Assembly (NCBI GenBank): GCA_947650285.1
Contig: CANTFL010000599.1
Span: 62,001-126,000 of the forward strand
Direction: 5' to 3'
Source of the DNA: Hyaloperonospora brassicae
Lineage: Eukaryota > Oomycota > Peronosporomycetes > Peronosporales > Peronosporaceae
Length of the DNA stretch: 64,000 bases
Within the stretch, counting starts at the first letter, position 1. Every line of letters begins with the position of its first letter. The notes beneath the pieces are model-generated. The model worked only from the letters and a program-made list of their open reading frames with translations, was not told where the DNA came from and did no database searches. The translations under genes were made by a program, and so were the position numbers. This document shows, piece by piece, positions 1-64,000 of the stretch.

Positions 1-177
1 CTTCGCAACTGCCTGATATGTCAGCACTACAGCGCCAAGTTTGTGTGCTATGGCGACCGTCTTGCAGTGGTGGACCCGATGTTCTTTTGCGACCGCTGCT
101 ACCGTGCTGCCCACTATGACGCCAACGGAAATCTGCTCTATGACGACTTTTTGAGCTTCCCTTTTGTCCAAGACTAG
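1..177 (+). CDS. SNAPC3-like protein (snRNA-activating complex subunit 3), C-terminal end only
   Basis: The first 58 codons in frame 1 end at TAG (175-177); the rest of the gene lies before the window. They carry two zinc-binding pairs, CxxC (residues 4 and 7) and FFCxxC (residues 30 and 33), followed by HYD and an aromatic FPF tail. This order and spacing match the C-terminal zinc domain of SNAPC3/SNAP50, a subunit of the complex that binds the proximal sequence element of snRNA promoters for RNA polymerases II and III in the nucleus. The gene converges tail to tail on GPHR with about 96 bp between stop codons. The call rests on a short segment, so another zinc protein is possible. Confidence 0.65.
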   Translation, partial: LRNCLICQHYSAKFVCYGDRLAVVDPMFFCDRCYRAAHYDANGNLLYDDFLSFPFVQD

Positions 178-273
178 CCGAGGTGTAAGTGCTATCAGCA
201 TTCATAATTTAAGTGACCACCAACTCAACGCACCGACATGTCTACCAACCTCTGTCAAAAGCAAACGAGCTCG

Positions 274-1971
274 TCACGGAAACTTGTCGTGCACGCCGTA
301 GTCATTAACGGCCGTGCGTGAGGCCTTGGAAAACTTGGTCAGCGCTAGCACGCCGAGGCTGCAGGAAGCACTTACGACAAACATCATGTCGAAATACCGA
401 TGAAAGACGTTGAACTCGATTTCGCCAAGCACTTCGTCGATTCGCTGACTGCATCAATCCATCGACAAGCACACACAAAACACACCGTCAGTAAGTGCTT
501 GTAGAATGATATCTCATGCGTTGCCGTACCGGTGCAGCGGGCTGAGATTCATTCGCATGAGGACAAACGAGGAGACGAAATACATTCCCATGAGGTGTGC
601 TAGCCAGAGTACGACGCTGTTCGATGACACGGTGCTTGAATAGGTGCGAAAAAACTTCAGTAGCGTCACCAAGAAGCCTCGTGTCTGGGTGAAGACAAGA
701 ATACCGACGAAGCCAAGCGAAGCCACCTCCGACACGAAGCGGATATTCAGCTGCTCCGCCAGTGACGGCCAAATATACAGCAGCTTCTCGACAACGTCAG
801 TGATCGGATCCTTGTCGCGATTTCGATGAAAGACCACATTTATCGTGCTCATCAACATCTTGTACACACAAAAGGCAGACATCGCGTAGCCAAAACAGTT
901 GAACACTCGACCCCGCAACGTGCGAGCGCGCAGCGATCTTGCCTGCGCGTCTCGGAGGTCATTTACTTCCAAGAACAGCTCACGTCCCAGACTCTCGAGC
1001 GTCAAGATCTCTGCCTCCAGCCCTTTAATGTACGTCGTGTCGTCTTTTCTGGACGCAAACAACCTCAGTGTCCACGAAATGAACGAGTCAGTCTTGCCTC
1101 CACTTGCCAGAGCATCGTCTTGTCTCCTCCCCGACGCTCTCAATTCCAGTATCAGCCGCTTCTTCTTGACGATCAGGATATCCAGATTATGCCGCAGCCG
1201 CTTTTCGAGAAACTCAATATCTTCTTCTGCCACTCGACGCCAGAAGAAAGTCATGTACTCGTACGGGCAGTTGACGGCCCCAAAGCCCGACAAGAGCGCC
1301 ATGAACACGACACCAAGTAGACTCACGCGACTCACAAAGTTTCGAATGGAGAACAACGCTGCAACACCTGCAGCAAAACAACAAAAGCATCAACAACAAC
1401 AACAGCAACAGCAACAACAAGAAACCTCACATCACTCCACTGGTCACCTCTCCTCGTCGAGATGTTCCTCTTTTTCCCTCGAAAGAAAGCAATATGGCCT
1501 TCCAGCACACGCACCTTCAACTGACTGATGCGGCAGATCTTGTTCCAGGACTCGACCCAGTTTCCAAAAGCCATACAGATACAGCAACAGCGTCGCACTC
1601 GCACTTGCAGCTGCTTGTCTCCTAGCCGCGCCGTACTCTCTCGCGAGCGCATAAAAGAGCGAGAGCGGCAGGATGAGCACCACGAGATACGTCATTGCAA
1701 TGAGATCAACGCGCCAGATCCACTGGCGACTGGCGACGCCCATCACGTCCGTGACTTCGAAGAGGACCATCTGGAAGATGCTGAGCGAGAACGTCAGGGA
1801 CGCTGCAAAGAGCAGTGGCGTGGCGGCGCTGCGCACGGCATAGTCACGGAAGAGCCACGAGGAGAAGAAGAAGCGAGCGAAGAGGAAGAAGAGCAGCCAG
1901 CTGCTTGCGGCAAGGCCCACGTCGCACGACGGCAGGACCCACAGCGCCGCCAGGAGCGACAACTGCGCCAT
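274..1971 (-). CDS. GPR89: Golgi pH regulator / GPR89 family membrane protein, three exons
   Basis: Polytopic Golgi/ER membrane protein of the GPHR (GPR89) family, thought to act in anion conductance and Golgi acidification. Exons inferred by hand are 1971-1515, 1367-530 and 448-274, giving 489 residues, close to the usual family length of about 455-470. Exon 1 holds the N-terminal membrane segments and a YGFWKLG stretch. Exon 2 opens into the family signature GFGAVNCPY (about residues 180-188), then a charged coiled region and two further membrane blocks ending in MGMYFVSS. Exon 3 supplies the conserved DEVLGEIEFN...FHRYFD tail. Intron 1 (1514-1368, 147 bp) starts GTGCGT, ends CAG and holds an imperfect CAA/GTT repeat. 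Intron 2 (529-449) starts GTACGG. Joining the exons keeps one frame throughout. The start is the first Met before the first membrane segment. Confidence 0.92.
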
Positions 1972-2793
1972 TCAACAAGTCGTCGAAGCGATTTACGTAA
2001 AAGTCGCGACGATATGATGCGTTTATCTCGATAAACTCTTTGCGTGTGGTGTGGACTACGTATGCTGCCAGTGCCCCAACAAGTGAGCATATCGAAGGCC
2101 GGGTCCTATGATGTGGTCTGATGCGCGGAATCAGAGCGAGGGTAGGGCAAGCTGACGAGCTCGTCGGTGATTCTGCAAACGATTGCGGGCGGGAGACTTC
2201 GAAGGCAGTAGCCAGGAAAAAAGCGATTGCAAGTGGGCTGTTGGGTAACCTCTCGTGGTAAGCCTGGACTGACTTTGCCTAACAAGTGCTTGACTGCCTA
2301 TAATGGTACGGTACGGTGGTCTTCTACTCAGCTTATTTCACCGAACAGAGACGATCAGATGTACTGCAGCTGGTAGGGTATGGCAGGTGTGTAGGCGAGA
2401 CCGTCATGGCTGGTGGCGTTTTCGACGACGTGATGACGCGTTTCAGTAACTGGTGTTGTTATTGGTGACCGAATGCGCCATGTGAGGCCCCATGCACGTT
2501 ATGTCGGAGTGATGAAAGAGTGAGTTGATCTTCGAATGGAGGTCACTTGCTTGGGACTCGCAAACGAGCTAAACTGATGGGACAAGGAAGTGCATTAGCA
2601 CCTTCCCCAACTACGTGAAAATATTGCATATACTGCCGGGCTTGTACGCTACATCGACATTCACCTGTTACCGTCGACGCTACCAATGGAAGCTGAAGAT
2701 CATAATCTGCACACACTAGGAATATGACGGTTGCAATCGATAAGGATCGTTGCATTCAGTGTTGCGTAACGTATCCCCTAGGCTTGGCCAGGT
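1972..2793. other. Intergenic region upstream of GPHR, no gene recognised
   Basis: This stretch should hold the GPHR promoter on the minus strand. I see no recognisable protein, RNA gene or repeat. A 70-codon minus-strand frame (2543-2755) begins with a hydrophobic stretch but matches nothing I know. Confidence 0.5.
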
Positions 2794-2798
2794 GTACG
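2794..2798. repeat. Target-site duplication (GTACG), left flank of copia element
   Basis: GTACG directly abuts the left LTR and recurs at 15493-15497 directly after the right LTR. A perfect 5-bp duplication shows that both LTRs belong to a single insertion event despite the 12.7 kb between them. Confidence 0.9.
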
Positions 2799-3117
2799 TG
2801 TAAGAATGTAGTGGTGCACTTGTTGCAAAGGGGTAGAAGTAATAGTGAAATGTATTGTGTGTTAAAACCCATCTTCTTCAACACTACGATTTGTATGACC
2901 AGAAACAGAAACTACAACTTGACCATGTCAAGTTGCATATGACGTCCGTCTCTCTTCGTCCCATGTGTTGTCCTGTCACATGACGACCGTCTCTCCAGTC
3001 CCATCTGTCATTATGACACATTATAAACCAATCAAGTGAGGTCGGGCTTACCTGTACCAGGTCTTGTACTTGACCTGCAACACCTTCTTCACTTGTCAGA
3101 AAGAGTATATTCTAACA
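2799..3117 (-). repeat. Copia 3' LTR
   Basis: On the minus strand it begins TGTTAGAATATAC and ends CTTACA. It matches 15174-15492 over its full length with three substitutions by eye. Confidence 0.95.
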
Positions 3118-3138
3118 CTCCTCCTCGACGTCACCCTG

Positions 3139-3613
3139 TGTAACGGGGTTACACGTCGGCTGGTAGTCGACGATAGGTGTGGTGCACACAAGAGAGGGGG
3201 TACTATATAAAGTAATTTTAGAACACAGTGAGTGTATCAATTGTTGAAGACTGATGTCTGTCATCAATTGATTGCGAGATCTTTCAAGAGGTTATTTAGG
3301 GCAGGTTAAATACGTTGCTCTAAGGTGTTCTTTTAGGTTAATCAAAGAAATAAAAATTCAGTTCCCCTTTTGATCACTGGAAGACACGTGCCTCACGAGG
3401 CGTCTTTGATCGGTAGGAGCTAGCAATACCTGTGAAGGTAGCTACTCCTGAGCACTCTGTGCTGTGATTCTTTTGAATCGTTTGGTCCCTTAGGAACGGG
3501 GACCGTAAGCTCTCTGAGCTTGTTGACTCTCTGAGTCGGGTTCGTAGAACCAAAGTTGCTCGTAAGAGCGTTAAGTCTTCCTCTGACTTAAGGAGCTGTG
3601 TAGCTCCGCTACA
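3139..3613 (+). repeat. Gypsy 1 5' LTR, with a hairpin train in its 3' half
   Basis: Starts TGTAACGGGG and ends GCTACA. A TATATAA box-like motif lies near 3212. From 3390 to 3613 it is almost wholly built of consecutive small hairpins; see findings. Confidence 0.95.
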
Positions 3614-3631
3614 CTTGGTAGCACTAGTAGT
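3614..3631 (+). other. Gypsy 1 primer-binding site
   Basis: Directly after the LTR the sequence reads CTTGGTAGCACTAG. TGGTAGCAC is complementary to a tRNA 3' end of the form GUGCUACCA, which resembles the end of an initiator-Met tRNA (family knowledge; the actual tRNA was not checked). The same motif follows the LTR of gypsy C. Confidence 0.6.
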
Positions 3632-3672
3632 CAATCTACGCCTAAGTCGGTAACGACTGATCCTCTGTGAGG

Positions 3673-4705
3673 ATGGAGCAATCCACACCCCTCTCTGAGG
3701 CCCAAAAGGCCGCGCTTGAGAAGCTCACCGCGGCCGTAGGCCCAGAGTATGTGGAGTTTCTAGCTGCACAGGGTCCCGATGTGCTCAATGCACGAGTCGA
3801 GGCCTTTATGCAGTATGAAACGGCCCTGTTGGGCCAGGTTCAAAACCACGTAGCGTCAGCTATGCCGACACGCTACGTGGCGGTGCCACCAGAAGAGGTT
3901 AAGCCTCGTCCCCTTTGGGTGAACGTTAAACATTAATCCGGGAAGGAGGGGGAAAACTTGACCCTCTGGATCCGTGAGATTGAGATGGCCATGAGATCTG
4001 GCTTGATCTCAATCGAGCATCAGCGAGTCTCGCTGGCCATCTCAAAACTCGATGGAAGAGCTAGAGAATGGGCTTTGACGTGCGGCACGTCAGTCGACTC
4101 GGCGTTACCCACTTGGGATTCGCTCAAGCTAGACCTATTGCGAGTTTTCTCGCCGCCTAACCAGGCATATCGCGTGCGCGCACGCTTCTTGTCTACCCGT
4201 CAGGGTAAGAACGAGTTAACAGACTATGTCCAGGAGTTGAGAACTCTGATGGCTGCCATGCAGTCCTACCCTCTCCGTGAGACCGTATACGTGACAGTCT
4301 TCATGGAAGGTCTTCGCACTGGCGTTGCCAGGACCGAGGTCTTTCAAGTCCATCCCTCAACTTTTGAGGAGGCTGTGAGCATCGCTCAGAATGCTGAGCA
4401 TAACTTTAAGTCAGTAAGACTTGGTTGGAATGGTTACAACCCAAGCTATGCGAGGGCAACCTCAGCAAATAGCTCAGCTTACTGTAATCCCTAACCGATG
4501 GATATCAGGAATGCTGAAGATGAAGGTGAAGCTGAGCTTTATGTTTCCGAGCAACGACTGGGTGATGCGCTGTTACATGTGCGGAAGCAGTAAACACTTG
4601 CGTCCCACTTGTCCTTTGCGTAAGCAACGACCGACTCCTACGGGTCGAAACCCCATCCTCAATCAAAAACTTGGTATGGCACGGGGAAACGTCGACACCC
4701 AGTAG
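3673..4705 (+). pseudogene. Gypsy 1 gag (capsid and CCHC nucleocapsid), broken
   Basis: The capsid frame runs from Met at 3673 to TAA at 4492-4494 and contains one in-frame TAA (3934-3936), after which the same frame resumes. It includes the retrotransposon gag core (for example IREIEMAM... and a WDSLKLDLLRVFSPP stretch). A zinc knuckle of form CxxCx4Hx4C (CYMCGSSKHLRPTC) lies at about 4576-4617 in another frame, so at least one frameshift separates capsid and nucleocapsid. Confidence 0.85.
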
Positions 4706-4827
4706 GCGCGGGGCGCCCTACTGGGGTAGAACTGAGTTCTGTCACTTCTCTACGAGGTAGAGCAACACAGGGATTAGCCCCACAGAGCTCCGTTCCAGCA
4801 AGCGCAGAGCGTGGATACAAGCCTGGC

Positions 4828-5904
4828 TTGTTAGTCGCCGAGGCGATAGTTAAAGGCTTTGAGAAGCACTGGTCGATATTAATCGATTCTGGAGCGTCAT
4901 GCAACTATGCTAGACTCCGTTCCCTTGAGGGGAGTCAGCAATATGCTGAGGCGCTCAAAGCGCACGATGGTGATTCCATCACTGTTCAGTTAGCGACGGG
5001 TAGTCGCGTTACTGTGCCTAAAGTTCCGTTGAACTTGGGCGTGAAGTTTTTGGACTTTGATAGCATAGAACGCTGTCTCGTCCTTGACTTGGATTCGAGA
5101 TGCGATCTCATCCTAGGCATGGCATGGCTTGAACGCCATGGACCATGGATCGATTGGAGGTCTAAGACCTTAGGCGCCACGCGCAATGTTCCTAGCGAAG
5201 CTTTGGAAAGTCATGAACCCACCTTTGCTAGGCAACAAAAGCACTATTGGCGCGAGTCATTGGCGGAAGATGTCAATGTTCTGGTTCCTGGTATGTCGGA
5301 GATAACTAACTCGAATGTCTATAACATGAATATTGAGCGGAGCTCTTTCACCGATTGCAAAGAGAATTGTAATCCAATGAGTGATACTCGTTGTGATACT
5401 GAGTCACTGCATGCGTCAAGCATGGTTGGCCTACGGGTGGGACATACAGGAAGTAATTCCCATGATGTCAGTGCGGTGGCACGTGAAATTAAACAGAGTG
5501 AGGGTGGCCGAGGTGGCACCTCACTGAATGTCGGTAATGACATTGATGGCGAGAAGCTAGAGTGTTCAGGGATAGGCCCCAATGCTGTACGTGAAGTGGT
5601 CCGTGTAAATCCACTGGGTGAAGTGTTTGAGTTACGTAACACTTCACCAGATGTCGTTCAATACATGAGCTGTCGTATAGAGCGTGCTAAGATAAATAGC
5701 AACCACGGGGACCCGACTGTCCCGGCCTCTAGGAGGCGTACGGTTTCTGTGAGGAAACGATTCCAGCGTAGGGTGGCAACGGAGAAGCGCCCAACGTCTA
5801 AGAAGTCACGAAGTGATAATAGTAATAATAAACTATATACACTTGTCAATGGGTTGACTGGCCAGATCGATGGATACTCTATTTCAACTAGACGAAATGT
5901 ATGA
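4828..5904 (+). pseudogene. Gypsy 1 aspartic protease and linker
   Basis: An open frame of 358 codons with the retropepsin active site LIDSGAS near the start and the second conserved block LILGMAWLERHGP about 85 residues later. The rest is a long polar linker towards RT. It ends at a stop that overlaps the RT frame, consistent with one frameshift. Confidence 0.85.
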
Positions 5905-6907
5905 CGGCGAATTTAGCCAAGCCTTGCAGGCAGGAGAATTATCCGAGTTAGTGGTCATTCGGCTTGATATTGAGTTGAACTCATCCTCGTTAGTGGACGA
6001 GTCTGTACTTGAGGACACAAAGGCGGCATTGGATGCCCGTAGTGGATCTTCGATGCTTAAAGATCCTCTTGATCCGTTCTATCTTTTGGTGAAGGAGTTT
6101 CAGGACGTGGTGTGTCACAACCCACCGTCCGTCTTACCTCCCGAAAGAGGTGTACGTCATGAAATTGACTTGGTTCCTGGAACTAAATACTGCGTAACAC
6201 GGCAGTGGCCTTTACCGAAGGAACAGTGTGACGTCATTGACGACCTCTTTCGTGCAAAGCACGCAGCGGGCATGGTTCGTGAGAGCAAATCTCCTCATTC
6301 CACGCCCACATTTTGTGTTCGAAATCCCAATGGAAAGTGGCGCATTGTTCATGCTTACAATAAGCTTAATGCTGCCACGATCCCGGCTCAGACACCAATC
6401 CCTCGGAAAGATGTTCTTCAGAACAATATGGTGGGATGTACAATGTACAGTGCACTCGATTTAGTCGATGGTTATTACCAATTACTCATGCGTGAGAAAG
6501 ATATCCCGCTAACAGCGGTTAGTACCCCGAGCGGTATGCTCTGGGAGTGGCTAGTTATGCCACATGGCTTGTCAAACGCGCCAGCTACGTTCAATCGTCT
6601 TGTGACGCAACTGTTTCGGCCTCACCGAGTTTATGCACAGACCTTCTTTGATGACATATTTGTCCATAGTCGTGCTATGAACGGCCGGTCTGATGTGGAT
6701 AATCACATCGACCATTTACGAGCAGTGCTCGAGTGCATGTGCACAAACAAGTTGTATGCCAACGCCTCTAAATGCATCTTTGGTGCACAAGAGATTCCCT
6801 TTTTAGGGTGCATCATTGGGAAGTGTGGTCTTAGAGCGGATCCCGCTAAGATAAAAGCCATAGTAGATTGGCCGGTTCCTAAGAACCAGAAGGACTTACG
6901 TAAGTGA
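5870..6907 (+). pseudogene. Gypsy 1 reverse transcriptase
   Basis: The RT domain is recognised by KWRIVHAYNKLN (fingers), SALDLVDGYYQ (motif A), GLSNAPATFNRL (motif B) and the catalytic FFDDIFVHS (motif C), then LGCIIGKCGLRADP (thumb). The catalytic Asp pair is intact. TGA at 6905-6907 interrupts the frame at the RT/RNase H connection and the downstream domain continues in another frame. Confidence 0.9.
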
Positions 6908-6965
6908 CTTGGTCTTGCCAATTACTTACACAAGTATAGTGCAAACTATGCGGACATGGCTTGAC

Positions 6966-7892
6966 CATTATCCAAATTTCCTTAAAAAGGATGTGGAATG
7001 GTGTTGGGATAACACCGAGCATGAAGCCTTTACGGCTGTAAAAGAGAGTCTTCTTCATGCTCCGATCTTGGCTTTGCCCGATCCTGATCGGTCTTTCAGT
7101 GTCTTCTGTGACGCATCTGACTTTGCCATCGGCAGTGCTCTGTTACAAACAGATAATGACGGACGGGAACGCGTCATTGCGTTTGAGTCCCGGCAGCTGA
7201 AAGCAGCTGAAAAGAACTATCCAGTTCATGACAAAGATCTACTTGCAATGAAGTATGCTTTAGTTAAATTCAGAGTTCATCTGCTTGGCTCTAAGCCTTT
7301 TGTGGTATTTACAGATCATGCGTCATTACGCACTGCGACCCAGTCGCCACATCTCTCTCAGCGAATGGCTCGTTGGATCTCATTCTTTGCGGAATACAAC
7401 TTCGAGGTGAAGTATAAGCCGGGTAAGCAGAATGCTTTGGCTGATGCGTTGTCACGCAGGCCTGACTATGAGCTTGCTCATTTTACGACTCTGTCATCAT
7501 CGGTCGCAGACCTCATTCGTTCGGCATATGCCAAGGATGAACATTGTGTAGCTTTACTACATGCTCTGGGGGGCGAGGAGTTTAACGACTCAGACATTAA
7601 ATTGTCGGCACGTTTACGTGCGAGGCTACATCGATATTCCATCGATCAAGGCCTGTTGTGCTATAGCACGGATGTGGAGGATTTTCCCCGTATCGTTGTC
7701 CCTCATGATGAGGAATTGAAGTATCGCAACCTCTATGAGGCGCATGATACTGCGGTGGGCGGTCATCTCGGTCGAGAGAAGACATATAGCTCTGTGAGCC
7801 AATATTATTGGTGGCCCAAACTTTACAAATGGGTAAGCACATATGTGTGTACGTGTGAAACCCTCAGCTCATCCGGCTGCGCCGCTGGCTAG
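6966..7892 (+). pseudogene. Gypsy 1 RNase H and integrase zinc-binding region
   Basis: RNase H shows VFCDASDFAIG, a retained catalytic Asp, then YPVHDKDLLAMKYAL and FTDHASLR. It is followed by a linker and the integrase H2C2 zinc region (HDTAVGGHLGREKTY ... CTCET). The frame is shifted relative to RT upstream and to the integrase core downstream. Confidence 0.88.
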
Positions 7893-8725
7893 TCTGCCTA
7901 TACCCTCTGGGTGCTGGGAGTCCGTCAGTATGGATTTCATGTTCGGTCTGCCGAAAGATGTGCAAGGCAATACGGGTGTTGTGGTCTTTGTTGACCGTTT
8001 GAGCAAGATGGCTCACTTGGCGGCTGTGCCAGATACCATTGATGGTGAAGGTACAGCTACGCTGTTTATCGATCGAGTGTTTCGACAACACAGCTTGCCT
8101 GTGGCAATTGTCTCTGACCGAGACCCTCGCTTCACTGGGAAATTTTGGAAGTCCATCTTCAAGGTGCTCGGCACACGTTTGGACATGTCCACGGCGGATC
8201 ATCCGCAGACCGATGGTCAAATTGAGCGAGTGAATCGCATCATCGGTGACATATTACGCAGTGTTTGCGCTAATACACCAAAACGTTGGAGTTCGATGCT
8301 TCCTGTTGTTGAGCTCGCGTTAAATAACGCTGTTCACGCCTCTACAGGCTTTACTACGTTCTACGTGAACGGTCTCACACACCGTCGCGTTCCTTTGACG
8401 CTACCACTGCGTGGTTCAGGGCTTGGTGGGGGAGAGATAGCCGATAGGCTTGATGGTATCAGACCTGCTACTGTTCATAAACAGGTATGCGAGTTTCTCG
8501 CAACGCGCTTGAATGTGTTACGACAAGTACGTGATTCACTGGCTGATAGCCAAGATAAACAAAAGGAACAAGCTGATGCTAAGGGAAGAGGATGTATTGA
8601 ACGTTATGAGGTCGGAGACCAAGTTCTACTCAATGCTAAAAACCTACCTACAAATGTAGTGTCTGCCGTCTTCAAGACAAAGTTGCGTCCGCGCTTCATT
8701 GGGCCATTACGGTCATTGCTAAGAA
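7843..8725 (+). pseudogene. Gypsy 1 integrase catalytic core
   Basis: The DDE triad is visible: Asp in SMDFMFGLP, Asp in IVSDRDPRF and Glu in GQIERVNR. The C-terminal part has the GDQVLLNAKNL element. The frame loses homology near 8720, where the reading continues in the next frame. Confidence 0.88.
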
Positions 8726-8729
8726 GGGA

Positions 8730-9290
8730 TTGGCGTATACGCTCAACCTCCCGCACAAACTGCGCACGCACCCAGTGTTCTACGTTGGCTTACTTAAGCC
8801 GTATCGGGATCCGTCCCATGTGAACTCGGAGGCGCTTGCGCCGGGTAATAGGGCCTTGCCGTCGGCTGTCGCATCCGAACCAGGAGGTCAAGCTGACCAT
8901 CCACACGGGCTAAGTCCAACTCCAATGCTTGAACACGGGCTTACATCGCGTCGAGCGCACTCTGGGTCTTACCCAATGTCTCACGGAGACCACTCAGCTC
9001 ACGGAGCACCTTCTCATGCTCCTCCTTCGGAACCCCGACCACCACCGACCCTGCTCGATGAGCAAGGGAACCACCAGTTCCATGTGGAGCGACTCCTTCA
9101 GCGACGTCGTCGTCGTGGCCGATACCAGTATCTGGTGAAGTGGCGAGGGTACCCGGAGTCGGAGAACTCGTGAGAGTATGAGATACCCCTTCGGCAGGAC
9201 TGCCCTTACGCCGTGGATGTTTTTGAACATCGTGGCCAAAGTCGCCTTGAGAGCGAGAACGCTTCTCACCAATAGTGGTGGGAGGTGGCG
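8730..9290 (+). pseudogene. Gypsy 1 integrase C-terminus and chromodomain, truncated by a nonsense codon
   Basis: The reading resumes with RTHPVFYVGLLKPY, typical of gypsy integrase tails, then a Pro/His-rich linker and a chromodomain core (FHVERLL...YLVKWRGYPES). TGA at 9171-9173 stands where a Trp is expected and the same frame continues in chromodomain style after it. Chromodomains direct integration to marked chromatin in related elements (family knowledge). Confidence 0.8.
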
Positions 9291-10095
9291 TGTTGCTCCG
9301 CACCTTAGGGTCGTGACCCGGGGCTACCATTGTAGCCGGAGCATAACGCGTACGTGTACGCAACTGGCCTCTGGCCTTGAGCTTGGCATACTCGAAGCGG
9401 AGCTTCCGTTCCAGACGAACGTCAGCCACATCTGCGCTGGCCCGCAGCGTTGGCACACTGCTAAGATGCCGCTTGCGGTACACCCAACGGATGAACTCAT
9501 TGTCCTCCTCCTCGGGCAGTTCGCCAGAGAACAACAAGATGGGCACGCCCTTTCTCGGTCGAACCGAAACACCACGAGAAAGACTCCCAAGGTGTGCAAG
9601 GTACTGACCTTGCGTGGTAAAGGCTGGTTCGAGATACCTCTCATTTAGAGCCTTGCGAAAGGCGATATCTTCTGGCGACGTAGCCTCGGGGCCAATGGCC
9701 CATGTTGAAAGGCTACGGTCTTCCGTTTGACGGAGGCGTTGCTCCACGTCTGGTGTTGAGAACACGTAACCACTCCGGTTTCTAATAACCGCCTGGGTAT
9801 GAGTGCGACGTAGAGCACGCTCCTCACGCTGACGGATCAGCTCCTGTTGTTCGTCGAGCGGGTTCGTGATGATGGTCTCACCTGCATCTGTTGTATGATG
9901 CTGCGCCACTGGCGCGGTGGTATCACCACGTTCAACGAACGGATTCGGTGCTGTTAGAGGACGAGCCTCAGGTACAGCGGAGTGGGATGATATCCCGTCA
10001 TCTCCATGGACACTGGTATCACTACCATAGTCCACATCCTCGTCGAAGTCGAGGTAAGATGAAAGAGTCCGAGACTCGTTGGGTGGCAATGCCAT
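8941..10095 (-). CDS. Antisense ORF of gypsy 1 (384 codons), function unknown
   Basis: An uninterrupted minus-strand frame runs from Met at 10095, about 110 bp inside the 3' LTR, to a stop in the antisense of the chromodomain linker. The N-terminus is acidic and Ser/Thr-rich. The middle third has a globular-looking segment (for example FRKALNERYLEPAF and EEEDNEFIRWVYRKRHL). The end is Pro/Ser/Gly-rich with a short heptad-like stretch. I do not recognise a family. It is open although the sense gag-pol frames of the same copy are broken at several sites. Gypsy C has a decayed frame in the same place and orientation. It may be a real accessory gene of these elements or a composition effect. Confidence 0.45.
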   Translation of the reverse strand: MALPPNESRTLSSYLDFDEDVDYGSDTSVHGDDGISSHSAVPEARPLTAPNPFVERGDTTAPVAQHHTTDAGETIITNPLDEQQELIRQREERALRRTHTQAVIRNRSGYVFSTPDVEQRLRQTEDRSLSTWAIGPEATSPEDIAFRKALNERYLEPAFTTQGQYLAHLGSLSRGVSVRPRKGVPILLFSGELPEEEDNEFIRWVYRKRHLSSVPTLRASADVADVRLERKLRFEYAKLKARGQLRTRTRYAPATMVAPGHDPKVRSNTPPPTTIGEKRSRSQGDFGHDVQKHPRRKGSPAEGVSHTLTSSPTPGTLATSPDTGIGHDDDVAEGVAPHGTGGSLAHRAGSVVVGVPKEEHEKVLRELSGLRETLGKTQSALDAM

Positions 10096-10192
10096 GGTGT
10101 TTCGTGTTTAGCAACCGCGAGGTTAAGCACACACACACACCGACCTCTTCGAGGAAAGAAGCCGATTGACGTTTTGTGGTAACGTCAGTCTG

Positions 10193-10203
10193 GTGGGGGA
10201 GGG
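10193..10203 (+). other. Gypsy 1 polypurine tract
   Basis: GTGGGGGAGGG lies directly before the 3' LTR (TGTAACGG at 10204), the expected place for the plus-strand primer. Confidence 0.8.
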
Positions 10204-10678
10204 TGTAACGGGGTTACACGTCGGCTGGTAGTCGACGATAGGTGTGGTGCACACAAGAGAGGGGGTACCCTATAAAGTAATTTTAGAACACAGTGAGTGT
10301 ATCAATTGTTGAAGACTGATGTCTGTCATCAATTGATTGCGAGATCTTTCAAGAGGTTATTTAGGGCAGGTTAAATACGTTGCTCTAAGGTGTTCTTTTA
10401 GGTTAATCAAAGAAATAAAAATTCAGTTCCCCTTTTGATCACTGGAAGACACGTGCCTCACGAGGCGCCTTTGATCGGTAGGAGCTAGCAATATCTGTAA
10501 AGGTAGCTACTCCTGAGCACTCTGTGCTGTGATTCTTTTGAATCGTTTGGTCTCTTAGGAACGGGGACCGTAAGCTCTTTGAGCTTGTTGACTCTCTGAG
10601 TCGGGTTCGTAGAACCAAAGTTGCTCGTAAGAGCGTTAAGTCTTCCTCTGACTCAAGGAGGTGTGTAGCTCCGCTACA
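10204..10678 (+). repeat. Gypsy 1 3' LTR
   Basis: Same length as the 5' LTR (475 bp) with about nine substitutions. The hairpin train is preserved. Confidence 0.95.
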
Positions 10679-10878
10679 TCCGGAATGGTCTTCAGCTTGA
10701 ACATCCCGTGCAAATACACAATTCTCGGCGCTGGCAGTGCCTTCGTCAATAGGTCTGCAATTATGTCTTCAGACTTGACATAACTTGGCTTGACTATCTT
10801 GGCTTGAGCGTAGTGGTAGATGAACTTGAAACGAATGTCAACGTGCTTCGCGCTTGAAGTACTCTTCTCGATGTCCAA
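10679..10878 (-). pseudogene. Copia RNase H, C-terminal part, cut by gypsy 1
   Basis: The minus-strand frame shows KHVDIRFKFIYH and DIIADLLTKALP, the conserved end of copia RNase H, and runs straight into the end of the gypsy 1 LTR at 10678. Confidence 0.85.
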
Positions 10879-11050
10879 TTGTTTAATCGCGGCTTGTATT
10901 GTCCATCCACATTGGCATGGATTCGACGGCCTTCATGCACAGCTCACCGAATAGTTCCCTCAGTCCCAGTAGGTCGCGTCCTGCATGAGATGCCGCAATG
11001 AAATCAGCTTCCATGGTGCTTAAAGAGACACCATTCTGCTTCTTGCACGC

Positions 11051-11611
11051 TTATGAAACCACTGCTCCATCGATCGTCAGCACACATCCTGAGACCGACT
11101 CTCGGTCCGATTTGTCGGCTGCAAAATCCGCGTCGCTCCAGCACTCGATCTTGATCGGGTCCATTTGTTTGCTTGAGCTGTTAATAAACAACTTCAATGT
11201 CTTCGCTTCCTTCAAATACCTTGCAATGCGCTTGGCCATCTTCCAGTCCTTCACACTTGGTTTGTGTGTCTGCCGTGTCGCGCGATGTACCTCAAAGCTG
11301 ATGTCCGGTCGTGTGCAGCGCGCAATCCAAAGCAGACTCTCGACGAGTGACTGGAATGCCTTGACACTCGCATGTCCGACTTCAACTGCCGTAGCCAATA
11401 TATCCGTAGATTCAGGGTCCACTTCATTGCAGTCGTCGTTGATAGGGGCTCGCACACTATTCGCCGACTCCAGGCCATGGTCCTTCAGCAGCACGTCTAT
11501 CATCACCTCTTGATCCAGCATGTAACCGCACTTGTCATCCAGTATAATCCTATAACCCAGGAATATGTTGACGACTCCGAGGTCATTGATCTCGAGAGAC
11601 ACCATGCTCTT
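11051..11611 (-). pseudogene. Copia RT thumb and RNase H, N-terminal part
   Basis: FLGYRI, then LLWIARCTRPDISFEVHRATR and CWSDADFAADKSDRESVSG are the usual copia thumb and RNase H blocks. It is out of frame with the RT palm because of a one-base change in the A run at 11612-11616 (plus strand). A stop lies at 11051-11053. Confidence 0.88.
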
Positions 11612-11616
11612 AAAAA

Positions 11617-12831
11617 CTGTTCCACGGCTTCGCTTGAAGTTCCTGCGACCAAAAGGTCGTCGACGTAAACCCCAACAATCGTGACGGCCTCGTCGATCTT
11701 CTTGACGTATAGGCACATGTCCGTTGTGCATTGGCTGAAGCCGAGCTCAACCAAATTCGAGTGAAACAATTGACTCCATTGTCGTCCAGCTTGCTTTAAA
11801 CCGCATAAAGATTTCTTCAAAAGCAAGGCAAGGTGTTTCGGGTGCTTGAATCCGTGTTCATCCAAAATGTCTTTGCTCACTTGCATCCCGCTTGGCACTT
11901 TCATGTAAATGTCGATGTCCTTTTCTTTTTCTGCCTTGACATAGGTGTTGGGAACGTCACCGTGACGCGCTGGTACGTTCCATCGATGTGACAGCACCAA
12001 AATGACCTTGACGGTGCCAAGTTCCATGACATCAGCGAAAGTCAGTGTGTAGTCGATTCCAAATAGTTGCTCGTTTCCACAAACCACCAGCCTAGCCTTG
12101 TACCGCTCCACTTTTCCATCGGCGTCGGTTTTCGTCTTGAACACCCACTTGTTGTGCAGGACGTGCGACTTTTCGGGTGGTACCACCACTGTCCACACTC
12201 CATTTGACTCCAATGCAGTCAGTTCTTCGGTCATCGCCACGTGCCACTTGTCCTTTGACGGACTCCGCACAGCCTCACCATAGTTCCTTGTGTCTGGCTC
12301 GCTCACGATGTTGACAGTGTCTTGAACTTTTGTGCCCTTGCTTTCATCATCATCATTCGGTTCACCCAGGTTCTTGCTGACGGACCTTGTCACATGTCGG
12401 TCACGTGTACATCTGGTCGAACGAGTCTTTGCTGGAAGTTCGTCGTGATCATCTTGAGACTCCTCCTGACCTTCAGCATTATCGGGATCTTCTATTGGGC
12501 TCCCGTCTTGTGTGGTGTTCAGAGTCTCAATGTTTTGTACATGTTGCGTGACCACGACGACTTGATCCTTTGGCAAGTAGACGCGATATCCCTTCGTCTC
12601 ATCGTTCTTTCCGATGATGATTGCCGCCTTTCCACGTACACCCAGAGATTTGTTGTCCGTGTGCAAGTGAGCTGTGCAAGTCGAACCAAATACCGCGATG
12701 TCACTGAGATCGGGCTTCTTCATGGTGAGCATCTCTATCGGTGAGACTCCACCGTCGTTCGCTTTAGTCGGACTTCGGTTGAGTATGTAAGTTGCATACT
12801 CAGCTGCATCGCCCCAAAACTTCAAAGGTAG
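11617..12831 (-). pseudogene. Copia integrase C-terminus and reverse transcriptase
   Basis: It begins with the integrase tail block LKFWGDAAEYATYILNR, passes through an acidic linker and enters RT with NGVWTVV, KWVFKTKTDADGKVERYKAR and the catalytic GVYVDDLLVAG. The Asp pair is intact. The only separation from the upstream piece is the TGA at 12832-12834. Confidence 0.9.
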
Positions 12832-14573
12832 TCAGCTCGCAAACACCATGCTTCGCACCATGTTCATAATCGTGCGATGCATCCTTTCGGCTTTGCCATT
12901 GCTGGCCTGGTTATTAAGCTTGCTAATCTGGAGAGCGACACCAGTGTCTTTGCAGAATACATCCAGAGGTTTGTACTCGCCCCCGCCGTCCGTGCGCAAA
13001 ACGTGGATCCGGCAATCGAAGCGTCGCTCAAAAAACGACAGGAAATTCTTGAAATTCATCGCTGCAACATCCTTAGTTTTCGCCAAGAATACCCGGCAGT
13101 AATTCGACCGATGATCAACAAAGTTGATTAGGTACCTGTTCCCGAGCCGATCGCGAGGAGTCATGGGACCTTTAAGATCAGAACAGATGACTCCTCCCAT
13201 CACGTCGATTGGCGAATTCGTCCCACTGTCCTTGCGAGATTGTTGGTTCTTTGTCTGCTTGCCTTGTGCGTAGGCCAAATAGTTAACACGCTTAGTGTCG
13301 GTTAGTTTGATACCTGAAGCGGGTTCACGGGCCATCTCGATGATAGTGTCGTAACAGAGGTGACCCAAACACCGATGGAACTGTAGCAAGCTTCCATGTT
13401 GAAAGTTTATCTTATGTCCATGTTCATGACCATTCACGATCGCCATGACCGCCTCCAGTGGTGATCCAGAAACACAAAAATTGTTTGGCGAAATGTCATC
13501 GTAAACCTTCACAATCAACACATCGTTGATGCGATCGACATCCATGATGGGTGCTCCACCAGGATACGAGACCAAAACACGCCTCCCTTTACTATATTCA
13601 AGCACGCATCCCTTCTTTTCCAACTTGCCGAAGGAAATGATGTTACGCCCCAAATTGGAAGCGTATTGGACATCGAGAAGTCGGATGATCTTAGTCAACC
13701 CAAGTGCTTTGACCCGAATCATTGCACTACCTTGTTTCGCGATCCGAAGAGATCCTCCATCAGACGCCGCGGTGAAACATTCGTGATTGCAATCAACCAC
13801 ATCTTCCAGTAGGCTCAAGTCATTAACCAAATGACGGCCTGACCCACTGTCCAGAACCCAGTTAGCCGCAGCTTGAGTCTGGTCGTCGTTCGCATCTTGG
13901 ACTATGAGGACGAAATCAACATCTTGTTTTCCCTTCGATCTCTTAGTGCAGGATGCCTTGAGGTGTCCTGTGTTTCCACAAAGGTAGCACCTTCTTTGAC
14001 CTTGGTCTTCGCGCCGTTTTTTGACCGGCCCAACCTTCGTGATTTTCTTGGTAGACTCAACAACGTTCACCACATCACGACCGAACTGCTTGACACGGAT
14101 GTCTATCTCCGTGGATCGTGCGAACTGTGCCAGCTCTTCAGGTTGTCGCAAGTAGTTCACCCTGTGCAAATCCAAACGAGATAGCATCGTCGTGCGCATC
14201 GTCGGGTCTGCGTAGTGAACAATGTTGTCCAAAACTAGATTGTCCGCGCCTCCGCAAGCGTGTCTCACAGCAGTGTGATACAAATAGTGTTCCGTCCAAT
14301 TTCGATGCGACCACTTGGCTGCCGTAAACAACTTCATAATCTGGGCAGGTTTTATCTTGGTGTTAAAGGTCTGGAGCAACCTTTGAATTGCATGCTCCAA
14401 GGTTGGACTCTCAGACCACCAAGTCTCCACCTGCCGGCGGTAATATTTCTGCGCCGTCCCGGCTAAGTGTTGCCCGAGCACATCAACCTTGATGTCTTCA
14501 GGCCAGACGAAACCACACGCGCGCTTGGAGAAACCAACTTGGCGTACGAACTCCTTGCCCCACTCTGAAAAAA
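12832..14573 (-). pseudogene. Copia gag C-terminus, protease and integrase core
   Basis: Gag continues with the EDIKVDVLGQHL region and a CCHC knuckle (CYLCGNTGHLKASC). The protease has NWVLDSGSGRHLV, with Ser where Ala is usual after DSG. Next come the GAG-pre-integrase box (HRCLGHLCYD) and the integrase triad in SDLKGPM, LRTDGGGEY and GKAERMHR. The frame is joined to the gag start only through the A-run frameshift at 14568-14573. Confidence 0.9.
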
Positions 14574-15169
14574 CCACTACCAAGACCATGGTAGAGTTCC
14601 TTGCCGTCAAATGGTTGCAACACCAGCTTGCGCTGACGACCGTCAGGCACACCCATGGGTACCTGACCTTGATGAAAAAACATCGGACCAGGTGCACCCG
14701 CACCTGGGTACGGTGCTGGTGGTGCGCCCTGCACCCCGGGTGCTGGTTCCGCATTCATCAAATAGTCACCACGGTCCTGAGCCGGTGGATCGACTATATT
14801 CCCAGCAAAAACTGGTCGTCGAGCACCAAAGTAAGTGGCCGGCGAGACATTCGGTGATCGCTTGGGAGGAGGAGTACGCTCCAAAGCCTGGAGGTTAATA
14901 CCCTGCCCTGCTCCCAAGGCCGAACCAAAGATGCTTGACTCTGAAGAGTCCTTCCGCTGTCGGTCGACTTGTTCGGATTGTGAGGATTCCATCCTGCACA
15001 TTTGCTCCGACAAATCACCGAGCATGACGAGCATCTTGTCCAGTGCCGCGGCCGCGGGCACTGCCGAATTTTCTTCCAGCTGGTGATCAATGGTCTTCTT
15101 TTGACCACCGACCACCACAGCGGGTGTGGCTCCGCGAGCCGCGCCGCCAACACGTTCCGTTGGGCTCAT
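14574..15169 (-). pseudogene. Copia gag, N-terminal part
   Basis: The frame opens at ATG 15169-15167, inside the primer-binding site just after the 5' LTR. It is low-complexity and Pro/Gly/Ala-rich, then shows PFDGKELYHGLGSGF. One extra or missing base in a six-base A run (plus strand) takes it out of frame with the rest of gag. Confidence 0.8.
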
Positions 15170-15173
15170 AACC
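15155..15173 (-). other. Copia primer-binding site of half-tRNA type, overlapping the gag start codon
   Basis: Read on the minus strand, the bases after the LTR are GGTTATGAGCCCAACGGAA. The complement, TGGGCTCATAACC, has the form of a Met tRNA anticodon loop, not a tRNA 3' end. Drosophila copia is known to prime with the 5' half of initiator tRNA-Met at a site starting GGTTATGGGCCC (established). The ATG in this site is also the likely gag start. Confidence 0.65.
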
Positions 15174-15492
15174 TGTAAGAATGTAGTGGTGCACTTGTTG
15201 CAAAGGGGTAGAAGTAAAAGTGAAATGTATTGTGTGTTAAAACCCATCTTCTTCAACACTACGATATTTATGACCAGAAACAGAAACTACAACTTGACCA
15301 TGTCAAGTTGCATATGACGTCCGTCTCTCTTCGTCCCATGTGTTGTCCTGTCACATGACGACCGTCTCTCCAGTCCCATCTGTCATTATGACACATTATA
15401 AACCAATCAAGTGAGGTCGGGCTTACCTGTACCAGGTCTTGTACTTGACCTGCAACACCTTCTTCACTTGTCAGAAAGAGTATATTCTAACA
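15174..15492 (-). repeat. Copia 5' LTR
   Basis: 319 bp, same ends as 2799-3117. It is followed by GTACG, the target duplication. Confidence 0.95.
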
Positions 15493-15672
15493 GTACGAGC
15501 TGCAACAACTAGAGATGGAGTTGCGTCGTGACGTGGCTGAAAGTTGCAGTGAATATACTCGTGCGCCGAATTGCCTACAAGACTTTCCGTATGCTTTTTT
15601 GTTCGCGACGCCCGGCAAAGCAGTTGAGGCAACGCAGTTGGAAGGGTTAGCGAACCACTTTGGTATTGTCAA
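15493..15672 (+). other. Target duplication and possible C-terminal exon interrupted by copia
   Basis: GTACG (15493-15497) is the right-hand target duplication. From there a plus-strand frame is open to TAG at 15670-15672. It reads as a plausible protein end with a charged helix (LQQLEMELRRDVAES) and then FPYAFLFATPGKAVEATQLEG. Across the insertion the frame continues leftwards only about 16 codons to a stop near 2740. I do not recognise the protein, so it may be a remnant or chance. Confidence 0.25.
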
Positions 15673-16091
15673 CTAGGTAGCAAGTCCTACAAATTGAAGT
15701 ATGGAATGCAAAGTGATACGTTGCATTGCTGTTGACCAAGTTTGCTTTCCATACTAGCATCGAAGCGAAGACTTGCAGTGGTGCACCGATCTCGTCGACT
15801 TGGATGACCCAGAGGAATGCAAGCTTGGTATTCAGGTGGTGCGACTATGTTCCAGGTAAATCAGCAGAGACTGGTATTCTCAAATCTGTACGACGTGTGA
15901 AGTGCAGACCCTGATTTGTAATAACGACAACAAGCTCGAGTGTCGAAGAAATGTGTCATCTACGTTAACCAGATTCTACTTCTTCCAGCGATGGTCACTG
16001 AGCCTGAACGTCTCCGACTTCCTGTACACGTTCGGGACCAAAGCTTGTTTTCGTTGCTAGGACTTGAAGCAGCAGGCCCGACACTAGTTGC
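15673..16091. other. Intergenic, nothing recognised
   Basis: I see no protein, RNA gene or repeat. This stretch would hold the 3' end of the GMC oxidoreductase transcript on the minus strand. Confidence 0.4.
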
Positions 16092-18536
16092 CTATGACGC
16101 TCCAGACCGTCGATATTCTGCTTCGTCTTCACGCAGAATCTGGGCAGCTCGACTTGCTACCATCACCACAGAAGAGTGCACGTTGCCATTCGGGATGAGC
16201 GGCATCACGGATGCGTCAGCCACGCGGAGATGCTTGATTCCAAAGACGCGCAAGTGATTATCTACAACGCCTTCGTCCTCCGTGTTTGCCATGCATGCGC
16301 TACCGACCCAGTGCGAGTTGCGAAATGCGGCGCTGAGTACCCATTTGTCCAAGTCTGTGCGCAGACATAAACGTGCAATGAGCAATTCCTGTTACTCGCG
16401 CAAGCATCACGATTCACACAGGAGGCAACTACCTTCCCCGGAGGAAATACCGACACCCGGGGCGATTTCGGATCCAATCACGTTCTTCTCGGCTACAACG
16501 GACACAAATCAACATTCGTTAGCCTCGTTTCGCATGACACTACCGCTTCACAATTGACACTTGCCCAGCTTTGACGTTATATTGCGAACCACACCAATTG
16601 CCCACGAAATCTTCCACACATCACCTGGCCTCAGGTGCTCGGCCACACCGTTCGACTTTTCCGAGACAACATGCGGTACCAGGTGGTCGACGTTATCGTC
16701 GTCAACCGAATCGTCGTCGTCGTGCACGAGCACCACACGATTGCGAGCAAGAGGATGCAGCAGTGCAACCGTAATCACAACCTCTGTGGCGTGGTTGAGT
16801 GTAGCCGTGGTGGATATGTGGGGTTCCGATCGACGCGGAAACAGCGTAAGTTGAATTTCAGGTACCGTTGAGCCAGGTGGAGTCAAAAATGCCCCAGCAC
16901 TGAGACCAGCAGAGCCGAAAAGTCCGTAGCTGGATGCCGTCGTATTCTTGGCGTCGATAGCCGCGAAGTACGCGTCCAATTCCGCTCTTTAAGGCAACGT
17001 TCATCACACCACAGTTAGAAAGACCGGAAGACACTACCAACATGGTAATCTCACAGTAGACTTACTCGAGATCGAACTCTTGTTTGGGCTTGTACTTGAA
17101 TGACATGCCAACGACAGGATGATCTTGTAGATTCATGCCTACCCACGGCAAGTGTTTCTTCAACGGTAGCCCAACTTTCTCAAGCGTGGCGCGATCACCA
17201 AGCCCAGAAAGCATTAGGATCTTCGGCGTATTGATCGCGCCGGCCGTGACAATGACTTCACCGTGCTCTGCTAGACGAATGACTTCGACTGCGCCGTTTG
17301 CATAGCGAACTTCTACTCCCTCCGTGACATTCTGCGCATTTATGTTGATTTTCTGGAGAAAACAAAGCGTCAGGCCGTATTTCATCAATGTCCAGCATAG
17401 CACAACGACTCACTGTGACCATGGTGTCCAGCATCAAGCGGAAATTGCTTCGTGTGGATTCGGCCGTATCGTTGTTCAGTATTGGTCCAAGGAACGTTTT
17501 GGCAGCGCTCTCGCGTATTCCATCGCGGGTGTTGAAGTGGTAGTACCCGACGCCATGACGACCACCAGGCGCATTAAAGTCCACTGTTCGCGGGATGCCG
17601 ACCTCCACACATGCCTCAATGAACTCATGGGACAAGGCCGTCTCCATAGCGGGTGGACTAGTACGAAAGAATCCGTGCGTGCCGTGGTAGCTCGTATTCG
17701 GCCCGTCAAAATCCTCAATCGACGTGTAAATCTCCAGCGCTTTCTCCCATGTCCAGTTTGCAATGTTCCAGCGTTCCAAATCCGATGGCAAGACTCGAAC
17801 TATCATCAACAAACATGCATTAGCCTCACGAGTCAATGAAATCCGCTCTTCTCAACGTTCACATTACAGCTCACGCACCGTAGAGCATGGCGTTGTGCAC
17901 ACCGCATCCTCCCAGAGCTTTCGCCACGTTCACATCCGGATACGGCCAGTGCAATGGCGGTGTGTTGACCACAATTGTCCAGTAAAATGGCACGTCGAAC
18001 GGCGTCAAGCCTTTCGTGTTCAGCGGTGAGTCGATGGCCTCCTGTGAAATGAAGGCATTGATTGGGTCATGTCGATCAGTCGCCTCGTCCTTTGACATCG
18101 TTGTCCGTGGAAGTGCATGGCTCACCTTACCCCCCAACTGCGTCTGGGACACGCCCCCTGCTTCAATCAGTAGCACACGTCGCCACGGATCATCACTTAG
18201 TAGTTTGGCCACCACCGACCCTGCCGGACCTCCGCCAATGACAATGGCATCGTACTGCAGCAACAACAACACAGCCGGGCAGTCAGATCTTCACATCACA
18301 GACCAGGAGCTTCTCCACCGATTTTGAACTACCTGTTCCTCATGCACATGCGGTGGTACAACCGGTGCTGGTGGCACGATAAACCCTCGCAAGACGACGA
18401 CGACGCAGGCAACGACCGCCGCGCACACCAGCAGCAGCGCTACGCCGTTCTTCAGCCGACGTGCGTGGCGGCCGATGGGACTGGAAACGTCGGAATGCAG
18501 CAGCGACGAGCGCTCGTCATGGGACGTCGTGGCCAT
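16092..18536 (-). CDS. GMC-family FAD oxidoreductase with an N-terminal membrane anchor, about seven exons
   Basis: Glucose-methanol-choline oxidoreductases use FAD to oxidise alcohols; the substrate here is unknown. Exons by hand: 18536-18333, 18254-17879, 17799-17414, 17352-17066, 16986-16561, 16492-16433, 16354-16092, about 667 residues. Exon 1 has a short polar N-terminus and one membrane segment (about residues 32-52), suggesting a signal anchor with the enzyme on the lumenal or outer side. Exon 2 starts with the FAD motif IGGGPAG (75-80) and LLIEAGG. Exon 4 has the second GMC signature (GAINTPKILMLSG). The last exons give EIAPG, the active-site His in NSHWVGS and VADASVMPLIPNGN. Introns of 61-80 bp are GT-AG. 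The exon 5/6 junction (16560-16493) does not keep frame with the obvious splice sites. It may use GTGTGG at 16594, or carry a one-base error or mutation. Confidence 0.85.
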
Positions 18537-19185
18537 CCGTGCGGCGGATCGGTGCGAATTCCGAAATGCGCACCGTGGCGTGCGTGCGAGCGTGGCGTCC
18601 GGTATGTATTTCGTGACGAACTGCAGGCCATGATCATTATGATTGGTATTTCGTGCTTGGTCCGGGATTGGTTTTTTGGTGCCTGGTCCAAAATTTGTAT
18701 TTTTGTGTTTGGTCCAAGATGTGTATTTGGTGTTTGGTCCGGGATTGGTATTTGGTCCGTATTTGGTATTTGGCTCGCACTGGGATTCGGTTCGTGATGG
18801 TATGCGGTCCTTGTTTTTGCTATAACGCCTATGTCGCGCGCATCGGTATGACGCAGAACAAGGTACCTGTATCCAAGCATACCGCGTGCACGGAAGGAAG
18901 ACACAGTAGGATCGGCAGCTACGTGGTACTTACTCCTCGATCGGCCACAACAAGACGCTCACCCCGACCAGTACGTAGTACTGCATATCATCGCGGGATT
19001 TCGTGGCACGAGCCCCACAACGTGTGCGCTCGTTCAGAAAGGACCCCCCGCTTTACCGTGCGTCCGCACTTGTCTCACCATTGCTGCCTTTGTTGCCATT
19101 CGTCATCTTATTCGCCCATCGTGTTTGTCCACGTCAGCAGCGCCCTTCGTCCTCCCCCTCTCTCGCTCAGGTGCCACGTCGACTC
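18537..19185. promoter_or_regulatory. Divergent intergenic region between GMC oxidoreductase and alpha-tubulin, with a TTTGGTCC repeat
   Basis: The two genes are transcribed away from each other, so both promoters should be here. From about 18650 to 18780 there are several degenerate copies of a unit around TTTGGTCCGGGATTGGTA. A pyrimidine tract followed by CAG just before the tubulin ATG (about 19159-19170) could be the 3' end of a 5'-UTR intron. Confidence 0.45.
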
Positions 19186-20541
19186 ATGCGCGAGATTCTG
19201 TCGCTCCATCTGGGCCAGGGCGGGATCCAGACCGGCAACGCCTGCTGGGAGCTCTACTGTCTCGAGCACGGGATCCAGCCCGATGGCACGATGCCAAGTG
19301 ACACGTCCATTGGCAGTGGCGACGACTCGTTTTCGACGTTTTTTGCCGAGACAGGTACGGGCAAACACGTGCCACGCGCGGTGTTTGTGGACCTCGAAGC
19401 GACGGTCTGTGACGAGGTACGCACGGGGACGTACCGCCAGTTGTACCACCCCGAGCAGATCATTTCGGGCAAAGAAGACGCAGCGAACAACTATGCGCGA
19501 GGACACTATACAATCGGCAAGGAATACGTGGATCTAGTGCTCGATCGCGTGCGGAAACTCGCTGATGCGTGCACCGGTCTCCAGGGCTTTATGGTATTTA
19601 ACGCCGTAGGAGGCGGTACTGGCTCGGGGCTCGGCTCGCTACTGCTCGAGCGGCTCTCGGTCGACTATGGCCGCAAGAGCAAACTCGGGTTTACCATTTA
19701 CCCGTCGCCGCTCGTGTCGTCCGCGGTCGTGGAGCCTTACAACTCAGTGCTGTCCACGCACGCGCTGCTCGAGCACACGGACGTGGCTGTGATGCTCGAC
19801 AATGAAGCCATCTACGACATCTGCCGTCGCTCGCTTGATATTGAACGGCCGTCATATACCAACCTGAATCGCCTGATCGCTCAGGTGATTTCGTCCTTGA
19901 CGACGTCGCTGCGCTTTGACGGATCACTGAATGTGGACATTAATGAGTTCCAGACGAACTTGGTGCCGTACCCACGCATCCACTTTATGCTGAGCTCGTA
20001 CGCACCCGTGATTTCAGCTGAGAAGGCGTTCCACGAACAGCTGTCCGTGGCCGAGATCACTAACAGCGCGTTTGAGCCCACGTCGATGATGGCGAAATGC
20101 GACCCGCGTCACGGCAAGTACATGGCCACGTGTCTCATGTACCGAGGCGACGTGGTCCCCAAGGACGTAAATGCTGCAGTGGCGACGATCAAGACGAAGC
20201 GCACGATTCAGTTTGTCGACTGGTGTCCGACTGGTTTCAAGTGCGGCATCAACTACCAGCCGCCATCGGTGGTGCCAGGTGGCGATCTTGCTCGCGTGCA
20301 GCGTGCAGTGTGCATGATCTCCAACACAAGCGCTATCGCTGAGGTGTTCTCCCGTATCAACCACAAGTTTGACTTGATGTATGCCAAGCGTGCGTTCGTG
20401 CACTGGTTTGTGGGCGAAGGTATGGAAGAAGGCGAGTTCTCCGAGGCTCGTGAGGACCTTGCGGCGCTCGAGAAGGACTACGAGGAGGTATCGGCCGAGA
20501 CTGCCGAGGGTGACGATGAGGCATTCGGTGAAGAGTACTAG
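19186..20541 (+). CDS. Alpha-tubulin, divergent isotype
   Basis: Complete, intron-free frame of 451 residues, the normal alpha-tubulin length. Alpha-tubulin pairs with beta-tubulin to form microtubules. Met at 19186 is chosen because it gives the conserved MREI start; the frame is open 61 codons further upstream but without similarity. The GTP-binding loop GGGTGSG is at 142-148. The Glu that drives beta-tubulin GTP hydrolysis is present in the NEFQTN block, and the protein ends EEY, the detyrosination substrate. Oddities: LGQGGIQTG replaces the usual [17 protein letters not shown] replaces EPTV-DEV, and position 40, normally the acetylated Lys of the SDKT loop, is Thr (MPSDTS). No disabling change is seen. 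Confidence 0.97.
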
Positions 20542-21896
20542 TCTTTTGGATCACTACAACTAGCTACCAGCCCAAAGAATGCAAATGCGACAATGGTGCT
20601 ACTTACACGTCGATCGGTTGCTGATCACTTGCAGGACCTAGCTAACAACCATGGAACAACGGCAGAGTTAAGGGTCAAACAACAGGTTTTGGTCGCGCCG
20701 TGCCTACACCATCCTGCAGTGCAGATCTTATCTTCCACTCAAACAAGGTGGTACTCACGCGAGGTATGTTCGGCAGATACCTACATCGTGTACACAAGGC
20801 CGATGGAACAGCGACTCCGTGGGGAAAGGCCGAGTCCACTACTCGAGAAGGCGGGTATGTTGTCGAGAGATCCGGCTATGAGTCTGGGCTCGCCTGCAAC
20901 GTATGCATGTACCTCTTACATGTGTATGTTGATTTGCGAGTACTTATAGCTGCAAAACAAGACGATTCGATTGAGGCACGGTGGTAGCTGGTAGCTATTG
21001 AGTAACTTAGAATTGAGCACAAAAGGGCCAAAAGTATATAGTTAACTCACTTGCTGCCATCGTCGGTTTCACTTGCTGCCGTCTCGCCTCTCCCGAATCC
21101 GTGTCAAAGCCAATGGATAGGTCGTCTACCTAGACGCTGAAATGATAGAATCGCTGCGTTTATCTGATTACAAGTGATTTCAGGATCCAGGAAACGACTC
21201 AAATTTGCACGCGATGTGTATAGCACGAAGATCTCATCGAGTACGAGTGAACTACTGTATTACGAAACGCTGGAAGGCTACCGCGACCGAAATTCTGCAT
21301 TCAAACTTGCAGCTTGAGAAACTTAGCAACCCGGATATCATCGTGTCCAAAGTGTTATCCCGTCTACGTTTTGACTCAGAGGAACGAGTACGACGTCAGC
21401 TCGTTAGTGTTTCGTACAACTTTGCGGCCGTCGGCCTTCGATCACAGAATCACAGAATAACTGGGACGATTCCTCGGCACCGAAAACTATTGATATCCGT
21501 GTCTTGCCCTTGCGCTTTGAGCGAGATTTGAGAAGAGACAGAGGTCTACTCTTCTGCACATACACGCAAAGATATTCGATGGCAACCGTGGCTGCAGTCT
21601 CGACACATTCTTGTCCACTGCGTTCTGTTGCCACACTAGGATACCAAAGTTTAGGCACTACTATGATCACCGCGAGCGATTAATTGACGCCAACAACACC
21701 GAAAATTGTAATGGAACACGAAAAGATGTTAGCAACAAACGACACCTTGTTTACATTCAAATTTGACCCTTAACGACTGTCACAGTTATCAACCGACTGG
21801 AGGATCACGCAGCATACAACGAAAGTCGAGACGCTCATTACCCCGCGTCACTTGTTGAGCCGTCCAGGGCGACAATGGAACCGGGATAGTGTCCTA
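20542..21896. other. Intergenic, no gene recognised; contains a 13-bp inverted pair
   Basis: No convincing coding sequence. GTTAAGGGTCAAA near 20667 recurs as its reverse complement near 21762. CACTTGCTGCC occurs twice near 21050-21080. Confidence 0.4.
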
Positions 21897-22142
21897 CTAG
21901 TCATACTCGAGGCAGCTGGACTTGCAGCATTGACGGTAAATGTCGTACTTGCCCTGCGTCATTCGTCCGTAAAAATATTCGACACAGTCCTCGTGTGCCT
22001 CGATGGCATCATCAACGCGATATTGGCACCGACCTGTGAAGGAGCACCGAGCGGTACGCCAATTGCGATCCCAAGAGGCAACGACAGCGGCAGCGGTGGC
22101 GACAACGATGAAGACAACGACCAATCTGGTCTTCACGTTCAT
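21897..22142 (-). CDS. Small cysteine-rich secreted protein, candidate
   Basis: An 81-residue frame with complete start and stop. Residues 1 to about 22 form a classic signal peptide (two Lys/Arg, then a run of Val, Ile and Ala ending VVAS). The predicted mature part of about 59 residues has six Cys at 33, 39, 53, 72, 73 and 77 (pattern C-x5-C-x13-C-x18-CC-x3-C), enough for three disulphides, and two acidic/aromatic stretches. Small secreted cysteine-rich proteins are a common class of oomycete apoplastic effectors, but I do not recognise this family. The frame is short, so expression evidence matters. Confidence 0.55.
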   Translation of the reverse strand: MNVKTRLVVVFIVVATAAAVVASWDRNWRTARCSFTGRCQYRVDDAIEAHEDCVEYFYGRMTQGKYDIYRQCCKSSCLEYD

Positions 22143-23627
22143 TTTTCACGGAGGTTGTGAACTGTTGTGCTGTGCTTCGTTGGGCAAAATGTGGAATGAC
22201 ATTGCAGTGGCAATTCACAAGAAGCAAGCGCGCCATGATACACGAAGACGAGAGCTAGCAACAGGACGAGGTATCTCCATACCAAACTACAAGCGTGCAA
22301 ATCAAGGAGCAGCGCAAACCGCGCGAGCGAACGTCCACAGCATGCAAACGTGTGCATGGATTCTTGTCCGCATATGGCACTTTTTACCACGCAAACGTGT
22401 GTATGGATTCTTGTCCGCACAGTACACTTTTAATCCAGCGTATTCGTACATCTTTGACAAGGGTCAGTACCGCAGTTTACACATGTCAAGCTCCTTTAGC
22501 TCCTATGGGCCACCTGTTGCTTACAAGTCTTATACTTTCCTTGTTGTATCTATCAAACCAGCGACATCGCCGCCTTTTCGTGGTGCTAATATTAGATGGT
22601 ATTACCACGCATGACCACGCATGACCCGATAAGACCATCAAGCACTCCGTACCACAACCCACACTCACGCCGTTCCTATATGCGACACTACAAACATGTA
22701 TGGAAGCAACGCGATCATAAGACTACAGCAGTGTAACACACGGTCATTATCACAAAGTTCGATAAAAAGGCGCGACCGAGCAAGCACCTGCTCCACCAGC
22801 AATCACCCTTCCACGCAGCTGTATCGTTGATAGCCTACGCGTGTCAGCTTGCCAAATCGACACAAGCCCTGCACATGCAAGAGGTTCGGCTTTATCGCAA
22901 AAGCCTTATCCCGACCGACGAGCGAGCTAGGACTGAGTCTGTGTGAGGTGAAAGCCGAGCTTCTCATTCATTCAGCTTCTGCGCGCATAGGATTGTACGT
23001 TGGCGCGTGTCTGTACGACATGCGTGACGCGTTTTGCATCCGTAGGGCGTGAAACACGAAAAGGAAGAGTTCGTGATCACTCTCCTTGCTCGGCGGTAGA
23101 GGAAGCTCCCCATCTCTCTTCCTCTTCCGATCGCACCGTATCGTCAGCCGCACGTGTTGTCGCACAGGTAAAATCAAGCTGTCGACTCTCTTGTCTATCA
23201 CTCTTTTCTAGGACGTAGTAGAAACACCAACGAGTTGCTTTGTCTCACAACAACCATCACGTCATCACTGTGGTTATAGCATGTCACAAGTATCATCTCG
23301 TCCTCCAGCCGTCTTAGCTGAAAAACCATCCGAAATGAGCACGTGAACATTCAACACTCGATTCCATTTTCTATACTGGATCATTGGGTCAAAGGAATAG
23401 AGCTCCAAGCTTGCTACTTTGTCGTCTATGCGGCTTCGAATTAGCTGGAACCGTTACAAGAAAGCGGGCGGCCGGGCGGAGGTGGGGGTAGAGTGGCGCT
23501 TGCAAGAGGAGGTCTGAATCACGTCATAATCAAACTAAATTGCGCTTACCTTATGATATCGAAGAAGGGAGTCGAAGCTTTCGACGTCCGACGTACCTCG
23601 TGGGCTATATGAAGTTTGGAATCTCAT
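22143..23627. other. Region without recognised genes; short tandem duplication
   Basis: A 29-bp unit beginning GCAAACGTGTG occurs twice, at 22344 and 22391 (47-bp spacing, one mismatch seen). Otherwise I see nothing I can name. The stretch ends where the inverted duplication begins at about 23628. Confidence 0.4.
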
Positions 23628-26600
23628 TTGCGTCATTTAATCCTTGCAAAGAGAATTGCTTATCCAGATCGCGATCATCAAGTGTCCAAATGAAGTGTTC
23701 CACATGTTTACGACGTACATCCCGCGATTCGTCTAGAATTCGTATAATTGCTCCTATCACCGCGACATTCATACGATACTGACATCCCAATGGCTTTCCT
23801 TTATTCGCTTCTTTGCATAGTAATAATGACTTCCTACCGACATTCCATTGCCTCCATATGGTACGAAAAATATGTCTAGAAGGTCGTTCCATGAGCGAAG
23901 AGTAGGTCGGCTCAGCTGGGTAAACCAGTTTCGTACGGGGCCCGTGAGAAAAACATCGACCACTAGGCACTTTTCTTCATCTGGGTCTCGGTGGCTTAGC
24001 CATGCGGGCTTGACCTTGCTGATTCAGCTCCTGTTCCAAACTTTATACCTGTTTTTTTGTTAAATTGCTTTAGCTGCGCAATCGCAGACATCCAAATCCT
24101 TGGAGCGGTAAGTTCATCATCGGGTGCTGTTTCCGTATATGATACCCGTGGCCGTCTAAGATAGTCTTGCTAGATGTATTCTGGATCTCCTCCATTAGGG
24201 TAATATGGGTCCGATCTGTATTTACGCGATCCGACCGATTCCATCTCGACATCCGTAATACATATCTCCTGCTTCCTCAAACGTCTCACAGTCTGACTTA
24301 AATAGACTACTTGGCGAGCTTGTTAACGTTGCTCTTAATGATAAGGTCTCATGGCAGCTTTGGCATACATCTGTAGTGGTCCTGGTATCTTCGGGCTTAC
24401 ATCTTCTTCGGTCCATGCAGCTGCCGAGCTCGACTCGTCCTTGGCCCTCACAACGCGATTTCGCAGACGAGTTACCCCATTTGGGGCCATACGCCATCAG
24501 ATGAATACCGATCAATATATCTGATTTAATCTCTGAATTGGCGTATGCATACTGCGATGATTCAGTATGGTTGCCTCTTGGGGCATCTGCGACCGCCAGA
24601 AAATATTGATATACGCGCTCGTAGTCGGCTCTCAACGAGATGTCCGAGGTATCTGCGTTTGCCGAAAGCGCTTGATCTTCGTTTTTATATTCATACTTTG
24701 ACGAAAACATCTCTTCATATCGTAATCTATACGCCTTAGTCACCTAATCTTGTATACAAGCCAGTAACTTCTTCGCGTTAAAACCCCCCATGACTTAATC
24801 CTGCACCCGTCACAGTTGGGTGATTCCGTTAATCCGTAACAGCGTCTATGATGCTGTCGCTGGTTCTGAGATCGGGCCTCAAATCTTTCCGATCATCCTG
24901 GGCTTAAATATGTGTAGCACCGGGTTGCTTGTCAGCAACGTCTTGAGAACCTTCCAATATTACCCCTCTGTCGAAAAGGTCCAATTGCCACCTTTCCATT
25001 GCCTCCTCTTCTTCCACATTTTTTGGCCGACCGATCATCGACTTTCATTGGCGCGATCACGTTGGTCAAGATCCTACGCTGCTTTTAATGTCCTTGCCAT
25101 CTTGGCCTCTTTCTTCTTTGGTATCACAAGAGTGGTCTTCGATGGATTTTGATCGGTTTTGACAGAAAATTTTGTACCTTGCGAATAATGCTTTACAGCA
25201 CGATCCTCTTTGTTCATCAAAGAGACTTCAAGATAATGTCGAGGCAAATCTTCCAGATCGAGCGAGCGATCTTCCTTTATTACTTTTGTAGTATCTGTGC
25301 CCTTCCAAAACTCTGAGAAGTCGGGGATTTGTTCATTTCGCGCGTCTTCGGCGATTCCTATGCCTCGGACGCTTCAATCCCAGATTCAGTCTTTAATTTG
25401 GCTTTCTCTTCAAGAGAAGCACGGTAAAAATACCAAGTCAACAGAAGATACGGACACACGCGTCATTGTGCACGAGTAGTGATCGCTATTTTGAATAGTC
25501 GATTCTAATTCTCCACTTTCACTCGGAAGACCGACTAATGGAGGGGGTACTCCGATTCCGTGTTATATGCTTTGCTCACCTTGTATATCTGTCGTTGAGG
25601 CGGATTGCACACTCCCAGGGGGACCTGAGTCGATGCCAAGCTTAACCGTGGTTGGGATTGGTGCTGGCTCGTGATAACCTTCACACGATAGCGAATGTAC
25701 TTGTAAGGTGCTTGATATTCGTTACCTTGATCTCTACGAGATCGCCTTGTCTAACGTAGCTACTTGATTTGCGAGCCTTTTGACCCCATGAGTCGTCTCG
25801 CGATCTTGCACCTTATATTTCGTGCTAGTAGCGCCCGATGGCAGTTGGGTTTATGTTGACGTTCATTGATCCCTGGCCAAACAATCCAGGGATACAACTT
25901 GATTAAAGTATGCAGCTTTCTTGACGTCGGGTGGCCAATGATTCAACCCATAATAGAAAGCGACAAAGTACTTCAAATCACAATTAACTCTGTTAAATGT
26001 TGACCTGTCAAATCCAAAAATGTAACAGATCGATAGACCTATCCGTCACACGACTTTCGAAGCCACGCGTCACCTTCCCAAGAGGTCGCCCCTTGTACCT
26101 ATGTGGTTTACATCAAGTGAATTTTCTTTGGAACTTTAGCGTGGCCTATAGCCGACTTGTGTACAGCAGATCGAGATCGAGAAATCAGATCAAAACCAAG
26201 GGAACGTGTACACAACAGATCGAGATCGAGAGATAGGATCGAGACCGATAATTCGAATCAATATCGAGAGCCACCCATTCCAGACCGAATTCTTATAATC
26301 AGAATCTTTATCGGAGTTAACAGACGCCTTCGATATGCTGTATCTCACGGCCAACGCAACGATTACATCTCGTGATCACTTTACCACAGTCGAGTGTAGA
26401 ATGAAAACGGGATACGCGATGTAGGCTCAACAGGTTTGGAAAAAGCGAAATCCTCAATGTTTATATTACAATCTGCCTTTATTATACAGAAGTTCGATGC
26501 AAGACCACAGACACATAAACAAGTACTTCTGCAAGAACACTAAAAACCAAGAAGCTTCTAAAGCTTCTTCACATCGACAAGGTAGTGACCAGTCGGTAAC

Positions 26601-26730
26601 AGCCTTGATCGTTTCGGGATCACGACGTACGACGATCGTTCTCACGGTGCACCCAACACTTGGTATTTTGCTCGACACAAAAAATACACTTCTTTAGATT
26701 GTCGCAAACCTTATGCTTGCTCATAAGTTG
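23628..26730 (-). repeat. Left arm of a large inverted duplication
   Basis: Matches the reverse complement of about 53500-56625. Blocks at 24820-25152, 24222-24743 and 23629-23963 recur as 55091-55423, 55500-56021 and 56280-56625 on the other strand with few differences. The match stops sharply at about 23628 / 56625. The arm holds the start of gypsy B joined to the truncated RT of gypsy A. Confidence 0.9.
23629..24743 (-). pseudogene. Gypsy B gag remnant (left arm)
   Basis: Minus-strand frames show a gag N-terminal region (24743-24222) and a gag core with GPVRNWFTQLSRPTLRSWNDL, followed in a shifted frame by KHVEHFIWTLDDRDLDKQFSL. These are recognisable as the capsid of an oomycete gypsy family different from A, C and gypsy 1. 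Truncated at 23628. Confidence 0.7.
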
Positions 26731-27850
26731 AAGAACCTAACGAGCATGTGGTCTGTGAACCTTCACGTCCGTCTTTACATTGATAGCCCGTCTATGGACG
26801 AACACTTTGTCACGGTTATCTCGGTGCGAAATCCTGCACCGGTCTCAACCGATTTGTCACACATCTGTTGTATGTATCATGGGCGTTACTTATCCCATGT
26901 GGCATCACTAACTACTCCCACAGCATACCGCTTGTGGTGCTCACTGCTGTGTAAGGGATCTACCGTTTATGCGTGATGATCTGATAGAAGCCATCCATCA
27001 GTTCTATGGACGAGACAATGGTACTCTTTGACATACGATCGATGATTACGTCCTTCCCCGGTATCAGTGTCTGAGTCGGTACCCTTGCAGCATTCAATTT
27101 GTTGAATGAGTGCACTATACGCCATCCTGCTGTGGCCTTTTGCACACAGAAGGTCGGAGAGCTGTGAGGAGATGTTGATTCCTTAACATGATATGCCGCT
27201 AAGCGATCGGCAAAGATCTGGCCGATCGCTAGCAGCTTTTCACGAGGCAGTGGCCACCGCTACATGACACAGTACTTTGAGCCCGGTTTGAGCTCGATCT
27301 CGTGCCGAGTGCTTATGTCCTTAGGCAACTCGCAAGGTAAGGATTCAGGAAATACGTCCTTGAATTCAATCAAATCCTTATACAAAGGATTTGCCTGAAG
27401 TGACTCCCAGGATTGCGACGTGTATCGCTCAATCCAAGTCTTCTTATCGAGTACACTTTCGTCCATCGATGAGCTGCTGAGAACCCGTTCGTTCTCAGCA
27501 AATACTGTGGCCGACCGAATATCGGCCACATACTCATCCTCTGTGACGAGTATGCAGATCTGCTTGACTTTACCACTACGCAAGTCACGCAAGAACCGTT
27601 TCGGTTCTAGCGTTGGCAACTGAGTTATCTCCGAAGTTAACTTCGGAGGCACAATCAGATCAAGCGTATGAGCGTCTACGCTTGATCCGTCATTGACCAA
27701 GACGTTCAACATCTCGGTTACTTCCTGGGAACTTTCTTCCTCAGGTTGCTGAGGACCTGATCCCTGAGCATGTGACTCTTGAGTAATTACTTCCTCAAGT
27801 ACGTGGGGTCTTATTCCCTCGACGTCTTCTGACTGTGGCTGTGCAACCAC
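26466..27850 (-). pseudogene. Gypsy A reverse transcriptase, dead and truncated
   Basis: Linker and RT fingers are readable (ESLQANPLYKDLIEFKDVFP, then WRIVHSFNKLNAARVP, SSIELMDGFYQ). After ITHKR comes a stop shared with gypsy C and A'. The catalytic block reads RDKVFVH where FDDIFVH is expected, so the second catalytic Asp is lost. Near 26466 the similarity ends. Confidence 0.85.
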
Positions 27851-27867
27851 AGTCAGGTACCGATCAT

Positions 27868-28584
27868 CTACGGTCGACCCTCCAGTCGACCTAGGATATC
27901 CGTGTTGCCGCTTGTGGGCAACCGGTTTACTCTTGTTTGGATGTCGCCCGCTAGGCGTGCATCCACGTCCCGGTCCACTCGACTTATTCGAGTGGTGGAC
28001 CTTCGGCCCGCCCGTACTTCTGTACAGTCGCCGGGATCTTGCTCCACAGTGTAGTGATTAACTACACTGTGATCTTGTGCGGTCGTGCGAACGACCGAAC
28101 CGCAAGTGAGGCCATCGCACTCACTCGCAGAACATCCACACGCTTGTGGACGCTCCGAGATGTTCATTAGATGGCCATCTGATGTGAAAGCGGCAGGCAT
28201 CTTCACGGATCGATGCTGCCAGCTCACCCTTGGTAATCCCAGGACGACATCAAATTTGTCATCCAGATCCAGTGCGATGAAGTCATCATCGTACTGTTCG
28301 CCCTCCAACGTGTAGTGGATTCCTACTACACGTTTCTCAACGGTAATCGATACGCCTGTTGCAAGGCGCACCGTAATTCTCGTGAGAGGGATGTCGCGCT
28401 CAAAGAACTTGAGCCTACGACCCTCTAGTGACTGGCGACGAAAAAAGTTGTTCGACGCCCCACAGTCTACTAGGGCACGAAGCGACAAATCATTTGTCGC
28501 TTCCAACTTCAAGGTGATGAGCGAAACGTCATCACCAGGTGCAGAGACACACAATGATTGTGTATCTGGAGCAAATTTCGTCAA
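27868..28584 (-). pseudogene. Gypsy A aspartic protease
   Basis: A frame of 238 codons with ALVDCGASNNF in the place of the retropepsin D-S/T-G motif (DCGA, a known variant in such elements) and a downstream DVVLGLP block. The plus strand of this coding region holds several hairpins shared with gypsy C. Confidence 0.8.
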
Positions 28585-29794
28585 GAGATTTGCAAATTCT
28601 CTTTAGGTTACTAGACCAGTCGGCCGCTCCGCCCATACTGAGCCCGACCATTTTTTGATGGTCTGCTTTTATGTTGCGGTTTTGCAACACGTTAAACCTA
28701 CACCTTTTGCTTTTTTGGAAAATAGACGACCATTTCGCTTGGTCCTGTATAGTACTGGGCGAGTGGCACTGCACTCGTAAGTGTAGTGTCCCAACTTCTG
28801 GCAGCGATTGCAATTCTGCAATCGCTTGTTGTTTAAAGAGTGAGGTCTCTTGCTCTCAACATAAAAGAGGTCCATTGGTTCTGGACCTATGGTCTCTTGT
28901 CGTCTCGGTGGACGATAAGTGCTCGAGCTAGCATGAGCCTGTACCATACTAAAGACTTCCCGTTCCGCTGCTGAAAAACATCTTCTAGATTGTTTATCAC
29001 TAGGCAGAACAGGTGATTCCGGACGGGTTTCTCTGAGAGCCCTTACATGAAAACAGTAATCAACATGTGTTCATGTACAGAATTAGCAGTTATATAACTC
29101 GAAAGGAGTCGTATCTGCTGAGCATAAGTTTTACATCACGCTTTTCCTGCTTAAGTTACAGGACCTCTGATCGAGCTCTAAACTTATACATTGGCGGCTC
29201 AAAAGTTTACCTGAGCCGGGTTTTGAAGGATTTGAGCGACTCAAAAGCATATGGGTCTCTCATCTCTAGCCCTAAGGCCGAAGTCTTGGCACGTCCCGTC
29301 TAATGGGATTAAGCAAATGTTAATTAGATTTTCTCATCGTCGATACGACGTGCCTTTATGGCTCTGTCGATTTCGACGAACCGTAACAGCAAGGAGTATT
29401 CCTCGACTCCTCTATACTTAAAGATATCACACAGCAGAATTAAATTGCTGCTGTCTCAGCAGCTCAGTCAGTTGAGCATCGAGTTTTCTTAACTGCTCAG
29501 CGTGTTGAGAGCCTTGCTGGTGAATCAAAGATACTTTCTCTCGTTCAGAGCCAAATTAATGTTGAATGAAGCTGGCGATGGCTGCATGTTGTTGGTCTAC
29601 GCTAAGAGATTCCAAAATAGCGATAACGCCAATATCGCCCACGGTAGAGCTCATTCGCCCTACCGCGGCGCATTCGAGGCGAATCAAAAGAGCGAAGCCT
29701 TTACGTGTGACGTAAAAGCTATCGCCCTAATCCATCATGTTCATGTTGGATGAGGTAAGTGTGGTCGCTAGACAGACAACGAAGTCCTACCATG

Positions 29795-30240
29795 TGTAAC
29801 GGGGCACGCCTTGTGTCAATTCGACACAACGTTGTGTGCATTCGCCGTTACGTTTACGTGGCGTGCGAAAGCGCAGCGAAGTAGGAAGAACTCAAAAACT
29901 ATGTCCAAGGAAAAAAGTAGAACTGTATTTAACATGGTTATGTTTCTTAATAAACCATCTTTTGTCTTCAGCTAACTATATTAAAGTACAATTTCCTATG
30001 TGGATCTATTGCTCACCACCCAGTGCGCACGTCCAGCAGCGATACGTGATTTATCTGGTTGATGTACCGTGAACATCAACCATCAGGTGGAGCAACCCAT
30101 AAAATAGATATAACCCTCGGGGGTTATATTCCTTCAATCTTACTCCTTAAGAGTAATGTTAATTGAACAATATCAAAAAAGATAATGTTCAAAATTAATA
30201 CAAAGATATCAATTTTTATGTAACGGATCACCCCGTGACA
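29795..30240 (-). repeat. Gypsy A 5' LTR
   Basis: 446 bp; plus-strand ends are TGTAACGGGG and CCCCGTGACA, a terminal inverted repeat. Internal hairpins include TTGTGTC/GACACAA and GGTTGATG/CATCAACC. Similar to 47821-48286. Confidence 0.85.
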
Positions 30241-32059
30241 GGTACCGCCAAGAGATTAGGAAGGCCCGGGGTGGGCAACACTCGCTACCAGCGAATGAAA
30301 GAGTCTCTTCGGCGACGAGCCAGTGCCCAATAGCCGGCATTATTTGAGTCTTGTCAAGTGACAAGTCGGTGACCCAATAGACGGCACTGTTGATTGTCTT
30401 GTCGAGCGACAAGCCGATGGGCCTCAGCTCAGGGCACTGTACATCTTCCAGTCCGGCGGACACTCCGCCAGGTGATCTGCAAAATCGCGTGAGAGCAGAC
30501 TTCCATCCTTTAAAGTGAAGTAACCGGACGAGAAAGTTTCAGAAGATGCTGAGCTCAGATAGACTTCTGGAGAAAGTGGTTGTGAGATATAAGTTTGGCG
30601 AGAGCCACAACTGAACCCCGAAGGGGAAAACAGTGAAGGATTACCTTCACGTACCAGCCCGTTGCCCTGACTAAGATCGTCGATTGTTGTGTTGTACGTT
30701 GATACTGTTGTATTACCGATTTGACTAATTACTATAGCACATGTACGAGCAATGCTCCACCATGAATCTCTCATGAAACTTCTAGTCACACTGCAAGCAC
30801 ACAAACATATTGAACGCCTACACAATGACGTGTGTTGCAAGTACGTAGCGTCCAATAGGTTTGTTTGATTGCCGTAAGGTTAGAACTGCATACGAGATCG
30901 TGGCTAAAATAAGCTGTGGAGCTTTAAAGCCTTACATTATCCTAATGATACCACGGTAATACATATGATTGCTTTGTCGAAAGTTAGTGCAACGTTGGCA
31001 GCTCGGCATCATGATGGTTGTCTACAGTCCTTATATGTAGCACCACTGTAGAGGAGCTACCTAATCTCCTGAGTCATAGAAAGACTCAGAGAATACTTAT
31101 AAGTACAAGAGTGACTTAACCACTCAGAGTCTACTTAGTTCTACGGATCTCAGCTAAAAACTTAAGGTTTAAACTCTCTTAGTTCCTTAGAAATTTTAAC
31201 CAACGTATATTTCTATAGGACTAAGAGAATTTAGACTCAGCGAGTCACACAAGCTCGTAGAGCTCTTTAGTCCTTGTTCAAGGAACTAGTGCTTATGAGA
31301 ATTACACGGTACTTATCGCTCAAGAATAAATGCCTTGTAAGGTTTCTTACTCTTAGCAATCGGAGCCCAAGCCTTGGGAAGGCAGAGAGCGCTAGAAGAT
31401 CAAAAAAGTTATTTCGTTTTATATGAAAACAATCTATCCTAAATATTCCTAATCTAGATCTTATAGTCCTGAACTAGCACTAGTAGAGGATTTCCAGCCC
31501 CGTGACTGACATATATCAGCTCCCTTATACAAGTAAAGTCTTATCGATATTGATATTTAGGGTATACCCTCCATGGTGTAAACCACACAGCCTCATTGGT
31601 TCATGACCGACGTATACAACTCATACCAACCACCATTAACGTCCCTCTATTCTTGCTGAAGGAGCTGTCGCTGTCTATGCGCACGCGCCTTCCGGCAGCA
31701 CCGGCTTTCTGATTCGTAAAGACCCAAAGGTCGTTTACACGAGCCATTGTGATGCCCATGTGAGAAACTGTGTCACATGGCGCGACTTGTCGCCCTGTCA
31801 GCATCTAACATCATTTCAGGCCGCCGGGTACGTGCGGCTGAGTAAGGTAGTAAATACATCGTAATAAGTAGATAGGTTAGGTCTGACGCCTTACATGACT
31901 TCATCTAATGACGACACAATCTGACGTCATTATCTGGCGTCACCAAAGAATCCCTAGACGAACCTAGAAGGATAGGCTGAGATGTATCACAGGTGAGCGC
32001 ACGAAGGTCGTAAACAGTTCAGTCGTCAATTTACCAAGAAACACAAGAAGTCACCACAT
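30241..32059. other. Decayed LTR-like, hairpin-rich sequence, no gene
   Basis: Stretches near 30300-30700 and 31036-31400 show the same style of small consecutive hairpins as the gypsy 1 LTR (for example GTGAAGG/CCTTCAC near 30633). The start TGTAGAGGAGCTAC near 31046 resembles the reverse complement of the gypsy 1 LTR end. Too decayed to place boundaries. Confidence 0.4.
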
Positions 32060-33720
32060 CTGGTAGCACTTGTTTGTCCCTGCCGTCTTTGCCGTCTCGG
32101 CCGTCTGCCGTCCTAGATGTCATTGCCGTCTCCGCCGTCTGCATGATCCGCCGTAACGCCGTTACCGCCGTCCCCGTCATGCTCACCGTCCCGCAGCACT
32201 GCCATCGCCGTCACCGCTCAAGAGCAGTGATCTGAAGCATCCATCGTAAGTCCCGTTCTTTAGGGCATTGACTTCTTTTCATTGGCTTTAATTCCTACCG
32301 GGCCATTAGTACTGCTACCGTTATCGAGGTCGTGGTCTTATCAAAATATAAATCGAATCGTTTCGGAAATAAGTCAGTTTTGCTAAAGGAAGGTTATAAC
32401 TTCGGTTCATGACCCGCCAACCGCGCAAGCAGCCTACGCCCTTCAAAACCAACGACTCGCTGGGTCAGCTGTCCGTGACAAAGCCAGAAGCAGCCACTAA
32501 GTGCCGTGGAGACCTACTGGAAGCAATCCGTCACACCAGACGCATTCTTGTCCGCTTCGAGAAGCACCTGGACACGGCTCAGAGCCCCCCGACTCGCGCA
32601 AACTCATTAAGACTTGGCTGCTGGAGCACGCTAGCAGCGTGCTCATCTTTAGAGCACTGTGAGCCTGCTCATATTACGCGAGATTGCCAAGCACACGAGC
32701 AAAACCTACCGGGTCCCCTATTCCGGTCCATAAGGCAGAAGCACCTAAACCCTATCTCCGCCAAGTACAATTGACTTATCGTTTATATCAGTTTGTTACT
32801 GTATACTTTCATAATGTCCACCCCCAATGACTTCAGATCCGCATACACAACTGCTGCAAATTATGGTTGCGACTATGGAAAAACACAATCAGTTGCTAAA
32901 GCAACTTCAAAGGTCAAAACAATTATCAGTAATGAATCTCGAAGGCGTTAAGCTTCCGACGTCTGGTGGCAGATTAGACGAATCTTTTTAACCCTACAAG
33001 GATCAAGTAGAGCAATTTTTTTGCAAGAGAAGTGAACTGGAAGCGTTAAGAGCTCTATCTACGTATTATAGCCGTTTTGGGGGGCACACTATAGCACAAA
33101 GATAGACAGTGGTATGTCATCCAAAAGTAGCACATCACAAACGTGAATGACGTCTTCTTATAAATTGAACAAGAATTCGTTCCAGCTGATTTACAAGATC
33201 GTCTGCGTGAAGAAATGAATGATATGAGAGAGAGCGATCGCAAAGACCTCCTTAAAATATGTCGGCAAGTTTCGCCACGTGATTACTCAAGTCCGAGACA
33301 TGAGCGAGCTGGACCGAATTATGTACTTCTTATGCGGACTTCCTCGTCGTACGCGAGAAGGGGTCCAGTACCGTCGCTGTACAACGATGTCGGAAGCTAT
33401 ACTGATGCGTTGGAATTTGACCGTTCTCATCCGCCGAGGTATTACCGTGGTAGCTTGCTAGATATACCTAGGTACAGGCGTACGAAAATAGTCGTCGATA
33501 TAAAGCGAACACTGGACTAGAGCCAATGGGCGTTTGCACCGTGCATATTCATTCTCGAAACGAATGTCGCAGCCGGAATTTAAATTTCAAATGCTGTAGT
33601 CCGAATCATCGCTCCGCACAGTGTCATCAGCTCCGCACAGTGTCATCAGCTCCGCACATGTACTGTTCGAGAAAACACGAATTCCGGACGAAACTATCAG
33701 CATCAGGTACATCGTCATGA
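32060..33720 (+). mobile_element. Gypsy remnant: primer site, leader repeat and gag
   Basis: CACA followed by TCTGGTAGCACTTG at about 32055-32073 looks like an LTR end plus primer site. A GCCGTC-rich leader follows, then a frame from 32409 and a decayed gag: NLEGVKLPTSGGRLDESF near 32935, QVRDMSELDRIMYFLCGLPRRTRE near 33285 and a CCHC-like CCSPNHRSAQC near 33590. Protease and pol are absent. The gag differs from A/C and from B. Confidence 0.7.
32082..32218 (+). repeat. Imperfect GCCGTC hexanucleotide repeat
   Basis: About a dozen degenerate copies of GCCGTC/ACCGTC in the leader between primer site and gag. Confidence 0.7.
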
Positions 33721-33959
33721 TGTCAACAATTTAGACAGCCGTGAGGACGAACAAGACACAAGTGTTGATAATCGAGTCACGATCAATTCCGTGAAGGTAC
33801 AACAAAGTTCAAAGGTATCATCTATTGCCATTCACTCATGTAGCTTGAGGGCGGACACACCAGCGCAGAGTCGACTATTCGTTCGTGATGCTTATGCGTA
33901 TTGATTAAAAAGATTTAGTCTGAGGTGGTTTTTTTAGATAACAACGAGTAAAGTTCGGT

Positions 33960-34212
33960 GTCACTATGATCTGTATCATACACGTGTCTTTCCAAGGCGA
34001 ATTAGATCGTTAAGAGTTCAGCAAAAAATTTGTTAAGGCACTTACTCTTGAGCACTCTGTGGTGTAATTCTTTGAATCGTTTGCTCCCCTTAAACATTAA
34101 TTGTAAACTATCGATCTTGTTAAATATCTGAGTCGGGTTCTTTGAACTAACGTTTGTTCACTGAGCGTTAAGTTTACCTCTAACTGAAAAAGCTGCGTAG
34201 CTCCGCTACAAA
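33960..34212 (+). repeat. Decayed LTR fragment of the gypsy 1 family
   Basis: From about 34045 to 34212 it follows the gypsy 1 LTR (GAGCACTCTGTG, GAATCGTTTG, CTGAGTCGGGTTC, TAGCTCCGCTACA) with many substitutions. Its end abuts the broken RPAP1 sequence. Confidence 0.75.
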
Positions 34213-36573
34213 ATCAGCGACAATGGGGGCCGTGTCCTAGAAGATTGTGCTAAATGCGAGGCCTTCCACCCACATGTCACCAAACAGTGCCACAGCTTCT
34301 TCGTCATTTTTATCAGTGGATAATTTTTCGAGAGCTAGGACACCTTTTGTACTTTGAATAACACCGTTCGCTATGAGTGCAGAAGCTACGCTGCGTTGTC
34401 CCTGACAAAGGCCTCGCACCAGCTGTAAGACCTTCAACGACAGCTGCAGCGACCATGCGTTGCCCTCTTTGAAAATCAACACTTCTACGTTTTCAATGTT
34501 ACGCTGCTATATCAATCACAACATTCACGCATTTGGGCTGAGTTCGTGAGCTGCACCCGTAGAATGGCGAGCTACCGTGGTCAGAATCTCCAGCAGTTTT
34601 GCTGCGGGCTTTGGCTCGGCAGCCCAATCGTCTCGAGAATGTAGCATAGCCGAGTTCCTAGATCTATGTTTAAAAGAGCTTGGACCTATCCAGCGCTGCG
34701 ATATCCTTGTCGCTGATGCTCTATCCATCGTCATCCTCGCTTGTGTCAATGTACACCACCTCTTCAGCGTCATATGAGTCATAGCCCTCGTTGTTCGTTT
34801 GAGCGCCATGTCCGTTGCGGTGGAGGTGAACGCTTGGCGGCAGTACAACGGTACCATGCATGAGCTCAGGACACAAGCGCTTGTCAAGAAGACAATCGTC
34901 AGTTTCCACAGGAACGACAAACGCACGAAGGGCAGACACAGCAGCACCTAGCGCCGTATAGTTCTGGTCGTCCAGCACAATTCGAAGGGTCATTGTGATG
35001 TCACGAGGGAACGTTCGTGTACAAGAGGACAAGAAGCGTTTGCCAGCAACTGTCGTCGATGTAATATTTTAGCCACGACTTGGAGTGCCATGGACCGCTG
35101 GCTCGCCACATTTCTACGTGCGAGGTGCAACATGTAACGGAGCACTGTTGTTGACTACCTACTGGTTGACCAGTACGGAGTATACTTCCACTGACGACAG
35201 TGGTCGACAGTGCCCTGCTAGGTGTTCTAAGGAAACACAGAGGAAGGAAAGGAGACTAAGTAGTCAGACTAGTCTCTTGGTAAAAGTAAAACTGTATAAA
35301 TATAATGAAGTCCTACAACTCCTTGAATCTCTGTTGTCCTGACTTAATTATACTAATATAACTAAATGTATGATGACGTCCACTCACCACCCATTGCGCG
35401 CGTCTAGCAGCGATTGGTGGGTTGACATCATCACGATATCAACCAATGAGTAGACCCTTCGGTCATCTCAACAATATCGCCATGTCTGTGATATTGCTAA
35501 AAGAATATTCGACGTAATATTCTTTATTGTCAAATTGTTTTTAGGACAATTTCATGTAACGGGATACCCCGTTACACAACAGCTCCGGTACAGTGTACCC
35601 CGCAGCTTCTGGGTCGTCGCCGTGGTGGAACAAACCGGAATGCATGGACAACTCGGCGTCCGTCGCTTCGAGCAGGTTCCCGTCCAAGTAAAGCGCTCGA
35701 GCGTCGCGTCGCGTCTACAAAGCAACGCGCTTGATGCTGTCCACTCTGTCTTCTGTTTTTGATCGTCCCGCTCTGGCGCTGCGTCCATTCGAGCTTCACA
35801 CGCTCTTCCAGTGGCAAGAGCTCGACTTGCGCCTGGAGCTCCCCGTCCGTCTTGACTGCTGCCAGCTGTTGCATCATGTGCGTCGTGCCCATCTCCCGTG
35901 TCACGCCTTCCTCCCCATCTCCTCCATCTTTTTCATCTGCTGCTTCTCCTTTTTCTTCTTCTGTCAACACACGCGCGCGCTCGGTCGAGTGAATGCTCGC
36001 TCTGGCTTCCACAGTTTGGCGTCGACTCCGCAGTTTGGCAATCAGTTGCGCGTCCAGCGTCTGCACGCGCTCTTGCTGCGCTTCCTGTACCTCCTGCGCG
36101 CTCATGTCCCGCACGCGCGCGCGGTTCATCGCGTCAATTGCGCGCATTTCCTCCGTGTCAGACGTCTTTTTGTCCGCATGCTGCTGCGCTGCGCGCCGTC
36201 GCCGCCCAAAACGAGAGGTTTTCGTACGACCACGACGATCGTCCTTCTTGTCCCCTAGCCCCTGCCGTCGAGCGGCACTTGGAAACCCCAGTGGATTTTT
36301 TGGATTTGACCCACGGAGCACCAACCGCTCGTTAAGACCCACCAATACCGTCGCGTGGCGCTCCACGACATTCTTCAGCACATGACTAGCGCCGTGTCCA
36401 GGCGCGGGATCCACGAGCTCTGGATTCAGGTGCCCGCCTGATGCTCGCTCAGGCGCACTGCCACATCGTGTGACGGTTTCCGACGGACGCTTCCGCTGCT
36501 GAAGGAAGTGTCCTTGTTCGCGCCCGAGCTGCGCCAACTCGGCGTTCTTGTCGATACTCGATGTCGTTGTCAT
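34213..36573 (-). pseudogene. RPAP1: RPAP1 pseudogene (RNA polymerase II-associated protein 1), split by a solo LTR and truncated
   Basis: RPAP1 helps assemble and import RNA polymerase II. The start is taken as Met 36573. The N-terminal domain is clear (INAMN-like AIDAMNRARVRDMSAQEVQEAQ... then LIAKLRSR). Two frameshifts follow (about 35760-35785 and 35685-35700) before the RPAP1 C-domain motif YLDGNLLEA...HSGLFHHGDDPEAAGYTV. A solo LTR then interrupts the reading; beyond it coding resumes (HLARRNVASQRSMALQVVAK), shifts frame near 35040 (LRIVLDDQNYTALGAAVSAL) and again near 34700. At 34213 it ends against an LTR fragment, far short of the family's usual 1200-1400 residues. The C-terminal half is not in the window. 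Confidence 0.88.
35133..35576. repeat. Solo gypsy LTR (444 bp) inserted in RPAP1
   Basis: Starts TGTAACGGAG, ends CCCCGTTACA and is flanked on both sides by CAACA (35128-35132, 35577-35581), a perfect 5-bp target duplication. No internal region is present, so it arose by LTR-LTR recombination. AAAGAATATT/AATATTCTTT and other hairpins link it to gypsy C. Confidence 0.93.
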
Positions 36574-38980
36574 TGTCGGTCGGTCGGTCGCTCGCGTTGG
36601 CGTCGTCGCGTAATGCCGGTGGTGGTCGTCGTAACTCGTATGTGACGTGCGCCAAACGCGGATGGCTGAAAAGGTGGAGGCGAAGTTTACGGCTGGTACG
36701 TAAAAGTTTAGGCACTGTTTCGGGTAGGATTCTCGTGCCTGTTGCAGTGCGACCCTCTTATAACAATACTTCACGCACTGGAGCTGATGTACCGTAGGGA
36801 TGCTGCAACAGCGTTGTTTCTACTGCGACATATTCATCCACTAACTGTCGCGCCTTTGTGGCCGACCATTGCTCCCTTATGTTCCTTTCCGCACGATCAT
36901 AGATCATGTGCTTGGTTGCACTGCTTGGTTGCACTGCTTGGTTGCACTGCTTGGTTGCACCGAAAACGTATTGACGTCGTGTTTGTAAACAGCGTCGATA
37001 TGAACAGCGGTCGCACGTACCGCCAAGGCGCTCTTCTGCCTCTATTGCATCAGGTAGTGGTGGCATCGACTTCGCTTACCAATGCACTAGTATACCATTG
37101 GGGCATCACAACATCCACGAATTCTTTGCCTATCAACCTCCGTCGCTTGCGTGCTGAAGCCGAGATGTATCGACTACTACGATGCAGCTGCAACGAGCAG
37201 CGTGCACTGATGATGCCTGCGACTGGGATGGCAAAGGCCACTTCAATCTACTTCCAAGAGGCCAAACGTCGACGCCTTATCCGGGCTTTGCTACGACTGC
37301 ATCATACCGGGCAACTACTGGGACACTATTCCTTGTGTGCCACGCACCCAGCCTCACAATCGCCGCTACAATCATCTCGCAATTGCCCCTCTGCAATTAT
37401 TGACTGACGCAGAAAGCTACGCGTATGTTCAAGTATGGTCATATCGTAACGTTGACAGGTGGAAATCGATATCAGGACTAACTTGCGCACTTGCGGCGCG
37501 GCTGCTGTGGATACTATTCGGTGCGCATGGACACCAATGAAATGCACATGCGTTCAGTCCATACCTGTTTGGCGACATTGATTGGCGTCAGAAGGATGGC
37601 GTCTGCAGATGAGGGACAAAATACTACCGAGAGGTCAGATAGTCTATTAGAGCTACTTATCACTCGTCAGAAGTCTGTTGTGTGGAAACCACCTCGGTCA
37701 TCTATCATGGCACGAACTTTCTCCTACCACGTTCCTCATTTGGCTTAACATTCCAGACGTCACGGGGGCACTCTCGAAAGGCCACGTGGTAATAACTGTT
37801 GACCAAGTCCGAGGTTAGAACGTTGTGCGCACTCTTGTCAGGATGGCTGGGCTGTGCGTCTCGTCGCGCTTCCACTGCTTCAAAGGACAGAAAACGCATG
37901 GCTAGGAGGTCTGTTCCAGTCAGGAAGTCCCAGCGTGCAACCTTAACGTAATGCCTGGTCGCTCTCGTGGTGACCGACTTGCTCTGCTCTTCGGGTCGAT
38001 CCTATTGCACAATCGAATGCGGACGTGCGCAGGTGCACCATTAGACAAATATTATCGTGGCCTGGTGCTTACTCTACGTAAACGACCGGTACTGGATCTC
38101 AACAGATCATCACGTTCTGAGGAGAGTTCACATCGTGGGAGTGGATTTCGGGCGCAGCGAACGAGTCGGCGCGGGGAGGCAACTCGTGAAAAGCAGGAAC
38201 GTACATAGGCACGAGGCGTCGATTTCTGTTGACATTCGCCGCACCGCAGGATACCGGTGGATTTTTTTCCTTTCGGGTCGCATGATGCGCTGCCTCCCGT
38301 AGCACGCGCAGTGGAGCAAAGGCCTCCGCCCTTATCACCTTGACCCCACTATGGGGGGACTTCTCGTCCAATGTAAGGGGGCCGAATGACTGGCTCTTAG
38401 GAGGTGTCCGTCTCTATCCGTTGTTGTTGCTTGAAGAGCCCAATTTGGGAAGTGGAGGGTGGGCACTGGGGATATCGATTCCCCCTCCTCCCGCATTCGT
38501 AGATCTCTACGATTTAAGCAAAGCGCCCCACCATCGAGGCACTACTGTACACATCACACTGCGGGAGACTTCAAATGGCAGGCTTTCTCGGCGGGATGGC
38601 CGATCGACCTCAAACGACTGGTACTTGGCATTGTGCACTGCGACTCTCGAGGACCTGTCAATACGCTCACACATACCTGAAGTGTGGTGAGGCCCGCAGG
38701 TCCGCTTTCAAATCTGACGGGATTGCAAAAAAAATCAGTCGCGCCCGTTGCTGCATTACTCCGAGTGGCGGTCAAGAGACCTACACCACCCAGTTAGTAT
38801 CGTGATAAAAAAGTGCAAAGGGGCTCTATCTTGTCATCAGTTTCGATTATTCCCTATCAAGAACTCGTGATTCTGCCGCAGACCACACCCCGGTCCACTT
38901 GCTCCTCTGACCTAGTGGTGTCAATTCCATTTCGTGCGCACAGCACATTTCCGCCCGTATCGCGCGCCCGACCCAAGATT
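36574..38980. other. Region between RPAP1 pseudogene and effector candidate, no gene recognised
   Basis: No conserved protein is recognised. A minus-strand frame near 37705-37960 contains LTSDLVNSYYHVAF, which resembles RT motif A, but nothing around it confirms that. The RPAP1 promoter would lie just above 36573. Confidence 0.35.
36909..36960 (+). repeat. Four perfect tandem copies of a 13-bp unit
   Basis: TGCTTGGTTGCAC repeated four times without change. Confidence 0.9.
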
Positions 38981-39304
38981 ATGCGTCTGTTGTGCTGGTT
39001 TCTGCTCTCGACGTTCGTCCGCGTTGGAGCAAGCGCTGGACCAGTGGCTTCTGCGGCTGCCCCTTCCGCTGCAACTTCAGCTCTTCACGCTCGCCAAGAT
39101 ATCGTCAAGCACTCGAAGGGTCTGCGTGGGGCAGTAGCCATCTTGGACGTCAAGCATCCCGCTAGAGTCGAAGGGGACGAAGAACGTTTTGCTCCGGTGG
39201 CAGCCACTACAAAGTTTCTGACAGACTGGTTTAAAGCACTAGCGGCATTTGCGATTTGGTTTCAAGGATCTCGAGTCCGTAGTTTGCCTGTCTTGCCGCT
39301 TTAA
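38981..39304 (+). CDS. Candidate RXLR-dEER-type secreted effector
   Basis: A complete 107-residue frame. Residues 1 to about 20 are a signal peptide (MRLLCWFLLSTF, then VGASA as a cleavage site). After a low-complexity Ala/Ser stretch come SKGLRG (RXLR-like KGLR at 46-49) and GDEER (66-69), the spacing and order of the oomycete host-translocation region, where R is replaced by K. The short C-terminal part (FAPVAATTKFLTDWFKAL) could be part of a WY-type helix, but no full WY fold fits. Met 38981 is chosen because it is followed directly by the signal peptide; the frame is open upstream without similarity. Predicted role: secretion and action in the host plant. It is short for an effector and lies 309 bp from the gypsy C LTR. 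Confidence 0.6.
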   Translation: MRLLCWFLLSTFVRVGASAGPVASAAAPSAATSALHARQDIVKHSKGLRGAVAILDVKHPARVEGDEERFAPVAATTKFLTDWFKALAAFAIWFQGSRVRSLPVLPL

Positions 39305-39613
39305 TAACAAGCGTAATTTCTGTCGAGGAGTCTCTGTGCAGGCCCATCGATGAACGCGTTGGCTGAGGGTTTTAGTTAAGATCTCGCGCATTCGCGCAAG
39401 GTGCTAACATTAGTAAACGCTTTTGTGTCACAACAGTCTCGGCTTTCAATTGCAGTGTATGATGATACTGATTGTTGTAACAAACTAATGCAGCCGCTAC
39501 CTCAATGAGATAATCACCACTTAAAATGACAAAACAGTCGTCGTACAAGATGTGGTAGTCGGCAGCGATCGCGTTGCCTGCGAAGTAGATTGCGTGACTG
39601 GACGAGGGTTTTG
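39305..39613. other. Spacer between effector candidate and gypsy C
   Basis: 309 bp without recognised features. It probably contains the 3' end of the effector transcript. Confidence 0.4.
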
Positions 39614-40005
39614 TGTAACGGGGCACACCCTTGCTTGAACTTAACGCAAGGGTTTTGGTGCCCCGACAGACGTACACGAGGCAAACGAGGAAGCGTAGAT
39701 AAGGTAAAAGTAAAACTGTTATATTAATATAATAAAGTCTTTAACCACTGTCTCTCTGTTTGACTTAACTAAATTATGCTGATATAACTGAGTGTATGGT
39801 GGCGTGTACTCACCACTCATTGCGCACGTCTTGCGGCGATTGGTGGATTGATATCGTCAAGATATCAACCAATGAACAGACTCTTTGGTCGACTGATCAA
39901 TATCACCACTATTGGTGATATTGTTAAAAGAATATTCAACGTAATATTCTTTATTGTCATTATCTCTCAAATGACGATTTCGATGTAACGGGCTGCCCCG
40001 TTACA
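39614..40005 (-). repeat. Gypsy C 3' LTR
   Basis: Ends TGTAACGGGG / CCCCGTTACA. Contains two perfect 10-bp-stem hairpins at 39899-39922 and 39927-39952. Confidence 0.93.
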
Positions 40006-40138
40006 TCACCCCCCTTACCTGATAGTCACCGTGTGACTATCAAAAATATGGCGGCCACCCGTTGGGCACCATTGGGACAAGGAGCACTTGTTGGGTCCGT
40101 TCCATTCACTTTCCACCCGACCTCGCATAGTTAACATG

Positions 40139-41735
40139 TCTATGCGGGGGGACTCAAGACACGCACAGCCCGCTGCTGTGCCAGCCTCTGCGGCAGACGA
40201 TTCGTCATCTGCTGCTCGTTCTCCGCCTGCAGCAACAGGTGCCGCAGATGCACGAGGTATCACACCGCGTGCGCATGATGACCCTGACATAGAGGTCATA
40301 TATTCTGGCGGGTCAGACGTGTCTGACTCGGAAAAGCCTTTTGAGGCATCGCGTTTACCTGCGGTGCCTCATTTATCCACAACACTGCCGGACGTACGGA
40401 CTCGTGACATGCGTCACAGTCTGTTCGGCAGTGATGATGAGTCTGATGATGAGTATGATTGCTCATCACCGCGATCAGATCGTGATCCTTCGCACGAGCG
40501 ACTTGACGATGGTGCATGCCATCTTCATACTGACAACCGTGGTACCGACAAAGTACTACTGCGAAGAGTGATGAGCTGAAGCCGTGGCATTTGCCTGAAC
40601 GGCTCATCAATGGCTTGTCTCACGAGACAAGCCAACACCATCGAATACCCTTATTCGATGCGAGTGAGCTTCACGGCTTGGATCCCAGCACGAGTAACTT
40701 TCGCGCTGAGGGAGAATTTTATCTCGATGTCTCCTTAGACATCGATGGTACAACGGAAACCAAAAACGTGACAAGGCCTCGCTTTTTGCTGCGCGGAACG
40801 CGTTCGTCCAAACCGTAAAGAATTTTGGACGAGAAGGGTGGGTCAAGAAACCTGAGGCAGTACGCCTCAGGTTCGAAAAGCGAACGCCCACCGGTGCCAG
40901 GTACCGGTTGCATCGTTTATTAAGTGAGACCGGCATTCCATGCCTCACTTAGGGAGACCCTTGTTCGAGTTGTGCTGACAACTCGCAACGTGCGCAGAGG
41001 GATGTGTACTCCCTAAGTTCGCCCTGGGGAAGGGCACACTTCTCGAGTGAGATGCGGGACGCGATTGCAAATTTTTAATCCGTCTACAAGCGCCAAAAGC
41101 GCGTGTTTACCGATGGGCCCCAGGACCAATCGGATGAGTCTCGTCATACTGGTGGACGAGATCAGGCACATCCATCATCAGCTGGGAGCGGGGCTCCCAG
41201 CTGTTCCAAGAAGATGGATACCTCCGCCACTGGACGAGGTAGCTCGTCCTTGATCCTGAATCTTCACGGTGGTTCTTAATACGATCCACTAGAAAGCGTT
41301 GACCACCGTGAGAATCCACCAAAGGATGAGGTGGAGGAGGAAAGACCTCCTCCAGATGATTCGACTCACCATCTCGAACCTTACGAGATGGATCGCGCAA
41401 TCGATGAATTGCGCGATGACTTGAAGCACGAGCGCGACCGGCGCTACGCTTTGACTGATACCGGGCGGAAGAACCGCAAGGATCACGAGGCTGATCGGGC
41501 GAGGGATCGCGCCGATTATGCCACGGCGCAGCTCCAGGTCGAGCGGGATGTTCGTTCCCTATTCGGCGAGATGGCGACAGCTCGCGGGAAGATATATCGG
41601 TTGACTTCCGAGGTATCTTATCTGCGCGACCAGACGGATCGTCTGGAGCGCGAACGAAATAACTTGATGGATGTTCTTGAACGTGGGGGCTATCTTCATC
41701 GGAAGAAGAAGGCTCGTACCGACAGTACGGTCTGA
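40139..41735 (+). pseudogene. Antisense reading frame of gypsy C, decayed
   Basis: Opposite to the element's gag-pol, three frames follow each other: 40139-40579 (acidic, Ser/Asp-rich, with a DDESDDEYD run), 40591-40818 (SNFRAEGEFYLDVSLDIDG ... RPRFLLRG), continuing in another frame to about 40948 (FGREGWVKKPEAVRLRFEKR), and 41331-41735 (a 134-codon charged coiled coil with long runs of Arg, Glu and Asp ending HRKKKARTDSTV). Frame changes suggest a decayed protein of about 450-500 residues. The last part overlaps the sense linker before the chromodomain. Position and orientation match the antisense frame of gypsy 1. Confidence 0.45.
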
Positions 41736-42339
41736 GTCGCCCTACGAAAAACGCAGGATGCGTGCGTATCCTACGTGGCAATTCGAGTGTGTATGCATTG
41801 CCCTTGCGATGCAACACACGAAATGGCCCAATGTATTTCGGCAGTAGTTTACTATCGTTGATACTAGTGACCGCATGTCCAGGTAAGTTTACTGTTGACA
41901 GTAGTACTAGGTCATTAACTCTAAATGAAAGAACATTTGCTCTTCCATTCTTGTCTGCGTTCCGTTTCTGAAGGTCCACCGCATTTGCGATGGAGTCCTG
42001 AACGAAACGGACTACCGCCTCTCGAGTCAGCAGGAAGTTCTCTGCTGACTCTTTGTTTTGTCTTTCAGTGCGCTTCGTGCGCACTGCTAAGAGATTGCGC
42101 TCTTCTTCAGCGAGGTTGTCTTCTTCCTCGCTGGAATAATCGTTGACGATGCTGAATATACCAGAATTGTCTTCATCATCCGATCCAATAATAGCGTCGC
42201 CGCTATCATTGAGGTGATCCTTTTCATCGATGTCGACCTGATCGACATCGGCATCATACGTGACGACGTTAGCGTCGACACGTGATGAGCAAGAGCCAAA
42301 CCGGTTTTTGCTCGAGCGAGTCCCTCCCCCCTTATACAA
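41107..42339 (-). pseudogene. Gypsy C integrase C-terminus and chromodomain
   Basis: A 410-codon frame with LLPKYIGPFRVLHRKGNAYTL and RTHPAFFVGRLRPY (integrase tail), a long Ser/Pro/Arg linker, and a chromodomain (RFLVDRI...YLVQWRRYPSSWNSWEP). The acidic N-terminal part of the frame is out of phase with the integrase core upstream. Confidence 0.85.
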
Positions 42340-42896
42340 GAGTCACACTCTAGAAGGGCGGGCACACGTGGATGGCGTAAACCATTTACGTAAAACGGTG
42401 TGTGCTGTGTTGAAGCGTGCACCAAATTATTGATGGCGAATTCCACCATGGGTAGGAATTCGCTCCAACTCGGAAACGAGTGGACATATCCTCGAAGGAT
42501 CTCTTCTAGGCCACGGTTCGCGCGTTCCGTCTGACTATCTTTTTCGGGATGGTCGGAAGTGGACATCTTCAATCGTGTTCCGAGAGAACTAAACACGGTT
42601 TGCCAAAATGCCGCCGTGAACCGAGGGTCACGGTCGAATACGAGTTCAAGGGGTAACCCGTGGAGTCTAAAGACCGTGTCTAGAAAGACACGAGCACAAC
42701 CTTGAGCCTTGATCGACTCAGGGACAGCAGCAAGATGCACCATCTTGCTGAACCGGTCAACAAACACAAGAATACCATTATTCTTGTGAGCGTCTTCGGG
42801 AAAACCGAAGACGAAGTCCATTGAAACGGACTGCCAGCACTCTGCCGGGAACGGTAGAGACTGTAATGGTGCACGGGATGAAGGACTGAGCTTCAA
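42087..42896 (-). pseudogene. Gypsy C integrase catalytic core
   Basis: The triad is visible in SMDFVFGFP, VFDRDPRFT and SQTERANR. A frameshift lies near 42300. Confidence 0.88.
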
Positions 42897-42956
42897 CCGT
42901 TGACAAACCTCGCAAGCACGTATGTACTTGCGAACAAACTGATACTGGCGTGGCCA

Positions 42957-44055
42957 TTAAAAGTCACGACTCACCGTGTGGTAAGTCTTTTCTCTACCAC
43001 GATGGCCGCTTGTTGGGGCATCGTGACACTCGTACATGATGCATAAACGCAAATCGTTATGAGTGGGGACGACGACACGAGGAGTGACGCCGGCAACAGC
43101 TGTATAATACAGAAACCCGTTGCGTTTCGCATACCGATCCTCATCGGATCGGTACAAAGCCGGTAAATCTTTCAATGATTTACTGGATGGATTCGACAGA
43201 TGATCCATTAATCGCAGAAGATCCTTTTCTATCCGCGTATGCCTTTTGTATGTCGTCAAGGAAGCTTGACGACGGGACACTGACTGACAGTGTCGCAACA
43301 GTGGGCGTATCCACTATGTTGTATTGTGCGTCCGGCTCGAAATCGGGCCGGCGCGAAAGCGCATCAGCGACGACGTTTAGTCGTCCTGGTTTATACTCCA
43401 CAAGGAAGTTATACTCCGCGAAGAAAGACAGCCACCTCGCCATTCTTTCCGAGAAGTGTGGGCTGTTTACGGTCGTGCGTAGTGACGCATGGTCCGTATA
43501 GACAACAAACGGTCTATCTCCGAGGAGATAGACCCGAAACTTAGCCAGTGCGTACTTCATGGCAAGGAGTTCCTTGTCATGCACTGGGTAATTGCGCTTA
43601 GCTGCCTGCAACTGACGCGACTGATAACAGATGACGCGCTCCGCGCCATCTACGTCGAACTGCATTAACGCACAGCCGATTGAAAAATCGCTGGCTTCAC
43701 AGACCACATGAAACGGTCTTTCCTGATCTGCAATCGCCAAGATCGGCGACTGCATCAAGCTTTGCTTGATACCTTCAAAGGAACGCTGGCACTCAGCGTT
43801 CCATGACCACTTGACATTTTTCTTAAGCAAGCAAGAAAGATGTACCGTCATCTCGGCGTAGTTGCGCGAGTACTTGTGCAAGTACGCCGATAGCCCAAGA
43901 AACTTCCTTAGTCCATTGAAATCGAATGGCACTGGCCAGTCGGTGATCGCCTTGATCTTTTCGGGATCAGGGCGTACACCGTGTTTACCCACGATGCACC
44001 CAAGAAGTGGTATTTCGATAGCCGCGAATATACACTTCTTGAGGTTGGCATACAA
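42957..44055 (-). pseudogene. Gypsy C RT thumb, RNase H and integrase zinc region
   Basis: The 291-codon frame 44055-43180 starts at YANLKKCIFAA (RT thumb) and contains RNase H, where VVCEASDFSIG has Glu in place of the first catalytic Asp. After a frameshift, 43298-42957 gives the zinc region (CHDAPTSGHRGREKTYH) and stops. The plus strand is a nearly continuous hairpin series (43252-43385 and around). Confidence 0.87.
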
Positions 44056-44305
44056 CTCTTACTTGCTCATAAGTTGAAGAACCTAACGAGCATGTGGTCT
44101 GTGAACCTTCACGTCCGTCTTTACATTGATAGCCCGTCTATGGACGAACACTTTGTCACGGTTATCTCGGTACGAAATCCTGCACCGGTCTCAACCGATT
44201 TGTCACACATCTGTTGTATGTATCATGGGCGTTACTTATCCCATGTGGCATCACTGGCTACTCCCACAGCATACCGCTTGTGGTGCTCACTGCTGTGTAC
44301 GGGAT

Positions 44306-45952
44306 CTACCGTTTATGCGTGATGATCTGATAGAAGCCATCCATCAGTTCTATGGACGAGACAATGGTACTCTTTGACATACGATCGATGATTACGTCCT
44401 TCCTCGGTACCGGTGTCTGAGTCGGTACCCTTGCAGCATTCAATTTGTTGAATGAGTGCACTATACGCCATCCTGCTGTGGCCTTTTTCACACAGAAGGT
44501 CGGAGAGCTGTGAGGAGATGTTGATTCCCTAACATGACATGCCGCTAAGCGATCGGTAAAGAACTTGTGGATCGCTAGTACTTGTTCACGAGGCAGTGGC
44601 CACTGCTTCATGACACAGTACTTCGAGCCCGGTTTGAGCTTGATCTCGTGCCGAGTGCTTTTGTCCTTAGGCAACTCGCAAGGTACGGATTCAGGGAACA
44701 CATCCTTAAATTCGATCAAATCCTTATACAAAGGATTTGCCTGAAGTGACTCCCAGGATTGAGACGTGTATCGCTCAATCCGAGTCTTCTCATCAAGTAC
44801 ACTTTCGTCCATCGATGAGCTGCTGAGAACCCGGTAGTTCTCAGCAAATACTGTTGCCGACCGAATATCGGCCACATACTCATCCTCTGTGACGAGTATG
44901 CAGACCTGCTTGAATTTGCCACTACGCAGATCACGCAATAATCGTTTCGGTTCTAGCGTTGGCGATTGAGTTATCTCCGAAGTAAACTTCGGGGGCACAA
45001 TCAGATAAAGTGTATAAGCGCCTACACTTGATCCGTCATTAACCAAGACGTTCAACGTCTCGGTTACTTCCTGGGAACTTCTTTCCACAGGTTGCCGAAG
45101 GCCTAATCCTTCAGCAAGTGACTCTTGAGGAATTCCTTCCTCAAGTACGTGGGGACTTATTCTCTCGACGTCTTCTGACTGTGGCTGTGCAACCACAGTC
45201 AGGGACCGATCCTCTACGGTCGACCCTCCAGTCGACCTAGGATTTCCATGTTGCCCCTTGGGGGCAACAGGTTTCTTTCTTCTAAGATGCTGCCCGCTAG
45301 GCATGCATCCATGTCCCGGTCCACTCGACTTATTCGAGTGGTGGACCTTCGGAGCAGCCTGTACTTCTGTACAGCCGCCGGGAGCTTGCTCCACAGTGTA
45401 GTGATCAACTACACTGTGATCTTGTGCAGTCGTGCGAACGACCGTACCGCAAGTGAGGCCATCGCACTCACTCGCAGAACGTCCACACGCTTGTGGACGC
45501 TCCAAGATGTTCATCAGATGGCCATCTGATGAACAAGCTGCAGGCATCTTCACGGATCGATGCTGCCAGCTCACCCTTGCCTCGTACCGTCTCAGCCAAG
45601 GTAATCCCAGGATGACATCAAATTTTTCATCCAGATCTAGTACGATGAAGTCATCATCGTACTGTTCGCCCTCCAACGTGTTGTGGATTCCTACTACACG
45701 TTTCTCAACAGTTATCGATGCGCCTGTTGCAAGGCGCACCCTCATCCTTGTGAGGGGAATGTCGCGCTCAACGAACTTGAGCCTACGACCCTCTAGTGAC
45801 TGGCGACGAACAAAGTTGTTCGACGCCTCACAGTCTACTAGGGCACGAAGCGACAAATCATTTGTCGCTTCCAGCTTCAAGGTGATGAGCGAAACGTCAT
45901 CACCAGGTGCAGAGACACACAATGATTGTGTATCTGGAGCAACTTTCGTCAA
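44306..45952 (-). pseudogene. Gypsy C protease and N-terminal RT
   Basis: A 548-codon frame. The protease block reads ALVDCEASNNF, with Glu instead of the Gly seen in gypsy A, so it is probably inactive; ILGLPWLRRYE follows. RT fingers run to FYQIITHKR and a stop shared with A and A'. Between 44306 and 44055 the catalytic block again reads RDKVFVH. A dense hairpin series lies at 45124-45534. Confidence 0.87.
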
Positions 45953-46002
45953 GAGATTTGCAAATTCTCTTGAGGTGGCTGGATCAGTAGGGCGCTCCGC
46001 CC

Positions 46003-47095
46003 CTACTGACCCCGACCAATTTTTGATGGTCGGTCTCGCTGTTGCGGCTTCGCAACAGCGCTGGACCCACGCCCATTGCCCTTTCTGGCAAAAGGTCGTC
46101 CATTTCGCTCAGTACTGTTTGGTTTTGGGCGTGGAGCACTACACTCGTATGCGTAGTGCCCTAACTTATGACAGCGCTTGCACTTCTGCAATCTCTTGTT
46201 GTTTAAAGAACGAGGTCTGTCGCTCTCAACATAACAGAGGTCCATTGGTTTGGACCTCCCGTTTCTTGTCGTCTCGGTGGACGATATGAGCTTGGGCTAG
46301 CATGAGCCTGTCTCATGCTAAAGTACTACTGTTACGCTACTAAGATAGCATCTTCAAGCGTATCCAACTCTAGACGGAACGTGCGATTTCGGACGGGCCC
46401 CTCAGCTAGCCCATGCATGAACACAGTAATCAACGTGTGTTCATTTACCGGGTTCGTAGTTATACTTTTCGCAAGGAGTCGTATATGCTGGGCGTAAGAG
46501 TGCACGTCGCGCTTACCCTGATTGAGCTTCAGAATCTCCGATCAAGCTCTGAACTCTGCTCTTGGCGGCTGAAACGTACATTTGAGCCGAGTTTTGAAGG
46601 ATTTGAGCGACTCAAAAGCATATGGGTCGCTCATCTTTAGCCCCAAGGCCCAAGTATTGGCACGTCCCGCCAATTGGGTTTGAGCAAATGTAATTTCATT
46701 TGATTATTGTCGATACGACATGCCTTTATGGCTCTGTCTAGTTCAACAAACCACAAAAATAGATATTCTTCCTCGGCTCCTCTGTACTTGGAGATGCCAA
46801 TCTTCCAGATTTCGGGACGACGAGTGTGTGTCGTCCCACCCACAGCAGCATTGAATTGCTGCTGTCTCAACAGCTCTTGATGTTAAGCACTGAGTCGTCT
46901 TAACTGCTTGGCCTGTTGAGAGCATTGCTGGTAAAGTAAGGCTACTTTCTCTCTTTCGGCGACAAGTTCATTTTGAATGAACCTAGCTATAGCGGCATGT
47001 AGTTGGTCCCTGTCACAATACTCCAACATGGCGCTAATGGCGAACTCGCCTACGGTAGAACTCATTCGTTCTACCGCACCCCCATTCGATGTCAC
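46003..47095 (-). pseudogene. Gypsy C gag, in several frames
   Basis: N-terminal helix region (47095-46883, AISAMLEYCDRDQLHAAIARF), capsid start (46870-46637, ISKYRGAEEEYLFLWFVELD), a decayed middle, and the nucleocapsid (46245-46003) with CKRCHKLGHYAYEC. Confidence 0.83.
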
Positions 47096-47200
47096 TCAAA
47101 TGGATAAAACCTTCACGCGTGGCGTGAAATGTTTCTTCGTCATCCAACATGTTCATGTTGGATGCTGTGGTCCTTGGAAGGACTACAAAGTGCTACCAGG

Positions 47201-47591
47201 TATAACGGGGCACACCCTTGCGTGAACTTAACGCAAGGGTATCGTACTCCGACAGACGTACACGTGGCAAGCGAGGAAGCGTAGGTAGGGTAAAAGTAAA
47301 ACTGTTATATTAATATAATAAAGTCTTTAACCACTGTCTCTCTGTTTGCCTAAACTAGATTATGCTAATATAACTGAATGTATGACGAAGTCTATTCATA
47401 ACTCATTGCGCGCGTCTTGCGGCGATTGGTGGATTGATATCGTCAAGATATCAACCAATGAACAGACTCTTTGGTCGACTGATCAATATCACCACTATTG
47501 GTGATATTGTTAAAAGAATATTCAACATAATATTCTTTATTTTCATTATCTTATAAATGACAATTTCCTTGTAACGGGCTGCTTCGTTAAA
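47201..47591 (-). repeat. Gypsy C 5' LTR
   Basis: Plus-strand ends TATAACGGGG (mutated) and CTTCGTTAAA (mutated). The internal hairpins are kept. Confidence 0.9.
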
Positions 47592-47820
47592 ATATCTCTT
47601 CGTTCACATACATCGTACACCGAAAGACCAGCTACTATGAAGTGCAAGCGTCTCAGCGCCCACCGATATTCTGACACCCATCAATTGTTCTTGCACGTTG
47701 TCCTTGTACTTCGTCCTTGCATGTCGTTGTATCGTTCCCCGCGATCATCACTTCTTTGTCGATCACAAGTGTGTGCAACCGTTAACGAAGGCTAAATGAT
47801 CTAGGTTTATACGTCTAATT

Positions 47821-48286
47821 TGTACCGTGGCACGCTCTTGCTCAGATACCTGAGCAAGGCCTTGGATTGATAACAATACAAGGGTGCGTACGCCCGACGT
47901 CACGCATTGGCGTGAAGAAGCGCGACCACGATAATACAGAACCCGAAAGATCTGTATTGAGGGAAAAGTAGAACTGTTTTAATATGGTTATGTTTCCTAC
48001 TAAATCAACTTTCGTCTTAATCTTACTAAATCAAACTACTGTCTCCTATGTGGGTCTTCTGTCCACCACCCATTGCGCGCGTCCATCAGCGATTGGTGGT
48101 TAAATTGGTCGATTTACACGGTACATCAACGAAGAAGGGGACCCCTCCACGAATATAACCCTAAGAGATAATATTCCGACAACATCGCTTTTCTCGAGTG
48201 ATGTTGATAAAGTAATATCAAAACAAAAAATATTCAAAATTAGTACTTTCGTACCAATTTTTATGTAACGGGATCGCCCCGTTAGA
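47821..48286. repeat. Solo or orphan LTR of gypsy A type
   Basis: Starts TGTACCGTGG, ends CCCCGTTAGA, and follows the gypsy A LTR (AAAGTAGAACTGT, ATGGTTATGTTTC). No internal region of the matching element adjoins it, and no exact target duplication is seen. The 230 bp before it (47592-47820) hold nothing I can name. Confidence 0.75.
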
Positions 48287-48412
48287 TTTTTGCCCGGAAC
48301 GATGCCGTAGGGTGCCTCATGGTAGACTAGTAGGACCTTGACACAAGATGTATAAAGGGGTAGCGCGTTACAATAAATTACAATGTGTGAGAAATGGTAT
48401 TTAGCAATAGGG

Positions 48413-48478
48413 AATTGCTAAATTCACACCTGTTTTTCTTATTTCAAACCCTTCCTTCAAAATCTTATATACAAAATC
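48413..48478 (+). repeat. Mutator-like element, left terminal inverted repeat
   Basis: Pairs with 49980-50048. Just outside it, ATTTAGCAAT repeats the terminus in inverted form. Confidence 0.75.
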
Positions 48479-48630
48479 TTTATTCATTTTAAGTTTCGTT
48501 TTCTGACAAGGGTATTTCTCAATTATCTAGGACATTAATTGGCAAGTATTAAGTAAGAAATACATAAGATACTACTCACGTCCTGTGTCTAGCTCCTCCA
48601 GCGTTTACTGATAGGGCATCACGCAATAAC

Positions 48631-49032
48631 ATGCTTCCTCCATCCGAGGTTGAGCATGCCAGTCGGGAGCAACTTATATATACTGTGCAGACGTTCGCAC
48701 GTGGACAAGGCTATGCTGTTACGATTAAAAGTTCGATTGCAGGAAAGCTTGTCTACCTTGAATGTGATCGAGGTACCATAAACGTACCAAAGGTTGGAAA
48801 AGAGCTCCAACGCCAGACCAGCTCACGCCGAATTGATTGCCCATTCTTTTTACGTGGATATTTCACCTTTAAAAGGGGTAATTGGAAGTTAAATGTGATG
48901 AATGGATGCCACAATCACGATCCGTCACTCCATCCGTCTGGCCATTCGACTCATTGGATGATAAAAGGCGAGCAGGCCGGTACTGTCAGAAATATGACAT
49001 TAAGTAGAGCGAGATCGAGATGTTGTGTGTGA
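48631..49032 (+). pseudogene. MULE transposase fragment, FAR1-type DNA-binding domain
   Basis: A 133-codon frame: EVEHASREQLIYTVQTFARGQGYAVTIK is the FAR1-domain start, followed by zinc ligands in LECDRG, IDCPFF and CHNHDPS (Cys-Cys-His-His, WRKY-GCM1 type) and SGHSTH. The DDE core of the transposase is missing, so the copy is non-autonomous. Confidence 0.78.
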
Positions 49033-49198
49033 TGGGCATCTGGATGGCATTCGCACCCGTTTAGAGAAAGCTGGGTGAGCTCATCATGCAAAGCACTTCG
49101 CCTAATAGAAAAAAAGAGTATGTGAGTTTTACTAGCACCTCGACGAATTTAAGCCACTCGGAATGACCTGCAGCAGGTCATTATAGATGCAAGGAAGT

Positions 49199-49650
49199 AC
49201 GTACCAGGCACACCCGAGGGATAAAATAGCATGAAAATGTGGTAGCGCAGAAAGAATATGAAGTTGGGAACGGCGTCGTACAGATTGAGTGCATGAAAAG
49301 AGTATCGTGGCAATTCCACGAGGCCCCACCATAAGCGGGAAGCCGAACAGATAGCGCGAGGCGGGACAGAGCACAGACGAGCCATAGCCGAGAGCTCACT
49401 TGCATGAGTGCAGATCCCACTGGTGATCGCACAAATCCCACGTCATCGTGCACGATCTCCATTATGGCCGTCGTCTGAACCACTTCGAGCGGCAGTGACA
49501 CAACGTCCCACGTGATTTGTGCCACTTGTCTCCAGTCCAGATCGCCAACTTCACGCGCCTTGAGGACCGTTGACACCGTTCGGTACAACACGTACGCTCA
49601 GCCAGCGTAAGAGACGTCATTGAAGGCCAGCAGGTACAAATTAAGTTGCG
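49199..49650 (-). pseudogene. Captured fragment of very-long-chain 3-hydroxyacyl-CoA dehydratase (HACD/PHS1 family)
   Basis: HACD removes water in the third step of very-long-chain fatty acid elongation in the ER. Exon-like blocks: NLYLLAFNDVSYAG, a TGA where Trp is expected, VLYRTVSTVLK, then VVQTTAIMEIVHDDVGFVRSP and LMQVSSRLWLV (to about 49375). In another frame, WWGLVELPRYSFHALNLYD and FFLRYHIFMLFYPSGVPG (about 49334-49199). The Glu and Tyr of the ELPRYSF block are kept. Stop codon and frame change show it is not functional here. Confidence 0.8.
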
Positions 49651-49730
49651 AGGACTACGCATACAAAAAGAAGGAACTACGGTCAGCCTCTGCGTTGCAA
49701 CCTGGACAATCGTCTGTACCTCCTCTTGTT

Positions 49731-49980
49731 CCCACTTTTTTGGCTTGCACGACCGTTCGTGAAAGTCGTCAAGAATAAAGCCACGACGGCATTCTGAACT
49801 CTTGATGGCGTCCTTAATGATACCGACGACAATCCCGTCGGTCTTAAGTGCGCCTGACTCCATCGCGGCTTCGACCTTTTTGCCTATGTCGGTGCCAGCA
49901 GCTACAGCAGCGCGCAAGATGTCGCCCGTAGCCAAGAGCCCGAGAAAGTACTCGTATTTTTCTAACGACGATTGCGTACC
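49731..49980 (-). pseudogene. Captured fragment of adenylate kinase
   Basis: Adenylate kinase converts ATP and AMP to two ADP. The frame begins at GTQSS, the end of the P-loop, so the first glycines are cut off by the terminal repeat. It runs through the AMP-binding domain (LATGDILRAAVAAGTDIGKK, IVVGIIKDAIKSSECRRGFI) to LDDFHER, where LDGFPR is expected. The LID and C-terminal half are missing. Confidence 0.85.
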
Positions 49981-50048
49981 TTGTATATAAATGTTTTTGA
50001 AGGAAGGGTGTGAATTTAAGGAAAAGGGGTGTGAATTTAGCAATTTCC
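49980..50048 (-). repeat. Mutator-like element, right terminal inverted repeat
   Basis: Reverse complement of the left repeat with some mismatches. GGTGTGAATTTA occurs twice within it. Confidence 0.75.
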
Positions 50049-50571
50049 AAATAATATTGTGGTGATAATTTCTTCGCTATATAGGTTATACTTTTAATAT
50101 GACACAAAGGTCTACTCAGTAGTTGATTTTGTGTCTATACCAACGGATTAATCGCTGCTAGACGTGCGCATTGAATGGCGAATAGACGTCATCATAATTT
50201 TGTTCTATTAATATTATTAAGATGTAAAAATTAAAAAACAAGAGATATTGGACTTAGTTGTATAATTTAACGGTTTTATTTTTTTACAACTAGGGTCTTT
50301 GACTTAGTCATTTACCCTTTCTATGGATCGTGCATATACCTAGGAAGGGTAGTGTCCTTCTCTGTTGTCATAAAAGTTCAATGAGTACTCGAAGTTCATT
50401 ACGTAGTTGCCGGCGCCGCGTAACACCTGATAGCACTTTGTAGTCCCTCTTAGGACAACCACCGCAAAGACTAACATGAAAATGTCGTAAAAGCTACTTT
50501 TTTGGTGCGATGTCGAGTGCAGTGTAATCAAACGAATAATCTCGACCGTTGGCAAAGACGCTGTCTAGGCC

Positions 50572-51560
50572 ATGCTATCCTCAAGGGATAGGGACCGACA
50601 GCATGTCGTCATTAGCAAGTTCTTGCAACGAGAACTTGATGAGTCACGAGCGCAGGTGAAATTGTTGCAACAACGAACCCCCAGCAGACTGAAACCCTTA
50701 GACAACAACAGTCTCAGTCCGCAGAGTCGACGCGTCATAGTTGACGGAAAGCTCTTAAGCTTGATATATTTGTGTACCGGGGAGCCGAGAACGACTCTCA
50801 GTCAAGATAATTTGTCAAGGTAGACGGTGCCATCGAGACCCGTCGCCGCATTGACGATAAGCAAATGCAAGTCTCATTTTCTCAGTCATACTTGGCAAGG
50901 AACGCCAGGTAATGGGTTCTAAACTTCAACGTGCACGACTCACACGTGTTTGGGTCGTTAAGGATTTTTAAGACCCTACTCAGAGAAACGTTTGGACCGC
51001 CAAGGGCAGAGTTAAGCACTCTATCAGAGCTTCTGCAACTCACACAGGGTAAGCGTCAGGTTCATCCTTACGCCCTATATGTAGGCTACCTTGCAAATCG
51101 AAATGTAGCGAACTCTATGAGTGAATTTGAGTTTAGCACAATATTCATCTTAAGACTTGAAGATTTCCCCGTCAGGGACCAACTGTTCCGCGGAGACCTG
51201 AAGATGCTTTCAGAAGTAATCTAAGCTGATGATCATGAAGCTTTAGTGTGGGACAGGCTCACACTACGTTGAACCCTTATCGTCCATATGGACGACCAGC
51301 AGCCGGACGTCCAGAGCGAAGGAATCTTTGTCATCTTGAAAGCGAGAGACCTCTCCCTGCGTGCGGCAAGCAATTTCTGAGATGCCATTGCTGTCACAAG
51401 CTAGGACACTACGCAAATGAATGCTGTGGTTCCCGCTCAGAACCTCGTAGTGCAGAGCGCAGTGACCGTCGACGAGCCCGGAGAAATGGAGGAAGAGGTC
51501 CGAAGCCGTTGCAAAGCCGAAACAGCGAAGCGGACAATTGAAAAATGGACGGGTTCATTA
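50572..51560 (+). pseudogene. Gypsy A' gag
   Basis: Pieces in several frames: FGSLRIFKTLLRETFGPPRAEL and QLFRGDLKML (50931-51224), then a knuckle CHCCHKLGHYANEC (51248-51541). Confidence 0.75.
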
Positions 51561-51599
51561 AGAGCGGAGCGCCCTACTGATCCAGCAAAATCGAGAGAC

Positions 51600-52440
51600 T
51601 TTGCAGATTTCTTAAACAACCTTTCTTTAGACACACAATCGTTGTGCGCCTCTGCACCTATTGATGAGAAATAAATCATCAACTTGACTTGGAAATGACG
51701 AAGGACTTGTCACTTCGCGCCATATTTAATTGTGGTGCGTCAAACAATTTTATTTGGTTAAAAGTCAGTAGAGGCTAAAATACTCAACTATGTTGAGCGG
51801 GAGACCTTTTTACGAGAATGACGGTACACCTAGTTACAGGCACATCAATCAATGTAAAGAAAGGTGTAGTCGAAATCCACCACACGTTAGATGGCAAACT
51901 TTATGATGATGATTTTACCGTACTGGATCTGGATGATACCTTTTATGTTATCCTATGATTGCCTAAATTCATAAAAGATACTAGCCGAGGGTGAATAGTC
52001 AGAATCGATTTGTCGAGGTGCCAGAAACTTGTTCATCAGATAGTCATTTAATGAACGTTTAGGAGCGCTTTAAAGCGTGTGGGTGTCTTACGAGTGAGGG
52101 TAATGACCTTACTTGCGGTACGGTCGTTCGGAAGACTGCACAAGACCTCAGTGTAGCTGATCATAACACTGTGGATCAAGCTCTCGGCAGCTGTACAAAT
52201 TTACAGGCAGCGCTAAATGCCTACCCTTCGAGTAAGTCGATTAGAAAGGAACATAAATGCATGACTAGTGGGCATCACCCTAGGGAAAACAATCGGGTTG
52301 CACAGAGACGGAAACGCGATCATCCTGGTTCGGCAAGACAATCGACCTTAGAGGATAGTTACCTAAATGTATTTGCACTGCCAAAGTTAAAAGACATCGA
52401 GGAGAGTAAGCTCTCACGTGCTTGAAAAAGAATTTCTCAA
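51600..52440 (+). pseudogene. Gypsy A' protease region, strongly decayed
   Basis: LSLDTQSLCASAP, LEMTKDLSLRAIFNCGASNNF (the active-site Asp appears as Asn) and HTLDGKLYDDDFTVLDLDD correspond to the A/C protease. Many stops and indels. Confidence 0.65.
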
Positions 52441-52479
52441 AAATTTCTTGCTGAGAGATTAGGCGCTCAGCAACCTGAA

Positions 52480-53779
52480 CGGAGAAGCCCTGATTAGCCT
52501 TTAAAAATTAGTTTCCAGGAAGAAACCGAGACGTTGAACTTCTTGGCCAACGCCGAATCAAGCTTGGGCGCTTATGCGCTTGATCTGATTGCGCCTCCTT
52601 ATTTAACTCTGGAGATAAATCAATCGACAACGCTGAAACCAAAACATTTCTTGCGCGATCAACGTAGTGGCGAGATCAAGCAGATCTGTGTACTCGTCAC
52701 ATAGGATGAGTATGTAGCCGATATTCGGTCGGAAATCGTGTTCACTGAGTATGAACGGGTTACCAGCAGTTCATAGATGGAAGAAAGTTTACTCGATGAG
52801 AAGACTCGGATTGAACGATACACGCCTCAATCCTGGGAGTCACTTCAGGCAAATCCTTTGTATAAGGATTTGATCGAATTTAAGGATGTGTTCCCTGAAT
52901 CCGTACCTTTCGAGTTGCCTAAGGACAAAAGCACTCGGCACGAGATCGAGCTCAAACCGGGCTCAAAGTACTGTGTCATGTAGCGGTGGCCACTGCCTCG
53001 TGAAAAGCTGCTAGCGATCGGCCAGTTCTTTGCCGATCGCTTAGCGGCATGTCATGTTAGGGAATCAACATCTCCTCACAGCTCTCCGACCTTCTGTGTG
53101 AAAAAGGCCACAGCAGGATGGCGTATAGTGCACTCATTCAACAAATTGAATGCTGCAAGGGTACCGACTCAGACACCGGTACCGAGGAAGGACGTAATCA
53201 TCGATCGTATGTCAAAGAGTACCATTGTCTCGTCCATAGAACTGATGGATGGCTTCTATCAAATCATCACGCATAAACGGTAGATCCCTTACACAGCAGT
53301 GAGCACCACAAGCGGTATGCTGTGGGAGTAGTTAGCGATGCCACATGGGATAAGTAACGCCCATGATACATACAACAGATGTGTGACAAATCGGTTGAGA
53401 CCGGTGCAGGATTTCGCACCGAGATAACCGTGACAAAGTGTTCGTCCATAGACGGGCTATCAATGTAAAGACGGACGTGAAGGTTCACAGACCACATGCT
53501 CGTTAGGTTCTTCAACTTATGAGCAAGCAAGAGTTGTATGCCAACCTCAAGAAGTGTATATTCGCGGCTATCGAAATACCCCTTGTTGAGTGCACCGTGA
53601 GAACGATCGTCGGACGCCGTGATCCCGAAACGGTCAAGGCTGTTACCGACTGGTCACTACCTTGTAGATGTGAAGAAGCTTTAGAAGCTTCTTGGTTTTT
53701 AGTGTACTTGCAGAAGTATTTGCTCAAGCGTCTGTCGTCTTGCATCGACCTTCTGTATAATAAAGGCAAGTTAAAATAA
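52480..53779 (+). pseudogene. Gypsy A' reverse transcriptase, dead and truncated
   Basis: 52777-52983 gives ESLQANPLYKDLIEFKDVFP; 53098-53283 gives WRIVHSFNKLN...ITHKR and the shared TAG; 53519-53779 gives YANLKKCIFAAIEIP. The 87-codon opposite-strand frame over 53267-53530 encodes the same peptide as 26713-26976 in gypsy A. Confidence 0.83.
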
Positions 53780-56625
53780 CAACATTGAGGCTTTCGCTTT
53801 TCCGATTCCGGTTGAGCCCACATCGCGTATCCCGTTTTCATTCTACACTCGACTGTGGTAAAGTGATCACGAGATGTAATCGTTGCGTTGGAAGTGAGAT
53901 ACAGCAGATAGAAGGCGTCTTTTAACTCCGATAAATATTTTAATTATAAGAATTTGAGCTGAAATGGGTGGCTCTCGATATTGATTCGAATTGATGGTCT
54001 CGATTCAATCTCTCGATCTCGATCTGTTGTGTACACGATCCCTTGGTATTGATCTTATCCCTCGATCTCGATCTGTTGTACACAAGTCGGCTATAGGCCA
54101 CACTAATGTTTCAGAGAAAATACACGTAGTGTAAACCACATAGGTACAAGGGGGCGACCTCCTGGAAAAGTGACACGTGGCTTTAGAAGTCGTGTAACGG
54201 ATAGGTCTATCGATCTGTTACTTCTTTGAATTTGACAGGTCAACATTAAACAGAGTCAATTGTGCTTTGAAGTACTTTGTCGCTTTCTATTATGGGTTGA
54301 ATCATTGGCCACCCGACGTCAAGAAAGCTGCATACTTTAATCAAGTTGTATCCCTGGATTGTTTGGCCAGGGATCAATGAACGTCAACATAAACCCAACT
54401 GCCATCGGGCGCTACTAGCACGAAATATAAGGTGCAAGATCGCGAGACGACTCATGGGGTCAAAAGGCTCGCAAATCAAGTAGCTACGTTAGACAAGGCG
54501 ATCTCGTAGAGATCAAGGTAACGAATATCAAGCACCTTACAAGTACATTCGCTATCGTGTGAAGGTTATCACGAGCCAGCACCAATCCTAACCACGGTTA
54601 AGCTTGGCATCGACTCAGGTCCCCCTGGGAGTGTGCAATCCGCTTCACCTACAGATATACAAGGTGAGCAAAGCATATAACACGGAATCGGAGTACCCCC
54701 TCCATTAGTCGGTCGTCCGAGTGAAAGTGGAGAATTAGAATCGACTATTCAAAATAGCGATCACTACTCGTGCACAATGATGCGTGTGTCCGTATCTTCT
54801 GTAAACTTGGTATTTTTACCGTGCTTCTCTTGAAGAGAAAGCTAAATTAAAGACTGAATCTGGGATTGAAGCGTCCGAGGCATAGGAATCGCCGAAGACG
54901 CGCGAAATGAACAAATCCCCGACTTCTCAGAGTTTTGGAAGGGCACAGATACTACAAAAGTAATAAAGGAAGATCGCTCGATCGATCTGGAAGATTTGCC
55001 TCGACATTATCTTGAAGTCTCTTTGATGAACAAAGAGGATCGTGCTGTAAAGCATTATTCTCAAGGTACAAAATTTTCTGTCAAAACCGATCAAAATCCA
55101 TCGAAGACCACTCTTGTGATACCAAAGAAGAAAGAGGCCAAGATGGCAAGGACATTAAAAGCAGCGTAGGATCTTGACCAACGTGATCGCGCCAATGAAA
55201 GTCGATGATCGGTCGGCCAAAAAATGTGGAAGAAGAGGAGACAATGGAAAGGTGGCAATTGGACCTTTTCGACAGAGGGGTAATATTGGAAGGTTCTCAA
55301 GACGTTGCTGACAAGCAACCCGGTGATACACATATTTAAGCCCAGGATGATCGAAAAGATTTGAGGCCCGATCTCAGAACCAGCGACAGCATCATAGACG
55401 CTGTTACGGATTAACGGAATCACCCAACTGTGACGGGTGCAGGATTAAGTCATGGGGGGTTTTAACGCGAAGAAGTTACTGGCTTGTTTGCAAGATTAGG
55501 TGACTAAGGCGTATAGATTACGATATGAAGAGATGTTTCCGTTAAAGGATGAATTTAAAAACGAAGATCAAGCGCTTTCGGCAAACGCAGATACCTCGGA
55601 CATCTCGTTGAGAGCCGACTACGAGCGCGCATATCAATATTTTCTGGCGGTCGCAGATGCCCCAAGAGGCAACCATACTGAATCATCGCAGTATGCATAC
55701 GCCAATTCAGAGATTAAATCAGATATATTGATCGGTTTTTATCTGATGGCGCATGGCCCCAAATGGGGTAACTCGTCTGCGAAATTGCGTTGTGAGGGCC
55801 AAGGACGATTCGAGCTCGGCAGCTGCATGGACCGAAGAAGATGTAAGCCCGAAGATACCAGGACCACTACAGATGTATGCCAAAGCTGCCATGAGACCTT
55901 ATCATTAAGAGCAACGTTAACAAGCTCGCCAAGTAGTCTATTTAAGTCAGACTGTGAGACGTTTGAGGAAGCAGGAGATATGTATTACGGATGTCGAGAT
56001 GGAATCGGTCGGATCGCGTAAATACAGATCGGACCCATATTACCCTAAAGGAGGAGATCCAGAAGACATCTAGCAAGACTATCTTAGACGGCCACAGGTA
56101 TCATATACGGAAACAGCACCCGATGATGAACTTACCGCTCCAAGGATTTGGATGTCTGCGATTGCGCAGCTAAAGCAATTTAACAAAAAAACAGGTATAA
56201 AGTTTGGAACAGGAGCTGAATCAGCAAGGTCAAGCCCGCATGGCTGAGCCACCGAGACCCAGATGAAGAAAAGTGCCTAGTGGTCGATGTTTTTCTCACG
56301 GGCCCCGTACGAAACTGGTTTACCCAGCTGAGCCGACCTACTCTTCGCTCATGGAACGACCTTCTAGACATATTTTTCGTACCATATGGAGGCAATGGAA
56401 TGTCGGTAGGAAGTCGTTATTACTATGCAAAGAAGCGAATAAAGGAAAGCCATTGGGATGTCAGTATCGTATGAATGTCGCGGTGATAGGAGCAATTATA
56501 CGAATTCTAGACGAATCGCGGGATGTACGTCAAAAACATGTGGAACACTACATTTGGACACTTGATGATCGCAATCTGGATAAGCAATTCTCTTTGCAAG
56601 GATTAAATGACGCAGATGAGAATTG
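53500..56625 (+). repeat. Right arm of the large inverted duplication
   Basis: Reverse-complement match of about 23628-26730. Similarity ends at about 56625, after which gypsy B continues on this side only. Confidence 0.9.
55500..56625 (+). pseudogene. Gypsy B gag
   Basis: A 173-codon frame (55500-56021) followed by the gag core (56280-56474, GPVRNWFTQLSRPTLRSW) and, frame-shifted, KHVEHYIWTLDDRNLDKQFSL. Same as the left arm. 56626-57495 continues gypsy B as unreadable linker sequence. Confidence 0.72.
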
Positions 56626-57495
56626 TGAGAGACGTTACGCGCTTACCAGTGTGTGGAATACATTCAGGTATATTATCTACAAGATCGAACAAGTTCCAAT
56701 CGCAACCTACATCATCTTTTCCCCACCAACGGCGAAGCCAGCTCGTGCAGTGAGAGCCTTCTGTGGAGATCGAAGACATTTAACCATTTTTACTTCTCAG
56801 CGGATCGGACAGTACAGAGGAACTACGGAATGTGTTTGTGGGCGTGAACTTGGATCGCATAAAGAATTTGTGACATCAAGGTGCGGAGCTGGGTAAGAAG
56901 TGTATGGAAGGAAGTGCGTATAGCTTCGTTACGATTAAAGCGTGCACCCACTGCCGATCAAAAAGGCATGACGATCTTGGGTGATAGAAGCGATGGATGT
57001 GCTAGAATTGTGGCTGCAAAGAACATCCATCGGACAAGTGCCTGCACGTGTGTGCATCTTGTGGAAAGATACATGACTGAGGCAAGTGCCCCATGGAGGA
57101 GTTCCACAATCTGCTCCGCAAGTAGTAGTATACGCCTAGCTAGCTTGGCGATATGTTTCCGCCCACTGTCGAGAAGATATTAAACTAGGACGCTCACAGG
57201 TTTGAAAGTGGTATGAGCCGAGAGTTCTAGGCTTTGCAAGATGCATTTAATTAATGGCAAAAAAAGAAATGAAGAGTTAAATGATCAGGTCGATTTGATC
57301 GCTACTATACGTGGTGGGTCTACTTTTGCTACTCCATTCTCAGGTGTAAAAAGAATGGACGAATATACTAGATCCCCTCTGCGAATGAAACTTGATCTCG
57401 CCCGAGGGGATTTGCGCGGTATTGGACGTATCATGTAACGGGAAAGTGGTTGAATAATTCAAGCCTGTAGGCAAGATAAAAAGTAGAAAGACACC

Positions 57496-57880
57496 ATGTT
57501 GATTGACTCCGGGGAAGAAATCTCACTTATAGACACTACATTTGCTCATAAGGTAGATTGTGTGATTGATAAAAGTCGGACGCAGAAAGTAGTTTGGATC
57601 GAGGTGAATGCCTACATGAAGGTGAGAAGAACCAAGATCCATTTAACATTGAATGAATTGCTGTTTTAATACTTCGACGTATGGGTTGGTGATCATGCGG
57701 GGCAAGAAGCCATACTGGGTATGGGCTTATTGTCCCGTGATAATCATTTTGGATATAGCCCATGAGACACTATACCTGCCGAGAAAAGTCCAAATTGGAT
57801 TGGTAGGACGGAGACAATCGTACAGATTGAACACATCGACGATCATATATAACGATCGGCATTTAATTTTCCTAACCGGC
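57496..57880 (+). pseudogene. Gypsy B aspartic protease
   Basis: MLIDSGEEISLIDTTFAHKV holds the retropepsin active site (DSG). After an in-frame TAA (57667) the second block QEAILGMGLLSRDNHFG follows, then a TGA. Confidence 0.75.
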
Positions 57881-58789
57881 TAGTCGACCGAAGTTAGGAT
57901 CGAGATCAATTGTTCGAAATCTTAAGTTAGAATGAGGTTACATGTGACTTAGGTGCCTACGGTGACGGCCGGACCGGGCGAAAAAAATGTTTTTGCAGAT
58001 TACAAACACCGATACATACAATCTGGCGCTAAATTATGGCGCCCCGTTGCCCTTATGAATGAGAGATAACATGAAACCTCGATCTCCAGCATATGCGTCG
58101 GTTGGATCGAGACGATATAACGAATGGCAGATGCTAGCATATAAAGCTACGGTAGAGCTGGAGGCGGAAGAGATCAAAAATACGCAAGACCACTCGTAGA
58201 CCATCCGGTTTACACAAGAATGACGCCAGATTTATCTTAATCATAGAAAGAGGCAGAGGACGCCGAAGACCCAGGAGAGATCGAGGCGCGATCTAGGTCG
58301 AGCTGCGACGACGACAGAGAATGGAGATCGACGAAATAGACATGTGCGATCACCTATGTGTGTAAGACCCCCGGATGATCAGGCGAGGGGGTCAAAAGTA
58401 GAACGGCTAATTCGTTAAAACACCGACCATTCATCAATCAGACAAGTTTGAAGCGGAAGTTAGTGAGATACAGGATCGTGAACGGCCTAATCCACCAGGA
58501 TCGACTTGCTTAAGGAGCCGGTATAGTTATCGACGGCGGTGACGCGGAGGTAGAAGAGCCACAATCTCTACCAGTGTTTTATCATAGAGAGGGTGAGTTA
58601 TATGTGGAAGATGTCAAGCAAAACCTGGTTTGAAACCAGAGGTGGAAACTTCGTCGACAGAGATGACCATTGATGATGTCCAAATTGAAGATCCCAATGT
58701 TTACTAACCGAAGATCAAGAGCGGTTGCAACAGTTGATACGGAAGTTCAAGCATTATAGGTTGGATTAGGTAATGCTTTACCCCATGCT

Positions 58790-59831
58790 ACGCTGTGCGG
58801 TATGCGAGATCTATGTCGGTGGCGAGAATTTGATTGCGCAGCGTGTACGGCCGGTTGCACCCAACTCCCAAGAGAAATTTGCAAACCTCAATTAAACGTT
58901 TTTGACGGGCAGAATGTTCGACCTTCGATATTGCCATGAACATTGCCAATTTCCTGATAATCCAGAAAACAGCGAGGACATCGGGTTATATATTATTTTA
59001 GAGAGTTTGAATCATCTAACACGTTGATGGTTTCACCATGCCCCTTATCAGCGATCGGCTGCAAGATATAAACAAGGAAATGTGGTTTTCTTTCTTTAAT
59101 ATGGATAGTAGAATATGAGTGGTGTGAATGACCGAACGGACTAGGATAATGTATTCGTTCATTACTTCGTTCGGTCTCTTTGAGTGATAAAGGGTGCCGT
59201 TCGGATTAAAGAACAATCCACAGATTTACCAGAGATTCATTTACAACGCTTTGTACGGAAACGAAAGACCGGCGAGAATATGAAATTTACCGCAATCGGT
59301 CAGCCCTAGTTGACAGACGTGTTTACGGAAGGAATACCAGTGACAGATCGATCGCCGTTAGTGCGAGGCAGACAATCTTACATCGACGACATACTTATCC
59401 GTGCTTAACGTGAGCCTAGTTATACGACAAGGTGTAACGATTGATATTGGTGTGCGATAGTTGGAATTTATCAATCAGCCTGGCTAAAAGTTTCATGGGA
59501 CCGGCCTAAAGTAGATTAACTTAATCACCAGGAATCAGAAGCTGGGTTAAAAGATCATCTTTTAAGATCTCGTTATGGTTTAAATCTTTGTTTTTCTGCG
59601 TCGTTGCTTTCTATGCAGTCATTCTTGGGTAGTTTAAATCATTGTAGCAAATTAATCAAAAATTTTGCGATGTACGCATCAGTGCTATACGAGTTAGGAG
59701 AGACATACTTCTTCGAGATCAGCCAAATAGACGTCAGTGATGCAAAAAACACAAAGAAAATCAAAGAAGACCTCGATAAACGATGGGGGACCGTAAAGGG
59801 CGCGATTCAAACGAAGGAGCCTGTTGGATGA
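58790..59831 (+). pseudogene. Gypsy B reverse transcriptase
   Basis: The RT start DVGGENLIAQRVRPVAPNS is near 58820. The catalytic YIDDILI lies at 59379-59399 with both Asp kept. The thumb reads MQSFLGSLNHCSKLIKNFAMYASVLYEL (59619-59700). The part between is unreadable. The stretch 57881-58789 has no readable domain. Confidence 0.75.
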
Positions 59832-60589
59832 AGGCTGCAACTGCAGTGACCATGTTGAACACCAAGGTCGCAATCACTTTGATCCTCAAACACTTTAATT
59901 CAGATCGAATCCCGGTAGTCGTAGTTAATGCAAGCAGGTGGGCGGGATCGGCGTCACTTCTATAGGAATACGATGGTGTTTAATGGAGGTGACATTTGTA
60001 AGCCGCACACTGAAGCCTAATGAGATTCACAATGGCATGGTGAAAAAAGAGGTTTAAGCCCTGCTTAAATTTTTGAATGTGTGCTACAATATGTTGATAC
60101 CTCGGCAGATCAAAGTCCTCACTCGATATTTTACCCATGATTAGTTTGTCCAATCTTCAGGCCTAAATGGCAGGCTGGAGAGATGGCCTGCTTTGTTGTC
60201 GGGTTTAAATTTGGAAGTGAGTAGATATGAGAAAGGCGAAGATGAAAACTCGGTAATCTTGCGTCCGGTATAACTCCTCGATGCGAGGTAGACGAGATGC
60301 TAATCGCTATCGCTCCAAGGAGAAAACCGAGACTTACTATATAAATACCACCGCATACGGTGGAAGAAGGTAAGAAACTTTCGGTGATCAGTTTCGACGA
60401 GTGTTGTAGGTTAAAAGGAAGTGCGGGGCGTACAGCACGGTCCCGTGGAAGCTTCCGTTATGGAAAGTTGTGAAATCTGCATCAAAATATGCGATGGGTT
60501 GAACAGTGAATGCAGCTGAATGTCGCGATTTAAGTTTTAGTTCCTTGGGTTCAATGTATTGGATTAAGAAACCAGAGGAGAGATCATCA

Positions 60590-60804
60590 TATGCTTTAAT
60601 TCCAACTTGACGATTAGCCTGAAGCGGGGTGAGGTTGATTGCAAGGTGCCAAGGATACAGTTGTTTCGACAAAAGGCAATGAAAATGCTCCAGTCGTGGC
60701 CAAAATCAAGACTTTCTACATATAAGGCGGGATTGAAACCAAAGTGTAAAGTGATTGGCGAAAAAGGCTTTGCAACAGGAGAAGAATACGGACGTTACTT
60801 TTGA
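60590..60804 (+). pseudogene. Gypsy B RNase H end
   Basis: SNLTISLKRGEVDCKVP and LFRQKAMKMLQSW match the C-terminal RNase H of this family (SNLVIRQVRGE-like block). Confidence 0.65.
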
Positions 60805-61459
60805 CTTAGAGATACAAGACTTAATATCATGAAATCGATCCGATACATTGATAGTACCAGAAAGACCAGATTGGATGGTAAAGTTGGCTGTGATCGCTCG
60901 ATCCGCGTTGCAAAGAAGCAGGCTGTCGTATGTGATACGTGAGTAATTGGTGCAAAAGATTCGGATCGAGAGGATCTAGCAGGCCCAAGAGAGGATATGT
61001 TGGACGTCGCTCAAGTGAAGAAAATTCTTACTAAGAATGTGACCCAGATGGGTGGCGAAGATGCAAAAATGTACTCCCCGATTGCTTCAGATTATGAGGC
61101 GGACGAGTATTGGTTGCTTTTTCTGTCTTCGATCGTCTGGGTTATCAGAAGATCGTCGGAGATGATCCGCCTCGTAATGCCTGAGTTGTTGCAGCGAGAC
61201 TTCTTGCATTGAAACCACTTATGTTTGTAAGGGGGTCACGAAGGCATCGCAATGATGCATTAGAGGATCCGATTTCATTTCCATCAAAGAGGGTTATATT
61301 GGGGGGTTCAGCAGTATGTGGCTGAGTGTGTAGATTGTAAGACTGACAAAGTCTACCCGTCGATCCGTGGAGGATCACTATTCAACGTGCAAACCACATA
61401 CCTATATCAGATGATTCAATAAATCTAATAATATCTTTTCCTAAGTTGAATAAAAAGAA

Positions 61460-62010
61460 CACAAATTTACTGCTATCAGTGGACCCATTATCGAATTATG
61501 TGGTGGCTAAAGCAAGTGCATCGAGTATTGCGCAGAAAATTGCAGAAGGATACGAGGAGTGCGTGTTTCGGAGGTTTAAAGCATGTGAAGTTATACGGCA
61601 TGATCGGGAATTTATTTTCATTTCTAATTTCTTCGTGCATTTAAAAAGATCGCCGGACAGAATAATCTTGCTAATATGGTATTGCACCTTCAAGAGAATG
61701 GCACAGCAAAACTCATGGTGCAGACGCTGACTCGATCCATCAAGATGTATGTCGCAGATGTAAATCAAAAGTATTGGGATTAGCACGCAAGGGATTGACG
61801 TTTGCGATCAATACCACACAAGATTGTGTTCGCGAAGGTACTCCGCTCTATCTGATCCAATGCTAGGATCGGGGTCAAGTTTGGAGGCAACGCTACTAGA
61901 AAGCACTAAGACAATAAATTAGAACCACGGAGATGGTGTTACAACATTCAGTGTCTGTACAAACGAAGTAATTTAATGGTGGATCAGCGGCTCAAGATTG
62001 CGATTCGAGG
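61460..62010 (+). pseudogene. Gypsy B integrase
   Basis: LLLSVDPLSNYVVAKASASS and EECVFRRFKACEVIRHDREF give the first two catalytic Asp regions; RSIKMYVADVNQKYWD follows in a shifted frame near 61735. Confidence 0.75.
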
Positions 62011-62279
62011 TCCAGCAGGTCGACAAAATACAAATAAAGATACGCATAATTTAAAGTGTGGGACGTAAATGTGGCATGTTTTGGATAGAGTCAAAGATGG
62101 ATAAGTCCTCAAGCTTGCAGACGTGTAATACGGGCCGTTTTGAAGGGCGTAACCTTGCTCAGGCCAAGCGGTTCGATCAGGGATTTGATGAATGCTATAT
62201 AGATTGTTTTTGGTCGTGCACTTCTCCAAGCTAAACCAAGTGGTGACATTCCTAGATCGACCAAATGGTGGATTGATGG

Positions 62280-62520
62280 TCGACAACAGAGATCGCGTCG
62301 ATCTTGATGAATAAATCTTGCCGGAAGATAGTTGGGAGATCGAGTTGGATGCTGATCTATACGAAGTGAAGGAGATTTTTTAGTGTGCGATCGGGACTTA
62401 AGACTCCCTATGGTCGAATACAATAAACAGTATATGGTGCGGTGGAAGGACCACAACGATCCGATCAAAATCGACGAAGCCGATCTGAAGTGCAAAGCGG
62501 TGCTACTACAATTTGATTAA
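62280..62520 (+). pseudogene. Gypsy B chromodomain-like C-terminus
   Basis: ILPEDSWEIELDADLYEVKEIF, then in a shifted frame YNKQYMVRWKDHNDPIKIDEADL, the end of gypsy pol in this family. Confidence 0.65.
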
Positions 62521-64000
62521 GATCCAGGGATCGAAATTGTTTTAAAGTGATGTAATCTCAAGAGCCAGAGATCGAAAGCTAACGGAATGGAGTGTTTGAC
62601 GTACATAGGGGGTGTATGAGAATGTCGATTGGCTATATGAAATGTGACTGACGACCATCAATCGCAGAGACCCGGTCGCGCATGGAAAGCCGAAGAGATC
62701 GAAACAAGGCTAGCCCTTAACAAGGGCACTAGATGAGGGAACGAAGCGGTAAATATATTACATACGGATACTAAATAAATCAGCATATTCATTACGCAGG
62801 GAAGGACTTTGCGGGCAACCTCAACATCGATACTTCCGGCTGGATCAAAGGCGACTAGGTATACTGGAATCTCCACGGCTCATCTGCCTCCAGATGAGAC
62901 AGAGAGGTCGACAGATCGGGGGCGGCTCGAGTTTGGCTGTTATAACCTGTATACCACGGTGGCCATTTTCCAAGGCGGGAAGATGCAAAAAAAAAGAGAT
63001 CAAGCAGAATATCCAGATCGCAGTAGCCCGCGATCATACCCTTGAGGATTACTCGAGGGATAGACTTCCACCGTGAGCAAGATTAAATAGATCAAGTTGC
63101 TGCTCTCGGGATAAGAAGATCGCATCGGTCGTTTACCATAGGTATTGACGTCTCCGATCGTCATATAGTCGGTACAGGAAGCCAAAAGATCAAAGTACCC
63201 TACAGGACGAAACAAGATCGAAGCGATCTGAGGATAGGCACTCCATCAAGGTGTCGAGGCATACAGCGTCTCGATCGGACCATCGGCACCAGTCTAGGGT
63301 CCTATTTAGCTCGGACGTGGGAATTGTTGCTTGCATTCATCGTCGGATACGGACGCAGTTTCGACTTGGCGAAGTATTTGTAGATTAAAATCAACATTCA
63401 ACTCGACAACGCTCACCAGGATGACCCACCGTGCCGACCAAAACATGCAGAAAGCGAGAGACCCAGTCGCGCGATTCCGGTATCTTGGGAATTGCTGAGC
63501 CCAATCGCTCTTAACGCAATGTAGATCCCCATAGTCGGACTGCGTCAACAACTGGTTAACAGATGCACCTGGGCTGTCGGTGATGCTGATCTCTACCTCG
63601 GAATCACTCGAACCCCCGCCAGGAAAATTTAACGCCGCAGCCGCCTTCGGCTTACCAGAAGAATTAAAGGCGATTGAGGCGATATACGGTCCGGCCGAAT
63701 TTTGAGATTGGGCGCCGGATCACTTTAGACGAGAAAAAGATCGCGAGCCAGAAGCGCCGCACGAGTCGCGTCTTTCACCTCAGTATTTGCCTCAGCCTCA
63801 GCCTCATGCGGGGAAGAACGACGTAATCGGAATTTGCCAGGCTTGCGGGCAAAACAAGCGGTCGCGAGATCAGGGCGGGTCTTGACCTCACACGATCTCT
63901 CCGATACACCAAATAATATGGATGGTGAAGTAGAGATCGAAGATCGAGTGAATCTCTTGGGGACAAGCTGTGCCCGTATAGTTAATACTTTACGCAGACA
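62521..64000. other. Decayed repeat DNA, no gene recognised
   Basis: Scattered short frames with no family I can name. Some minus-strand text near 63290-63480 and 63720-63790 has the flavour of retroelement gag, but stops are frequent. Confidence 0.3.

Follow-up and report, generated by a model that had tools for sequence, protein, structure and literature searches.

A retrotransposon family of Hyaloperonospora brassicae built as a chain of short perfect hairpins

A hairpin-rich chromodomain retrotransposon and its neighbours

The stretch of Hyaloperonospora brassicae DNA analysed here, 64,000 nucleotides long and referred to below as the window, contains a Ty3/gypsy LTR retrotransposon with a chromodomain, named copy C (Table 1). 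Its two LTRs enclose successive minus-strand frames that match PF08284 (RVP_2), PF17917/PF17919 (RNase H), PF00665 (integrase core) and PF00385 (chromodomain), so that both the LTR pair and the order protease, RT-RNase H, integrase, chromodomain are those of this class of elements. Pfam gave no call for the RT core in the broken frames of C; in copies L036 and L013 of the same family, the RT core aligns to a related gypsy. The LTR opens with its own perfect 9-bp hairpin (39984-40005), and its start, TGTAACGGGG, recurs inverted at the LTR end. This terminal repeat is longer than the few bases usual for the terminal inverted repeat of an LTR. On the plus strand, a 289-codon open frame (45420-46289) runs antisense to the hairpin-rich part that codes for protease and linker.

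Two decayed relatives of C, copies A and T, are carried by a large inverted duplication (23622-28959 and 51237-56621, about 22 kb apart), whose arms are 88.5% identical over 5.4 kb, one 2.5-kb part reaching 98%. An apparent solo LTR of the same family (35279-35576) adjoins an RPAP1-like gene frame; it shares with the LTR of C 79% identity and some leading hairpins. Positions 2796-15492 of the window are likely occupied by a nested pair of elements. The inner gypsy has frames at 4624-8823 and flanking repeats at 3138-3613 and 10203-10678 (98% identical), and the enclosing copia has frames at 11503-14754 and flanking repeats at 2796-3117 and 15171-15492 (98.8%). A search of positions 26000-56700 against Rfam returned 0 matches at gathering score.

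Table 1. Elements of the hairpin family in the window and the features of copy C discussed in the text
Feature	Position	Strand	Observation
Copy C, Ty3/gypsy-type element with chromodomain, LTR to LTR	39613-47589	-	Pfam domain matches; stem density by region
3' LTR of C	39613-40005	-	393 nt, non-coding; 5 perfect stems
5' LTR of C	47200-47589	-	91% identical to 3' LTR; 5 perfect stems
Open frame: protease, linker, RT start	44306-46108	-	densest part, 15.0 stems per kb
Hairpin train	45124-45535	-	arms 9, 10, 7, 9, 8, 6, (5), 11, 5, 6, 8, 14
Perfect 28-bp palindrome	45508-45535	-	self-match in all 40 scored genomic train copies
9-bp hairpin with inverted loop, template-switch footprint	43132-43154	-	5-nt loop exactly reverse-complemented relative to other copies
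Copy A, partly decayed relative	26522-29819	-	84% identical to C; folding excess 27.8%
Copy T, more decayed relative	50988-53727	+	78% identical to C; folding excess 7.5%

Perfect stems were defined by an arm of at least 7 and a loop of at most 10 bases. The eight 1-kb bins between 40001 and 48000 hold 7-17 such stems each, against 0.3-0.7 in dinucleotide shuffles; most bins of the window outside retroelements hold 0-2. By region, copy C carries 6-15 perfect stems per kb (0.3-0.9 in shuffles): 12.7 and 12.8 in the LTRs, 9.1 in 40006-42956, 5.9 in 42957-44305, 9.2 in the gag part and a maximum in the protease-linker-RT frame (Table 1). The stems span LTRs and coding parts and go far beyond the needs of the protein. 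Only stems with loops below about 16 nt are in excess, most of all those with loops of 4-5 nt. Hairpin spans peak at 20, 23 and 26 nt around a median of 24 nt. Direct repeats show no excess comparable to that of stems.

The original prediction had described a train of twelve stems in some 410 bp of the protease-RT linker. All twelve are found where it placed them, with a difference of at most 1 bp at either end. A non-overlapping stem scan gave 11 of them, and the twelfth, GGAGC at 45381-45392, which has one base in common with its neighbour, was read directly. What had been taken for a 26-bp near-continuous palindrome (45509-45534) is present and in fact forms a perfect palindrome of 28 bp with 14-bp arms; of the 40 train copies scored in the genome, 39 give a self-match of 100% and one a self-match of 96%. 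Recurrence of the stems in copy A was also borne out, as 10 of the 12 are found there, whole, extended or shortened. The 1-kb bin 45001-46000 contains 17 perfect stems versus 0.7 ± 0.7 in 15 dinucleotide shuffles, and the train region folds far better than its controls both as RNA of the coding strand (z = -11.2) and as DNA of the plus strand (z = -10.7). However, hairpins are not specific to the linker: it belongs to the densest part, but the whole element is rich in them, including both non-coding LTRs.

Codon controls, folding and distribution in the genome

We permuted codons while keeping the protein and its codon usage. In the open frame of L036, 51 stems were counted versus 2.2 after permutation (z 37), and three further copies behaved alike (L012, 52 versus 2.6; L011, 53 versus 2.6; L013, 37 versus 2.2). 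The stems thus vanish in synonymous-codon shuffles of the same protein, the comparison by which the original prediction could have failed. Five loci of other families had 1-5 stems against 1.5-2.4 in permutations, and at two loci of the closest other gypsy group perfect stems were not above codon permutations. The codon register in which first positions pair with second positions is avoided (10 of 54 and 6 of 40 stems, compared with about 0.3 in permutations). Such avoidance would follow if the stems arose for the most part through synonymous changes.

Folding excess was calculated over dinucleotide shuffles in 350-nt windows. In the little-decayed copies its mean reached 49.8% for the sense and 52.6% for the antisense strand of L036, 51.5% for L004 and 40.2% for L013, and it was 28.7% and 28.4% for the decayed copies L034 and C. 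Nine of nine 350-nt windows were positive in each of L036, L013 and L004 (28-64%), as were all 22 of copy C (11-50%). The family thus folds beyond sequence-order controls across its genome. Four gypsy relatives without perfect hairpin chains (L017, L031, L033 and L071) showed an excess of 9.1-13.1%, equal on the two strands of L031, where both were tested. The gypsy at 4624-8823 of the window, also without such a chain, gave 11.2%. Eleven other loci ranged from -1.7 to 6.7%, copia loci showing little, and two host genes and two flanks from -0.2 to 2.0%.

In the same genome (100.6 Mb), at least 40 full-length matches to the train were scored, out of 1679 candidates, on many contigs. At 32 loci of the hairpin family we counted 1550 perfect stems in 106,560 nt, that is 14.55 per kb with a minimum of 8.8, as compared with 153 stems in 175,894 nt (0.87 per kb, maximum 2.4) at 51 other loci. 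The latter came from RT-type searches and comprise another gypsy group, copia groups and loci with an RT-like motif. The 32-locus count leaves out the more diverged members L084-L091, which have 4.7-8.7 stems per kb; L092-L095 entered an alignment and lie outside the density scoring. About one quarter of the bases of the family are within stems, and among the loci examined the stem chain is specific to it. In the RNase H frame, the family shares 57-62% identity with its nearest other gypsy group. Protein relatives occur in Peronospora matthiolae, P. effusa, P. farinosa and other oomycetes; no relatives were found among viral contigs and prokaryote genome contigs. Stem density drops as copies decay, the less decayed ones having more stems: in the compared pieces it is 16.0 per kb in L036, 9.5 in C, 7.0 in A (26089-29250) and 2.8 in T (50988-54153).

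Changes inside and outside the stems

DNA identity between the lineages of L036 and L013 is 88.5%, and their RT and RNase H proteins are nearly identical. Between them, four-fold sites have changed at 19 of 163 positions in stems (11.7%), 48 of 242 in spacers (19.8%) and 15 of 46 in loops (32.6%). Hairpin arms are thus the most conserved part and loops the least (stem versus spacer, p=0.03; stem versus loop, p=0.001; loop versus spacer, p=0.08).

We then separated variants found in several copies, called shared, from those seen in a single copy, called private and assumed to have arisen mostly after insertion. Where the partner of a stem site is non-synonymous, shared synonymous transitions amount to 43/449 (0.096) versus 142/758 (0.187) outside stems (p=1.5e-5). 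Private synonymous variants do not differ, with 0.168-0.180 in stems and 0.179 elsewhere. The same distinction holds for the stem bases lost: shared changes cost -1154, about four times less than when placed at random (-4417 ± 228), while the cost of private changes (-1328 versus -1560 ± 139) is near random. Synonymous sites in stems are therefore about half as changeable between lineages, a deficit that single-copy changes do not show, from which it is likely that the single-stranded intermediates of copying must fold. Other counts temper this interpretation. Stem pairs that are synonymous on both sides show no significant deficit of shared changes (13/101 versus 142/758, p=0.17; shared-to-private ratio, p=1), which counts against selection since selection for pairing should act there too. 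A strong constraint even at these pairs had at one stage been considered; we dropped it, as the stems had been defined on one copy, whose own minority letters bias the count and the filtered result is not significant. At non-synonymous sites, shared changes are equally frequent inside and outside stems (0.037 in both). Private changes there are less frequent in stems (168/1392 versus 352/2241, p=0.0025), so that the private class is an imperfect neutral control. No consistent asymmetry was apparent in the base composition of 5' arms.

Of the stem pairs, fractions of 0.896 and 0.915 still pair in the other lineage; for random non-stem pairs the values are 0.79 and 0.78. Changes on both sides that keep the pair were compared with random and slid pairs. 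They numbered 16 in a first comparison (random 5.5 ± 2.2, maximum of 200 draws 11) and 13 in a second (7.3 ± 2.6, maximum 16); a third gave 69 versus 43 ± 13 cells (maximum 94), about two standard deviations up. Paired substitutions thus exceed the controls only moderately, which counts against the selection reading. Between A and C, where paired substitutions had been proposed as a check, only 3 of 266 pairs of the stems of C and 2 of 248 of those of A have changed in this way, and some of these pairs lie where the beginning of the piece is poorly aligned. Both copies are decayed, which obscures any paired substitution between them; the moderate excess is seen between the less decayed lineages.

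Folding of the sense RNA alone is expected to favour G-U pairs. Shared one-sided synonymous transitions in stems show no such preference (19 towards G-U, 18 towards A-C), and private ones number 44 and 52. Interior mismatches of stems of at least 8 pairs are similarly distributed, with 6 G-U and 6 A-C in L036, 6 and 10 in L013, and 5 and 7 in L004. At stem ends, a lean to G-U is seen among the mismatches of C (26 versus 15 A-C, p=0.12) and L004 (15 versus 8, p=0.21), and not in L036 (9 versus 13) or L013 (7 versus 9). When shared variants are divided by region, G-U and A-C number 9 and 5 in the linker alignment, and 18 and 34, and 20 and 19, in the other two regions. The A-C excess of one region (34 versus 18, p=0.036) was set aside, being unrepeated in the other two (19 versus 20; 5 versus 9). 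A strand-specific, wobble-tolerant structure is thus not what we found: the two strands fold equally, without G-U preference in shared variants or interior mismatches. This fits either pairing in both complementary strands or copying from arm to arm.

Origin and maintenance of the hairpin chain

The observations can be read in several ways. Chance, low complexity or an assembly artefact is refuted by the 40 scored copies on many contigs and by codon, dinucleotide and other-family controls that stay at background, and we give it practically no weight. A stem chain sized to small RNAs, such that siRNAs from the element would fold on themselves and fail as guides, could account for the median span and its peaks. 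However, three-base spacing of the peaks is expected, by reasoning, from rigid codon-position pairs at stem ends; as the peaks track these codon-position limits, we put this very improbable explanation aside. Selection could also act only on the fold of the sense RNA, for shielding, packaging or blocking of small-RNA access, in parallel to RNA viruses that have genome-scale ordered RNA structure (GORS). This is consistent with a sense folding excess near 50%, with the z-score of the train and with stem divergence below that of loops. The G-U leans at the stem ends of C and L004 and in the linker shared variants point the same way, none being significant where tested. We nevertheless consider it unlikely, because the antisense strand folds equally well (52.6 versus 49.8%) and because shared synonymous changes, two of the three regions and interior mismatches show no G-U excess. 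The genome RNA folding put forward in the original prediction is thus supported by the folding excess and weakened, in its sense-only form, by the missing wobble preference.

Template switching during reverse transcription, in which the growing strand would fold back and copy one arm into the other, making and repairing perfect stems without any benefit to the element, the stems then being kept by coding constraint, is possible, if on balance doubtful. Strict Watson-Crick pairing and strand symmetry follow from it directly, the stem excess declines for loops beyond about 16 nt, and coupling to the protein would explain the clear constraint at half-synonymous pairs. That RNA hairpins arise and persist through template switching has been proposed (PMC8794818), and loop inversions caused by it have been described at coding inverted repeats in yeast genes (PMC8604942). 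The hairpin of C listed as a footprint in Table 1, with unchanged stems and an exact inversion of its 5-nt loop, is the sole such case in 22,872 heavily redundant pairwise loop comparisons; the process likely acts in this family at least occasionally. Among 52 stem-improving or pair-swapping events of the main group, 3 are swaps (2 of them confined to one copy) and 5 improve two pairs at once, but the remaining 44 are single-base gains. Arm copying should also change pairs synonymous on both sides as doubles at a roughly neutral rate. Only 1 shared double was found at free pairs versus 6.6 expected (P=0.01), a soft result, since adding three doubles of L013, the sole copy of its lineage there, gives 4 versus 6.6 (P=0.21). 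Where a stem carries two unpaired changes in one lineage, they fall in one arm four times and in both arms four times. Loops tend to change faster than spacers, and a related gypsy group with a similar RT (57-62%, RNase H frame) lacks such stems. These points speak somewhat against template switching as the main cause, and it is a serious contender.

We tentatively favour, as a plausible reading somewhat short of probable, that selection maintains the stems so that both single-stranded intermediates, genomic RNA and the predicted first-strand cDNA, can fold. The whole retrotransposon is a chain of perfect short hairpins, with a new one beginning roughly every 40 bases, and the fold, overlaid on the protein code, would be retained by selection. 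A G-U pair in the RNA turns to A-C in the cDNA, so that only Watson-Crick pairs would fold in both strands, which would explain the absent wobble preference. The purpose of such a fold may be to compact or shield the intermediate. Against selection, a constraint of two-fold strength looks small beside an enrichment of this size. The originally proposed pressure on the nucleic acid is supported by the codon permutations, the reduced synonymous change and the decay trend, although the pattern is not specific to the linker. In its boldest form, this reading makes the stems a second, strand-symmetric code over the protein code and the element a bead chain in RNA and cDNA, possibly the first genome-scale ordered cDNA structure; we consider this possible, though less likely than not.

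Genome-wide folding has been discussed for RNA viruses (PMC7642675). According to the passages of that paper on GORS, these viruses likewise form many successive stem-loops over the whole coding genome with folding energy beyond shuffles, the excess being 15% in SARS-CoV-2, 7-11% in HCV and up to 24% in a deltacoronavirus. The paper also reports that variants observed a single time do not distinguish paired from unpaired sites, whereas recurrent variation prefers unpaired ones, and synonymous sites behave alike here. In contrast to those RNA viruses, our element is a retrotransposon with an excess of about 50%; the shuffling method differs. With that difference of method, the related gypsies lie within the range of structured RNA viruses and the hairpin family far beyond it. 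Moreover, its stems are strictly Watson-Crick, strand-symmetric and individually conserved between lineages, whereas GORS is described as indifferent to which bases pair (PMC7642675). Template-switch hairpins share with the family perfect inverted repeats, paired changes and, in one case here, a loop inversion, but the accounts in PMC8794818 and PMC8604942 concern isolated events, in rRNA, microRNA and yeast genes, not an element with about a quarter of its bases in stems. Ty3, also of the Ty3/gypsy type, has a folded genomic RNA mapped by SHAPE; the structural account in PMC11381356 presents a well-folded core and 5' palindromes for dimerisation, and describes no genome-long chain of perfect hairpins. 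The matches listed from the open-licence literature included no LTR retrotransposon with comparable genome-wide folding.

Given the 9-13% folding excess of related gypsies, the hairpin family would be the extreme of a lineage-wide tendency. Its example also calls for caution, as synonymous sites of transposons are not necessarily neutral clocks. With at least 40 scored copies, many more unscored candidates, all states of decay and, in the same genome, gypsy kin that lack the perfect stems, the family constitutes a natural experiment on the gain, upkeep and loss of structure. It could show whether pairing is selected for or produced by template switching, whose role in compensatory change is debated.
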